Of a stretch of DNA of 52,052 nucleotides, positions 1-52,052 are shown piece after piece. The DNA is from an uncultured Prochlorococcus sp. GTDB lineage: Bacteria; Cyanobacteriota; Cyanobacteriia; PCC-6307; Cyanobiaceae. The DNA is taken from assembly GCA_902535185.1 (NCBI GenBank), contig CACAST010000004.1, positions 1 to 52,052 on the forward strand. Direction: 5' to 3'. Made by a program: the position numbers and the translations under genes. A model generated the notes under the pieces. That model had not been told where the DNA came from. It worked only from the letters and a program-made list of their open reading frames with translations, and did no database searches. Each line of letters opens with the position of its first letter. The first letter of the stretch is position 1.

Positions 1-300
1 TAAAAAGGTAAGACCCATATCTCTAACGTCTGGAACGATGCTATCTAAACAGGCCATTACATACTCAGAGAACTTTCTTTTTATATTTATCGAATTAATT
101 AATTCACGAATAGCTTCTAATGGTATTGGCAGCCCAATTTCAGCAATTATAATCCAATATTTTTCGATTAAATCTGCTTTTTTCATTTGGTTTAGGGCGC
201 ATTCTTGAAGATTTCGATTAGGAATCTTTAGTAAACCAATTGCAAAATTATGATCAGCTTTAATTCTTTCAGGTTTCTGATTTATATATTTCAATAACAT
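1..300 (-). CDS. Helical-repeat (HEAT/ARM-like) protein, 3' end beyond the window
   Basis: An open minus-strand frame runs off the left edge; from an ATG at 300 it gives 100 residues without a stop. It reads as paired amphipathic helices (for example ECALNQMKKADLIEKYW followed by LEAIRELINSIN), the look of HEAT/armadillo repeats; no catalytic motif is visible. The same frame stays open upstream of 300 to a stop near 400, so the start is uncertain and the N-terminus could be missing. It points away from the SWIM and RT genes. I recall armadillo-repeat partners for one retron type that also has winged-helix SWIM proteins, so it may belong to that module. The repeat-family assignment is by eye only. 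Confidence 0.5.
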   Translation of the reverse strand, partial: MLLKYINQKPERIKADHNFAIGLLKIPNRNLQECALNQMKKADLIEKYWIIIAEIGLPIPLEAIRELINSINIKRKFSEYVMACLDSIVPDVRDMGLTFL

Positions 301-310
301 TTCCTGTTGA

Positions 311-583
311 ACAGAATTTGATTTATTTGATAGACGTTTACTTATAACCAGAAGAAAAAATCGAAGGGCTAAAGAACTGGTTAAATCAAGAATTACTCAA
401 AATAAAAAATTAGAACAAGAAAAAATTATTTCCCCTTTTCGTAAAAAAGCTCTAATTGAACTTTCAAAAGGAACTAACTCCCAAGATAAAGCTTGGGCAT
501 TGCGAAATATTGCCATTCTTATGCTGAATGGTATTACATTCGATGGAATACAAATTAAAACTGAAAATGGAGTTAAAAACTAA
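311..583 (+). pseudogene. C-terminal gene fragment without a start, coupled to the SWIM gene
   Basis: A plus-strand frame is open from the stop at 308-310 to a TAA at 581-583, giving 90 codons. It has no usable ATG except one 20 codons from the end. The content looks coding: a basic stretch, then an ordered helix pair around KAWALRNIAILMLNG and a short polar tail. Its stop overlaps the next ATG (TAATG), the arrangement of translationally coupled operon genes, so it is probably the surviving 3' end of a former first gene of this operon. The opposing frame at 1-300 begins where this one loses its start, which suggests a rearrangement around 310-350. It could instead be a gene with a non-standard start. 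Confidence 0.45.
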
Positions 584-2226
584 TGATTTCTTTCAAAGGC
601 AACTTTACTCAATCAACTGTAAATTCAAATACTAATGAAAGTGCAGTTACTTTTGGTACTGATATTAAAAATTCAAATGTCTTCTTGAGTACAGATATAA
701 AAGTTAAACCAGGTGTTGCATTCTCAAAATTAATGCTGGTATTAGGAAGAATAGTAAGGATGAGAGATGCTGGAGTAAATAAAGATCACTCAGCTTATCA
801 GGAATGGGTTCAAGGCGAATACTTTAAAGAATTACCTGGTTTTATGAGTTCACAATTAAAACAGCTTCCTAAATTAATAAAAGAAAGAGAAATACTTACG
901 CAACAATTAGAATTTTATGATCAGATTATAAAAAAATTTAATTCAAATTATTTCCCCGAGCAAAGAAGGCGTTTTTGGAGTTGGCTTTATACACATAATA
1001 GAGATGCATGGTATGTTCTCGACCCAATAGTAAGTGTTCAGCCTGATGCGACATTTTTTGAGGCTTTTTCTCTAGATGAGTCAACTTATGCAAGAGTAGC
1101 TCTACCGCATGAGGCAACATCCGGTGAGAAAAACTTTAATTGTGGAACTACAAATATTGACTTTAGTACTTCTCTTGAAAGAGAACTTTCTAGAACTCGC
1201 TCATATCGACCACTGCATTTAACCGTTGGCAAAGATGCCGTAGAGTTTGATACTGGAATATCAAATACAATAGAGAAAAAAATTGATCTACCAGAAACTT
1301 GGACTAAGGGTTTGGTTGAGGTTCAGGCTGCCTTATCACTTGCACCTGTTGAAATTAATATTTCATCATTAGCACTTGCCGATGTACTAGGAAGATTAGA
1401 GGCCCAGCGAGAAAAGGAAGGACCAAGATCACTAATTTTTGAACTTATTCCAGATGAAAAACCAAAAGTAATTGTTGAACCTTGGGGGGACGTTTTCATA
1501 ATGTCTGATAAGCCTTTTAAGGGGGCAAAAAGCTCTAGAATTAAAGTATGGGGAAGAAGAAGGTTGAGAGTATTAAAAGAGATACTTCCTTTGGTAAATA
1601 ATGTGAATGTCAGATTAATCGATTCTGGAATGCCTTCATTCTGGAGTGTAGAGATGGAAGGAATTAAATTAATAATAGGACTTTCTGGATGGACTAGTTT
1701 AGATTGGGCGGCTAGGGCGCGTTTTTCAGCGATGATACCAGCTGCTGAAGAATCCAAAGAAACAATGGAAAAAGCTGCATATTTTTTAAAAACAAATTTA
1801 ATCATTGAAGATGGAGAACTTGCCAAATATTTAAATAAATCTCCAATGGAATCAAAAAGAATCCTTCAGCGTTTATGTTTATCTGGAACGGCAATGTATG
1901 ATCCTGAGTTTAGGAAATATCGTTATAGAGAACTTTTCCCTGATTTAGATTTCGAATCTAAATCTCAAACTGGTATTGAAGAAATTAAAGGCATTGAGTT
2001 ATTCAAAAGAAATGCAGTCAGAATTTCATCAGATAGTATTAATGAAAAAGAACGAACTATAAAAGCAACTGTTATTTCAAGAGAAAGGATCTGCTCTACT
2101 GTAATTAGTCGTGATATTGATAGTCGTATTACTCAAGCACAGTGTAGTTGTTCATATTTTAGATATCACAAGCTTAAACAAGGTCCTTGTAGACATATCG
2201 TTGCATTAAGTCTTGCTGGAGAATAA
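583..2226 (+). CDS. Winged-helix SWIM zinc-finger protein, probable retron partner
   Basis: This 547-residue protein ends in a SWIM zinc finger: C521 and C523, then C536 and H538 (CxC...CxH). SWIM fingers bind DNA or protein partners. Just before it, about residues 395-455, is a segment that reads as a winged helix (LAKYLNKSPMESKRILQRL, then a basic wing). The N-terminal 390 residues match no family I recognise. The ATG overlaps the preceding stop, and the RT gene starts one base after this stop, so the three frames form one operon. I recall proteins with this winged-helix-SWIM layout as accessory genes of one retron type (type XIII in a published scheme). The likely role is effector or nucleic-acid sensor in phage defence; that is inference. 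Confidence 0.7.
   Translation: MISFKGNFTQSTVNSNTNESAVTFGTDIKNSNVFLSTDIKVKPGVAFSKLMLVLGRIVRMRDAGVNKDHSAYQEWVQGEYFKELPGFMSSQLKQLPKLIKEREILTQQLEFYDQIIKKFNSNYFPEQRRRFWSWLYTHNRDAWYVLDPIVSVQPDATFFEAFSLDESTYARVALPHEATSGEKNFNCGTTNIDFSTSLERELSRTRSYRPLHLTVGKDAVEFDTGISNTIEKKIDLPETWTKGLVEVQAALSLAPVEINISSLALADVLGRLEAQREKEGPRSLIFELIPDEKPKVIVEPWGDVFIMSDKPFKGAKSSRIKVWGRRRLRVLKEILPLVNNVNVRLIDSGMPSFWSVEMEGIKLIIGLSGWTSLDWAARARFSAMIPAAEESKETMEKAAYFLKTNLIIEDGELAKYLNKSPMESKRILQRLCLSGTAMYDPEFRKYRYRELFPDLDFESKSQTGIEEIKGIELFKRNAVRISSDSINEKERTIKATVISRERICSTVISRDIDSRITQAQCSCSYFRYHKLKQGPCRHIVALSLAGE
2218..2221 (+). promoter_or_regulatory. Shine-Dalgarno site that sets the RT start
   Basis: GGAG lies inside the last codons of the SWIM gene, six bases before the ATG at 2228. 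This favours that ATG over the in-frame TTG at 2213, which has no comparable site. Confidence 0.7.
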
Positions 2227-2227
2227 T

Positions 2228-3622
2228 ATGAAAAATCAAGATACTAGTCTTAATCCAGAGTGGGCGAGAAGAATTAAGCAGGTTGGTATGCGAGCTTTTG
2301 AAGTTGAAGAAATGCTTCGTCTTGGATTCCTTGAGCCTAATGACTTAAATATTGAAGAGTTTGAAAAAGCAGCTTTAAATTTAAAGGATATAAGAAATAA
2401 GTTAGAAAAAACTAATATAGAAATTGAGTCATTAAATAATGTTGACATTGCGATTGATAAAATAAGATCTAAAAGAATTAAAGATGTAAAGATAAAAGCA
2501 GAACTTAGAAAAAATAATAAAGAAAAAGAAAAAACCAGAAGATTAGAAGAGAATAAAATTAATCGTATTAATTGCCCAAATTTTCTTGGAAGAGAAGTTT
2601 CCAATAGACTTAAATTTATTGGCGGAGACGAAGAATTAGTTAAAAGAAATGGGTTGCCAAAAATTATTTCTTTTCTTGATTTGTCTTCAGCTTTGGGATT
2701 AGATCCTAAAGATCTTCAATGGCTTGTTTATAGCAGAGAAGATTCTTCTGTAGATCACTACACACGTTTTTATATTCCTAAAAGATCTGGAGAAAAAAGA
2801 CTGATTTCTAGTCCAAAACCAATCCTTAGAAAAGCTCAAAGTTGGGTATTGAATGAAATTTTAGAAAAAATAAAATTACATCCAGCAGCTATGGCATTTA
2901 GGGTGGGAGTATCTATTCTAGATAATGCTTCATTGCATGTGAAAAAAGAAATAGTTTTACGTATAGATCTTAAAGACTTCTTTCCTTCGATAGTATTTCC
3001 CCGAGTCCGCGGTTTTTATGAATCACTGGGATATAATCCTGGAGTTGCTTCAGTTTTGGCATTACTTTGTACAGATAGTCCAAGAGTACTTTTGAAGCAA
3101 GATGATAAATCATATTTTGTTGAAGTAGGAGAAAGATGTTTACCCCAGGGGGCATGTACTTCTCCAAATCTTGCAAATTTAATATCAAATAATCTTGATA
3201 AGAGAATTTCTGCTTATGCAGAAAAATCTAAATGGATTTATTCAAGATATGCTGATGATCTTATCTTTTCAACTAAAGAAAAAATTAAAAATCCAAATGG
3301 TTTGATTAAGGGTATTTCTAAAATAATTTCAGATGAAGGATTTATAGTTAATCAAAAGAAAACACGCATAATGCGGAAGTCAAACAGGCAAATAGTTACC
3401 GGTTTATTAGTCAATGATGAAGTAAGGTTAACTAAAAGAGACTTACATCGTTTCAGAGCATTTTTTCATAATTGTAAAATTAATGGAATAGAAAAAGTTT
3501 CTACTGAAATCGGAAAAGATGCTATGTCAGTTGCAAAAGGTTATTTATCTTATGTAAATATAATTTCACCATCTACTGCAAATAAGTTTCTTAATTTAAA
3601 TCCTTGGTTATCAATTAATTAA
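2228..3622 (+). CDS. Retron-type reverse transcriptase
   Basis: This 464-residue RNA-directed DNA polymerase has a complete palm: RIDLKDFFPS with catalytic D247, CLPQGACTSPNLANL, and YADD at 341-344. Two features specific to retron RTs are present: NAxxH as NASLH (233-237) and VTG (390-392) in the C-terminal recognition region. Retron RTs prime on a structured RNA and make a small RNA-linked DNA; most studied retrons act in phage defence. The first 110 residues are a charged, partly coiled-coil extension longer than in compact retron RTs. It follows the SWIM gene by one base and is clearly co-translated. I see no obvious msr-msd RNA next to it. Group II intron (no maturase) and DGR (no repeat pair) origins fit less well. 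Confidence 0.88.
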   Translation: MKNQDTSLNPEWARRIKQVGMRAFEVEEMLRLGFLEPNDLNIEEFEKAALNLKDIRNKLEKTNIEIESLNNVDIAIDKIRSKRIKDVKIKAELRKNNKEKEKTRRLEENKINRINCPNFLGREVSNRLKFIGGDEELVKRNGLPKIISFLDLSSALGLDPKDLQWLVYSREDSSVDHYTRFYIPKRSGEKRLISSPKPILRKAQSWVLNEILEKIKLHPAAMAFRVGVSILDNASLHVKKEIVLRIDLKDFFPSIVFPRVRGFYESLGYNPGVASVLALLCTDSPRVLLKQDDKSYFVEVGERCLPQGACTSPNLANLISNNLDKRISAYAEKSKWIYSRYADDLIFSTKEKIKNPNGLIKGISKIISDEGFIVNQKKTRIMRKSNRQIVTGLLVNDEVRLTKRDLHRFRAFFHNCKINGIEKVSTEIGKDAMSVAKGYLSYVNIISPSTANKFLNLNPWLSIN

Positions 3623-3996
3623 ATTATTTTATTGATGACGGTCCATGTCCTGATGTAGATACTTTAGCAAATGGAAGATTTGCCTATATTACGATCAGTT
3701 ATTTTTATAAACTTTTTAAAAATAATATAGTAAATATTTCATTTGCAATTGGTTATGAATTGGATTGGGTTGAAAGTTATACTGCCCAGGCAAATGAATT
3801 AAAAAAATTAGAAAAATTTATTATTAAAAACTTGCGAATATTACGATATCTATATATTGAAAGTTATTTAACTGATGTTGATATAGGCATGTTAGGAAAT
3901 AAAATCTCATTTAAATCAAATTTCAATTCCAAATCATCATTTTAAGATTCTGAGGTTAAAGTCTTTGAAGAGTTTTTAAAAAATTACTTTAAGTAA
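3619..3996 (+). pseudogene. Relic of an unidentified gene with premature stop and no start
   Basis: Starting inside the RT stop region, a plus-strand frame is open but has no ATG near its beginning. It reads like real protein (IDDGPCPDVDTLANGRFAYI, then a helical part with ELKKLEKFIIKNLRILR). It meets a TAA at 3943-3945, and the same frame then continues with 16 plausible residues (VKVFEEFLKNYFK) to a second TAA at 3994-3996. A missing start plus an in-frame stop followed by coding-like sequence indicate a decayed 3' gene end. The family is not recognised. It may be the remainder of a gene disrupted when the RT module arrived. A short gene starting at the TTG at 3760 is possible but less likely. 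Confidence 0.5.
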
Positions 3997-5167
3997 CATA
4001 TTTATATACTTGTAAGTGCATATAGTTTTTTAAATATTCCAGTAATAATGTATATGAAAGTTTAAGTTGTTTTATATCAAAATCTTTTTTACTTTTTAAA
4101 AAATTTCTATATGAAGATTTTTCATCAAATCTCCCTGCAGAACCAATAATAGTTATTGTTTTTTCGAGTTTATTTATAGCCTCTTCAAAGTTTTCTAATT
4201 CATAATTACATAGTCCTTGTAAATAATACAAATAAATAAACTCCTCTGAATCAGAATCAAAATAATTTAAATCCTCTTTTTTTGATTCATTTAATATTAA
4301 TATACAATTTTTAAAATAAAATTCTGCAATATTTAAATCATTTAAGGCATGTTGAAAATTTCTTAATTCATATATGCATAAACTTTTTATGTAGTATTTA
4401 TTTGCCAAATAATATGTAATATCAAATCTTTCATTATTTGTTTTTGGAATAGAATTTTTACAAAATTTTATGCCTTTATTTAAAAAATTAATTGATTCAG
4501 TATATTCCTTCTTTTTATATCTATAACAACCATTGATTAAATAAAATAAATCAGCCTCAGAAGATTTATTAATAAATTTTAGAAGTGAATTTAATTTAGA
4601 TAAATTATTTGATAAAAAACTATATTTTACAGATATATTCCAAATATACCTTTCAAGTTCTGGAAATTTATTTTTGTTATATAAATGTTCGATTAAATTT
4701 ATATGTCCAGAAAATCTTTTTATTCTTATTAAATTTTTTTCATATAGTTTTTTATCTTCTTCATATGGAAATAAAAAAAAGTTTGTAATCAAATTATAAT
4801 CAACAATACCAAAGCTAATAATTAAATCTTTTATTTCTTCAATTATTTTTTGTTTATATCCTTGTGAATTTAGTTTACTAGATTTATGAAAATCTAATAA
4901 ACATTCTGCAAGTGGGAATGAATATAACTCTTGTTGGTTCTCTTCTCTTTTAATATCGAAACAAATTTCTTCTCTTTCTATAAGTTTTTTTTTAGTTAAA
5001 CCTCTTAAAAAATAAGCGTCAGCATTATTTTCATTTATGTTGATTGCTTTATTTAAATAATGAATAGCATACATAAGATGATCATTATCAATGCAATCAC
5101 ATGCATATTCAAAAAAATTATCTTCTAGTTCTTCCGAATTTTCATATCTTTCAATTAAATAATCCAT
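3989..5167 (-). CDS. TPR-like repeat protein
   Basis: This protein of about 392 residues starts at the ATG at 5167; a TTG two codons upstream is the alternative. Helix pairs with TPR character are visible near the N-terminus (AIHYLNKAININENNADAYF, residues about 35-55), in the middle (YTESINFLNKGIKFCKN), and near the C-terminus (LQGLCNYELENFEEAINKLE). No signal peptide or enzymatic motif is seen. TPR arrays bind partner proteins. It is the last gene of a minus-strand run, nine bases after the DnaB-like gene, and its end overlaps the relic on the opposite strand. Asn, Lys and Ile dominate, matching the neighbouring island genes. Confidence 0.7.
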   Translation of the reverse strand: MDYLIERYENSEELEDNFFEYACDCIDNDHLMYAIHYLNKAININENNADAYFLRGLTKKKLIEREEICFDIKREENQQELYSFPLAECLLDFHKSSKLNSQGYKQKIIEEIKDLIISFGIVDYNLITNFFLFPYEEDKKLYEKNLIRIKRFSGHINLIEHLYNKNKFPELERYIWNISVKYSFLSNNLSKLNSLLKFINKSSEADLFYLINGCYRYKKKEYTESINFLNKGIKFCKNSIPKTNNERFDITYYLANKYYIKSLCIYELRNFQHALNDLNIAEFYFKNCILILNESKKEDLNYFDSDSEEFIYLYYLQGLCNYELENFEEAINKLEKTITIIGSAGRFDEKSSYRNFLKSKKDFDIKQLKLSYTLLLEYLKNYMHLQVYKYVT

Positions 5168-5176
5168 TATCAAATT

Positions 5177-6052
5177 CTATAAGGATAAATTTCTGAATCT
5201 TGTAAATTGAGGTTCAAAAAGTAATTTAACAGTACCAACAGGGCCATTTCTATGTTTACAAATAATTAGTTCAGATATTCCTCTATCAGTAGTTTCTGGA
5301 TTGTAGTATTCATCTCGGTAAAGCATTGCAATAAGATCTGAGGTGCCTTCAAGAGATTTAGTTTCTCTTATATCTCCCAACATTGGTCTTTTGTTGTATC
5401 TATATTCAATAGTTCTATTTAGCTGTGATGCTACAAAAATTGGGACATCTAATTCAACCGCCATAGATTTTAACTTTATTCCAATTTTGCAAAGTTCATC
5501 ATCTCTTGATGTTATTAATCTATTATCATCAATTTCCATTAATTGAATATAATCAATAACTATTAGTCCAAGTTTTTTATCTTTTGATTGTTCTTTAATC
5601 TCTTTACAAGTATTTGTCATTTCTTCAATTGAAATATTTTGTTTATCGAATATATAAATTGGCAATTGACTTAATGAGTTTATTCCTTCTCCTAGTAATG
5701 GCCATTCATCTTGTTGTAATCTTCCAGTTCTTAATCTACCGCTTTCAATTCCTACTTCTAGAGATAATATTCTATAACCTAATTGTTCCTTGCTCATTTC
5801 TAATCCAAAGTAGCAAACTGGGAGACTCTGAGATTGGGCAACATTTTTAGCCATATTAATCAATAAGGAAGTTTTACCCATAGAAGGTCTTGCACCTAAA
5901 ACATTTAAGCTGCCTCTTTGAAGGCCTTGTGTCATTGCATCAAAATCATAAAAGTTTACTGGTATTCCAGCTGTGCTTTCTCCCAATGATCTTTGTTCTA
6001 TCTGATTAAATAATTTATTTAAAATCGAATCAAACTTACTTTCTTTTTGCAT
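5177..6052 (-). CDS. DnaB-type helicase domain protein lacking the N-terminal domain
   Basis: These 291 residues cover only the RecA-like C-terminal half of replicative helicase DnaB (normally about 450 residues). Walker A is GARPSMGKTS (53-62, K60), Walker B is VIDYIQLM (165-172), motif H3 is ASQLNR (208-213), and the arginine-finger region is KHRNGPVG (266-273). The usual RESGxIEQDAD stretch is altered to RETKSLEGTSD (229-239). The N-terminal domain that binds primase and stabilises the hexamer is absent, and there is no intein. It sits among TPR genes, 59 bases after the TPR-sigma gene. It may be an ATPase motor recruited by TPR partners, or a phage- or plasmid-derived helicase. Fold certain; role unknown. 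Confidence 0.85.
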   Translation of the reverse strand: MQKESKFDSILNKLFNQIEQRSLGESTAGIPVNFYDFDAMTQGLQRGSLNVLGARPSMGKTSLLINMAKNVAQSQSLPVCYFGLEMSKEQLGYRILSLEVGIESGRLRTGRLQQDEWPLLGEGINSLSQLPIYIFDKQNISIEEMTNTCKEIKEQSKDKKLGLIVIDYIQLMEIDDNRLITSRDDELCKIGIKLKSMAVELDVPIFVASQLNRTIEYRYNKRPMLGDIRETKSLEGTSDLIAMLYRDEYYNPETTDRGISELIICKHRNGPVGTVKLLFEPQFTRFRNLSL

Positions 6053-6111
6053 TGAAAAAAATATTCTATATAAATATTGTTCTCACTAAATATCATAGAT
6101 TCCAAATTTTA

Positions 6112-6645
6112 TTATTTCTCCTCTAAATCTTTACTTTTTAGTATTTGATAAAGAGAATCTTCCAATATCAATTTTTTTGCAACTGATCTAAATTTTTTTA
6201 AAGCTACATTTTCTATTTGCCAAATTCTTTGGGTTGAAAGATTTAGTAATATGCCTATCTCTTTAAGAGTCTTATATTTGCCTGGAATTAATCGATATTT
6301 AAAAATAAATTTTTCTTTATAATTTAATTTTTCAAAACATGATTGGAATATTTTTAAAATTCTTTTATTTTCTAGTTCCTTTTTTTTTTCAGAAACTTCT
6401 GATTTAAGTATTTCAAAAATATTTGTTTTTTCATCCAGTTCTTTATATTTTTTGAAGTCCTCTAAAGCCTCTTTGTGCTTATTAAGTTTTGTTTTAGCTA
6501 CACCCCTAAGCCAATAGATCTCGTTTTGATAAGGGCAAATATTTATAGCTAGGGAATATAAAAGAATCGCTTTTTCATAATCATATTTGGAAATTTTATC
6601 CTTTGCTTTTTTTATATAAATAAATGGTATTTCATTGATATTCAT
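6112..6645 (-). CDS. TPR protein fused to a sigma-70 region 4 helix-turn-helix
   Basis: This 177-residue protein has two parts. Residues about 10-75 form TPR helices (YEKAILLYSLAINICP, then HKEALEDFKKYKELD). After a charged linker (81-97), residues 107-156 read like region 4 of sigma-70 factors: LNYKEKFIFKYRL, TLKEIGILLNLSTQRIWQIE and NVALKKFRS match the TLEEIG-SRERVRQIE-ALRKLR pattern that contacts the -35 element. Region 2, needed for core binding and -10 melting, is absent, so it is not a complete sigma factor. It may bind DNA or RNA polymerase under control of its TPR part. It starts nine bases after the preceding TPR gene ends, indicating one operon. The fusion is unusual to my knowledge. 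Confidence 0.75.
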   Translation of the reverse strand: MNINEIPFIYIKKAKDKISKYDYEKAILLYSLAINICPYQNEIYWLRGVAKTKLNKHKEALEDFKKYKELDEKTNIFEILKSEVSEKKKELENKRILKIFQSCFEKLNYKEKFIFKYRLIPGKYKTLKEIGILLNLSTQRIWQIENVALKKFRSVAKKLILEDSLYQILKSKDLEEK

Positions 6646-6654
6646 AATATGAAT

Positions 6655-8385
6655 TTATTTTTGGGTTTGATTATTTAGAATTTTTTTCGCTAATTCACAG
6701 TCAAGCTCTGCAGATCTTCTTAGATCATTAAAAGCTTTCTCATATTCTCCTATTGAATCATAAGCATGAGCTCGATCTACATAGCAAAGGCCTAAAGCCT
6801 CTCTTTCTAAATTATCTCCACTTAAAACATTTTTTTCGTAAATATCTATAAAAAAGCTAAAATCTTTTATTGATTCAGATAATTGCTTTTTTTCTAAATA
6901 ATATTTTCCTCTTTCAAAATATGATCCAATAATAGAAATATTATCAGGATCAAGTTTAATAGCTTGATTTAGATCTTTTATGGCTTTTTCAGGTTTATCA
7001 AGAAAATTTAAAACTATACCTCTTCTGTGATATGCAATTGCATTATTTTCATCAAATTTAATAGCTAATGTGTAATCTTCTATGGCTCCATCATCATCTT
7101 TAATTAAAAATTTATTTAAACCTCTTTCTAAAAATAATTTAGATTTAATATTATTTAATTTTAAATTTTTATCATTTATAGCAATAGCAGAACTATAGTC
7201 ATCTATTGCCCCTTTGTAGTCTTTTAAAAACCCTTTAATATATGCTCTTTTTTGATAAAGAATTACTTGATTTGGATTATTTTTTATTGACTCTGTATAA
7301 TCCTGGAGGGCTCCTTTTAAATCGCCATTATCTGCTTTTTTATCTGCTCTTGAATTATAAAAACATTCAAATGTAAGCCCAATTATAGATAAATCTTTGT
7401 CTTCGGGAATAATATTTTTATTAATTTCATTAGTTAGATCGGAAGCTTTTAAACGATAAAAAGTTTGAAGCTGATTTAAATTTATTTGGTTTTCATGAAG
7501 CTTTAATTTTGCTCCAAAGCCTAGAATTAAATAATCATATAATCTTATAAAAAAATTAGGAATGATTTTTATAGCTTCATAATCATCTATACCAAAACTT
7601 TTTGTTATGGATAAAGTATTTGATATTAAACTTCCATAACTATAAAGAATAGGAGAATTAAAAATTTTCTTACTATCATCTCCAAACTTATAATTAATCA
7701 TTAAGTGGGTAACTAAATATAAGAATCTTGTATCCCAGTCATATTCAATTATTGCATTTGGCAAAATATCAAAATTTATATTTGCAACTTTTTTATTCGC
7801 GTTTTCATAAACTTCAGACCAATTATTCATTTCTTTACGAATAATTTCCTGACTTTTTTGATTACAATCTTTTTCAAAAAAACTTTGTTGGATATTTCTT
7901 TCTAAATCTAGATTTGTAAGATTATTATTTTTTTGATCATATAGATCAGCAATTGTTTTATTATATAAAGCAAGCCAGTTGTCATTTAATAAGAAAATAT
8001 ATTTATCTTTTGATAGAGGGTTAATATTATTTAGCAAAAAAACTAAATTATTATACATTATTTGATGCAAATTTTTTATAACTTTACTATCAATACAAAG
8101 TTCATTTAATAAATTAAGTGTGTATCTAAAAAGTAATCCATAATGAGTACTTAAAGTTAAGTTTTCAAAATCATTACCTAATTTCTTTTTTGCTTCTTCT
8201 AGATGCATATAACAGCAATTTCTAATAAACATATAACCTTGTCGATCATCATCCCAAGTTTCAATTTCATCAACTAAATATTTATCTTCTTCTAGATAAG
8301 CTATTTGGTTATAACCCTTTATTATTCTTATTGCTGTTTTTCCAGAAAAAAGTATTTTTTCATCATTAGAATTAGAAGAGTTCAT
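6655..8385 (-). CDS. TPR protein with unknown N-terminal domain
   Basis: This 576-residue protein has roughly 340 N-terminal residues that I do not recognise (helical, no signal peptide). A clear TPR array follows from about residue 345 to 565, with units such as GDLKGALQDYTESIKNNPNQ, KDYKGAIDDYSSAIAIND, DDGAIEDYTLAIKFDENNA and PEKAIKDLNQAIKLDPDN. The G-A-x-x-D-Y-x-x-A-I pattern is the regular TPR consensus. The N-terminal half includes WDDDRQGYMFIRNCCYMH, which suggests a compact alpha-helical domain. It lies between the TPR-CHAT gene (95 bases upstream) and the TPR-sigma gene (nine bases downstream). A cytoplasmic scaffold or sensor is plausible. Confidence 0.75.
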   Translation of the reverse strand: MNSSNSNDEKILFSGKTAIRIIKGYNQIAYLEEDKYLVDEIETWDDDRQGYMFIRNCCYMHLEEAKKKLGNDFENLTLSTHYGLLFRYTLNLLNELCIDSKVIKNLHQIMYNNLVFLLNNINPLSKDKYIFLLNDNWLALYNKTIADLYDQKNNNLTNLDLERNIQQSFFEKDCNQKSQEIIRKEMNNWSEVYENANKKVANINFDILPNAIIEYDWDTRFLYLVTHLMINYKFGDDSKKIFNSPILYSYGSLISNTLSITKSFGIDDYEAIKIIPNFFIRLYDYLILGFGAKLKLHENQINLNQLQTFYRLKASDLTNEINKNIIPEDKDLSIIGLTFECFYNSRADKKADNGDLKGALQDYTESIKNNPNQVILYQKRAYIKGFLKDYKGAIDDYSSAIAINDKNLKLNNIKSKLFLERGLNKFLIKDDDGAIEDYTLAIKFDENNAIAYHRRGIVLNFLDKPEKAIKDLNQAIKLDPDNISIIGSYFERGKYYLEKKQLSESIKDFSFFIDIYEKNVLSGDNLEREALGLCYVDRAHAYDSIGEYEKAFNDLRRSAELDCELAKKILNNQTQK

Positions 8386-8480
8386 TATTAAAAAATTTAT
8401 TTAATAACTTCTAATTGTTCTAAGATATATAAATTGATTCCATTTTCAACAAAGGAAAATAAATATTCAAATTTCTTTTT

Positions 8481-11400
8481 TTAATTCCAATTTATTGGGC
8501 CTGGATCACCATTTAATTGAAAACCTGCCCAATAATAAGGATGATTCCATGCTGCTGTTGAATGATTTCTAAATTCACTCTGTACATTAGATAAGGCTTC
8601 AGCTCTCCCTATACCTTTTATGATTTTCTTATAAAAACTTTCCATAAATTCTGCAGTTGCTTTGTCATCTACTTCCCAAAGAGAAAGTAAACTAGATCTA
8701 GCGCCAGCAACAGCAATTGCTCTTTTTAATCCATAAACCCCCTCTCCTGACTTAATAGATCCAAGACCGGATTCACAACCTGAAATAACAACTAATTCAG
8801 TATCTTCCCAATCTAGTCTTGAAACCTCAAGAGCAGTTAAATACCCATTATCTATAGCATCATCAAATTTATTATTAGCCCCTGCTAAAACAATTCCACT
8901 CCTTAGTAAGGGATTTTTATCTTGATCTTTTAAAAAGAATGAATGACTAGCAATATGAAGAATTTTAGGTTTTGGATTGTTTTTTACTGCCAAAGAAGTT
9001 GCTTCTTCTTTTGTTAAAAGCTTAGCTTTAATTAATTTTGCTATTGTATTTCCTTCTTTTTCGGTTGCAGGTAATTCTGCCCAGTCAGTTTTATTTAAAT
9101 CAATAGCTCTCTTTTGTCGATTTTTATCAAAATAAGATTCCTCATTTATTTTATTTGTAATCTTTTTCTTTAAAGTAAATTTAGGATTCGCAATCACAAG
9201 GGATGATTTATTTTGCTTCTTATTATTTTTGTAAATTTCAATTATTTCTCTTCCTGTAGTGACAAAATGAAGTTCAAATTTTTCTGAAAATAATTTATTG
9301 CTTTTTGGAGCATTCAAAGCTGCAAAGGCTACCCTATTTAGTTCGCCATCTGGGGAAATTATGATAGTCTTGTATTCTCTTATTATCTCTTCTAATGGAG
9401 AAATTATTATATTGCTTAAATCTCTCCAATATTCTTCTGCATTTGGATCAATACCTTCAGTAGCTAATAGAGAGTTCTTTATTTTTGAATCAATAATATC
9501 TGCGGAACCTAAATTTATCACTTCAATCTCCCCTGAAGGTTTAAGAATCATTGCTAAGTATTTTGGATTTTCATTTCTGATTTCATTAAGAATTCTGGGT
9601 TCATTTATGTTTACAGGGAAATATTTCTGGAATTCTATTAATAAAGAATCTTTTTCTAATAAAGAAGCAATCTCAGCAACTTCAACTGTATTAATTTCTA
9701 ATTCAGGTATTGCTTGATAAAGGTCTTTTTCTAGAGAGTTTCTTAATTGATAAAGATCTTTTGAATCATTACTTTTATTAGCTGCAATTTTTTGATTAAT
9801 ATTTTTTATCTCTTCTAAAATCATTTTTTGAGAACCAGGTAGAGAGGAAAGTTTAGATTGACGCTTTTCAATATCTTGCAGTATTCCTTGTCTGTTAATT
9901 CTTGAAAATAAAGCAAATTCTAATCCTTCTGGATTTTCTATTGCCCATGAAAATGAATATTGATAAGAACTTCCAAATGTACCAAATGAAGATACAAAAG
10001 AACTTCTTTTAGATAATGGTAAATAGGGTGCTTCTTTTTGTATTAATCTTATAGAGTTTTTGAATCCTTCTTTTAGAACTTCTTTCGCTTTAGAATCTTG
10101 GCCTTTTAAAATGTATAACCAACCAAGATTATTTAAAGTCATTGCAGTATTAGAATTTAAATTATTAAATGATTTTTCATTTATCTCTAAGAACTTTTTA
10201 TAAAAAATTTCTGCCTTTTTATATTCACCTTTTAATGTATATAACCAACCAAGATTATTAATTATGTTTGAGTTTTGAGGATGACTCTCCCCATAGTTTT
10301 GAGTTGTTATTTCAAGAGCATATAAGTTTAACTTTTCTGCTTCTTCGTAATATCCTAAACGCATGCCACAATATGCAAGACCAATCATATTTGCTGCAGT
10401 TGTTGGATGATCTCTTCCTAATAATTTTGAATTTATACTAAAGGCAGCAGAGTATATCTCTGAAGCTTTTTCATACTCTTTACCATAGCTGTATACTCCT
10501 CCAAGTACTTGTAAAACTGCCGCACTTTCTAAACTTTCTTCTCCTATAACTTGATCAAAAATTTTAAGACTATTATGTAAAATTTCTTTGGAATCTTTAT
10601 ATTGGCCTTGCTTCATTTTTAAAATTCCTAAATTAAGTAAACTACTAGCTACATCTGGATGATTTTCCCCAAGTAAACTTTTTCTTATCTCTAATCCTTT
10701 TAAAAGTAGTATTTCTGATTGATTATATAAATCTTGACTTTCATATAGAGCTCCCAAATTACTATATATTTGAGCAATTTGAAGGTCAATTTTTTTATTT
10801 TTTTCATAAATTCTTAGAGCTTTTAAAAAAAAACTCTCTGCCTCCTGAGTCGATCCTATGCTTTGATAGTAAGTAGCGAGATTGTTATAAGATATAGCAA
10901 TTTCTAAATTCTCTGAATTACCATTAATTTTATCTATCGCAAATAAATTTTTAATAAGTTCTTCTGCTTTTTTATTCTCACCCAACTTTAAATGGAGGAC
11001 AGCTAAATTATTCATTGCTGTAGCAGTCCTTTTATCTTTATAACCATATTTTTTTTTACTTATGGATATTAGTTTATTTAAAAGGGATTTTGCCTTATTA
11101 AATTTTCCGTTTTTAATATAAATATCGCTAAGACTGTTTAAAGCTATTATGGTTTCATCGTGATCTTTGCCTCTGTATTCTCTAGCAAGTAAATAATAGT
11201 TTTCAATTAATTTTTCAGCTTCTTTATAATCTCCTAATAAAACATATAATCTGCCAAGATCTCTATCAATTAATCCATAAAGTAATTTGGCATCATTTTT
11301 TGGTAAATAATTTGATGTAGAACTACTTGAAAAGATTTTTTCAAAAATTACTCTTGATGCGGGCTCAACTAAAGAAGAGGTAATTTTTTTTATATCTTTA

Positions 11401-11642
11401 TATATATTAATAGCCCCTTGATAGTTTCCTTTTTGTTCTTCAATTTTTGCTTTTTGTTTTAAATTCTTTACTTTCTTAAGAATTGTTTTTTTTGTTTTTG
11501 GAACAAGAAAACTTACTTTTTGATTAGTTTTAGAAGCTAATATAGGCTCAGTTAAATAAATTGGCTTTATTATTAAAGGCATCAAAAATAAAACTAATAT
11601 TTTTTTATTTATCTTTATCTTTTTAAAAACTTTACTAGCCAT
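8481..11642 (-). CDS. Exported TPR-CHAT protease-like protein
   Basis: This 1053-residue protein begins with a basic stretch and hydrophobic segment (ILVLFLMPLIIKPIYL), a signal peptide or anchor. Residues about 60-530 hold TPR units of the long kinesin-light-chain-like type (YYEEAEKLNLYALEITTQNY, YKKAEIFYKKFLEINEKSF). A helical linker leads to a C-terminal CHAT domain, a caspase/separase-related cysteine peptidase, with H900 in HIASHS and C956 in SGCESGLG, so the dyad looks intact. CHAT domains cleave protein partners; TPR regions usually select them. It is the first gene of the second minus-strand run and resembles the 1108-residue protein at 14752-18078. An exported CHAT protein would act outside the cytoplasm. 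The substrate is unknown. Confidence 0.85.
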   Translation of the reverse strand: MASKVFKKIKINKKILVLFLMPLIIKPIYLTEPILASKTNQKVSFLVPKTKKTILKKVKNLKQKAKIEEQKGNYQGAINIYKDIKKITSSLVEPASRVIFEKIFSSSSTSNYLPKNDAKLLYGLIDRDLGRLYVLLGDYKEAEKLIENYYLLAREYRGKDHDETIIALNSLSDIYIKNGKFNKAKSLLNKLISISKKKYGYKDKRTATAMNNLAVLHLKLGENKKAEELIKNLFAIDKINGNSENLEIAISYNNLATYYQSIGSTQEAESFFLKALRIYEKNKKIDLQIAQIYSNLGALYESQDLYNQSEILLLKGLEIRKSLLGENHPDVASSLLNLGILKMKQGQYKDSKEILHNSLKIFDQVIGEESLESAAVLQVLGGVYSYGKEYEKASEIYSAAFSINSKLLGRDHPTTAANMIGLAYCGMRLGYYEEAEKLNLYALEITTQNYGESHPQNSNIINNLGWLYTLKGEYKKAEIFYKKFLEINEKSFNNLNSNTAMTLNNLGWLYILKGQDSKAKEVLKEGFKNSIRLIQKEAPYLPLSKRSSFVSSFGTFGSSYQYSFSWAIENPEGLEFALFSRINRQGILQDIEKRQSKLSSLPGSQKMILEEIKNINQKIAANKSNDSKDLYQLRNSLEKDLYQAIPELEINTVEVAEIASLLEKDSLLIEFQKYFPVNINEPRILNEIRNENPKYLAMILKPSGEIEVINLGSADIIDSKIKNSLLATEGIDPNAEEYWRDLSNIIISPLEEIIREYKTIIISPDGELNRVAFAALNAPKSNKLFSEKFELHFVTTGREIIEIYKNNKKQNKSSLVIANPKFTLKKKITNKINEESYFDKNRQKRAIDLNKTDWAELPATEKEGNTIAKLIKAKLLTKEEATSLAVKNNPKPKILHIASHSFFLKDQDKNPLLRSGIVLAGANNKFDDAIDNGYLTALEVSRLDWEDTELVVISGCESGLGSIKSGEGVYGLKRAIAVAGARSSLLSLWEVDDKATAEFMESFYKKIIKGIGRAEALSNVQSEFRNHSTAAWNHPYYWAGFQLNGDPGPINWN

Positions 11643-11669
11643 AAAATTTAAAAATGGTAATTTATTATT

Positions 11670-11909
11670 ATGGGAACAGGATTTTTTGCAGGTATATTTT
11701 CAATAGTGGGACTTTGGCGGTATTGGGGGGAACCTGAGTGGAAATGGTTTTTAATATTAATAGTAATTAGTAAATTATTCACTGAAGCAGTAAGAAGTGA
11801 TTTTGAAAAAAATGGAATTGAATATTCGAATAAAAAATTAGCATTAGTTGCCCAAATACTACAGATATTTGTAATTATAAGAGGAGTTCAATCAATTTTC
11901 TTCGCTTAA
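11670..11909 (+). CDS. Small two-helix membrane protein
   Basis: This 79-residue protein has a hydrophobic N-terminal part rich in Trp and Gly (FFAGIFSIVGLWRYWG, then WKWFLILIVISKLF), a charged middle, and a second hydrophobic helix (LVAQILQIFVIIRGVQSIFF). It probably has two or three membrane passes. The family is not recognised. It is the only plus-strand gene within the minus-strand cluster and begins 27 bases from the start of the TPR-CHAT gene, so the two promoters must overlap or lie within each other. It faces the DUF1822 gene tail to tail with 19 bases between. Confidence 0.6.
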   Translation: MGTGFFAGIFSIVGLWRYWGEPEWKWFLILIVISKLFTEAVRSDFEKNGIEYSNKKLALVAQILQIFVIIRGVQSIFFA

Positions 11910-11928
11910 TTTACTTTATAAATTTTAT

Positions 11929-13128
11929 TTAAATTGACTCACATGCATTTAATTTGTCTAATTGTAATTTAGCTTTTTCTAACTCTTTTGTATCGGGTGC
12001 TTTTTTTGAAAATAATAAAGATATACCAAGATTTCTGTTTGACTTGATTTTTTTATTTATTGCTTTTATCCACTTTCTTTTATTATCTCCCAAAGTATCA
12101 ATAAAGTTATCAATATTAGTTAAAGGAATATTTTGATCTGTTTCTAGATTTATAACTAAATTGGAACCAAAAGGAGAGCCTTGAGGTCTTAATAATAACT
12201 TATATTTATCTTTAGTTTTTATAGGTTTGATTGGCCAATATATTGGACCATTTATTTTTTCTGTTGAAGAGGCTATTTTCTTCCAAACTATATTTTTATC
12301 TATTGATATTGATAACTCGTTCAATGGCTTTAATAAATATATTATTGGCTTATCAATATTTATTTTTGCGACTAGTTCATTATTATCATTTTTGTATGCA
12401 ATAGGAGTTAATAAACATACTGAATTTTTAGTAGAGCTACGTGTAAATGATTTAACTTCATAGTCCTTAGGTGTCAGAGAGGATAAATTTGCGACCAATT
12501 TTGGTTGTAAAATATTTGGCCCAAAAATAATTAAACCTGCAGTTCCTAACGCCGCAGTAACGCTTAATTTAATTTTTCTTGTTATTAGATCCCAATTTAC
12601 TACCTTTGGATTAATATCTAATTCAACTCTTGGGATTGTTTTAGTGTCAAGAAGTCTGATGTACCTCAGTAGTTTATCTATACCACCATTAAAATGGCTA
12701 ATAGGTATTGATATTTTATTACTTTTAATATCTCTTTTCTTAATTATTTTTATAAATTCTTGACTAGTAAGTAATCCTTTAAAGAAAACAATATTTAGAT
12801 CCTCTTCAACTTGTGCGGCTAAAAATAATTGTGGACCCTTTCCTTTTTCTTTACAGTTTTCTATATCAATCTCAACTTCATCAGCAAGCATTCCTGATGA
12901 GACAAGTTGGATATCAAACTTGTTTAATATTACTGGTCTTTTGATATTCAAAAGATCTAATTCAGGTCCCAAGGATAATTTTAATTTTTTTTCTTTGATT
13001 ATTTTTTTAAGACTCTCAATAATTAATTCTCGAATGGAAAATTGTTTTTCTGGATCTAGGAAAATAGCTTCATTAGAAATCTCTATTCCTTCTAAATAAT
13101 AATTATTTTGTGAAGAATTTTTGATCAT
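11929..13128 (-). CDS. DUF1822-family protein
   Basis: This 399-residue protein has the DUF1822 N-terminal pattern: a region around GMLADEVEIDIENC, then LFLAAQVEEDLNIVFFKGLL, then ISIPISHFNGGIDKLLRYIR and LLD. The family is cyanobacterial and of unknown function. A hydrophobic stretch at about 190-207 (AALGTAGLIIFGPNIL) may be a membrane segment, and the C-terminal half is beta-rich. Its ATG overlaps the sigma-like gene's TGA (ATGA), so the two are translated together. In other cyanobacteria I recall DUF1822 genes next to sigma-like proteins and CHAT proteins, which matches this neighbourhood. The assignment is from memory of the family pattern. Confidence 0.7.
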   Translation of the reverse strand: MIKNSSQNNYYLEGIEISNEAIFLDPEKQFSIRELIIESLKKIIKEKKLKLSLGPELDLLNIKRPVILNKFDIQLVSSGMLADEVEIDIENCKEKGKGPQLFLAAQVEEDLNIVFFKGLLTSQEFIKIIKKRDIKSNKISIPISHFNGGIDKLLRYIRLLDTKTIPRVELDINPKVVNWDLITRKIKLSVTAALGTAGLIIFGPNILQPKLVANLSSLTPKDYEVKSFTRSSTKNSVCLLTPIAYKNDNNELVAKINIDKPIIYLLKPLNELSISIDKNIVWKKIASSTEKINGPIYWPIKPIKTKDKYKLLLRPQGSPFGSNLVINLETDQNIPLTNIDNFIDTLGDNKRKWIKAINKKIKSNRNLGISLLFSKKAPDTKELEKAKLQLDKLNACESI

Positions 13129-14426
13129 TTTTTTATTTCCTCTCTTACAAATTGCCTTAATAAAGATATTTTCTCATCTGTTTGTTCAATTAATAAAAAA
13201 TTTTGCAAACCATCTACTAAATTATCTAATTTTTCTGGTGCTTCTTTGAAATTTATAAATTCTTTTAATTTAAGAATTTCTAAAGCTGTTTCTTGTGCAA
13301 TTTCCTCAGATATTCTCTTCTCGGGTATTAATTTGCTAACCCAAGCCTGCTTATGATTGCACTTTGAAGCTATTTCTCTTTGACTTAAACCTTTACTATA
13401 TAATTCCCAAGCAAGCTTTCTTGATGAATCCTTTACCCATTTATTTTTATCTTCATTTATAAATTTATGCACAATACAAATACCATTATTTTTAAGTAAA
13501 GTAATTACTTTGTTGGAAATTTCTGAGTCTGAATTTTCAATTTCATGGATTTCTTGTGATTTTATTTGAGACTCTTCTTCTTGAGAAAGTTGTCTTGCAG
13601 TATATGTACTAGAAATATATTGCCTTATAGCTTTGCTCATTAAAACTAAGGTATCTATATTATTTTGAGGTGGATCTAAGGAAATAAGAAAATTCCTATC
13701 TGGTTCCCATCCTGAAATCTTCCCATATTTTCTTTTAAAGTCTTTCTTAGCTTTTTTGTAATTAACTATATAAGATTCATATAATTTAATTATATATTTG
13801 CTATTAAATTTTCCTTCTCCACATCTTTCCCAAGAAGAAATAATTCTTTTTCTTGAACTATCTGCAATTAAAGACCAATGACTAAATAAAAGAATTCCAA
13901 AGTTTCTTAAATAAGATTTTAATTCATAATTCCCTTGAACTTTATTTTTTGCCCATGTAGATAAATTTGATAAATCTGGATTAAATTCAAATATAATTTC
14001 TGCTCCAAAAGGTTGAATTACTCCTTTTTGATGCATAGTATTTATGGTTTCCCAACAAAATAACTTTTTTATAAATCTTTTATTTTTTTCATTTCTTATT
14101 CTTAAAAATCTTTCGCCACCATCATTCAATGTCAAAATTAACATTTCTTGAAGCTCGATATCGTAATTTTCTGAGAAGTTATTATAAATGTGTTTAATTT
14201 TTTCAAGGATAGGTGTACTTACTCTGCATCTAAGAGCAAGTAAGGAATCTACCTTTTCTGGCTTTTCTTTTGATATAGTAAAAAGTTTTTTATCAAAAGA
14301 ATTTGTAAAGTAATCTTTATCTAAATTATATTCATTTAAGAATTCTTTATTAAAGTCTACTCTTTTTTTGCTGACCTTTGAGCTAAAAGAATCTAGAAAA
14401 TAAATTTCAGTATATACTTTGTCCAA
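13125..14426 (-). CDS. Cyanobacterial sigma-70-like regulatory protein
   Basis: This 433-residue protein starts at a TTG (14426); a stop lies six codons upstream and no ATG occurs in the first 90 codons. It resembles the divergent cyanobacterial sigma-like family: LRCRVSTPILEKI and LTLNDGGERFL, then FNPDLSNLSTWAKNKVQGN, LKSYLRNFGILLFSHWSLI, and a C-terminal helix-turn-helix SKGLSQREIASKCNHKQAWV near 348-366. These proteins look like degenerate sigma factors and probably tune transcription of linked genes. It is preceded by the repeat peptide (52 bases) and overlaps DUF1822 by four bases. The HTH is visible; sigma activity is an inference. Confidence 0.65.
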   Translation of the reverse strand: MDKVYTEIYFLDSFSSKVSKKRVDFNKEFLNEYNLDKDYFTNSFDKKLFTISKEKPEKVDSLLALRCRVSTPILEKIKHIYNNFSENYDIELQEMLILTLNDGGERFLRIRNEKNKRFIKKLFCWETINTMHQKGVIQPFGAEIIFEFNPDLSNLSTWAKNKVQGNYELKSYLRNFGILLFSHWSLIADSSRKRIISSWERCGEGKFNSKYIIKLYESYIVNYKKAKKDFKRKYGKISGWEPDRNFLISLDPPQNNIDTLVLMSKAIRQYISSTYTARQLSQEEESQIKSQEIHEIENSDSEISNKVITLLKNNGICIVHKFINEDKNKWVKDSSRKLAWELYSKGLSQREIASKCNHKQAWVSKLIPEKRISEEIAQETALEILKLKEFINFKEAPEKLDNLVDGLQNFLLIEQTDEKISLLRQFVREEIKK

Positions 14427-14478
14427 GTTAAAAAAATTTATTTATCTATAGGTTTGATTTTAATATCTTTTTTTAAAT

Positions 14479-14691
14479 TTACCAAGAAATAGCCCCCTCG
14501 TTTATACCATCAGTCCAAGGATCATCATATTTGCCAATAGCACCCTCATTAATACCATCAGTCCAAGGATCATCATATTTGCCAATAGCACCCTCATTAA
14601 TACCATCAGTCCAAGGATCATCATATCCTGCATAGACTGGAGCGAAAAAAGAAGCACCAACTAAAAAAGTTGTGATAAAAGTTTTTTTCAT
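14479..14691 (-). CDS. Exported peptide of three tandem 16-residue repeats
   Basis: This 70-residue precursor has a typical signal peptide (MKKTFITTFLVGASFFAPVYA, with cleavage likely after AYA or nearby) followed by three repeats of YDDPWTDGINEGAI separated by GK. The last copy ends in SW. Almost nothing lies outside the repeats. Each unit is acidic with one Trp and a single Lys at the junction, so cleavage at that Lys could release equal peptides. It sits between an exported TPR-CHAT protein (60 bases upstream) and a sigma-like gene (52 bases downstream), and a zinc peptidase gene heads the same run. It could be a protease substrate, a signal-peptide precursor, or a small structural protein. 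No family recognised. Confidence 0.75.
   Translation of the reverse strand: MKKTFITTFLVGASFFAPVYAGYDDPWTDGINEGAIGKYDDPWTDGINEGAIGKYDDPWTDGINEGAISW
14489..14632 (-). repeat. Three tandem 48-bp repeats inside the exported-peptide gene
   Basis: Three in-frame units of exactly 48 bp begin at 14489, 14537 and 14585. The middle unit differs from its neighbours at only a few bases at the ends of the array. Such near identity implies recent duplication or ongoing homogenisation, so copy number may vary between strains. Confidence 0.9.
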
Positions 14692-14711
14692 TTTTAAATT
14701 GTTGATTATTA

Positions 14712-14721
14712 CACCTCCTTT
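14712..14721 (-). promoter_or_regulatory. Very strong Shine-Dalgarno match, unusually far from the start
   Basis: On the minus strand the sequence AAAGGAGGTG matches ten bases of the 16S anti-Shine-Dalgarno. The ATG of the repeat peptide is 20 bases downstream, longer than the normal 5-9. No closer in-frame start exists. It may mark high expression, a folded spacer, or a ribosome standby site. Confidence 0.55.
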
Positions 14722-14751
14722 TTATTCTGATCTTTATTAACTGATTCCAAA

Positions 14752-17700
14752 TCACCATTTGATGGGTCTCCAATCACCACTTAATTGAAAGGCTGCCCAT
14801 ACATTTGGGTGCCGCCATGCTTTTATAGGATGATCTCTAAATTCTTTTTGTGTAAGAGCTAAAGCAATGTTTTTCCCTTTGCCATCTTTTAACTTTTCAT
14901 AAAAACTTTTCATGAAAGCTGCTGTTGATCTATCGTTTACTTCCCAAAGTGATAAAAGGCTTGATTTTCCTCCTGCCACAGTAATTGCCCTTTTTAATCC
15001 ATATACTCCTTCTCCAGATTTTATTTCACCTTGACCTGATTCACATCCTGATACAACTACTATTTCCGTACCAATCCAATCTAATTTTGTTATTTCTAAA
15101 GCAGTTAAATAACCGTCATCTTCAGCATTTAAATTAGGATTATTAGCTCCTGCAAGAACAATACCGCTTCTTAATAAATGATTTTCTCCATCTTTATTAT
15201 CTTTTAGAAAATATGAATGAGTCGCAAAGTGTAATAAATTTGGATTTGTTAAATTTTCTAAATTAGAGACAGATGCTTTTTCATTTGTGAATAATTTTCC
15301 ATCAGTAATATTTTTAATATCAATTCCTTCTTTAGCAGTTCCAGGTAATTCAATCCAATTCTTTGATAATGAATCTTTTGATCTTCTTTGTTTTAAATCA
15401 GATATTAATAAGTTATCCTTAATGTTTTTATTTTTTAAATTAAAATCTGGATTAGCGAAAATTAAGTTACTTTTATTTTTATTCTTAGAATTATATTTTA
15501 AATCAATTAGTTCTCTGCCAGTTGTTAAAAGTCTTAGATTAATTGAATCATTAATATAAATTTTAGACCTATCAAATTTCAATGCTGATATAGGCACTCT
15601 ATTTAATTCACTATCTAGGGAAACATACCATGTATTAAAATTTTTAGTATATTTTTCTATAGGTTTAATTATTAATTCTGCCACTTCTTGCCAAAGATCT
15701 ATTGCATCACTAAGACCTTCCTCAGATGCATTAAGTGCATTTTTAATTTTTTTATCTATTACTTTTGAAGATCCTAATTCAATACGATGAACTTTTTGGT
15801 TTGGTAAAAGAATAAAGGCTAAATATTGAGATTCACTTGTTTTTTTTAAATATGGTGCCTCCACCATATAAGGTTTATATTTTTGGTATTCAATTAATAT
15901 AGAATTTGAATTAAGCAATCCAGAAATCTTTTCAATATCAACGTATTTACTTTTAAAACTTGGCAAAATTTTATATATCTCTCTTTCTAATAATTCTTGT
16001 TCGTTCTCTAATTTTTTTAAAAGATCATTATCAAGCGAGATATTAGATTTTCTTCTTATTAGTTTATCAAGCTTTTTATAGAGTTCTTTACCTTTTTGAT
16101 TTGAAAGAGATTTAGATTGAAACCTTTCTATTTCTTGAAGCAAACCTTGCCTATTTAGTCTAGTTTCGAGAGCAATTCTATTTCCAAGATTTGTATCTTT
16201 TGATAAAGAAAAAACTGAATTAACTGCTCCACCAAAAGAATTAACAAATTTATGTCTATTGCTGCTTGGTATAAAAGGTGCTTCCTTTTTAATTAAATCT
16301 AATTGTATTTTAAAGGCTTTATTTGCATTTAAAATAAAATCTTTTTCTGAATTATTTGCTGCGTATGCAGTAGCTAAGTTGAAATAAGCATCTGATAAAA
16401 ACCTGCTTTTTGGAGAATTATTATCAATTCTTAATTGAACCTCTTTTTTAAAATAATCTATCGCCAAATTTACTTTTCCTTCTTCTAAAGCTAAAAAACC
16501 TAGGACACTATAGTTATCTGCCATAGCCATATATCTATAATTTTCTATATTTATTGCTAATGATTTTTCTGTAAATTCTTTTGCTTCTTTTAAATTTCCA
16601 ATTATATAGTTTATTCTCCCTATATCCTGAGTAATTAGCGCAATATGGTCAAAATGAATGTCCTTCCAGTTAGTAAAAACTTTATATACATCAAGATAAG
16701 TTTTTAGTATTTCTTTAAACTGTGATTTGTCATCTCCATTTCTTGCATTGTACTCTAGATTAAATGCTCTATCTCTTTTTGCGTATGCGGTCCTAAAGTG
16801 ATCTTTACCCCATACTTTTTCATAAATGCTTATTGCTTTTTGATAATAAAAATTTGATTTTTCATATCCTCCAATAAAAGTATATGCCTGAGCAACTGTA
16901 AGCATTTTATCAGCAGTTTCAATGTTATTTGCACCTCTTATTTCCTTGAGTATTTCAATTGCATCTAATGAATAATTAATAGCATCTTTATAAATTTGTT
17001 CTTGGAAACTTATATATGAAAGATTATCTAATATAGATGCTCTGGCTAATAAATTCTCATAATTTTTTTCAAGGTAAAAATTTTTTTTGAGGTATTTTTC
17101 TAATAATAATTTCGAATCTTCATAATCACCGTTTTTGTATAAGTCAGTTCCTAAGTTATTGGCAATATTTGTTGTTGGAAAATTATTTTTTAAAGAAATT
17201 TCAAGAATATTTCTGAATATTGGAATAGATTTATCCCAATTCCCCTCATCACCATAAACTAAAGCAAGATTATTAAGAGAATTAATAGTTTCTATATTAT
17301 TTCGACCTAACTTTTTTTCAAGAATTTTAATGGATCTTTTTAAAAATGGTTTTGCAGTTTTCAGTTTTCCTAGTTCCCAATAACCTAGTCCAATTAAATT
17401 TAAAGTAATACCTACTTCAGGATGATTTAAACCATATTTATCCTCTTTGATTTTTAAAATTCTTTTATCTATATCAATTGATTTGAGGAAATCTCCCTGA
17501 TCTGAATATATATCAGCTAATGTTTGCAGAGTATCTACAAATTCTATTTGTTTGTCTTTATAAATTTTTTCGTAAATTTTAATTGATCTTTTTATATTTT
17601 TTTCTGCAGCAGAATATTTGTTTACTTCCCAATTAGTAATAGATAAATTCTCATAAAAAATTCCATTATTTTCATTAAATTCCCCATTTAAGTTGGTATT

Positions 17701-18078
17701 TATATAAATAGCTTTTAAATAGTTTTCAATAGCAAGGTCTGGCTTATTCAATTCGGCATATGTAATTGCCAATTCATTTGTAGGATCTATTAAGTGCGAA
17801 CTCTCCGGACCAAAATTTTTTTTTACTTTATTAATATATTTTTTATATAATTCAGCTGATTCTTCAAATTTTCCTTTATCAAATAAAAATCTTGCTCTTT
17901 CTAAGATTTTAAAAGTAAGGTTATTGTAAGATAGAAAATTTTTTTTATCTAAATCAAAAAATAAAAAATTTTGTTTATTTAGGCCGTAAACTTTTGGAAT
18001 TGTAGAAATTAATAAAATATTAATTAGTAAAATTGATAATATTTTAAATTTTTTAACCTCTTTTATCACAATTTTCAA
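14752..18078 (-). CDS. Exported TPR-CHAT protease-like protein
   Basis: This 1108-residue protein, probably starting at TTG 18078 (GTG at 18069 is possible), has an N-terminal export segment (ILSILLINILLISTIP). A long TPR array spans about 45-580 (FEESAELYKKYINKVKKNF, PDLAIENYLKAIYINTNLNG, LKTAKPFLKRSIKILEKKLG). The C-terminal CHAT domain has H954 in HFATHS and C1012 in SGCESGQG, so the peptidase dyad is present. Its C-terminal third is strikingly similar to that of the other TPR-CHAT protein here (for example LLRSGIVLAGAN, GYLTALE, SGEGVYGLKRAI), so they are paralogues. The zinc-peptidase gene ends five bases upstream. It probably processes or senses an envelope protein; the adjacent repeat peptide is a candidate substrate (inference). 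Confidence 0.85.
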   Translation of the reverse strand: MKIVIKEVKKFKILSILLINILLISTIPKVYGLNKQNFLFFDLDKKNFLSYNNLTFKILERARFLFDKGKFEESAELYKKYINKVKKNFGPESSHLIDPTNELAITYAELNKPDLAIENYLKAIYINTNLNGEFNENNGIFYENLSITNWEVNKYSAAEKNIKRSIKIYEKIYKDKQIEFVDTLQTLADIYSDQGDFLKSIDIDKRILKIKEDKYGLNHPEVGITLNLIGLGYWELGKLKTAKPFLKRSIKILEKKLGRNNIETINSLNNLALVYGDEGNWDKSIPIFRNILEISLKNNFPTTNIANNLGTDLYKNGDYEDSKLLLEKYLKKNFYLEKNYENLLARASILDNLSYISFQEQIYKDAINYSLDAIEILKEIRGANNIETADKMLTVAQAYTFIGGYEKSNFYYQKAISIYEKVWGKDHFRTAYAKRDRAFNLEYNARNGDDKSQFKEILKTYLDVYKVFTNWKDIHFDHIALITQDIGRINYIIGNLKEAKEFTEKSLAINIENYRYMAMADNYSVLGFLALEEGKVNLAIDYFKKEVQLRIDNNSPKSRFLSDAYFNLATAYAANNSEKDFILNANKAFKIQLDLIKKEAPFIPSSNRHKFVNSFGGAVNSVFSLSKDTNLGNRIALETRLNRQGLLQEIERFQSKSLSNQKGKELYKKLDKLIRRKSNISLDNDLLKKLENEQELLEREIYKILPSFKSKYVDIEKISGLLNSNSILIEYQKYKPYMVEAPYLKKTSESQYLAFILLPNQKVHRIELGSSKVIDKKIKNALNASEEGLSDAIDLWQEVAELIIKPIEKYTKNFNTWYVSLDSELNRVPISALKFDRSKIYINDSINLRLLTTGRELIDLKYNSKNKNKSNLIFANPDFNLKNKNIKDNLLISDLKQRRSKDSLSKNWIELPGTAKEGIDIKNITDGKLFTNEKASVSNLENLTNPNLLHFATHSYFLKDNKDGENHLLRSGIVLAGANNPNLNAEDDGYLTALEITKLDWIGTEIVVVSGCESGQGEIKSGEGVYGLKRAITVAGGKSSLLSLWEVNDRSTAAFMKSFYEKLKDGKGKNIALALTQKEFRDHPIKAWRHPNVWAAFQLSGDWRPIKW

Positions 18079-18083
18079 TACAT

Positions 18084-18848
18084 CTAAAATTTATATTTTT
18101 CAATTTTATTAATTCCTTTTAAATTTATACCTAATAATCCTGCGGCATCTTTTTTATATGGAGAGTAATCAAGATCTATTTCTTTCCCTGAACCTCTTGT
18201 CTTTTTGAATGCTTTATAGAGTGGATCATTAATCTTCCCTTCAACTAATTTATTAATTGATTCAAAAGAGCAACTGGAGTCAACTCTTCCCATACCTGAT
18301 AAAAGTGCATAAGTTCTTTGGGCTCCAGTTCCATGAGTTTTGCTGCCAATTGCATATGCTGCAGAAGACATTTCAAGAATACCTTCTCTAGTGATTCCTA
18401 ATTCTTTGTTACCTCTATTTATAAAATATCCTGCAAGACAATCGGCTTGAAGTTCATGATTTGGGTTTTTCAGATCTACTCCCAGAGCATTTTGTAGAGC
18501 ATGAGCAAATTCATGAGAGATTACGTAAGCAATACTTGCATTGCCAAATACCTTAACAAAAGCTTCAAGTTCATTGGCATCTAAAATTATTGTATGATTA
18601 GGTTCACAATAATAGGAACCAGCAACGTCAATACCAGAGTTTGCTCCCTTGCAGCCTCCTCCATATAATTTAGTACCGCTTTGGACAGTTATAACTTGAG
18701 GCGCATACCAGTCTTTTAAATTTTTATCGCTTGTCCAGGTTTCGATAAGATAAACGGTTGTCTTATCAATTAAGTCCGAAATATTTGAAGCTCTTACCCT
18801 AGTAGGTAAAAAAAGTAGAAGAATTATAGTGAAAAAAAATTTAAGCAT
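18084..18848 (-). CDS. Secreted neutral zinc metallopeptidase (YpfJ-like)
   Basis: This protein of about 254 residues starts at the ATG at 18848 (a TTG lies two codons upstream). A signal peptide (FFFTIILLLFLPTRVRA) is followed by a zinc-peptidase core: SHEFAHALQ with HExxH at 112-116 and a downstream HELQADCLAGYF supplying the third ligand. The YYCEPNHTIILD segment and this order fit the putative neutral zinc metallopeptidase family (YpfJ type). It is the first gene of the minus-strand run leading into the TPR-CHAT gene and has a 131-base divergent spacer with the small exported gene on plus. It presumably acts in the periplasm. Substrates for this family are not established. Confidence 0.8.
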   Translation of the reverse strand: MLKFFFTIILLLFLPTRVRASNISDLIDKTTVYLIETWTSDKNLKDWYAPQVITVQSGTKLYGGGCKGANSGIDVAGSYYCEPNHTIILDANELEAFVKVFGNASIAYVISHEFAHALQNALGVDLKNPNHELQADCLAGYFINRGNKELGITREGILEMSSAAYAIGSKTHGTGAQRTYALLSGMGRVDSSCSFESINKLVEGKINDPLYKAFKKTRGSGKEIDLDYSPYKKDAAGLLGINLKGINKIEKYKF

Positions 18849-18979
18849 TTTCAATACTTTTTACTATATTTACTCTATTTAAATTTTCATGGGAATATAT
18901 TTTTGGAATCGCAACAATTTTTTAGGAACAAGAGGAAATTAGTTGGAGCCTTACACTCCTAAATTTAAAATTATTAACC

Positions 18980-19231
18980 ATGTTTAAACTTTCTAACCTT
19001 TCAAAAAACACTCTAATTAAAAAATTTCTTTTCTTAACCGCCTGTGCCCCTCTAATAGGTTTTGGAGGTAATGCATTCGCTGATGTATATGTAGATGGCT
19101 ACTACAGATCAAATGGATCATATGTAAGTCCTCACTATAGAAGTTCTCCTGACTCATCGATATCTAATAATTGGTCAACTTATGGAAATACAAATCCTTA
19201 CACTGGTGCGATGGGTTATAACAGATATTAA
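18980..19231 (+). CDS. Small exported protein with conserved YYRSNGSYVSPHYRSSPD motif
   Basis: This 83-residue protein has a signal peptide (FLFLTACAPLIGFGGNAFA) and a short mature part rich in Tyr, Ser and Asn: VDGYYRSNGSYVSPHYRSSP, then NNWSTYGNTNPYTG. I recognise this mature motif as a recurrent small exported domain in many bacteria, function unknown. The ATG at 18980 is the first possible start. A strong intrinsic terminator follows directly, so it is a single-gene unit. It lies at the right border of the accessory region, divergent from the zinc peptidase. Confidence 0.8.
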   Translation: MFKLSNLSKNTLIKKFLFLTACAPLIGFGGNAFADVYVDGYYRSNGSYVSPHYRSSPDSSISNNWSTYGNTNPYTGAMGYNRY

Positions 19232-19250
19232 TTTAAAAAGATCTCTAGAA

Positions 19251-19280
19251 AAAACCTCCAAAAAATTGGAGGTTTTTTTT
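19251..19280 (+). terminator. Rho-independent terminator of the small exported gene
   Basis: A nine-base stem AAAACCTCC / GGAGGTTTT around a seven- to eight-base A/T loop is followed by a run of T. It lies 20 bases after the stop codon. Confidence 0.85.
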
Positions 19281-19399
19281 GGAATCATTTTTTAATTCGA
19301 ACTAAGAATTATTAGTATTTAAATCAAAACTTTGACTAATTCTGAATAATTTCTTTTTGCGATAGTGGTAATCTCACTGATACCAAGCTATCCCGCGAG

Positions 19400-19471
<72 letters not shown>

Positions 19472-19481
19472 AATTTTAAAG

Positions 19482-19563
19482 TGGGCCGGGTTGGATTTGA
19501 ACCAACGTAGGCAGAGCCAGCGGATTTACAGTCCGCCCCCTTTAACCACTCGGGCACCGACCC
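19482..19563 (-). tRNA. tRNA-Tyr(GUA)
   Basis: An 82-base class II tRNA with a long variable arm; acceptor GGGTCGG pairs with CCGGCCC with one T-G pair, and the loop CTGTAAA carries anticodon GTA. It lies ten bases upstream of tRNA-Thr on the same strand, so the two are probably co-transcribed. Confidence 0.93.
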
Positions 19564-19665
19564 CCACTATTTGAACTTATCAGTTAATGGACACTTTGTG
19601 TGAAATTGTTTTGGTTTTTTTGTTTCTTTGTAGATAGCATTTGTAAAGAAAAGACTTTATTGATG

Positions 19666-20106
19666 ATGAATATTTTATTGATAAATGGACCAAATCTAAA
19701 TCTTTTGGGCACTAGAGAGCCTGAAATATACGGTAATAAAACATTGAGTGATATAGAAAAAGATTTAATTAAAGTTGCTAAAGAAAAAAGTGTTAATCTT
19801 GAATGTTTTCAAAGTAATCATGAAGGAGAAATAGTAGATAAAATTCATGAGTCTGTAAAAAGTATCCAAGGTATTCTTATAAATGCTGGCGCTTTTACAC
19901 ATACCTCGATTTCCATTAGAGATGCTTTAATTGGATCAAAAATTCCTTTTGTAGAGTTACATATTTCCAATATTTTCAGTAGAGAAAAATTTCGTAAAGA
20001 ATCTTTTCTTACAGATAAAGCTATAGGGATTATTAGTGGATTCGGCATATCAAGTTATTCCTTAGCTCTTGAAGGAATTATTGGATATTTAAGTAGTAAA
20101 GATTAA
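19666..20106 (+). CDS. aroQ: 3-dehydroquinate dehydratase, type II
   Basis: AroQ catalyses step three of the shikimate pathway, 3-dehydroquinate to 3-dehydroshikimate. The protein starts [20 protein letters not shown], the family's N-terminal signature with the catalytic Tyr in the YGNKTL segment. [30 protein letters not shown] and [15 protein letters not shown] are the other conserved blocks. Starting at 19666 gives 146 residues, the normal size; a frame extension to 19600 would add a non-conserved leader, and an ATG at 19663 adds one Met. The stop abuts the miaE start, so the pair is an operon. Confidence 0.93.
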
Positions 20107-20715
20107 ATGTTAGTCGATTTTAAAAGGCCCACTTCTCATATTAAATATTTATCTTCATTTACCTCAGATGAGTGGATCAAACTCGCATTATCTAATCCAA
20201 TAGAAATTCTTATTGACCATGCTCATTGTGAAAGAAAAGCGGCAGGAGTAGCTATTCAATTAATGTTTAGATATCCATCAGAACCAAATCTGGCAGAAGT
20301 TTTAAGTCCAATAGCGAGAGAGGAATTGGAGCATTTTGAAAAAATACTTTATTTTTTAAAGGATCTTGGACATTCTCTTGAGTCCTTAAAACCGCCTCCA
20401 TATGGAGCCGAATTGTCCAAGAATATAAGAAAGGATGAGCCCAATAGAATGCTTGATAGTTTCTTAATAGCGGGACTTATTGAGGCGAGAAGTCATGAAA
20501 GATTAAGCTTGCTTGCTCTGAATTCTGAAGATAAATCGTTTAAATCCCTTTATGAGTCTCTGCTAGAGAGTGAGGCAAGACATTTTGGAGTTTATTGGAA
20601 ACTAGCGCAAACTAAATTCTCTAAAAATCAAACTTTCAAAAGGTTAGAAGAATTGTCTGAAATTGAGTCAGCAATACTTGCTGAAACTTTTATGATGCCA
20701 AGGGTTCATAGCTAG
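20107..20715 (+). CDS. miaE: tRNA-(ms2io6A37)-hydroxylase
   Basis: MiaE hydroxylates the isopentenyl group of ms2i6A at tRNA position 37, using a ferritin-like di-iron centre. The 202-residue sequence shows iron-binding motifs: DHAHCERKAAG in the first helix pair, AREELEHFEKIL (ExxH), IEARSHERL and ESEARHFGVYW. The length is typical. The ATG follows the aroQ stop with no gap, so translation is coupled. cobI follows 17 bases later. Confidence 0.9.
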   Translation: MLVDFKRPTSHIKYLSSFTSDEWIKLALSNPIEILIDHAHCERKAAGVAIQLMFRYPSEPNLAEVLSPIAREELEHFEKILYFLKDLGHSLESLKPPPYGAELSKNIRKDEPNRMLDSFLIAGLIEARSHERLSLLALNSEDKSFKSLYESLLESEARHFGVYWKLAQTKFSKNQTFKRLEELSEIESAILAETFMMPRVHS

Positions 20716-20732
20716 AAATAACTAAATTAAAA

Positions 20733-21488
20733 ATGATAAAAAATAAGTTTTTAACTTTTCTTAATCGATATAAAACTGACTTACCAACATTAACCATCGT
20801 TGGTGTTGGGCCTGGAGATCCATCGCTTTTAACAATTGCTGCTGTAGATGCAATCAAAAAGGCGAAAGTTATAGTTTTCCCAATTTCAGATGATAATAAA
20901 AAGAGTTTCGCTGCAGAAATAGTCAAGAAGTACACCAAATTTAAAAAAAATATACCTATCATCTTTCCAATGGCTAGGAAGGATTTTGATCCAGATGAAA
21001 TATGGTCTAACGCAGTAGATAAAATTGTGAAATTTATAAAAAATGGAGAATCAGTTGTTTTACTTTGTCTTGGAGATACTTCACTATTTGCAAGTTCTTC
21101 TAATATTTTGAGGTTAATAAAAAAAAATCATGCTGAAATAATTACCAAAACCATACCTGGTATTTCCTCTATTTCGGCAGCAGCAGCTTTGAATGATTTT
21201 GATTTGGTAAAAAAAGGCGAGACCTTGATTATAAAAGAATGCCCTTCCTTAGAATCTGAATTAACAACCCTAATTAGGGAAAGTAAGGGGAAAAAAATGG
21301 TATTGGCCATTATGAAAGTTGGCAAAAGATGGAATTTAGTCAGGGAAATTTTAAAAAAAGAGGATATCATCGATACATCATTAATAGCTTTGAGCGTTGG
21401 TATGTCTGATCAAGTTATTCAATATGCATCTCGATATAAAAAGGAATTTATGCCTTATTTTTCTTTGATTTTGATAAGGTTCGATTAA
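20733..21488 (+). CDS. cobI: Precorrin-2 C20-methyltransferase
   Basis: CobI transfers a methyl group from SAM to C20 of precorrin-2 in cobalamin synthesis. The tetrapyrrole methylase signature VGVGPGDPSLLTIAAVDAIK is at residues 23-42; LCLGDTSLFASSSNIL and TIPGISSISAAAALN follow, the second shaping the SAM pocket. The 251 residues are a normal length. It overlaps the DUF1823 start (TTAATG), so the genes are coupled. Picocyanobacteria make cobamides themselves, so the gene is expected here. CobI is favoured over other methylases by the GDTSLFAS block. Confidence 0.88.
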   Translation: MIKNKFLTFLNRYKTDLPTLTIVGVGPGDPSLLTIAAVDAIKKAKVIVFPISDDNKKSFAAEIVKKYTKFKKNIPIIFPMARKDFDPDEIWSNAVDKIVKFIKNGESVVLLCLGDTSLFASSSNILRLIKKNHAEIITKTIPGISSISAAAALNDFDLVKKGETLIIKECPSLESELTTLIRESKGKKMVLAIMKVGKRWNLVREILKKEDIIDTSLIALSVGMSDQVIQYASRYKKEFMPYFSLILIRFD

Positions 21489-21973
21489 TGTATAAAAAAG
21501 AAAAATTATTTAAAAATCAATTTACATGGCCAATATGTAAGGATTTATTATTTTTTGTTCTTGAAGATAAAGTTAGTGATGTTTTTGTTTGTGAATTAGT
21601 TTGGGAAAGACTTTTTTATACTAGAGAAATAACTTTAAATAATTGGTTTTCTAGCTCATTAACTCCTTCTTATTGGTCAGAAAAATTTGAAAAAGCTCCG
21701 CAAATCATTTCAGAGCGACCAGCCTCAGTACATTTGACTCGATCAATTCCAAAAGAGTATAAACAGGGATTGAAAAATTTTCTTAATTTTAAAGGCTATA
21801 AGATTAATGAACTTTATCCAAGAAGAACTAGAAGAGCGACGGCAGTAAATTGGTTGATTTATTGGGCGATTGAAAATGATTGTTTTTCAAAAGATAGTGG
21901 ATTAATGCCAAATCCTAGTTCACCCCCTGTTAATCCAGTTAAAGGACATTTTGGAGATCCAGAAATTAAATAA
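21488..21973 (+). CDS. DUF1823-family protein
   Basis: A 161-residue cyanobacterial conserved protein of unknown function. Recognisable blocks are ERPASVHLTRSIPKEYKQGL and LYPRRTRRATAVNWLIYWAI, which I associate with DUF1823. There is no signal peptide or membrane segment; Trp and Arg are frequent. Its ATG overlaps the cobI stop by one base, and der follows after 74 bases, a common order in this genus. Confidence 0.75.
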   Translation: MYKKEKLFKNQFTWPICKDLLFFVLEDKVSDVFVCELVWERLFYTREITLNNWFSSSLTPSYWSEKFEKAPQIISERPASVHLTRSIPKEYKQGLKNFLNFKGYKINELYPRRTRRATAVNWLIYWAIENDCFSKDSGLMPNPSSPPVNPVKGHFGDPEIK

Positions 21974-22047
21974 GTTTTTTTGAAAAAGGTAAATGATTCT
22001 ATTAAAGGTATAGTTGTAATGGATACTAATTTCTTTGGAGAGAAGAA

Positions 22048-23421
22048 TTGATTCTTCCAACAATAGCAATCATCGGAAGACCTAACGTTGGGAAATCTAC
22101 CTTAGTAAATCGTCTTTGCCAAAGTAATGATGCAATAGTATTTGATAAGCCTGGTGTTACAAGAGATAGAACTTATCAAAATGCTTCATGGGGAGGTAAG
22201 GAATTTCAAATAGTTGATACTGGAGGTTTAGTTTTTGATGATGATAGTGAATTTCTCCCCGAGATAAGGACACAAGTTTTCTTGGCTCTAGAAGAGGCTT
22301 CACTAGCGTTACTGGTAGTAGATGGGAATCAAGGCGTTACTGATGGTGATTTATCAATAGCAAAATGGTTAAGAAACTCAAGCTGTAAAACAATTGTTGC
22401 TGTTAATAAATGCGAATCGACTACTCTTGGAATATCATTAGCTTCAGAGTTCTGGAAATTAGGATTGGGCGAACCTAACCCTGTTTCGGCTATTCATGGT
22501 TCAGGTACTGGAGATCTTTTAGACCTCGTTATTGGCGAACTTCCTGAAAATAATATTCAGGATGATGAAGAAAAGATAATGATGTCAATTATTGGTAGGC
22601 CTAATGTTGGTAAATCTAGTTTGTTAAATTCAATCTGTGGAGAAAAAAGAGCAATAGTTAGTGATATTAGTGGTACGACAACTGATTCAATAGATACCCT
22701 TATTAAAAAAGGTGATAATCATTGGAAAATTATTGATACTGCTGGGATTAGAAGAAAGAAAAATGTTAAATATGGTACTGAATTCTTTGGTATTAATAGG
22801 GCTTTTAAATCTATAGATAGAAGTGATGTTTGTGTTTTAGTTATAGACGCTGTAGATGGAGTAACTGATCAAGACCAAAAGCTGGCTGGGCGCATAGAAG
22901 AACAAGGCAGAGCTTGCATAATTGTTGTTAATAAATGGGATCTTGTAGAAAAAAATAGTTCAACAATTTATCAAGTAGAAAAAGAACTTAGATCTAAACT
23001 TTATTTTTTACACTGGTCAAAAATGATTTTTATATCTGCCCTAACTGGTCAAAGAGTTGATAATATTTTTGAGCATGCTCTTAATGCTGTAAATCAACAT
23101 AGAAGAAGAGTTACAACATCTGTAGTTAATGAAGTACTTAAAGAATCAATCAGTTGGAAAAGTCCTCCAACGAAGAGAAGCGGCAAGCAAGGTAGGCTTT
23201 ATTACGGTACTCAAGTAAAGAACAAACCTCCCACTTTTACTCTTTTTGTAAATGACCCTAAATTATTCGGAATAACTTATAGAAGATATATTGAAAAGCA
23301 AATTAGAGTAAATTTAGGCTTTGAAGGCACACCCCTCATTTTACTTTGGAGAGGAAAACAGCAAAGAGCTTTAAATAAAGAAGTCGAAAGAGAAAATATT
23401 CAGTTAATTCAAAAAGATTAA
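22048..23421 (+). CDS. der: Ribosome-assembly GTPase Der (EngA)
   Basis: Der has two consecutive GTPase domains and assists 50S maturation. Both P-loops are seen: [12 protein letters not shown] (about 10-21) and [12 protein letters not shown] (about 183-194), with DTGG/DTAG, NKCE and NKWD as G3 and G4. The C-terminal KH-like domain follows ([20 protein letters not shown]). 457 residues is normal. The start is a TTG at 22048, supported by GGAG seven bases upstream and by the conserved [16 protein letters not shown] beginning. It overlaps the following gene by one base. Confidence 0.95.
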
Positions 23422-24335
23422 TGAATTTGCTAACCAAATTTTCTGTTGGTCAATACGTCCATGGTAATAGAAGTTGGCTAAGAATTATAGATAGTAGATT
23501 AAAAATAATTATCGTAATGATATTTTTAATCACCCCAATTTGGGCAGGTCCAATATGGAGATTGAGTTTAGTTGGTTTTTTACTATTAATTACTTTTTTA
23601 AGTTTATTGCCATCTAGAGTATGGTGGCGATCATTATTTTTTCTCTCATGTTTATCACTATTAATTGGATTTATATCAATACTTGCCTCGTCTGATATTC
23701 AATCTCTTGATGGCTACTTAAGAAATCCCAATGAATTGCAAGTAGTACTGGAAAGCCAAAAAGAATGGAATATTTTGCAGATTCCTTCGCAAAAAATATG
23801 GTTTATTAATTTTGGTCCCTACAACTTATCAAGAAAAGCTTTTGAACTAGGAATAAAAACCTCTACTTTGATATTTACCGTTATTCATAGTGTGAATTTG
23901 ATGCTTTTAACCACATTGCAGGAAGATATTGTATGGGGATTAAGTTGGTTTATGTATCCATTAAGAAAGATTGGACTGCCAACTAGTAAGTGGCTTTTTC
24001 AGTTGTTAATTGCATTACGTTTTATTCCACTAGTGCAGGAAGAACTTCAAAATATCATTAAATCAGTATCAGTTAGATCAATAAATTTTAGAAATTTAGG
24101 ACTCAAGAAATCCTTTAATGTTTTATTAATTTTGGTGGAAAGGTTGTTTCAAAATATATTTCTGAGAATTGATCATGGAGCAGAATCATTACTTTCAAAG
24201 AAAAAAATTATTACAAAAACCAACAGATTTAGAACTCTTTATCCTTCAAAATCTCTCAATGTAATTGTTAATACATTATCGATTTGTTTTATTTGCATAG
24301 CAATTTTTCTTAGAAAACTGTATGGTGCATTATAA
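23421..24335 (+). CDS. Energy-coupling-factor transporter transmembrane protein (CbiQ/EcfT family)
   Basis: This 304-residue integral membrane protein has several hydrophobic helices in its N-terminal half (IIVMIFLITPIWAGPIW, LVGFLLLITFLSLLP) and the EcfT cytoplasmic coupling region with LIALRFIPLVQEELQNII followed by SVRSINFR (the Ala-Arg-Gly-type motif area). EcfT links substrate-binding S-components to ATPases in vitamin and metal uptake. No ATPase or S-component gene lies beside it, which is usual for stand-alone cyanobacterial copies. The substrate cannot be read from this sequence. Confidence 0.82.
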   Translation: MNLLTKFSVGQYVHGNRSWLRIIDSRLKIIIVMIFLITPIWAGPIWRLSLVGFLLLITFLSLLPSRVWWRSLFFLSCLSLLIGFISILASSDIQSLDGYLRNPNELQVVLESQKEWNILQIPSQKIWFINFGPYNLSRKAFELGIKTSTLIFTVIHSVNLMLLTTLQEDIVWGLSWFMYPLRKIGLPTSKWLFQLLIALRFIPLVQEELQNIIKSVSVRSINFRNLGLKKSFNVLLILVERLFQNIFLRIDHGAESLLSKKKIITKTNRFRTLYPSKSLNVIVNTLSICFICIAIFLRKLYGAL

Positions 24336-24354
24336 ATAACACAATATTTTAGGT

Positions 24355-24621
24355 TTGAGTTCTGAGCGTTATTTAAACCATCCAACATTTGGCATGTTAT
24401 ACCAAGTTTCTCCTGGAAATGATGGGAGAGATATTTATGCGACTTTATACGCTCAAAAAATGTTTTTCTTGGTAGAAGTTCGACAGAGAGAAGTTTTTTT
24501 TGAGGTTATACCTTATTTAGATGCCCGTAATCAGGCCGAATTAAACCTTCAAAAAGCTAGGAGAAAAGGATCTGAAGAACTATCTAAATGGGATAATTTA
24601 TTTACGCAAACTTTCCTATAA
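24355..24621 (+). CDS. pipX: PipX, PII/NtcA co-regulator
   Basis: PipX shuttles between the nitrogen sensor PII and the transcription activator NtcA, which it co-activates when 2-oxoglutarate is high. The 88 residues contain the hallmark beginning YLNHPTFGMLYQVSPGNDGR and TLYAQKMFFLVEV, forming the Tudor-like domain, then the two C-terminal helices (ARNQAELNLQKARRKG). The start is a TTG at 24355. yggS, another gene linked to PipX in cyanobacteria, follows after three bases; the two are commonly co-expressed. Confidence 0.93.
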   Translation: MSSERYLNHPTFGMLYQVSPGNDGRDIYATLYAQKMFFLVEVRQREVFFEVIPYLDARNQAELNLQKARRKGSEELSKWDNLFTQTFL

Positions 24622-24624
24622 AAT

Positions 24625-25260
24625 GTGAACCCTGCAAATTATTTAAAAATAAAAAATAAAATACCATCAAATGTAAATATTCTTGCGGTAAGTAAAGGAT
24701 TTAAAAGTCAAGAAATCAAGACTATTCAAAATATTGGTCAGAACGATTTTGGTGAAAGTAAGGTTCAAGAGGCGTTTGAAAAACAATTAACATTAAAAGA
24801 TCTTGAACAAATAAATTGGCACTTTATTGGAAGAATACAAAGTAATAAAATAAGAAAAATAGTTCAAAATTTTAAATATATTCATTCAGTAGATTCTTTT
24901 GAAAAGTTGCAAAAGATATCTAATATTTCACTTGAAGAGAAGAAAATTCCATTAATAATGTTGCAGGTTAAGTTAAGTGATGACCCTACTAAAGGAGGCT
25001 TAAATCCTGAATTTTTGATTTCGAAATGGAGAGAAATTCGAGAGTTGAAAAATATTTCATTAACCGGTTTGATGACTATCAATCCTAAAGGACTTAGCTC
25101 TAAAGAAAATTTAGGATTGTTTAAAAAATGTCGTGCTCTCGCTGATTCCCTGCAACTACCAGATTGTTCCATGGGGATGTCAGGTGATTGGGAGGAAGCT
25201 ATTGACGCTGGATCAACTTGGTTAAGATTAGGATCATTGATTTTTGGAAGCAGATCCTAA
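24625..25260 (+). CDS. pipY: Pyridoxal-phosphate homeostasis protein (PLPHP, PipY)
   Basis: This 211-residue single-domain PLP-binding TIM barrel starts at a GTG (24625). The lysine that binds PLP is in ILAVSKGF (K about 24). FGESKVQEAFEK, WHFIGRIQSNKIRKIV, GLMTINP and the C-terminal SMGMSGDWEEAIDAGSTWLR with LGSLIFGSR are conserved blocks. It buffers free PLP and prevents amino-acid imbalance. In cyanobacteria it forms an operon with pipX, as here, and the pair is functionally linked. Often named yggS. Confidence 0.93.
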   Translation: MNPANYLKIKNKIPSNVNILAVSKGFKSQEIKTIQNIGQNDFGESKVQEAFEKQLTLKDLEQINWHFIGRIQSNKIRKIVQNFKYIHSVDSFEKLQKISNISLEEKKIPLIMLQVKLSDDPTKGGLNPEFLISKWREIRELKNISLTGLMTINPKGLSSKENLGLFKKCRALADSLQLPDCSMGMSGDWEEAIDAGSTWLRLGSLIFGSRS

Positions 25261-25337
25261 TTAGTTATTTTTTATAAAAATCTTATCTATAAACTTGCAG
25301 TAAAGTTCAACTAACGTTATTTAAGTATAGGTAGTTT

Positions 25338-25387
25338 ATTCATTTAAAAAATGAATCTATTACTTAAGGTTCTTAAACCTTAGTAAT
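25338..25387 (+). other. Two tandem hairpins in the spacer before sepF
   Basis: First hairpin: ATTCATTT (25338-25345) with AAATGAAT (25349-25356). Second: ATTACT-AAGGTT with AACCTT-AGTAAT (25359-25387), 12 pairs with one bulged T and loop CTTA. No T-run follows, and the second ends 22 bases before the GTG of sepF. It may be a transcript 3' end for pipY or a leader element of sepF. Confidence 0.55.
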
Positions 25388-25409
25388 CAATTTCATGAGG
25401 ATTTAAAAG

Positions 25410-25985
25410 GTGTCACTTCTTTCTAGATTAAAGGCAGTTGTTGCAGGGGATGAGTATCTCGATGATGATTTTGATGAGTTGGATTATGCTTCAGAGGATG
25501 AATTAAATGATATTAATAATTTCAAACAAAATCCAAAGGATGCAAATGCCCTTGCAAATTCAAATCCATTCGATTTTATGAATAACAATAGATCATCAAA
25601 AGTAGTTGGTATGCCTGGAATCTCAAATTCATCCTCAGAAGTAAGCTTAATGGAACCAAGAAGTTTTGATGAGATGCCTCAAGCTATACAAGCATTAAGA
25701 GAGAGAAAAACTGTAATTCTCAATTTAACTATGATGGATCCTGATCAAGCTCAAAGAGCTGTTGATTTTATTGCTGGGGGCACATATGCAATTGATGGAC
25801 ATCAAGAGAGAGTAGGTGAAAGTATTTTTCTTTTTGCTCCAAGTTGTGTAAATGTAACTAGTTCTTCCCCAGAAGAAGCTTCTCCTTCTTCTGTGTCTAC
25901 AGAAAACACACCACAATATAGTTTGGGCAAAAATACTACTCCTGAACCAGCATGGGGTAATTCTAAATTAAGTGCTTATTCATGA
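25410..25985 (+). CDS. sepF: Cell-division protein SepF
   Basis: SepF polymerises and anchors FtsZ at the division site. The 191 residues start at GTG 25410 with [15 protein letters not shown], the membrane-binding amphipathic helix. An acidic disordered linker follows, then the SepF domain (about 87-155): [40 protein letters not shown] and [21 protein letters not shown] Ser/Glu/Thr-rich C-terminal tail remains unassigned. GAGGA lies ten bases upstream. proC follows eight bases after the stop, and the pair yggS-sepF-proC is a classic order. Confidence 0.93.
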
Positions 25986-25992
25986 TTAATCT

Positions 25993-26805
25993 GTGACAGA
26001 TAAAATTGCGATTATTGGTTTTGGAAATATTGCAAGTGCTATAGTTACCCCTCTATTAGATAATAAATTAATTCAGCCAGAGAATGTTTTTTGTGTTGTT
26101 AATACAGAAAAAAGTTTAGAAAACATAAAAAAAAATTATAAACATAAAATAAACATTTATAAATCAGGTTCCAAAGAGTCAAAAATAATTTGGGATTGTA
26201 AATATAAACTTCTTTCGATAAAACCTCAACAATTGAAAGATATAAGTGAGGCCCATCAGATAAAAAATAAGGGCAATTTAATAGTTTCAATTCTTGCGGG
26301 GGTTTCAATAAATAAACTCACTCAAAAGTTTCCTAATCATAAATGTGTGAGGGTGGTTACAAATATTCCAATAACTATTGGAAAAGGTTTAACAGGAATT
26401 TCTTGGGGTGAAGAAATTACAGAAGATCAGAAACAATTTACAAAAAAATTATTTGAAAATACTAGTAAGATTTATGAATTTACTGAAGATTACCTTGATA
26501 TATTTTTAGCTTTAACTTCATCAGGTCCTGCAATTATTGCTTTGATTATAGAAGCATTAAGTGATGGAGGATTAAGCGGGGGATTACCAAAAATAATTTC
26601 AGAGGAACTTGTTATGGAAATGATACTAGGGACTATTTGTTTAATAAAGGAAAATAAACTTACTACATCTGAGCTTAAAAATTTAGTAACCTCTCCAGGT
26701 GGAACAACTATCTCTGCTTTAAGGGTTTTAGAAAAAAAGAGTGTAAGGTCAGCATTAATTGAAGCAATAGTTTCAGCTAGTAATCGAAGTAAAGAGTTTC
26801 GTTAG
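25993..26805 (+). CDS. proC: Pyrroline-5-carboxylate reductase
   Basis: ProC reduces pyrroline-5-carboxylate to proline with NAD(P)H. The 270 residues start at GTG 25993; the Rossmann motif IGFGNIASAIVTPLL is at the N-terminus. RVVTNIPITIGKGLTGISWG corresponds to the family's MPNTP region, and the C-terminal signature LKNLVTSPGGTTISALRVLE forms the substrate site. Length is normal. It ends five bases from the tail of the minus-strand glycosyltransferase gene. Confidence 0.92.
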   Translation: MTDKIAIIGFGNIASAIVTPLLDNKLIQPENVFCVVNTEKSLENIKKNYKHKINIYKSGSKESKIIWDCKYKLLSIKPQQLKDISEAHQIKNKGNLIVSILAGVSINKLTQKFPNHKCVRVVTNIPITIGKGLTGISWGEEITEDQKQFTKKLFENTSKIYEFTEDYLDIFLALTSSGPAIIALIIEALSDGGLSGGLPKIISEELVMEMILGTICLIKENKLTTSELKNLVTSPGGTTISALRVLEKKSVRSALIEAIVSASNRSKEFR

Positions 26806-26810
26806 TTTTT

Positions 26811-27968
26811 TCAATTATCTTTTAAGTTCATATAAACCTTTTCAAGTGAATTTATATTTTTAGTAATTGTGTATCTCTCAAGTACACGTTCTCTAGCTTT
26901 TTCTCCAAGATCTTTTGTAAATGAAGGGTGTTCTACAAGAATTGGGATTATAGTTTTTAATTGAGCAGCCACATTATCAGTTGAAATTACTATTCCAGCT
27001 CCGTTATCTAAAACTTCACCATCCGCTCCGGCATCTGTAGCTACACAAGCAGTACCAGTCGACATTGCCTCTAAAAGTGACAATGATAAACCTTCTACTA
27101 AGCTTGGCAAGAAAAATACTTCTGCTATTTGCATTATTGCTATCCTAGTTTCTAAATCTAATTCGGCACCCCACCAAATTAATTTCTCATTACCAAGGTT
27201 AGAAAAACTATTTTCAAGTGTTGGCTTCATTGGTCCATCTCCAACTATAACTAATTTGCAATTTTCAGTTCTTGTTTGGCGCCAAGAACGTAAAAGTGCC
27301 TCGATATTTTTTTCATTTGCAATCCTTCCCATGTATAAAAAAATTCTTTCATTTCCAAGTTTGTTTTTAACCTGATTATATTTTTTACTTTTTTCGCAAA
27401 AAGGTTTCCAAATGTTTTCATCAACTCCGTTTGGAATAATTATTTGTTTTTCTTTAGGTACTCCTAATTTCTCAAGAACATTTTTTTGAGGTTCAGAAAA
27501 AATAATTATTTTATCGAACTTTGCTAAAGAGGGAGCATAAAGTTGATACGTTAATTGTTGTGTACTCGCAGTTAGATTTCTATTTTTTGCATCAAATGGT
27601 GGATGAAATGTTCCTATAAGAGGAACATTAATTTTATTACAAAGCTCTGGAAGTCTAAAGTCTAAAGAAGATAAAGTTAGGCTTGCATGTACTATGTCAG
27701 GTTTTAATCTTTCCAATGATAGCCTTAGCTCTTTTTCTGCCCTTGGCGAGGGTATTGTATAAACTTGAGATTTAATTAAATAAGGGAGACTTACATCAGG
27801 ATCATTTGCAAGAAATAATGGTTTTGATGAATTTGAACTAGAGGGATTATCGAAATGAATAAAACTAATTTTATGTCCTCTGGCCTTTAATTCCTTAGTA
27901 GTTGAATTACCGTAAGTTACATTTCCACAAAAAGGGGATTTTTTTCCCAACCAGGCAATATGAACCAC
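26811..27968 (-). CDS. Glycosyltransferase family 4 (GT-B) enzyme
   Basis: This 385-residue GT-B glycosyltransferase has an N-terminal acceptor domain with GNVTYGNSTTKELKARGHKI, and a C-terminal nucleotide-sugar domain: IIIPNGVDENIWKPF, FLYMGRIANEKNIEALLRSW, LVIVGDGPMKPTLE and FFLPSLVEGLSLSLLEAMST, the EX7E-like motif of family 4. The donor and acceptor cannot be assigned; membrane glycolipid synthesis is possible. No signal peptide is present. It is separate from recO by 84 bases and tail to tail with proC. Confidence 0.82.
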   Translation of the reverse strand: MVHIAWLGKKSPFCGNVTYGNSTTKELKARGHKISFIHFDNPSSSNSSKPLFLANDPDVSLPYLIKSQVYTIPSPRAEKELRLSLERLKPDIVHASLTLSSLDFRLPELCNKINVPLIGTFHPPFDAKNRNLTASTQQLTYQLYAPSLAKFDKIIIFSEPQKNVLEKLGVPKEKQIIIPNGVDENIWKPFCEKSKKYNQVKNKLGNERIFLYMGRIANEKNIEALLRSWRQTRTENCKLVIVGDGPMKPTLENSFSNLGNEKLIWWGAELDLETRIAIMQIAEVFFLPSLVEGLSLSLLEAMSTGTACVATDAGADGEVLDNGAGIVISTDNVAAQLKTIIPILVEHPSFTKDLGEKARERVLERYTITKNINSLEKVYMNLKDN

Positions 27969-28052
27969 ATTAATTAAATCTACTATTTATAAAGTTAACA
28001 GGCAAAGGCGCCATGATCATATTTTTTAATTTTTTAATACTTCATAAATATG

Positions 28053-28838
28053 CTAACTATATATTTCTCTCAACATTTTTAGTGAAGATAGATCCTTCTC
28101 TAATTGAGTAGATATCCATGTTTCAATAATGAATAATATTTTAAGCCAGACTTTTTTTGGACCCAACAACTCTCCATTAGATTTTATTGGTAATTCTGGG
28201 AAAAGAAGCCTCTGTAATAGAGCAACTTCAGATGCATTTATTTTTAGATTACATTGAGGATCTTCTATGGATGAAAACCCTTCACTTGGCAAAAAATAAC
28301 AACTCCATTCCCAATTTCCTAAAGGTGGAATAATAGGTTCTCCAGTTTTACAACAATGATGAATTGGTAAATTAATACCCCCGATGGCTAATAGATGGAT
28401 TAAAGATTGAATACTCATCGAGAGCATTTTAATATCTTCTTCTTGAGACTCTTTATATAGATAAATCCTATCAAGATGTGCAAGAACGCAAGATAAATAG
28501 TCTTGTTGCTTGTCATTATTACCTACTAATAAAAATGTTAATTCAGTTATTGCTTGTGCGGCTGCAAGACATTCAATATTTTTACCTAGGCCAGAATAGC
28601 TTTTTAATATTTTTATTTGACGTACAGATTTAAGATTTCTTTTTCCAAAAATCTGCAGACTTAAATATGTTAAAGGAGTAGCTGCGGCAAGACTACTTTT
28701 AGGACGCCTAGCACCAGGCGCCGCTAATCTAACAATCCCTTGCTCATCGGTAAGGATAGTTATTAATCTATCATTCTCGCCTAATGGAGAAGCTTTAATA
28801 CAGAGACCTTTTAGTCTGCACTCACCAGAACCAGACAT
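28053..28838 (-). CDS. recO: DNA repair protein RecO
   Basis: RecO loads RecA with RecR at gaps and anneals single strands. The 261 residues have the OB-fold N-terminal domain (RLKGLCIKASPLGENDRLIT, GIVRLAAPGARRPKSSLAAA), a helical domain with AAQAITELTFLLVG, and a zinc-ribbon area with CCKTGEP. Length is usual. Its ATG directly follows the deoC stop (TAAATG), so the two are coupled. Confidence 0.9.
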   Translation of the reverse strand: MSGSGECRLKGLCIKASPLGENDRLITILTDEQGIVRLAAPGARRPKSSLAAATPLTYLSLQIFGKRNLKSVRQIKILKSYSGLGKNIECLAAAQAITELTFLLVGNNDKQQDYLSCVLAHLDRIYLYKESQEEDIKMLSMSIQSLIHLLAIGGINLPIHHCCKTGEPIIPPLGNWEWSCYFLPSEGFSSIEDPQCNLKINASEVALLQRLLFPELPIKSNGELLGPKKVWLKILFIIETWISTQLEKDLSSLKMLREIYS

Positions 28839-29498
28839 TTAAATAACTTTTACTTCTTCAAAAATTTCGCAAAAATTGGAAGTACCCACGCAACTAATTC
28901 CATTATCAAATAAATCAATTACTTGCGTCAGATTTTTTATACCACCTACTACTTTGATTTGATTTTGTGAGCCTGTTGTTTTTATTATTTCGGTGACATC
29001 ATTAGATGTAAGAGGACAACCAAACCCGTCCCCGAATTGAAAATTTTTTATTCCTAATTCCAAACATATTTCTATCGCATTAATAAAAACTTCCTCTTGT
29101 AGTTTTGATTTATTTATGATTATTGAAACTGGTAATCCAGATAATTTAACTTGCTCAATTTCAGCAGCGAAAGTTTCTAAATTTCTTTTGGATAAATTTA
29201 TAAAGTTTGGGATATATTCAATTCCTTTTGCACCCTTATCTTTTGCAAAACAAACTAATTCTTCAATAAATGAAACTGGTAAATCTGCTAAAGGGTAAGA
29301 AATAAGTGCGTTTATATCCGCACTGTAATTACCCATACAGTTTTTAAGATCAGTTAAATAATTTAGTGAAGTAGAAATATTTTTGATATTGTATTTTTTT
29401 ATCAAATCGCAATTCACACAGAAATCTTCCCAAGATAGATAAGGGTTAATAACTATCGCATGAATTTTCTCGTTTAATTCATATTCAATATTGGACAT
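28839..29498 (-). CDS. deoC: Deoxyribose-phosphate aldolase
   Basis: DeoC cleaves 2-deoxyribose-5-phosphate to glyceraldehyde-3-phosphate and acetaldehyde. The 219 residues show the TIM-barrel landmarks of the family: a region with NFINLSKRNLETFAAE, FGDGFGCPL, and KVVGGIKNLTQVIDLF bearing the Schiff-base lysine in the KxxGGI motif. The sequence is shorter and more divergent than E. coli DeoC, as in other cyanobacteria. It lies seven bases after hpf and directly before recO on the minus strand. Confidence 0.82.
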   Translation of the reverse strand: MSNIEYELNEKIHAIVINPYLSWEDFCVNCDLIKKYNIKNISTSLNYLTDLKNCMGNYSADINALISYPLADLPVSFIEELVCFAKDKGAKGIEYIPNFINLSKRNLETFAAEIEQVKLSGLPVSIIINKSKLQEEVFINAIEICLELGIKNFQFGDGFGCPLTSNDVTEIIKTTGSQNQIKVVGGIKNLTQVIDLFDNGISCVGTSNFCEIFEEVKVI

Positions 29499-29505
29499 TT
29501 AAAAC

Positions 29506-30090
29506 TTATTTAGATTGAATCAGTCCATAACCTCCATGATTCCTTTTATATATAACTTGAAGTTCATTATTTTTTTTATTTCGAAAAACATAAAAATCAT
29601 GATCAATTAGATCTAATTGTTTTCTTGCTTCTTCTGATGAAATTGGATTCATTTCAAAGTATTTATTTTTTATAGATGGCTCAGGCAGACTCGCTTTTAT
29701 TCCTTCTTTAAGTAAAGCTTCATCTAAAAAATTTGATTCCGTAGTTTCAATTAGGAAGGACTCTTTATTTTTAAATTGATTATTATGGATCGTTTTATTG
29801 TTTCTTTCTTTGTATTTACGTAATTTTCTACAAAGTTTATTTGAAACTAAATCAATGCTTGAGTATAGATTTTCAGTTTTTTCTTCAGCTCTTATAATAG
29901 TTCCACTTGCAAAAATTGTAACTTCTGCAGTCTGGAAGGAGACTCTTGGATTTTTTTCTATGGAAAGGTGTATGTCGGCTTCTTTAACGATATCCTTATA
30001 GTGATGTGTTGCTTTTTCTATCTTTGCCTCAGTATATTCTTTTAATGCTCCAGTGAGCTCAAGATTTTTCCCATGGATTAAAATTTTCAT
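29506..30090 (-). CDS. hpf: Long-form ribosome hibernation factor HPF (LrtA)
   Basis: Long HPF dimerises 70S ribosomes into inactive 100S particles in the dark or in stress; the cyanobacterial gene is called lrtA (light-repressed). The N-terminal S30AE domain (1-105) has MKILIHGKNLELTGALKEYT and VSFQTAEVTIFASGTIIRAE. The C-terminal domain (about 135-190) with KYFEMNPISSEEARKQLDLI and FYVFRNKKNNELQVIYKRN is the dimerisation module. At 194 residues it is a typical long form. It is divergent from lipB by 44 bases. Confidence 0.93.
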   Translation of the reverse strand: MKILIHGKNLELTGALKEYTEAKIEKATHHYKDIVKEADIHLSIEKNPRVSFQTAEVTIFASGTIIRAEEKTENLYSSIDLVSNKLCRKLRKYKERNNKTIHNNQFKNKESFLIETTESNFLDEALLKEGIKASLPEPSIKNKYFEMNPISSEEARKQLDLIDHDFYVFRNKKNNELQVIYKRNHGGYGLIQSK

Positions 30091-30134
30091 AACAAATCTA
30101 AAAATATTTACTTACTTTCTAAATCTACTTAAAT

Positions 30135-30785
30135 ATGGTTAATAGAACAGCAATAATTAAACAACCTGATAATATTTCTTTTTTCAATGATGTTTATAAA
30201 TTACAAAAAGAATATCAAGAGGAATTGATTTTAGATAACTCTAACCCTGATTTTATTTGGATAGGTGAGCATCAACTCTGTTATACGTTGGGTAGAGGAT
30301 CTAATTACGATAATTTATTATTTTCTTTAAATGATGATAATTATGATGTTTTTAAGATTGATAGAGGTGGTGAGGTTACTTGTCATATGCCAGGACAATT
30401 AGTAACTTACTTGGTTTTAGATTTGAAAAATTTTAATAAAGATTTAAATTGGTATTTAAGAAAAATTGAAGAAATTATTATAAAAATTCTTGGAACTTTT
30501 AATATAGATTGTCATTCAAGAGAGGGGTTCACTGGTGTTTGGATAGGCAATAAGAAAATTGCTTCAATTGGAATTGGTTGTAAAAGATGGATTACAATAA
30601 ATGGATTTTCAATCAATATTGACTGCGAATTAGAAAACTTTAATAAAATTGTTCCTTGCGGAATAGAAAATTGTCTTATGGCAAATATGATTGATTACAA
30701 CAAAAATTTAGATATTCAAGAAGTCAAGAGAATTGTTAAAAAAATCATTCAGGAAGAATTTAATTTTGATTTTGTATCAAAATAG
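30135..30785 (+). CDS. lipB: Octanoyl-ACP:protein N-octanoyltransferase
   Basis: LipB transfers octanoate from acyl carrier protein to lipoyl domains, which LipA then converts to lipoate. The 216 residues show [60 protein letters not shown] with the conserved lysine in NKKIASIG, and the acyl-thioester cysteine in VPCGIENC. The first ATG at 30135 fits. pdhC, a lipoylated E2, lies 2.7 kb downstream. Confidence 0.92.
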
Positions 30786-30812
30786 AAATTAAAATTTCAA
30801 AATCAATTAAAT

Positions 30813-32755
30813 ATGGGTGATTTTGCATATTGGCCTTCAGCCAAACCTCTTTCTAAAAAAGATAAATTTGCTAAAGATAGAGATTTTATTAAGAACCTTA
30901 ATCATATAGATCAAATTTGGGAAAAATTAAAAATTAAATGTGGTGATACTTTAGCTGTTTGCGATTTAAGAGGGAAATACAAAGAAAAATTTTCTTATTC
31001 TGAGCTGGCTGATTTAATAACAAAAGTCTCTTTTTCTTTTAAAAATTATGGTTTAGTGAAGGGTGATGTAGTTACTGTAATATCTGAAAATTCTCCGCGA
31101 TGGCTAGTAGCAGATCAAGGCTTAATGCGTCTAGGAGCTATAAATGCAGTAAGAGGTATTAATTCTCCTTCAGTAGAATTGGATTATATTGTTGAGCACT
31201 CTAATTCAGTAGGTCTAATAGTTCAATCTAAGGAGATTTGGCTAAAGTTAAACAACAAAGAAGAATTAAAAAAAGACTGAAATTTATAATCAATTTAGAA
31301 GATGAACAATTTGAAAGTTTAATAAGTTGGAATCAATTTATAAGGTCAGCAGAAAAAGAAAATTCACAAAATAATAATCTTGAAAAATTTAGTCCAAAAA
31401 TTGATGATGTTGCTACTATTCTTTACACTTCTGGGACAACAGGAAAACCTAAAGGTGTCCCCTTGACTCATGCAAATTTTTTACATCAAATTGTCAATTT
31501 AGCCTATATCGCTGATCCAGAACCTGGGACCTCTGTATTAAGCGTTTTGCCTATCTGGCATTCTTATGAGAGGAGTGCTGAATACTTCTTTTTTTCATGT
31601 GGTTGTTCTCAATACTATACAATTCCTAAATTTTTGAAAGATGACATTAAACAAATAAAACCTGTTGTCATGGCTACGGTACCAAGACTATGGGAGGCAA
31701 TACATGATGGTTTTTTTCAGGCGTTGAAAAAAATGCCTTCCAAAAAGCAAAAACTTATTAAGTTTTTGATAAGTAATAGTTCAGTTTTTAAAAGAAGTCT
31801 AAGAAAGATAAGAAATTTAGATATCAATCAAATAACTTTTAAATCAAAAATCCCCTTACTGGTTTCTGTTTTTGGCCGATATCCTTTACATAAATTGTCT
31901 ACTATTTTTTTATGGCCGAATATTCTTAGACAACTATGCGGAGACAAACTGAAATTTCCCATTAACGGCGGAGGTGCATTACCAGAACATGTGGATCTTT
32001 TTTTTGAATCTTTAGGTGTAGATGTTTTGGTGGGATATGGACTCACAGAAACTAGTCCAGTATTAACTTGTAGGAGAAGAGAATTAAATGTTAGAGGATC
32101 ATCCGGACAGCCTCTAGCATTTACTGAAATCAAAATAGTGAATGATAATAAAAAAAAGATTCTGAAGTACAGAGAAGTGGGAAAAATTCTTGTCAAGGGA
32201 CCACAAGTAATGAAAGGTTATCTCAATAATGAATCAGCTACAAAAGATGTTTTATCCAACGATGGTTGGTTTGATACCGGTGATTTAGGTTTTCTTATAC
32301 CGAATGGTTCTCTCTTCATAACAGGAAGAGCCAAGGATACAATAGTGTTATCAAGTGGTGAAAATATAGAACCAAATCCGCTAGAGACCGAAATCCTTAG
32401 TTTTGAATTTATTAATCAGATTCAACTAGTAGGACAAGATAAAAAATGTTTAACAGCTCTTGTAGTGCCTAATGTTGAATTGGTTAAAAACAAGTTTTTG
32501 GAAGAGGATCTTTCAAAATTAAACCTGAATAAGAATATTGGTACATTTTTTAAATCAAAAATTAATAATTTGCTTAAAAGTAGATTAGGAGCAAGATCAG
32601 AAGAACAAATATTAGATTGTTATTTTGTTGATGCCTTTTCTTTAGAAAATGGCTTGTTAACACAAACTCTTAAACAAAAAAGAAAGGAAATAGAAAAAAA
32701 GTATTTACTACAAATAGAAAATATGTATGAAAACAAATTTAGTAAGAAAATTTGA
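30813..32755 (+). CDS. fadD: Long-chain acyl-CoA/ACP synthetase with a split reading frame
   Basis: This AMP-forming synthetase activates long-chain fatty acids; in cyanobacteria it recycles free fatty acids onto ACP. The first frame (30813-31280) gives 155 residues ending at TGA. The second, from about 31266 to 32755, holds the adenylation core: TILYTSGTTGKPKGVPLTHA, VGYGLTETSPVL and GWFDTGDLGFL. The frames join at an A7 run (31268-31274). One added A, or a -1 slip on A-AAA-AAA, gives one frame of 647 residues reading EELKKRLKFIINLEDE, with nothing missing. So it is either a sequencing error, a real inactivating deletion, or productive slippage. All catalytic motifs are intact on either side. 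Confidence 0.88.
31268..31274 (+). other. A7 run at the fadD frame break
   Basis: Codons read TTA AAA AAA GAC TGA; a -1 shift after the second AAA gives AGA CTG AAA and continues the downstream frame. The heptamer A-AAA-AAA is a known type of slippery site. No strong downstream hairpin is evident, and the nearest AAGGAG is about 33 bases upstream. Confidence 0.8.
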
Positions 32756-32793
32756 TTTGTTCTATCTATATTGAAAAGGTAATTTAATTTTTT

Positions 32794-33237
32794 ATGGAAA
32801 CAAAAAACTCAATATCTATAAAGCGCTCAATAGCTATTAAAGCTGTAGTTACACCAACATGGAAGGAAGATGCTGAAAAAGAATTAAGTAAAGCAATTTC
32901 AAACATTGACCAGCAATTATCTCAACTTGAGCAGGAGGGGCAGCAAATAGTAAATAACATCAGATCCCAATCGGTTAATCCTCTAGATCCAAGGGTTCAA
33001 GAACAGGTTAGTCAGGTGCAACAACAAGTCGCAGCAAAAAGAAATGAAATTGAAGAACAAAAAAGAAACCTACTTCAACAACAGAGTCAAGTTCGCGAAT
33101 TAAAAATGGACGCAATTGTTGATCAAGGGCAAGTGGATAGTTTCTGTGATGTCTCTGTGGGCGACAATCTTATTGAAAAAATGCAAGTCTCGATTACTGT
33201 TAAAGATGGAGTTATTCAATCTATAGACAATAATTAA
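32794..33237 (+). CDS. YlqD-family coiled-coil protein
   Basis: A 147-residue protein with an N-terminal strand region (ISIKRSIAIKAVVTPTWKED), a long Gln/Glu-rich coiled coil at about 28-100 (QQLSQLEQEGQQIVNNIRSQ, QVQQQVAAKRNEIEEQKRNL) and a C-terminal beta segment with VDSFCDVSVGDNLIEKMQVS. This layout fits the YlqD family of unknown function. It follows fadD by 38 bases and precedes the pdhC promoter region. Confidence 0.72.
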   Translation: METKNSISIKRSIAIKAVVTPTWKEDAEKELSKAISNIDQQLSQLEQEGQQIVNNIRSQSVNPLDPRVQEQVSQVQQQVAAKRNEIEEQKRNLLQQQSQVRELKMDAIVDQGQVDSFCDVSVGDNLIEKMQVSITVKDGVIQSIDNN

Positions 33238-33337
33238 AGTAAAGATCTAGAATTTTTGATAAAAATAAGTAAATCTGAATTGGCGAAAATTTTAAATTCT
33301 AATCGATCTAAATTATTACTTTCTTAAGTTTTAAGTG

Positions 33338-33366
33338 TTTCCACGGAGAACATGATTTCGTATAAT
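33338..33366 (+). promoter_or_regulatory. Probable sigma-70 promoter upstream of pdhC
   Basis: TATAAT at 33361-33366 is a perfect -10 box; a weak -35 candidate TTTCCA is at 33338-33343 with a 17-base spacer. The pdhC ATG is 88 bases further downstream, leaving a leader of about 80 bases. Confidence 0.55.
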
Positions 33367-33454
33367 AATAACAAGTGTTTAAAAGGCGTCTAACCTCATA
33401 AATAGAAGACACTTTGGTAGATAGTCCTTAAACCATTGCTATAACTTATTTCCT

Positions 33455-34822
33455 ATGTCTCACGAAATATTCATGCCTGCCTTGAGTTCTACTATGACGG
33501 AGGGCAAGATTGTGGAATGGTTAAAAAATCCGGGAGATAAGGTAGAAAGAGGAGAATCTGTCTTGGTTGTTGAATCTGATAAGGCAGATATGGATGTTGA
33601 ATCTTTTCAAGATGGATATCTTGCAGCAGTTTTAATGCCTGCCGGCAGTACTGCACCTGTTGGAGAAACTATTGGACTCATTGTAGAAAATGAGGATGAG
33701 ATAAATTCTGTCCAAGAACAAAATAAAGGAAATCAACCCGAAGTCTCAACTTCAGACCAACTTGAATTGGTAAGTAATAAAACTGAAGAAAAACCAGTAG
33801 TCCAGACTGAAAATATCAAGAAAGAAGCTAAAGAAGTCGTCTTAAAGAGTGAAAAGCCTCTTCCATCTTTTAATGTCGATCAAATTAATGCCGCAACAAG
33901 TAATGTTTCTTCGAGGATAATTGCATCTCCAAGAGCTAAAAAACTAGCCTCTCAAATGGGTGTTGATTTAGCAAAGGTTCGTGGATCGGGCCCTCACGGA
34001 AGGATTCAAGCGGATGATATTTTAAAAGCTAATGGTCAACCTGTTTCTATACCATGGATAGGAGAAGGTAGTTCTCCTGCAAGTATTCCTAGTGCAAATT
34101 TGAGAGTTGAAAGTAAACCAGAAATTTCAGGAAATAGTTTTGGTAATCCTGGAGAAACAGTTCAATTTAATACTCTTCAAAAAGCGGTAAATAAAAATAT
34201 GGAATCTAGTTTAGATGTTCCATGTTTTAGGGTGGGTTACTCTATCAACACAGATAAATTAGATAATTTCTACAAAAAGGTAAAACAGAACGGAGTTACT
34301 ATGACTGCTTTACTTGTAAAGGCAGTTGCGAAGACACTAAAAAAACATCCTCAAGTTAACTCAAGCTTTTCAGAAAATGGAATTTCTTATCCAGAAAATA
34401 TAAATATTGCTGTTGCTGTTGCAATGGCAGATGGGGGACTAATAACTCCAGTATTAAAAGATCCATGCAATACTGATTTATTTGAATTGTCTAGGAAATG
34501 GAAAGATCTTGTAAATAGATCGAGATCAAAGCAATTAGAACCAGATGAATACTCAACGGGAACATTTACCTTATCTAACCTTGGTATGTTTGGTGTTGAT
34601 AGATTTGACGCAATTCTTCCTCCAGGCACCGGTGCTATTTTAGCCATAGCATCATCGAAACCAACCGTTGTTGCTAATAGTGATGGTTCAATATCTGTTA
34701 AAAAAATAATGCAAGTAAATCTAACAGCTGATCATAGAGTGATCTATGGAGCTGATGGCGCTTCATTCTTAAAAGACTTGGCTTCCCTGATTGAAAATGA
34801 GCCAGAGACTCTTGTCTCATAA
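33455..34822 (+). CDS. pdhC: Dihydrolipoamide acetyltransferase, pyruvate dehydrogenase E2
   Basis: E2 moves acetyl groups to CoA in the pyruvate dehydrogenase complex. The 455 residues contain one lipoyl domain (1-75) with the lipoylated lysine K43 in VESDKADMDVES, a flexible linker, an E3-binding domain (SPRAKKLASQMGVDLAKVRG, SGPHGRIQADDI), a second linker, and the catalytic domain ending with LTADHRVIYGADG where H427 is the active-site histidine. Length fits cyanobacterial E2. queA follows six bases later. The lipoyl supply gene lipB is nearby. Confidence 0.93.
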   Translation: MSHEIFMPALSSTMTEGKIVEWLKNPGDKVERGESVLVVESDKADMDVESFQDGYLAAVLMPAGSTAPVGETIGLIVENEDEINSVQEQNKGNQPEVSTSDQLELVSNKTEEKPVVQTENIKKEAKEVVLKSEKPLPSFNVDQINAATSNVSSRIIASPRAKKLASQMGVDLAKVRGSGPHGRIQADDILKANGQPVSIPWIGEGSSPASIPSANLRVESKPEISGNSFGNPGETVQFNTLQKAVNKNMESSLDVPCFRVGYSINTDKLDNFYKKVKQNGVTMTALLVKAVAKTLKKHPQVNSSFSENGISYPENINIAVAVAMADGGLITPVLKDPCNTDLFELSRKWKDLVNRSRSKQLEPDEYSTGTFTLSNLGMFGVDRFDAILPPGTGAILAIASSKPTVVANSDGSISVKKIMQVNLTADHRVIYGADGASFLKDLASLIENEPETLVS

Positions 34823-34828
34823 ATTTAA

Positions 34829-35953
34829 TTGATTTCTCAAATTAATAATGAAGAGAGAGATTATAAGCTTGAAGCTTATGATTATTTACTTGATCCTTCA
34901 TTAATTGCTAGTAAACCCTCTGCAATTAGGCATGAATCAAGATTGATGATAGTTAGAAATAGTGTTTTAGAAGAAGACTGCTTAACTAATAAATTTATCA
35001 AGAATCTTTTAGATGAATTTAGAGAAGGGGATCTTGTAGTTGTAAATAATACTAAAGTTATGAAAGCTAGGTTAAAGGTTGAATTAGAAAATAAGACATT
35101 AGTCGAATTATTAGTTTTAGAAAGATCCAATGAATGTGTTTGGTTATGTTTGGCAAAGCCAGCGAAAAAGTTAAAAATAAATAGAAAACTAAAATTAAAA
35201 TCTCCTTTAGCACAAGATATTGATTTGATTGTTGATGGAGTTGATGAAGAAACTGGAGGGAGATTTATTAAATTTCCGGAAAATATAACTTGTCTCAATT
35301 CAATGAATGAACTTCTTGATAAATATGGGGAAATCCCTCTCCCTCCTTATATAAAAAATTCCGAAGAAGAATCTTTTCATGAGAAAAGTTATCAAACTGA
35401 GTATGCAACTAATCCGGGGGCAGTTGCTGCACCGACAGCTGGTTTACACTTAAGCATAAGTCTTATTTCCAATCTAAAAAAAAAAGGAGTAATAATCTTA
35501 CCGATAACTTTGCACGTGGGTTATGGAACATTCAAACCAATTGATCAAGAAGATTTAAGTAACTTAAAACTTCATAGAGAATGGGTAAGTGTTAATAAGG
35601 AAGTAGTGAAGGAAATAAAAAGAATAAAGAAAACAGATAGAAAAATAATTGCTATTGGTACAACTAGCGTAAGAGCTCTTGAAAGTTGTTATTCTCACGA
35701 AATTAATGACTATATTCCCATAGCGAAATATGTGGATTTAGTAATTAAGCCAGGTTATAAATTTAAGGTAGTTGATGGATTATTAACTAATTTTCATCTT
35801 CCTAAAAGTTCATTATTACTTTTAGTAAGTGCAATGATTGGTAGAGAAAGATTATTAGATTTGTATAAAAAAGCCATAAAAGAAAAATTTAGGTTTTTCT
35901 CTTATGGCGATGCGATGTATATTTCACCAGATTCATTACTGGAGAAAGAATAG
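34829..35953 (+). CDS. queA: S-adenosylmethionine:tRNA ribosyltransferase-isomerase
   Basis: QueA adds the ribosyl part of SAM to preQ1 at tRNA position 34, forming epoxyqueuosine. The 374 residues show DYLLDPSLIASKPSAIRHES (family LPxxxIAxxP), LVVVNNTKVMKARL, YQTEYATNPGAVAAPTAGLH, LHVGYGTFKPI and VDGLLTNFHLPKSSLLLLVS. The start is a TTG at 34829 six bases after the pdhC stop. Tail to tail with cysK by two bases. Confidence 0.94.
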   Translation: MISQINNEERDYKLEAYDYLLDPSLIASKPSAIRHESRLMIVRNSVLEEDCLTNKFIKNLLDEFREGDLVVVNNTKVMKARLKVELENKTLVELLVLERSNECVWLCLAKPAKKLKINRKLKLKSPLAQDIDLIVDGVDEETGGRFIKFPENITCLNSMNELLDKYGEIPLPPYIKNSEEESFHEKSYQTEYATNPGAVAAPTAGLHLSISLISNLKKKGVIILPITLHVGYGTFKPIDQEDLSNLKLHREWVSVNKEVVKEIKRIKKTDRKIIAIGTTSVRALESCYSHEINDYIPIAKYVDLVIKPGYKFKVVDGLLTNFHLPKSSLLLLVSAMIGRERLLDLYKKAIKEKFRFFSYGDAMYISPDSLLEKE

Positions 35954-35955
35954 AT

Positions 35956-36942
35956 TTAGGCTTTGACTGGTTCTTGAATGATTCCGCTTGGAACTTCAGT
36001 AAACATAATTGATGATAAATATCTCTCTGCTAAATCAGGTAGAACAACTACAATAGTCTTTCCCGCATATTCATCTTGTTCAGCTAATCTAACAGCAGCA
36101 GCAGCAGCAGCTCCACAAGATATTCCGACTAATAAACCTTCTTCTTTTGCTAGTCTAAGAGCCATCTCGATTGACTCGTCATTTGTCACCTGTTCAACCT
36201 TATCAACAATTGATAAGTCAAGGTTCTTAGGAATAAATCCTGCTCCAATTCCTTGAATTTTATGTGGTCCAGATTTAACCTCTTCTCCATTTATTGTCTG
36301 TGTAATAACAGGACTATGTGATGGTTCTACAGCTACAGAAGTAATATTTTTGCCCTTTTCTTGCTTAATGTATCTTGAAACTCCTGTAATTGTGCCGCCA
36401 GTTCCAACCCCTGCAACTAAGACATCAATTTCACCATCGCAATCATCCCAGATTTCTGGTCCAGTAGTTTTGAAATGAATTTCAGGGTTTGCTGGATTAT
36501 CAAATTGACCTGGCATGAAATATTGAGAAGGATTACTTTCTGCAATTTCTTTAGCCTTAGCTATTGCTCCAGGCATACCTTTAGATGCTTCTGTTAAAAC
36601 AATTTCAGCACCCAACACTGCCATAACCCTTCTTCTTTCAATTGACATGGATTCTGGCATTGTAAGGATGAGTTTATAACCTCTTGCTGAAGCAGTAAAA
36701 GCTAAAGCAATTCCTGTATTTCCAGAAGTTGGTTCAACAATAGTTTTGTCTTTTGTAAGCTTCCCACTTTTTTCTGCATCCCAGATCATGTTGGCGCCAA
36801 TCCTACATTTTACACTGTAAGCAGGGTTTCTACCTTCAATTTTTGCAAGTACTGTAGCTTTTGCGTTTTTAGTAACTGATTTTAATTTTACTAATGGAGT
36901 GTTTCCAATAGCAAAACTATTGTCCTCATAAATTTTTGCCAT
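35956..36942 (-). CDS. cysK: Cysteine synthase A (O-acetylserine sulfhydrylase)
   Basis: CysK makes cysteine from O-acetylserine and sulfide, using PLP. The 328 residues contain the PLP lysine in [19 protein letters not shown], the substrate loop [29 protein letters not shown] for the phosphate, and a C-terminal [20 protein letters not shown]. Length is normal. It lies next to two further sulfur amino-acid genes on the same strand (83-base gap), a recurrent cyanobacterial grouping. Confidence 0.94.
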
Positions 36943-37025
36943 TTATATATTGAGAAAATATATATTAATACTAACTATTATTCAGAAAAAGAGCATAAAG
37001 TTTCTATACGGTAAATACTAGGAAT

Positions 37026-38495
37026 TTAGAAATTATTTAGTGCCTCAGAAAAGTTTCCCCACAATTGATCTTGGTCTTCTAATCCAACTGATACTCTAAT
37101 TAGGTGTGAGGGTATACCAAAACTTTCAGCCCAATCCAACTCGTGATAATGAGCTAGTAAAACATAAGGACAAACTAGAGTAAATTTTGTACCTAAACTA
37201 GGTCCTTTAGATACTTTTAGAGAATCATAAAATTTCTTAGCTTTGGTTAATCCTCCATTTAATTCAAATGATAATAAGCAGCCGTATCCTCCATCAGAAG
37301 TAAGTAAAGAATTAAAATTTGGACAATTTTCAGGATGGAAAATATTTTTAATCTCGCTATGGGTCTCTAATCTTTTTTTTAATTCTAAACATGCTTTATT
37401 TTGTTCAAAAACTCTTTGATCTACATCTCTACTAACTTTCTCTAGATAAACTGTATCTCCATCGGAAAGTGTTGGAAGATTAATCTCATTTATTGCATTT
37501 CTAAATCGATCAATCCATTTGCTTTTTGGATTTAGTATTAATGATCCGGCAAGAATATCACCACTACCTGAAAAAATTTTTGTAAGTGAAGTAAAAACTA
37601 TATCTGCATGTTCTAGGGAATTTATATTTAAATTTGAACCAATTGTATCGTCAACAATTAAGGGAATATTTAAATTTTTTGCTATTTTTGAAATTTTTTT
37701 AATGTTTACACATTTGAGCATTGGATTACTCGGTAGTTCAATAATTAATGCTGATGGATTTATGCTTTTGATTTCAAATTCAATATCCTCGCAATTTTCT
37801 TCTGTAATTAACTTGGCTCCATGAAAGATATTCATTGGTAATTTAAGTACATCTACATATGGAAAACCAATTTGGAGTGTTGGTTTAGCTGGAAATAATT
37901 TATATATGATTTCTAATGATGTATACAATGCAGACATTCCAGATGAAGTTAAGTGAATATCATTAGAGTTAATTTTTGTAGATTTAGAAATTCTATATTT
38001 TATTCTTTGAGAACATTCATTTACGTAAGATTTTGGAGGGCAATATTCAAGACCTAGTTCTATAGCAGCAGTCCTTGAAGATATGCCAAGACCAGTATGT
38101 TGCCAAAAAGATTTCGCATAAATACTTCCTTCTGTTTCAGTTATTAAGAAAGCTAAATTATCTCTTTTTTCTACTAATGAGAATTGTTCAGAAGTATTTC
38201 TATCAACGTATTTTTTTGCTTTAAAAGCTATGCTTTCATTCGGATATGGCCAGATACTTTTATTGTTATAGTAATTTCCCTTTTTTACTTTTTCACATAA
38301 TCTTTTCACTATGGGGTTTAGCCCGAATCTTGGGTAAATGGACTGCAATAAATTCATGCATTCTTGATTTTTTTCCTCGTAATTTATTACATCATTCCAA
38401 GTTGGTAATGCTACAGAAACAGCATGAATACTATCAGGAATAGAATATCCCAACTCTAAATTTTTCCATATAGGGTTTTTAAGTAAATCTCTCAA
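37026..38495 (-). CDS. Cys/Met-metabolism PLP enzyme, cystathionine gamma-synthase-like
   Basis: This 489-residue enzyme belongs to the transsulfuration PLP family but is about 100 residues longer, mainly by an N-terminal extension (GYSIPDSIHAVSVALPTWND) and a central insert. The family lysine is in FTSLTKIFSGSGDILAGSL; LTSSGMSALYTSLEIIY and LIVDDTIGSNLN fit the PLP pocket. The C-terminal LIRVSVGLEDQDQLWGNF is typical. It ends three bases before the neighbouring 387-residue enzyme's stop side, so they form a pair. It probably makes cystathionine from an activated homoserine; the exact substrate is uncertain. Confidence 0.78.
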   Translation of the reverse strand: MRDLLKNPIWKNLELGYSIPDSIHAVSVALPTWNDVINYEEKNQECMNLLQSIYPRFGLNPIVKRLCEKVKKGNYYNNKSIWPYPNESIAFKAKKYVDRNTSEQFSLVEKRDNLAFLITETEGSIYAKSFWQHTGLGISSRTAAIELGLEYCPPKSYVNECSQRIKYRISKSTKINSNDIHLTSSGMSALYTSLEIIYKLFPAKPTLQIGFPYVDVLKLPMNIFHGAKLITEENCEDIEFEIKSINPSALIIELPSNPMLKCVNIKKISKIAKNLNIPLIVDDTIGSNLNINSLEHADIVFTSLTKIFSGSGDILAGSLILNPKSKWIDRFRNAINEINLPTLSDGDTVYLEKVSRDVDQRVFEQNKACLELKKRLETHSEIKNIFHPENCPNFNSLLTSDGGYGCLLSFELNGGLTKAKKFYDSLKVSKGPSLGTKFTLVCPYVLLAHYHELDWAESFGIPSHLIRVSVGLEDQDQLWGNFSEALNNF

Positions 38496-38498
38496 TTT

Positions 38499-39662
38499 TC
38501 AGAATTTATTTAAAGCAAATAATATGTCTGAGATTAAATCGTTTGTTTCTTCACATCCAATCGATAATCTGACAAGAGCATCATCTATCCCTAAAAGATT
38601 TTTTGTTTCATCATCAACAGAAGCATGAGTCATTGTTGCGGGGTGACAAATTAAACTTTCAACTCCTCCAAGGCTTTCTGCTAGTGAGAAATATTTGAGA
38701 GATTTGCAAAATTTAAAAGTATCCTTTTTTTTAAGATCTAATTTTATGGTGATCATCGAACCTCCAGATCTCATTTGCGATTTTGCTAAATTAAATTGCG
38801 GATGATTTTGATTAAAAGGATAAATTACTTTACTAATTATTTTATGATTATCTAATTCTTCAGAAATTAATTTTGCACTTTGCGTTTGTTGTTCGATTCT
38901 TAAAGGAAGAGTTTTTACTCCTCTCGTAACTAGCCAACTATCAAAAGGAGATGGTTGAAGCCCTAGAGCTTTTTGAGAGAAAAGCATCTTACTATTCCAT
39001 ACCTCATTATTTGTCAGTACTGCCCCACCAAGTGCATCACTATGACCATTAATAAATTTTGTTGTGCTTACAAGTGATAGTGTTGCACCAAGGTCTAATG
39101 GTTTTTGAATAAGTGCTGTAGAAAAGGTGTTATCCACTACTACTGGGATTTGTAGTTTATTAGCTTCATCACAAATCGCCTTAATATCAAGTACCTTCAA
39201 AAGTGGATTAGTTGGACTTTCTAGCCATATCAAGGTTGGCTCGAAGTATGAAATCTTTTTGATATTATTTTCGTTTGTAAAATCTGTGTATAAAACTTCT
39301 AGTCCAAATTTCTTGAAAACTTTTTCGAACATCCTCACTGTACAACCATAGAGATTTGACTCGCAAAGTATCTTGTCACCTGATTTTAGTGTTGATGAAA
39401 TTGCAGTTACCGCGCTAATTCCAGATCCAAAAACTGTACAGTATTTAGAATCTTCTATTGATTTAAGTATGTTTTCTAGAATTCTAAAGTTTGGATTGCC
39501 TGATCTGGTGTAGTCGAAATTATCTTTATTTCCATGTTTGAAAGTAGATGTAGAAAAAATAGGAGGCATAACACATCCAGTTTCTTCAGCAAATGTTTCC
39601 CCATGGTGAATAGATAAGGTCTTAAAACCTGGCTTTTTTATATTATTTTCCTTATTTCCCAT
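38499..39662 (-). CDS. Cystathionine gamma-synthase/beta-lyase family enzyme
   Basis: A standard-length (387 residues) transsulfuration PLP enzyme: TLSIHHGETFAEETGCVMPP, PPIFSTSTFKHG, the PLP lysine in SLVSTTKFINGHSDALGGAV, DNTFSTALIQKPLDLGA, and C-terminal ESLICHPATMTHASV followed by DDALVRLSIGCEE. Cystathionine gamma-synthase and beta-lyase cannot be separated from motifs alone; with the 489-residue neighbour four bases downstream, the two together probably convert cysteine and homoserine ester to homocysteine for methionine synthesis. Confidence 0.85.
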   Translation of the reverse strand: MGNKENNIKKPGFKTLSIHHGETFAEETGCVMPPIFSTSTFKHGNKDNFDYTRSGNPNFRILENILKSIEDSKYCTVFGSGISAVTAISSTLKSGDKILCESNLYGCTVRMFEKVFKKFGLEVLYTDFTNENNIKKISYFEPTLIWLESPTNPLLKVLDIKAICDEANKLQIPVVVDNTFSTALIQKPLDLGATLSLVSTTKFINGHSDALGGAVLTNNEVWNSKMLFSQKALGLQPSPFDSWLVTRGVKTLPLRIEQQTQSAKLISEELDNHKIISKVIYPFNQNHPQFNLAKSQMRSGGSMITIKLDLKKKDTFKFCKSLKYFSLAESLGGVESLICHPATMTHASVDDETKNLLGIDDALVRLSIGCEETNDLISDILFALNKF

Positions 39663-39685
39663 TATTTTTAAAAATAAGAATTAAA

Positions 39686-39717
39686 TTAAATCTCTCTTTT
39701 AAAAATGAGAGATTTAA
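39686..39717 (-). terminator. Hairpin after rpsD, probable terminator
   Basis: A perfect 11-bp stem TTAAATCTCTC / GAGAGATTTAA with a ten-base A/T loop lies 20 bases beyond the rpsD stop. On the minus strand a T-rich stretch follows. It separates rpsD from the next gene. Confidence 0.65.
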
Positions 39718-39737
39718 TAATCCAAAGAAAAGTAGTA

Positions 39738-40346
39738 TTAAACTTTTCTTGAATAATATTCAACAACTAGTAGTTCGTTTATTTCAAGAGCCACCCACTC
39801 TCTATCGCATTTTCCATTTATTTTTCCCGTTAATTTAGGTTTATCTAAATCAAGATGAGGTGGGACATTTGCTAATCCAGGGAACTCTATATTACCTTCT
39901 ACAAGTTTTTTGCTTGCTTTGTTTTCTTTAATTCCGATTACATCGCCTGGTTTGCATTGATAACCTGCAATATCAAGAACCTTTCCATTAACGGTTACAT
40001 GGCCATGATTTACTAATTGTCTAGAGCCTGGAATGGTACCTCCAAAACCTAATCTAAAACAAACATTATCAAGTCTGTTTTCTAAAAGTCTTAGTATGTT
40101 AGTTCCTGTAGATCCATCTTGAGCTCTAGCTTTTTTTACGTAACGTACTAATTGTTTTTCAGAAACTCCATAATTAAACCTAAGCTTCTGTTTTTCTTCT
40201 AGACGAATTGCATATTCTGATCGCTTGCGACGGGCTTGGCCGTGCTGACCTGGAGGATTAGACTTCTTTGAAGCTTTCCTGGTGAGACCTGGTAGTTCTC
40301 CCAAGCGACGCGTAACCCTTAATCTGGGGCCGCGGTATCTTGACAT
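39738..40346 (-). CDS. rpsD: 30S ribosomal protein S4
   Basis: S4 nucleates 30S assembly on 16S rRNA. The 202 residues start [20 protein letters not shown], typical of cyanobacterial S4; [20 protein letters not shown] follows, and the S4 RNA-binding domain has [20 protein letters not shown] and [17 protein letters not shown]. The C-terminus ends [11 protein letters not shown]. Transcribed alone, divergent from yidD across 95 bases. Confidence 0.97.
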
Positions 40347-40441
40347 AATTTTAAATTAAATAAAAATTTGCAATAAATTGGATAATTGATTAAATTCAAT
40401 TAAACTAATTACTACTTGAAATATTATTTTACATCATTAAA

Positions 40442-40678
40442 GTGTTCAAAACTATTAATAAATCAATTACTTCTTTACTTCTTTTTATGATTTCGTTTTA
40501 TCAAAAGTGGTTTTCTCCTTTTTTCGGACCAAGATGCAGATTTATTCCAAGTTGCAGCTCTTATGGATATGAGGCAATTACTAGACATGGTCCTTGGAAG
40601 GGAGGGTGGTTAACTTTAAGGAGATTAAGCAGATGTCATCCTTTAACTCCCTGTGGATGTGACCCTGTGCCTGACTAA
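40442..40678 (+). CDS. yidD: Membrane protein insertion efficiency factor YidD
   Basis: This 78-residue YidD (DUF37, haemolysin-like) assists YidC-mediated insertion at the inner membrane. It starts at GTG 40442 with an amphipathic helix, then FYQKWFSPFFGPRCRFIPSC, SSYGYEAITRHGPWKGGWLT and LSRCHPLTPCGCDPVPD with the conserved cysteines. Four bases separate it from the glutaredoxin-like gene. Confidence 0.93.
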   Translation: MFKTINKSITSLLLFMISFYQKWFSPFFGPRCRFIPSCSSYGYEAITRHGPWKGGWLTLRRLSRCHPLTPCGCDPVPD

Positions 40679-40682
40679 ATGA

Positions 40683-40985
40683 ATGAAAATATTTATTTTT
40701 GTTAGGCAGGGATGTTGCCTCTGTGATTCATTAAAAAACAAACTGGCAAAAATAAACCTTAATGATTTATTCCCTAATCTAGAGGAGCTAAAAGAAATTG
40801 ATATTGATAGGGTCGATTTATATAAAGATAAATATAAAAAATATGATTATGAAGTACCTGTTATTGCTGTTGAAGGAATTGGGTTAGAGGAGATTATAGA
40901 ATTGCCTCGCATTTCTCCAAGATTAAAAGATGATCAATTAAAGAATTGGTTTCAAAAAAATATTAGTTCTATTCTGGAGAAATAA
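40683..40985 (+). CDS. Glutaredoxin-like protein (DUF836 type)
   Basis: A 100-residue thioredoxin-fold protein with the redox motif in FVRQGCCLCDSLKNKL (CxxC as CCLC). The rest follows glutaredoxin topology, with the cis-Pro in YEVPVIAVEGI. It resembles the glutaredoxin-like DUF836 group. Partners are unknown. It is tightly packed between yidD and murE (eight bases), so likely part of their operon. Confidence 0.8.
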   Translation: MKIFIFVRQGCCLCDSLKNKLAKINLNDLFPNLEELKEIDIDRVDLYKDKYKKYDYEVPVIAVEGIGLEEIIELPRISPRLKDDQLKNWFQKNISSILEK

Positions 40986-40993
40986 TTTTTCAT

Positions 40994-42538
40994 ATGAGAT
41001 CTATAAAATTACATAAACTTTTAGATTTGGTAGGAATTATTCCTTCATTAGATTTAATCGATCATGAAATCAATAATATTTCTTTTAACTCTAAAGAAGT
41101 ACAAAAAGGAACTTTATTTTTAGGTATGCCTGGTTTAAATGTTGATGGAGGAAAATATTGTATTGAGGCAATTAAAAATGGCGCAGAGGCTGCCATTATT
41201 GGGCCTACTGCAAAAGAGAAAATTGGATCTATTGATCGAGAGAGAATTTTGGTTGTAGAGGATAATTTAGATTATATTTTTGGTCAAATAGTCGCTGAGT
41301 TTTGGAATAGGCCTTCAAGAAAACTTAAACTTATTGGTGTTACGGGTACAAATGGAAAAACGACAATTACTTTTTTATTAGAATATCTTTTAAAAAAATT
41401 AGGGAAAAAGACTGCATTATTTGGAACCTTGTTCAATAGATGGCCTGGCTTTTCAGAAGTGGCTCTTCATACAACTGATTTCGCCGATAAACTCCAAAAG
41501 AAATTAAATGCTGCTGTTGAGGCAGAATCTGAATTCGCGATATTAGAGGTAAGTTCTCATTCTATTGCTCAAAACAGGATATCAGGATGCGAATTTGCGG
41601 CTGCTATTTTTACCAATTTAACTCAAGATCATCTCGATTATCACTCAGATATGGAATCATATTTTCAAACAAAAAGAAAATTATTTTTCCCACCTTACTT
41701 AAAAGAAAAAGATGGGATTTGTGTATTAAATCATGATGACCATTGGATATCTAAATTATCATCTGATCTTGAAAAAAGATCTTCATTAGTCTCTACAAAG
41801 ATTACTGAAAGTAAATTTGAAAATGATGATTTTTTTTTCGTAACAGATAAAAAATTTACTGAAAGTGGTTCCACCTGTATATTTCATACACCTAGGGAAA
41901 AAATTCAACTTTTTGTTCCACTTGTAGGTGAATTTAATTTAATGAATGCGATTCAAGCAATAACAATTTTGTATAAACTTAATTTTTCTTTAAAAGCTCT
42001 ATCAAAGTTAATACAATCTTTCCCTGGTGCTCCTGGGAGAATGGAGAAAATACAAATTGATAATAATGACGTTTCAAGATTTCTCCCAACAGTAATTGTT
42101 GATTATGCCCACACTCCTGATGGATTAAAAAAAGTTTTGCAATCAATTAAAAAACTTTGTGAAGGGAAACTTATAACTGTTTTTGGCTGTGGCGGAGATC
42201 GTGATCGTAGTAAAAGGCCTTTAATGGGGTCAATCGCTGAAGAGTTTTCTGATCAACTTTTTATAACTTCAGATAATCCAAGATCAGAAGAACCCCAAAA
42301 AATAGTAAATGATATTTTGATGGGTATAAAAAAAAGAGAAAAAATAACAATTGAAATTGATAGATTTAAAGCAATAAATGAATCTATTAAATTTGCCAAT
42401 AAAAAAGATATTGTTTTAATTGCAGGAAAAGGACATGAAGATTACCAAATTCTCAATGATAAAGTTATTAATTTTGATGATAGAAAAATAGCTTATAAAT
42501 TATTAAAAGAAAAAAAAAATTTCAATAAAATTTCTTAA
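40994..42538 (+). CDS. murE: UDP-N-acetylmuramoyl-tripeptide synthetase (meso-DAP adding)
   Basis: MurE adds meso-diaminopimelate to UDP-MurNAc-L-Ala-D-Glu in the cytoplasm. The 514 residues show the N-terminal UDP site (ISFNSKEVQKGTLFLGMPGL), the ATP loop GVTGTNGKTTITFLLEYLL, the carbamylated-lysine domain with EVSSHSIAQNRISGC, and ITSDNPRSEEPQKI whose DNPR motif selects meso-DAP. Length is normal. Confidence 0.95.
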   Translation: MRSIKLHKLLDLVGIIPSLDLIDHEINNISFNSKEVQKGTLFLGMPGLNVDGGKYCIEAIKNGAEAAIIGPTAKEKIGSIDRERILVVEDNLDYIFGQIVAEFWNRPSRKLKLIGVTGTNGKTTITFLLEYLLKKLGKKTALFGTLFNRWPGFSEVALHTTDFADKLQKKLNAAVEAESEFAILEVSSHSIAQNRISGCEFAAAIFTNLTQDHLDYHSDMESYFQTKRKLFFPPYLKEKDGICVLNHDDHWISKLSSDLEKRSSLVSTKITESKFENDDFFFVTDKKFTESGSTCIFHTPREKIQLFVPLVGEFNLMNAIQAITILYKLNFSLKALSKLIQSFPGAPGRMEKIQIDNNDVSRFLPTVIVDYAHTPDGLKKVLQSIKKLCEGKLITVFGCGGDRDRSKRPLMGSIAEEFSDQLFITSDNPRSEEPQKIVNDILMGIKKREKITIEIDRFKAINESIKFANKKDIVLIAGKGHEDYQILNDKVINFDDRKIAYKLLKEKKNFNKIS

Positions 42539-42609
42539 TCAAATAAGAGAGATTTTTACGCAAATCACAAGAAAAGTTTCTTAGAATAAACGGAGTTATT
42601 TTTAATAAA

Positions 42610-43314
42610 ATGAAAGGCTTAGCCTTAGTTGTAGGTGCAGGTGGAATTGGAACACAACTAGCTAAAGATCTGAATGAAAGCGAAAAGGATTTAGATGTTG
42701 TTTTGTGTGGAAGAAAAAGTGAATTTAATCCTTTTTGGGAATTAGATTTAGAAGATTCTCAATCCCTTTTGCAGTTGAAAAATAAAATATCAAATCATTC
42801 TTCAAAATTAAGGCTAGTTGTTAATGCTACAGGTAGACTTCATAGCAATTCTCTTCAACCAGAAAAAAGATTACAACATCTTGATAAAAAAAATATGATG
42901 GAAAGTTTTTCAATAAATGCCTTTTCTCCTATTTTATTAGCTAAAGCGATTGAAGAATTTATACCAAAAGATTTTGATTTTAATTTTGCAAGTATAAGTG
43001 CAAGAGTTGGTAGCATTGGAGATAATCAAACTGGAGGTTGGTATTCATATAGAGCTGCGAAATCTGCGCAAAATCAGTTTTTTAAATCTTTAAGTATTGA
43101 ATGGGCTAGACGTTTCCCAAAGGCTACTATCACATTGCTTCATCCAGGAACTGTAGATACTGATTTATCTAGACCTTTCCATAAATTTGTCCCAGAACAT
43201 AAATTGTTTAGTAAAGAAAAATCCTCCCAATTCTTGATCAATATTATTAAAAATCAATCACCAGAATCTACAGGAAAATTTATTGCATGGGATAACTCGG
43301 AGATACCTTGGTAA
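42610..43314 (+). CDS. Short-chain dehydrogenase/reductase
   Basis: A 234-residue SDR: the NAD(P)-binding glycine motif is VVGAGGIGTQLAKDL (residues 8-22), VVNATGRLHSN is the NNAG-like region, and the catalytic pair is in GGWYSYRAAKSAQNQF (YxxxK). The C-terminus has TLLHPGTVDTDLSRPFH. The substrate cannot be told; it resembles C-factor-like SDRs. It lies 71 bases after murE. Confidence 0.85.
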   Translation: MKGLALVVGAGGIGTQLAKDLNESEKDLDVVLCGRKSEFNPFWELDLEDSQSLLQLKNKISNHSSKLRLVVNATGRLHSNSLQPEKRLQHLDKKNMMESFSINAFSPILLAKAIEEFIPKDFDFNFASISARVGSIGDNQTGGWYSYRAAKSAQNQFFKSLSIEWARRFPKATITLLHPGTVDTDLSRPFHKFVPEHKLFSKEKSSQFLINIIKNQSPESTGKFIAWDNSEIPW

Positions 43315-43331
43315 ACAAAATTCTTTTTATA

Positions 43332-44516
43332 TCAATAGATCTTTAAGTCAATATTTTTTATTTCTCTAGCAAGTAAATCAATCTCAGCTTCTGTAGTCAT
43401 TTGATGTACGCAAGCTCTAAACCATTTTGGATCTTCTAAAACTCTAATCCAAATTTTCTTTTCTCCAAGTTTCTTTACAAATTTATCCTTATCTTTAATA
43501 TTTTCGATATTAAAACTAACAATCCCATTTAAATATTTTTTTTCTAAAACTAATTCAACACCCTTTGATTGATTTAATTCATCCCAAAGTTTTCCACTTA
43601 ATTTTTTGATATTTTTATTTTTTTCTTTTTCATGGCAATCTTTATCCAAAAGATCTAAAGAATTCCGGAGCCCAGCAAGTAAAGGAATACAAGAGGTAGC
43701 TATTTCAAATTTCCTTGCATCATCATGAAAAAGATTATCTGAAGGCTCATAAATGCCTTGTTCTTTTTTTAATGATTTCCAACCTATTATTGTTGGATTT
43801 GTTTCATGAATAAATCTATCTGAGACATAAATGGCTCCAAGTCCTTCTGGTCCACATGCCCATTTATGAGAAGTTATTGAATATAAATCAGAATAAAAAA
43901 CTTCTTTTTCAATATTTATGTGCCCAAAGGTTTGAGCACCATCAACAAGTAAATAAGAATCTTCTCGATTATTTTTTAATTCGATAGAAATTTGTTTTAA
44001 AGGAATTTTATATCCAAAGTTCCACAAGATATGAGAAATAATTAGGATCTTAGTATTACTATTTAGATTTTTCAAAATCTCTAAAATTATATTTTCGTCG
44101 TTTAGATTTTTAATTTTTTGGATTGGCAAAATTTTGAATATTAATTTATTTCTTCTGCAAAATTCTCGACTTGCAGCCACTACTCCAGGATGTTCACAGT
44201 CACTTATTAACAACTCTTCTCCCTCTTCTACTTTTATTCCCCAAAAGGGCAAAATCATACCGGAAGAGATATTTTCGGTAAAAGCTACATTCTTTGAATT
44301 GACACCTAATTTTTGCGCAATGATTCTTTTTGTGGTCAATATTTCTTTGTAAATAAAAGGCCACATATCATTGGTAAATGGTCCTAAATCTTGGATAATA
44401 TCCCAAGTTTTAACTATTGCTTCTAGAGAAGATTTTGGTAAGGGTCCTTGCCCGCCATAGTTGAAATAATACTTATTTTTTAATGCGGGTATTTGATCTC
44501 TTAGATTATTTCTCAT
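43332..44516 (-). CDS. Class V aminotransferase-fold enzyme, cystine-lyase-like
   Basis: A 394-residue PLP enzyme of the class V/NifS superfamily: YYFNYGGQGPLPKSSLEAI at the N-terminus, LLVDGAQTFGHINIE as the PLP aspartate region, and the PLP lysine in SITSHKWACGPEGLGAIYV. The NifS/SufS catalytic cysteine loop is not evident; in its place is FRACVHQMTTEAEID, like the cyanobacterial L-cysteine/cystine lyase (C-DES) group. So it is more likely a C-S lyase that supplies sulfide or persulfide than a true desulfurase. Tail to tail with the SDR by 17 bases. Confidence 0.75.
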   Translation of the reverse strand: MRNNLRDQIPALKNKYYFNYGGQGPLPKSSLEAIVKTWDIIQDLGPFTNDMWPFIYKEILTTKRIIAQKLGVNSKNVAFTENISSGMILPFWGIKVEEGEELLISDCEHPGVVAASREFCRRNKLIFKILPIQKIKNLNDENIILEILKNLNSNTKILIISHILWNFGYKIPLKQISIELKNNREDSYLLVDGAQTFGHINIEKEVFYSDLYSITSHKWACGPEGLGAIYVSDRFIHETNPTIIGWKSLKKEQGIYEPSDNLFHDDARKFEIATSCIPLLAGLRNSLDLLDKDCHEKEKNKNIKKLSGKLWDELNQSKGVELVLEKKYLNGIVSFNIENIKDKDKFVKKLGEKKIWIRVLEDPKWFRACVHQMTTEAEIDLLAREIKNIDLKIY

Positions 44517-44552
44517 GGATACTTATATTATATTTTCAACTCTTGAATTTTT

Positions 44553-45347
44553 TTAAATATTTCCCACTAAAGTTACTGTTCTAAATTCAATATCCTCAAT
44601 TACTTTCCAAGGTTCAGCACTCCTTTCTGCAAATTCTAAATTTTTAAATCCTAGTTCTTTAAAATCACTTATAAAGTCTGGCTCATACCATGCTCCACTA
44701 ATACAACCTGTCCATAAATCATGATCATTTTGTAATCTTAAAGGAACTTTTTTGTTAGAGACGATATCACTAATTGCAATTCTTCCATTATCGTTTAAAA
44801 CTCTTTTTATATTATTTAAAAGGTTTTTTCTAGATTCTGGACTTACCAAGTTTAAAACGCAATTACTTAAAATAATATCAACTGATTTATCTGCGATTAA
44901 TGGATTTAAATCTTTATCTAATTCATCAAGTTTTTCAATTGAACCTTCTAGAAATTCTGTATTGTTGAAACCTATATTTTTTGTAACTTCCTTAGAAGCT
45001 GATCTTGATAAAGAAAGCATTTCAGGATTCTGATCAACTCCAATAACTTTTCCTTCTTTCCCAACAATTTGGGCACAAATGAAAGCATTTTTGCCGCTAC
45101 CACTTCCAAGATCTAAGACTATATCATTTTTTTGAACATATTTTGTTGGATCACCACACCCATAGTCTCTTTCTATAACCTCTTTAGGAATTGCTTCAAG
45201 TAAAACGGGATTAAACCCAACTGGTGTACAAAGACAACTTTCTTTTTCTTGTGCGGCTGAGCCATATCTTTCTTGAATAGCATCTTTATGATCGAATTGA
45301 TTAGGTGCTTTATTCGATGTATTTGTATTACAGCAACTTTCAGACAT
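44553..45347 (-). CDS. ArsM-like SAM-dependent methyltransferase
   Basis: A 264-residue class I methyltransferase: VLDLGSGSGKNAFICAQIVG binds SAM, DIILSNCVLNLVSPESRKNL is the post-motif region, and DLWTGCISGAWYEPDFISDF resembles arsenite methyltransferases. Cysteines before the SAM motif (YGCG), in SNCVLNL and in GCISGA occupy places where ArsM binds As(III), and the N-terminus MSESCCNT has a vicinal Cys pair. Arsenite methylation is plausible in phosphate-poor ocean water. No ArsR or arsenite pump is adjacent. Confidence 0.72.
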   Translation of the reverse strand: MSESCCNTNTSNKAPNQFDHKDAIQERYGSAAQEKESCLCTPVGFNPVLLEAIPKEVIERDYGCGDPTKYVQKNDIVLDLGSGSGKNAFICAQIVGKEGKVIGVDQNPEMLSLSRSASKEVTKNIGFNNTEFLEGSIEKLDELDKDLNPLIADKSVDIILSNCVLNLVSPESRKNLLNNIKRVLNDNGRIAISDIVSNKKVPLRLQNDHDLWTGCISGAWYEPDFISDFKELGFKNLEFAERSAEPWKVIEDIEFRTVTLVGNI

Positions 45348-45382
45348 ATTTTAAAAGAACTCTTGATAAATATAGCCAAAAA

Positions 45383-45407
45383 AAAAGCCCCTTAAAAAGG
45401 GGCTTTT
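45383..45407 (-). terminator. Rho-independent terminator of the DUF4278 gene
   Basis: Stem AAAAGCCCC / GGGGCTTTT with a seven-base A/T loop lies 17 bases after the DUF4278 stop; on the minus strand it is followed by a run of T (45377-45382 on the plus strand are A). Confidence 0.88.
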
Positions 45408-45423
45408 AATTTGTTTAATTAAA

Positions 45424-45597
45424 TTATTTAGTGTAATTAACACCTCTGTAATTTAATTCTGCTTTTTCATTACTTGAAGAAGCGTCATCCATCCTGTTGG
45501 TGTATACGTTTCTTCTGTAGGTAAGTTCAACAAGTTGCTTTTTGGCAGCTTCTTTGTTTTGAACGTAGTTTTTACCTCTGTAAGTTAAAGTAGTCAT
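45424..45597 (-). CDS. DUF4278 small protein, PirA-like
   Basis: From the ATG at 45597 this is 57 residues: MTTLTYRGKNYVQNKEAAKK, a middle part with LTYRRNVYTNR, and an end with LNYRGVNYTK. The LTYRGxxY motif twice is the mark of DUF4278. PirA of Synechocystis, a small protein that binds PII and limits arginine synthesis flux, belongs to this family (from memory). A longer frame up to 45633 would start inside the upstream RNA element and lacks homology, so it was not used. The leader holds a probable glutamine riboswitch, and pipX elsewhere here belongs to the same nitrogen network. Confidence 0.75.
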   Translation of the reverse strand: MTTLTYRGKNYVQNKEAAKKQLVELTYRRNVYTNRMDDASSSNEKAELNYRGVNYTK

Positions 45598-45625
45598 GTT
45601 TCGATGTGACAACACGGCCATCCCC

Positions 45626-45671
45626 CGTTCCATGGTATGACTCGAACTGCGCCCTCGAATGAGGGTGAACG
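45626..45671 (-). promoter_or_regulatory. Probable glutamine riboswitch (downstream-peptide type)
   Basis: On the minus strand, P1 is formed by CGTTC and GAACG at the two ends. Between them are ACCCTCATTCGAGGGCGCAG, a short hairpin with loop ATTC, and a conserved-looking stretch TCGAGTCATACCATG. This matches my memory of the downstream-peptide/glnA glutamine-aptamer class of cyanobacteria, found before small ORFs. It lies 28 bases before the DUF4278 start; GTG-TTGT-CAC may form the expression platform. The class assignment is by eye. Confidence 0.65.
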
Positions 45672-45695
45672 AAAAGTAGCAATTGCTACAAAATA

Positions 45696-45701
45696 ATTAT
45701 A
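45696..45701 (-). promoter_or_regulatory. Sigma-70 -10 box for the riboswitch transcript
   Basis: A perfect TATAAT on the minus strand precedes the RNA element by about 25 bases, so transcription probably starts around 45688. A GTAGCAATTGCTAC palindrome (45677-45690) sits at the start of the transcript. I see no clear -35. Confidence 0.65.
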
Positions 45702-45851
45702 AGCTTATTTTCTAGGGGATGTCTAGCTTTTACAAATAGAAACGAAGATTTAATATTTTTTTAATTATTATCTTAGGTAAATTTTTTTATAAATAGTCTC
45801 TAAAAAGGATTATGTTTATATTTGGTTTAATCTTCATGTAACTATTTATTT

Positions 45852-46109
45852 ATGACAGGTTTTTTATATTTCTTGGGAAATACTTTAAGGTGGCCAGTTC
45901 TACAGCCAAAAGAATTTTTTTCACTACATGCATATTTTTTAATTATTTATTTGATAACTTTTACTTTGAGTAAATATGATATAAGCCAATCAAATTTAGT
46001 TTTTACTTTAGGAATTCTTGCACCTCTTTTAATCGCGATTGGCCAAGGACTTCCAATTGATTGCCTTGATATGGAATCATCTTTGTTGAAGGAATTAAAA
46101 ACTAAATAA
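45852..46109 (+). CDS. Small two-helix membrane protein
   Basis: An 85-residue protein with an N-terminal GFLYFLGNTLRWPVLQPKEF motif, a membrane helix (HAYFLIIYLITFTLS), a second hydrophobic segment (FTLGILAPLLIAIGQGLP), and a charged C-terminus. The family is not recognised; it has the look of a conserved picocyanobacterial membrane protein. Transcribed towards nfu, which lies on the other strand 22 bases away. Confidence 0.65.
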   Translation: MTGFLYFLGNTLRWPVLQPKEFFSLHAYFLIIYLITFTLSKYDISQSNLVFTLGILAPLLIAIGQGLPIDCLDMESSLLKELKTK

Positions 46110-46131
46110 TTTATATATCAGTTTAAAATTT

Positions 46132-46377
46132 TTATAAAACCTGGACAACTTCGCTTATTTCAGGAATCATTTCTTTTAACTTTCTTTCAATACCCATTTT
46201 TAGAGTCATAGTGCTACTTGGACAACTACCGCATGCTCCTTGAAGTCTGACTTTGACAATTGGTCCATCTATTTCTGCAATTTCTACATTACCTCCATCA
46301 GAAATTAGAAAAGGTCTTAGCTCGTCAAGGACTTTTTCTACATTTTCGTTTGTCAGCGAGAGTGTTTCAGTACTCAT
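46132..46377 (-). CDS. nfu: NifU-domain iron-sulfur scaffold protein
   Basis: The 81 residues are a stand-alone NifU C-terminal domain that builds or carries Fe-S clusters: [40 protein letters not shown] with the cluster-binding CxxC, and a C-terminal helix. Cyanobacterial NfuA of this size is the main scaffold for photosystem I clusters. Single gene, divergent from mqo by 71 bases. Confidence 0.92.
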
Positions 46378-46448
46378 AATTTTAGATTAACTTTATAATA
46401 AGCCTAGAAAAAAATCTGATTAATTGCAAAAAAGATAATTTATCTGTT

Positions 46449-47945
46449 GTGACTTCATCTAAAATTCCCACTATTGACAATAGCTACTTTGATGCAGTCT
46501 TAGTGGGCGCAGGGATAATGAGCAGTACTTTAGCCCTCCTAATTTCAGAAGTTTTACCAGATTTAAACTTCCTCATTATAGAAAAATTAAATGCTCCAGG
46601 AAGTGAAAGTTCTGGCGCTTTTAATAATGCAGGTACAGGACATGCGGCTAATTGTGAATTAAACTATACCCCTTTAGATAAAAAAGGAAATATAAAAATA
46701 GATAAAGCGCTCTCAATAAATCGTTCTTTTGAAACATCCATGTCTTTATGGGCCTCATTGTATGAAGCAGGGAAAATTGATATTAAAAAGTTTCTAAAAT
46801 TTATTCCTCATATTAGCTTTGTCTCTGGGCAGGATAATATTTCTTTTTTACAAAAAAGATTTCAGAAAATGACCGAAAATCCTGAATTTTTTGATATGGA
46901 ATTTTCTACATCTTTTGATGAAATCTCATCATGGGCTCCTTTAATAACAAAAGATAGAAATCCATTTACTAAAATTGCTGCTACCAGGATAGGTAGAGGA
47001 ACAGATATTAATTTTGAGGCTCTTACAAAAGAGTATTTGTCATTAGTTTCTTTAAACAATAATGTTCAAATTAGGTACAAAACAGAATTAGTAGATTTAA
47101 AGAAAATTGATAATAAGAAATGGGAACTAGAAATTAGTTCAGAAGGTATAAAAACTTCAATTAGAACTGGTTATGTTTTTCTTGGTGCTGGTGGAAAAAC
47201 AATTAATTACTTGCAAAAATCGAAAATTCCAGAAGCAAAAAGTTATGGTGGATTTCCTGTGAGTGGCAAATGGCTTATTTGCGAGAAAAAAGATCTAACA
47301 GAAAAACATAACTCAAAAGTTTATGGCAAGGCTGATATTGGGTCGCCACCAATGTCTGTGCCTCATTTAGATACCAGATGGATTGATAATAAAAAACTTC
47401 TTTTATATGGACCTTTTGCTGGATTTACAACAAAATTTTTAAAGCAAAGCTCATACTTTGACTTATTTAGTTCAATTAAAAAGAATAATATTTTTTCTAT
47501 GTTAGACGTTGGTTTCAAGAACAACGATTTAATTAATTACCTAATATTACAATCATTAAAGAACCATAACTCAAGAGTTGAGAATTTAAAAACTATGATG
47601 CCCTCAGCTAATCCCTCTGATTGGTATTTAAAGAATGCTGGTCAAAGAGTCCAAATAATTAAAAAAACTGAAGGCGGTGGTTCGTTGGAATTTGGAACTG
47701 AGATTGTGAATTCATCTGATGGATCATTATCTGCTTTGTTAGGAGCATCTCCCGGAGCAAGTACTGCGGTTTCAATTATGGTTGAGGTTCTTGAAAAATC
47801 AGTCTTATTTTTAAACGACAAGCATAATCTTAAGAAAAAAATAAATGACTTAATTTATCCAGAACGTTCAGTCTCTGAAAAAAACAGTACCTTCATAAAA
47901 GAAATTAAAAAAAGAAATAATTCCATTTTTGGTTTCCATCCATAA
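46449..47945 (+). CDS. mqo: Malate:quinone oxidoreductase
   Basis: Mqo is a peripheral FAD enzyme that oxidises malate to oxaloacetate and passes electrons to quinone. The 498 residues start at a GTG (46449). The N-terminal FAD loop is [19 protein letters not shown], followed by [20 protein letters not shown] and [31 protein letters not shown] and the C-terminal [18 protein letters not shown] are conserved. Length is normal. lepA follows 55 bases later. Confidence 0.93.
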
Positions 47946-48000
47946 TCCTAATTAGCTAATATTAATCAAGATGTAATAAGAGGAGAATTTTTCTTTCTAT

Positions 48001-49809
48001 ATGACTGATATATCGGTTTCAAAAATTAGAAATTTCTGCATAATCGCTCATATTGACCATGGTAAATCTACCCTTGCAGATAGGTTGCTTCAAGATACTG
48101 GTACCGTGCAGCAAAGGGATATGCAAGAACAATTTTTGGACAGTATGGATCTTGAAAGAGAGAGAGGAATTACTATCAAGTTACAGGCCGCTAGGATGAA
48201 ATATAAAGCTGACGATTCCCAAGAATATGTTTTGAACTTAATAGATACTCCAGGGCATGTTGATTTCTCTTATGAGGTTAGTAGATCTCTTCAAGCTTGT
48301 GAAGGCGCTTTACTCGTTGTTGATGCAAGTCAAGGAGTAGAAGCTCAAACCTTAGCTAATGTTTATCTTGCCTTAGAAAATAATCTTGAAATAATTCCTG
48401 TTTTAAATAAAGTTGATTTACCAGGTGCTGATGCTGAAAAAATAAAACAAGAAATAGAGGAAATTATTGGACTTGATACATCTAATGCAATAAATTGTTC
48501 AGCAAAAACTGGAGTTGGTATTAAAAATATTTTGGAAGCAATCGTAAGAAGAGTACCTCCTCCTCAAGATGAAATTAAACTACCTACAAAGGCACTGATT
48601 TTTGATTCTTATTATGATCCGTACAGGGGAGTAATTGTTTATTTCAGGGTTATATCTGGGTCTCTAAATAAGAGAGAAAAAATATTATTAATGGCAAGTA
48701 AGAAAAATTATGAACTAGATGAGATAGGAATAATGGCGCCTGATCAGCAGCAAGTTGATGAATTACATGCAGGAGAAGTTGGTTATTTAGCTGCTTCTAT
48801 AAAATCAGTTGCTGATGCGAGAGTCGGAGATACGATTACTCTTTTAAATTCACCTGCCAATGATCCTTTGCCTGGATATAAGACAGCAAATCCTATGGTT
48901 TTTTGTGGCTTATTCCCGACTGATGCTGATCAATTCCCAGATTTAAGAGTATCACTCGAAAAATTACAATTATCTGATGCAGCTTTAAAATATGAGCCCG
49001 AAACAAGTAGCGCAATGGGCTTCGGATTTAGGTGCGGATTCCTAGGACTTCTTCATATGGAGATTGTTCAAGAAAGATTAGAAAGAGAATATGACTTGGA
49101 TCTAATCGTAACGGCTCCATCAGTTATTTATAAAGTTAATTTAAATCAGCAGGAACATATCTTTATTGATAATCCTTCTACAATTCCTGATCCACAACTT
49201 AGAGAATCAATAGAAGAGCCTTATGTGAAAATGGAAATTTATGCTCCCAATGAATTTAATGGAACATTAATGGGTTTATGTCAGGAAAGAAGGGGCGTAT
49301 TTATAGATATGAAATATATAACAACAGATCGAGTTACCTTAATTTATGAAATTCCATTAGCAGAAGTTGTTACAGATTTCTTTGATCAAATGAAAAGTAG
49401 AACCCAAGGTTATGCCTCAATGGAATATCATTTGATTGGCTATAGAAAAAATGACCTTGTTAGATTAGATGTTCTAATAAATTCAGAAAGAGCAGATCCA
49501 TTAACTTCTATTGTTCATAAAGATAAAGCTTATGGAATTGGCAGAAGTTTAGTTGAGAAATTAAAAGAACTTATTCCAAAACAACAATTTAAAATACCTA
49601 TTCAAGCATCAATAGGTAGCAGGATTATTGCAAGTGAAAGCATAAGTGCTTTACGAAAAGATGTTTTATCTAAATGTTATGGAGGTGATATTTCTAGGAA
49701 AAAGAAACTTTTAAAGAAACAAGCCAAAGGTAAAAAGAGGATGAAAGCAATGGGTAAGGTTGAAGTCCCTCAAGAAGCTTTTATGGCAGTCTTGAAATTA
49801 AACCAGTAA
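48001..49809 (+). CDS. lepA: Elongation factor 4 (LepA)
   Basis: LepA is a translational GTPase that back-translocates or remodels stalled ribosomes. The 602 residues have the P-loop [34 protein letters not shown] (switch I), [16 protein letters not shown] (G3) and NKVDLPGAD (G4). The LepA-specific C-terminal domain ends with [20 protein letters not shown]. Length is standard. GGAG is 17 bases before the ATG, a long spacing. Confidence 0.97.
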
Positions 49810-49890
49810 TTTCTTTTAATTTAAAATTTATAGCTATTTATTTTTAAAAGAATTGGGTATATTTCATTTATATCTGTAAAAAAAAAGATT

Positions 49891-50736
49891 TTGGATATTA
49901 ACTCATTTAATCGTATCGGAGCAAATATCAGAAAAGCTGGATTTTTAATTTTACTTTTTTATCTTCTTGTTGTTTTAATAATGAAATTTTTAGAGGCCAA
50001 TAATTTTTTTGGCTATTCATTTTCAACATTAAGCAATGATATCTTTGCCCCGCCTTCTCTTAATCATTTTTGTGGCACAGATAGATTAGGAAGAGATGTT
50101 TGCTTAAGAACTTTGCAAGGATCATCATTAGCGATAGAAGTTGTATTCTTAGCTATTCTTTTTTCATTAAGTTTGGGTTTGCCATTGGGATTATTAAGTG
50201 GATATTTTGGTGGTTTTTTTGATAAATGCTTATCACTAATAATGGATACTATTTTTTCAATACCTGTAATTTTGCTTTCAGTTGTTGTGGCTTTTGTATT
50301 GGGTAAGGGTATCCTTAACGCGGCTTTGGCATTGTGTATTGTTTACTCTCCTCAATATTTTAGATTAATCAGAAATCAGACAATATTGGTTAAATCCGAA
50401 ACTTATGTGGAGGCAGCTCAAGTTGCAGGAGCTGATGTTAAAAAAATTATTTTTAAATATATTCTCCCAAATGTAATAACACCATTGCCTATTCTGCTTA
50501 CCCTAAATGCTGCTGATGCTGTTTTGGTATTAGGAAGTTTAGGATTTTTAGGCCTTGGCGTTCCTGCAGATGTCCCAGAGTGGGGAAGTGATTTAAATCT
50601 AGCTCTTGCCGCTTTACCTACAGGTATCTGGTGGACGGCTTTGTTCCCAGGTTTAGCAATGTTTTTTTTAGTTTTAGGTCTTTCTTTTATAGGAGAGGAC
50701 CTTGAAGACATTTTTGATAGTCAAAATTCTGAATAA
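49891..50736 (+). CDS. ABC transporter permease, DppC/OppC type
   Basis: A 281-residue inner-membrane permease: hydrophobic helices (FLILLFYLLVVLIMKFLE, VVFLAILFSLSLGLPLGLLS) and the cytoplasmic EAA loop EAAQVAGADVKKIIFKYILP. An extracytoplasmic part has CGTDRLGRDVCLRTLQGSS, the OppC/DppC family mark. It normally partners with a DppB-type permease, ATPases and a binding protein; none is adjacent. Peptide or nickel uptake is possible; the substrate is not readable. The start is TTG 49891. Confidence 0.85.
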   Translation: MDINSFNRIGANIRKAGFLILLFYLLVVLIMKFLEANNFFGYSFSTLSNDIFAPPSLNHFCGTDRLGRDVCLRTLQGSSLAIEVVFLAILFSLSLGLPLGLLSGYFGGFFDKCLSLIMDTIFSIPVILLSVVVAFVLGKGILNAALALCIVYSPQYFRLIRNQTILVKSETYVEAAQVAGADVKKIIFKYILPNVITPLPILLTLNAADAVLVLGSLGFLGLGVPADVPEWGSDLNLALAALPTGIWWTALFPGLAMFFLVLGLSFIGEDLEDIFDSQNSE

Positions 50737-50738
50737 GT

Positions 50739-51410
50739 TTAGTTATTTGTAATAGGATCAAGTTCTCCTTGATCATTCAACTTTGGATATTCTTTAGCTG
50801 ATTTTTTACACACCGCAGCTAATTCTGGGTAACACCATTCAAAAAGTGTTTTTTGATATTCATCCATATTTAACCCTTCTCCATTAGCGGGCAATATACC
50901 TTTATTTTTTCTTTGGCGAACAGCTTCAAATAATAATATAGAAGCAGCAACTGAAACATTCAGAGATTGAACCATACCTCTCATAGGTATAAAAATTGAT
51001 TGATCAACCATTGATATAAGTTCATTACTTAGTCCCCATTTTTCTGCTCCTAAAACAAAACATGTATTTTGAGAATAATCAAAATTTCTATAATCTACTG
51101 ATTCACTATGAAGAGTCGTTCCATATAATTTAAAACCCTCATTCTTTAAATGAGATATTGCCGTGATAGTGTTTTCATGATTATTCAGTTTTACCCATTT
51201 TTGACTTCCTTGAGCAGTACTATTAAAAGTCTTAACGGCATTCGTTTTGCTAATAAAATTTGCTTCAAAAACTCCTGCTGCATCACATGTCCTTAATATC
51301 GCAGATAAATTATGTGGTTTATTGACATCCTCAACTAAAACAGTCAAGTTTTTCATCCTGCAATCTAAAACACTTTTGATTCGTTCAAATCTTCTTGGCA
51401 AAATTGACAT
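50739..51410 (-). CDS. trmH: tRNA (guanosine-2'-O)-methyltransferase, TrmH family
   Basis: A SPOUT-class methyltransferase that modifies G18 of tRNA with SAM. The 223 residues have ERIKSVLDCRMKNLTVLVED, NLSAILRTCDAAGVFEANFI, CFVLGAEKWGLSNELISMVD and the knot motif IPMRGMVQSLNVSVAASILL. The C-terminal extension (SAKEYPKLNDQGELDPIT) fits TrmH. It ends two bases from the permease stop (tail to tail). Confidence 0.9.
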   Translation of the reverse strand: MSILPRRFERIKSVLDCRMKNLTVLVEDVNKPHNLSAILRTCDAAGVFEANFISKTNAVKTFNSTAQGSQKWVKLNNHENTITAISHLKNEGFKLYGTTLHSESVDYRNFDYSQNTCFVLGAEKWGLSNELISMVDQSIFIPMRGMVQSLNVSVAASILLFEAVRQRKNKGILPANGEGLNMDEYQKTLFEWCYPELAAVCKKSAKEYPKLNDQGELDPITNN

Positions 51411-51505
51411 TTATAATTTTTCACACTTTTAAATTATATTCAAAAAATATTGATTACCTATTAAATCTATTGGTTTATAATACTTTGGTAATTTAAATTA
51501 ACTCA

Positions 51506-51709
51506 ATGGCATACATAGAATGGGACTATACAGTAATAACAAGTATGGTAGAAAAACAAGGGTGGGATCTCCCTGATCGTGAATCTGAAGAATGGAATAA
51601 ATTTAAAGATGAATTAGGAGAAAAAATGAGAGGTGTTGGACTTATTTTTGAAAAATATTGTAAATTTACTCCTGACGTAGGAGAAGGAGTTCATCTTCTT
51701 GATGACTGA
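51506..51709 (+). CDS. Small conserved-looking acidic protein
   Basis: A 67-residue protein with many Trp, Asp and Glu: YIEWDYTVITSMVEKQGWDL, EEWNKFKDELGEKMRGVGLI and CKFTPDVGEGVHLLDD. No signal peptide or membrane segment is present. I do not recognise the family. Amphipathic helices in the middle suggest a folded small protein. Divergent from trmH with 95 bases between. Confidence 0.6.
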   Translation: MAYIEWDYTVITSMVEKQGWDLPDRESEEWNKFKDELGEKMRGVGLIFEKYCKFTPDVGEGVHLLDD

Positions 51710-51726
51710 TCACAAATAGTTTAAAA

Positions 51727-51752
51727 CCATTGATGTATCCCTTAATCAATGG
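51727..51752 (+). other. Hairpin after the small acidic protein gene
   Basis: CCATTGAT (51727-51734) pairs with ATCAATGG (51745-51752) around a ten-base loop, 17 bases after the stop. T-runs are weak, so it may be a terminator or a transcript-end stabiliser. Confidence 0.5.
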
Positions 51753-51886
51753 CTTATTAATTAATAAGATAATATAATTTCACTAAATTAGAACTGGCAA
51801 TTATTAAGGCTTTATAAAGCTTATACTCTAAAAAAAATTTTTTATTCCACAAAAAAGTTATTTAATTTCTATATTTGAATAAAAAT

Positions 51887-52052
51887 ATGAAAAATAAATT
51901 AACCTTTTTATTCGATGGTGGTTGTCCACTTTGTTTGAGAGAAACAAATTTTCTTAAAAAAAGAGATATCTTAAATCAAATTGCATTTATAGATATTAAT
52001 AGTAAGGATTATGATCAAAGTCTTTTTAAAGACATTTCATATTCAGAAGCTA
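51887..52052 (+). CDS. DCC-family thiol-disulfide oxidoreductase-like protein, partial
   Basis: The first 55 residues are visible before the right edge: MKNKLTFLFDGGCPLCLRET and onward. DGGCPLC is the DxxCxxC motif of the DCC (DUF393) thioredoxin-like family, whose cysteine pair is thought to do redox chemistry. The upstream spacer of 134 bases after the hairpin shows no other gene. The C-terminal part lies outside the window. Confidence 0.85.
   Translation, partial: MKNKLTFLFDGGCPLCLRETNFLKKRDILNQIAFIDINSKDYDQSLFKDISYSEA

What the first reader, a model, noticed from the sequence alone, without database searches (positions are those of the whole stretch)
14479..14691. Secreted precursor made of three near-identical 16-residue repeats with Lys between units
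After the signal peptide nearly the whole protein is YDDPWTDGINEGAI three times joined by GK, at DNA level 48 bp units with almost no drift. Multi-copy layouts of this kind resemble processed peptide precursors. It sits between an exported CHAT gene and a sigma-like gene.
Basis: seen in the sequence. Interest (0 to 1): 0.75.

Follow-up and report, generated by a model that had tools for sequence, protein, structure and literature searches.

The report
Mobile secreted triple-repeat peptide gene, Prochlorococcus
A rare ocean cyanobacterial gene makes a probably exported protein built only of near-identical 16-residue units; its copy number and middle residues vary between strains and it lies in mobile-looking DNA at tRNA genes, but whether the units are cut apart is unknown.

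Summary
Window 14479-14691(-) encodes 70 aa: a Sec-type signal peptide (by eye), one Gly, then three 16-residue units (YDDPWTDGINEGAI joined by GK, ending SW). Homologues are very rare: 4 of 266 genomes of the genus including this one, plus a decayed copy in another genus. Copy number is 3, 5 or (decayed) 2. One homologue has five units of YDDYSTPNINEGAIGS: same frame, different central five residues, Ser in place of the linker Lys. Over the 14 shared codons of nine units from three genes all six variable sites are synonymous, so the peptide sequence is under selection. The gene is tRNA-linked in every context seen: a ~34-kb tRNA-Thr island (G124; the window's contig ends inside it), beside a tRNA-Pro-like fragment, and twice in a tRNA-Cys cassette of conserved geometry whose other copies carry unrelated small genes. 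Best reading: an exported, acidic, probably unstructured multi-unit peptide spread as accessory cargo; intact multivalent action is slightly favoured over release of single units, because the proposed Lys cut site is not conserved. Neighbouring TPR-CHAT proteins keep a conserved His and Cys and remain an unproven, testable processing partner. No Pfam or NCBIfam match.

The parts
14479..14691 (-). 70-aa probably exported tandem-repeat protein (called REP here)
   Evidence: homologues; selection
14629..14691 (-). signal peptide, codons 1-21, by inspection (V-Y-A|G)
   Evidence: sequence; has amino-acid changes between window and AAA795-J16 while the mature part has none
14578..14625 (-). unit 1, YDDPWTDGINEGAIGK
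14530..14577 (-). unit 2, YDDPWTDGINEGAIGK
14482..14529 (-). unit 3, YDDPWTDGINEGAISW (terminal SW)
14752..18078 (-). TPR-CHAT protein with N-terminal signal-like stretch (by eye), directly upstream on the same strand
   Evidence: CHAT 4.3e-58; His and Cys invariant in four aligned CHATs
18084..18854 (-). Zn metallopeptidase-like protein, 5 bp before the TPR-CHAT gene
   Evidence: PF04228 6.5e-12; NCBIfam match 4.2e-15 but far below its cut-off
13125..14426 (-). putative HTH regulator; TTG start as listed
   Evidence: all weak
11929..13128 (-). 399-aa protein of unknown family, overlaps the regulator gene by 4 bp
   Evidence: no family
8481..11642 (-). second TPR-CHAT protein
   Evidence: (CHAT 1.6e-69)
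19399..19563 (-). tRNA-Thr and tRNA-Tyr at the right boundary of the island; a 96-bp, 98% copy of the tRNA-Thr block closes the island at its other end in G124

Best explanation
REP is an accessory gene of tRNA-linked, probably mobile DNA in Prochlorococcus. Its product is exported by the Sec route, loses its signal peptide at A|GYDD, and leaves a 49-residue, strongly acidic chain made only of 16-residue units. I think it most likely acts outside the cytoplasm as an intact, flexible, multivalent chain: each unit shows the same ligand (YDD-xxTxx-INEG), copy number sets the valency, and the central five residues set the type. Shown: the layout, homologues with other copy numbers and another centre, protein-level selection on the units, tRNA-linked contexts. 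Inferred: export (signal by eye), lack of fold (low-confidence model), mobility, intact rather than cleaved action, and what is bound.
For: Mature chain is one Gly plus n x 16 with n = 3, 3, 3, 5, and 2 in a decayed copy. Nine units of three genes, first 14 codons each: six variable sites, all synonymous (chance 6e-5 to 2e-4 under random substitution, sites taken as independent); window against AAA795-J16: 0 of 9 changed codons of the mature part alter the residue, 4 of 8 in the signal peptide do, Fisher p 0.029. pI 4.05, charge about -10 for 3 units and -15 for 5. The Lys is not conserved: GS in the 5-copy homologue. In G181 REP is the only ORF of 60 aa or more wholly between two tRNA-Cys 3' repeats 813 bp apart. 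The terminal unit differs from the rest (SW or SWSW), as a cap would. AlphaFold gives no fold for the 5-copy homologue: mean pLDDT 39, 4 sequences.
Against: Identical units with synonymous-only drift fit released peptides equally well. A 4-sequence alignment makes the disorder verdict weak. No binding partner, expression or location data exist. In the window, G124 and AAA795-J16 the gene lies next to a protease-family gene or its remnant, which an intact-chain model does not need.
Confidence: 0.45

Rival explanations
1. Multi-copy peptide precursor: after export, a protease cuts between units and releases 14-16-residue peptides that act as a signal or as a weapon, with type given by the central five residues. 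A form of this makes the neighbouring TPR-CHAT (caspase-like) protein the cutter at GK|Y.
For: Identical units under protein-level selection; variable copy number and variable centre in a fixed frame. A TPR-CHAT gene lies directly upstream in the window and in G124; a 30-aa CHAT tail remnant lies directly upstream in AAA795-J16, with an intact CHAT gene in the same island. CHAT is found in only 20 of 151 genomes of the genus but in 3 of 3 genomes with an intact GK-type gene; it was not found in the genome with the decayed GK gene or in the one with the GS gene. A His and a Cys are invariant in four aligned CHATs.
Against: Linker Lys not conserved; the last unit would differ from the others; the 3 carriers are two linked island types sharing one homologous CHAT-REP junction (82% over 374 bp), so the CHAT link is one event; G181 is only 58% complete. 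Three Craspase orthologues cut their natural substrate at three different sites, L|D, M|K and A|S (PMC11106740, passages), so a Lys need not mean anything for a TPR-CHAT.
Confidence: 0.3
2. Calcium- or metal-binding repeat or self-assembling (amyloid or solenoid) repeat that becomes ordered outside the cell.
For: Acidic Asp/Glu-rich units at a fixed 16-residue period; D-x-x-x-D-G-I-x-E in the GK type recalls Ca-binding loops (recalled, no call).
Against: No Pfam or NCBIfam match at E 0.1; no PDB sequence match better than E 0.14; the DG is PN in the 5-copy type; no confident fold.
Confidence: 0.12
3. No function: a tandem duplication carried along by mobile DNA.
For: Rare and accessory; one copy has decayed (stop at codon 4, terminal Trp lost).
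Against: Synonymous-only variation in nine units, and the same unit frame kept between two types.
Confidence: 0.05

Closest known systems
Kex2-processed repeat proteins (KEPs) of fungi, including alpha-mating factor and ustiloxin precursors (PMC7329392, abstract and section list seen)
   Same: Signal peptide plus highly repeated short units in one small secreted precursor.
   Different: Bacterial; no dibasic sites; linker residue not conserved; no processing shown.
Multi-core RiPP precursors such as graspetides (PMC8939145, search listing and start of abstract only)
   Same: Several copies of a short core in one small gene (multi-core layout recalled).
   Different: Sec-type signal instead of a leader for a modifying enzyme; no such enzyme among the Pfam-scanned neighbours.
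TPR-CHAT with its substrate Csx30 (Craspase; PMC9729208 and PMC11106740, passages)
   Same: TPR-CHAT protein with conserved His and Cys beside a small candidate substrate gene.
   Different: Both island CHATs look exported (by eye); no CRISPR effector among the Pfam-scanned neighbours; no cleavage evidence; REP was not compared with Csx30.
Tycheposons and tRNA islands of Prochlorococcus (definition read in PMC10872708, passages; the original paper is not held)
   Same: Cargo between a tRNA gene and a copy of its 3' part; a tyrosine recombinase beside the tRNA-Cys copy in G498.
   Different: The tRNA-Cys cassettes are about 0.7-3 kb, below the 4-200 kb quoted there, and no recombinase was recognised in those read.

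Membership tests
Kex2-processed repeat protein | signal peptide | tested here: inconclusive
   By inspection only; no predictor on hand.
Kex2-processed repeat protein | tandem repeat of a short unit | tested here: met
Kex2-processed repeat protein | basic (Kex2) cleavage site between units | tested here: not met
   single Lys in one type, Ser in the other
Multi-core RiPP precursor | modifying enzyme encoded nearby | tested here: not met
   None among the 14 island proteins scanned with Pfam or in the 813-bp cassette; the 399-aa and 433-aa proteins stay unassigned, so a new kind of enzyme is not excluded.
Calcium-binding repeat protein (EF-hand, RTX and the like) | match to a family profile | tested here: not met
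   0 families at E 0.1
TPR-CHAT substrate | catalytic His-Cys dyad in the neighbouring CHAT | tested here: inconclusive
   His and Cys invariant in four aligned CHATs where the dyad is expected from recall; not aligned with a solved CHAT, since the PDB search found none. Dyad described in PMC9729208.
TPR-CHAT substrate | cleavage by that CHAT | not testable with these tools
   needs purified proteins
Tycheposon | bounded by a tRNA gene and a copy of it | tested here: met
   tRNA-Thr block of 96 bp repeated in G124, 63 bp in G018
Tycheposon | tyrosine recombinase in the element | tested here: not met
   no tblastn match at E 0.1 to four recombinases in seven stretches that cover the G124 island and the held G018 parts, and no motif hit in the five of these that were motif-scanned; divergent ones not excluded

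The most novel reading that the evidence does not exclude
A bacterial counterpart of fungal repeat-peptide precursors: a type-specific peptide signal or bacteriocin made as exported tandem units, cut out by an exported TPR-CHAT caspase-like protease, with the central five residues as the specificity code, traded between Prochlorococcus populations on single-gene tRNA-Cys cassettes.
Probability: 0.1. Interest if true: 0.85.

Novelty: new variant of a known kind. Interest (0 to 1): 0.5.

Why it matters
If the units are released, this would be a Sec-exported multi-copy peptide precursor in a bacterium, and in the most abundant phototroph of the ocean; I know of no such peptide signal there (own knowledge). 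If they act intact, it is a minimal repeat protein under strong selection that mobile DNA keeps spreading. The tRNA-Cys cassettes that carry it look like a small non-autonomous gene-capture system worth study on its own.

Tried and rejected
Wider homologues: viral contigs with the protein, the 5-copy homologue and alignment A2 gave none; phages 3 records and plasmids 1 record, best E 0.3, taken as chance. In the family search 19 of 400 genomes matched at E 10; the window's own and G498 are real, 17 were dropped (E 0.003 to 3.4): one search printed their frames where these held certain motifs and showed no such repeat unit, and for a few (L028, L031, L032) no frame with the motifs was printed at all. 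G012 and G209 are one 198-aa protein family without repeats. The mature-only profile matched 74 of 266 genomes at E 1; 70 genomes have a row at the same profile positions 30-47 (E 0.008-0.09), and the 16 that I read are one small secreted-looking protein with a single similar stretch (AIGKRDSYWADDSKEGSI), taken as chance or a very distant lead. PHROGs gave short weak matches: phrog_4709 E 0.011 to 17 residues of the window protein; for the 5-copy homologue phrog_15033 E 4.7e-5 over 20 residues, phrog_16497 (excisionase) E 0.002 and two more, with no single stretch passing the limit; the repeats add up scores, all but the excisionase have unknown function, and I did not follow them. A scan of 784 ORFs in 98 held sequences for tandem-repeat proteins found, besides REP, only one Ser-rich frame at 0.62 self-match. 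Promoter scan not above shuffles, 3 against a mean of 2.1.

A calcium-loop reading was dropped as the main one because the DG is not conserved. A structure for REP was tried with 4 sequences and gave no confident model.

Full report
What is there. Window 14479-14691 on the minus strand is an ATG-started 70-residue frame. After a signal-peptide-like start it is one Gly and three units of 16 residues. Two inner linkers are GK and the chain ends in SW. The array scores 257 in Tandem Repeats Finder, against 65 for the next best of 9 rows in the window, and 2000 codon shuffles do not reach its self-match. The window is one whole contig of a genome of 1.02 Mb in 62 contigs, 64.7% complete; the name Prochlorococcus rests on the named relatives.

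Relatives. With the protein, 6 of 266 genomes of the genus match at E 10; four are real (this one, G124, G018, G181) and two are unrelated. A mature-only profile finds the same four and no further repeat gene among those read. A profile over 400 genomes of the family gave the window's own and G498 as real; G018, G124 and G181 are not among its matches and seem not to have been drawn. In the genus of G498, 1 of 41 genomes has it, G498 itself. Viral, phage and plasmid collections have none that I accept. PHROGs gives only short, weak matches.

How the relatives differ. G124 and the window have identical proteins; AAA795-J16 differs at four signal-peptide residues only. G181 has 102 residues: five units of YDDYSTPNINEGAIGS, the last ending INEGSWSW. 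AG-402-I20 keeps two diverged units but has a stop at codon 4 and has lost the final Trp codon. Kept in the three intact types are G-Y-D-D, Thr in the centre and I-N-E-G; variable are the centre (PWTDG or YSTPN), the linker (GK or GS) and the number of units.

Selection. In the first 14 codons of the nine units of the window, G124 and AAA795-J16 six sites vary, all at third positions and all synonymous; with 20-25% of random substitutions synonymous, six of six has a chance of 6e-5 to 2e-4 (sites treated as independent). Between the window and AAA795-J16 the mature part has 0 amino-acid and 9 synonymous codon changes, the signal peptide 4 and 4. In these genes copies inside one gene differ by 0-4 synonymous sites and copies of different genes by 0-5, so equality of the units seems held at the protein level and not only by recent duplication.

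Surroundings in the window. All on the minus strand: Zn-metallopeptidase-like gene, TPR-CHAT gene, REP, a putative HTH regulator, a 399-aa unknown, and a second TPR-CHAT gene; a 79-aa frame of unknown kind (11670-11909) lies on the plus strand between the last two. G124 is colinear at 99% DNA identity over 17.0 kb. In G124 a 96-bp copy of the tRNA-Thr block lies at about C2:107.5 kb and the intact one near 141.3 kb, an island of about 34 kb. In AAA795-J16 the series peptidase - CHAT - DnaB-like - regulator - unknown - CHAT exists (CHATs 33-38%, the others 47-63% identical in protein), without REP between CHAT and regulator; REP sits elsewhere in the same island behind a 30-residue CHAT tail, and a tRNA-Pro-like 3' fragment follows about 60 bp downstream (tRNA type judged by eye; ARAGORN and Rfam do not call it). 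So the CHAT-REP junction is probably one ancestral junction (82% over 374 bp), and REP outlived its CHAT there.

tRNA-Cys cassettes. In G181 REP lies between the 3' end of tRNA-Cys and a 33-nt, 91% copy of it, 813 bp apart, flanked inside by a doubled 11-bp motif GGTAGGAAA(G/C)T. The doubled motif occurs in 6 of 264 genomes of the genus, with none for the reversed control, and with up to one mismatch in 3 of 41 genomes of the other genus, control again none; none in viral contigs. In all 9 genomes its left copy stands 109-111 bp inside a tRNA-Cys 3' end. Seven genomes show a right end: the distance to a tRNA-Cys copy is 78-80 bp in the 5 where one search found one; in G257 the stretch was cut there and one search shows the copy; in G572 no copy was found within the held DNA. 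A single inverted motif precedes the right motif in 6 of the 7, not in G560. G498 has no right end by this test and G059 runs off its contig. Cargo differs: REP (G181; decayed in G498), a 127-aa TPR protein (G086), proteins with weak, sub-cut-off zinc-ribbon matches (G020, G105), an Mrr-type restriction endonuclease (G572, E 4e-27), several ORFs (G257, only its right part read), no clear gene (G560). No recombinase was recognised inside those read. In G498 a 465-aa protein stands just left of the tRNA-Cys copy; Pfam and PHROGs do not name it at E 0.01, but Arg290, Lys318, Arg397 and Tyr435 are invariant in six aligned sequences, itself included and two partial (the catalytic motif is recalled), and its model matches XerA and Tn1549 integrase best (E 7e-5 and 1e-4, TM-scores low at 0.27-0.49, 4 matches at E 0.001 or better). 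Relatives of it are in 4 of 41 and 3 of 151 genomes. I infer that such recombinases move the cassettes in trans; this is not shown.

The CHAT question. CHAT is in 20 of 151 genomes of the genus, and in 3 of 5 REP carriers: all three with an intact GK-type gene, not in G498 (92% complete, gene decayed) and not in G181 (58% complete, GS type). This is suggestive only, since the three come from related islands. Four aligned CHATs keep a His and a Cys at the places where I expect the catalytic dyad described for TPR-CHAT (PMC9729208, passages); no solved CHAT was found to align with.

Verdict. A real, selected, very rare gene in mobile-looking DNA for a probably exported repeat peptide. Whether units are released is open; the Lys argument for it fails in the second type. 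I hold intact multivalent action at 0.45, release at 0.30, a metal-binding or assembling repeat at 0.12, no function at 0.05. Papers: searches for 'Prochlorococcus' with 'tandem repeat' and 'signal peptide', 'CHAT domain' with 'Prochlorococcus' and repeat-precursor terms listed none that I recognised, from titles and abstract starts, as describing this gene; the same holds for cassette terms. Most subscription papers are not in that library.

Noticed in passing
L011 9741-10586; L083, L084, L085, L086, L087, L010 7667-8117, L098, L100: A family of small tRNA-Cys cassettes (about 0.7-3 kb) with fixed end geometry, doubled 11-bp motifs and no recombinase recognised inside, in 9 of 305 genomes searched in two genera, mostly with different cargo. 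May be a non-autonomous gene-capture element; the searches listed no paper that I recognised as describing it.
   Followed up: partly
window 583-3622: Adjacent SWIM and reverse transcriptase genes match the PADLOC models SWIM_XIII (1e-151) and RT_XIII (2e-141), which I read as a type XIII retron in the island; in G124 a 926-aa ORF precedes them.
   Followed up: partly
window 1-320: The first 320 bases are inverted relative to the otherwise colinear G124 contig, perhaps a contig-end chimera.
   Followed up: no
L010 6058-7455: Divergent tyrosine recombinase not named by Pfam or PHROGs but with recombinase-like fold and invariant candidate catalytic residues, beside a tRNA-Cys copy.
   Followed up: partly
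L020, L037-L051, about position 1500: A small secreted-looking protein has one stretch resembling a REP unit, 10 of 18 residues alike by eye; 70 of 266 genomes show a row at these profile positions, E 0.008-0.09, and 16 were read. Probably chance.
   Followed up: no
window 18980-19231: Small 83-aa secreted-looking protein matching phrog_29674 (2e-15) sits between the tRNAs and the peptidase gene on the other strand; 98% identical in G124 and 54% in G018.
   Followed up: no
window 5177-6052 and 6112-6645: A DnaB C-terminal helicase domain alone (5e-85) and a sigma region-4 plus TPR protein (4e-7) in the island.
   Followed up: no
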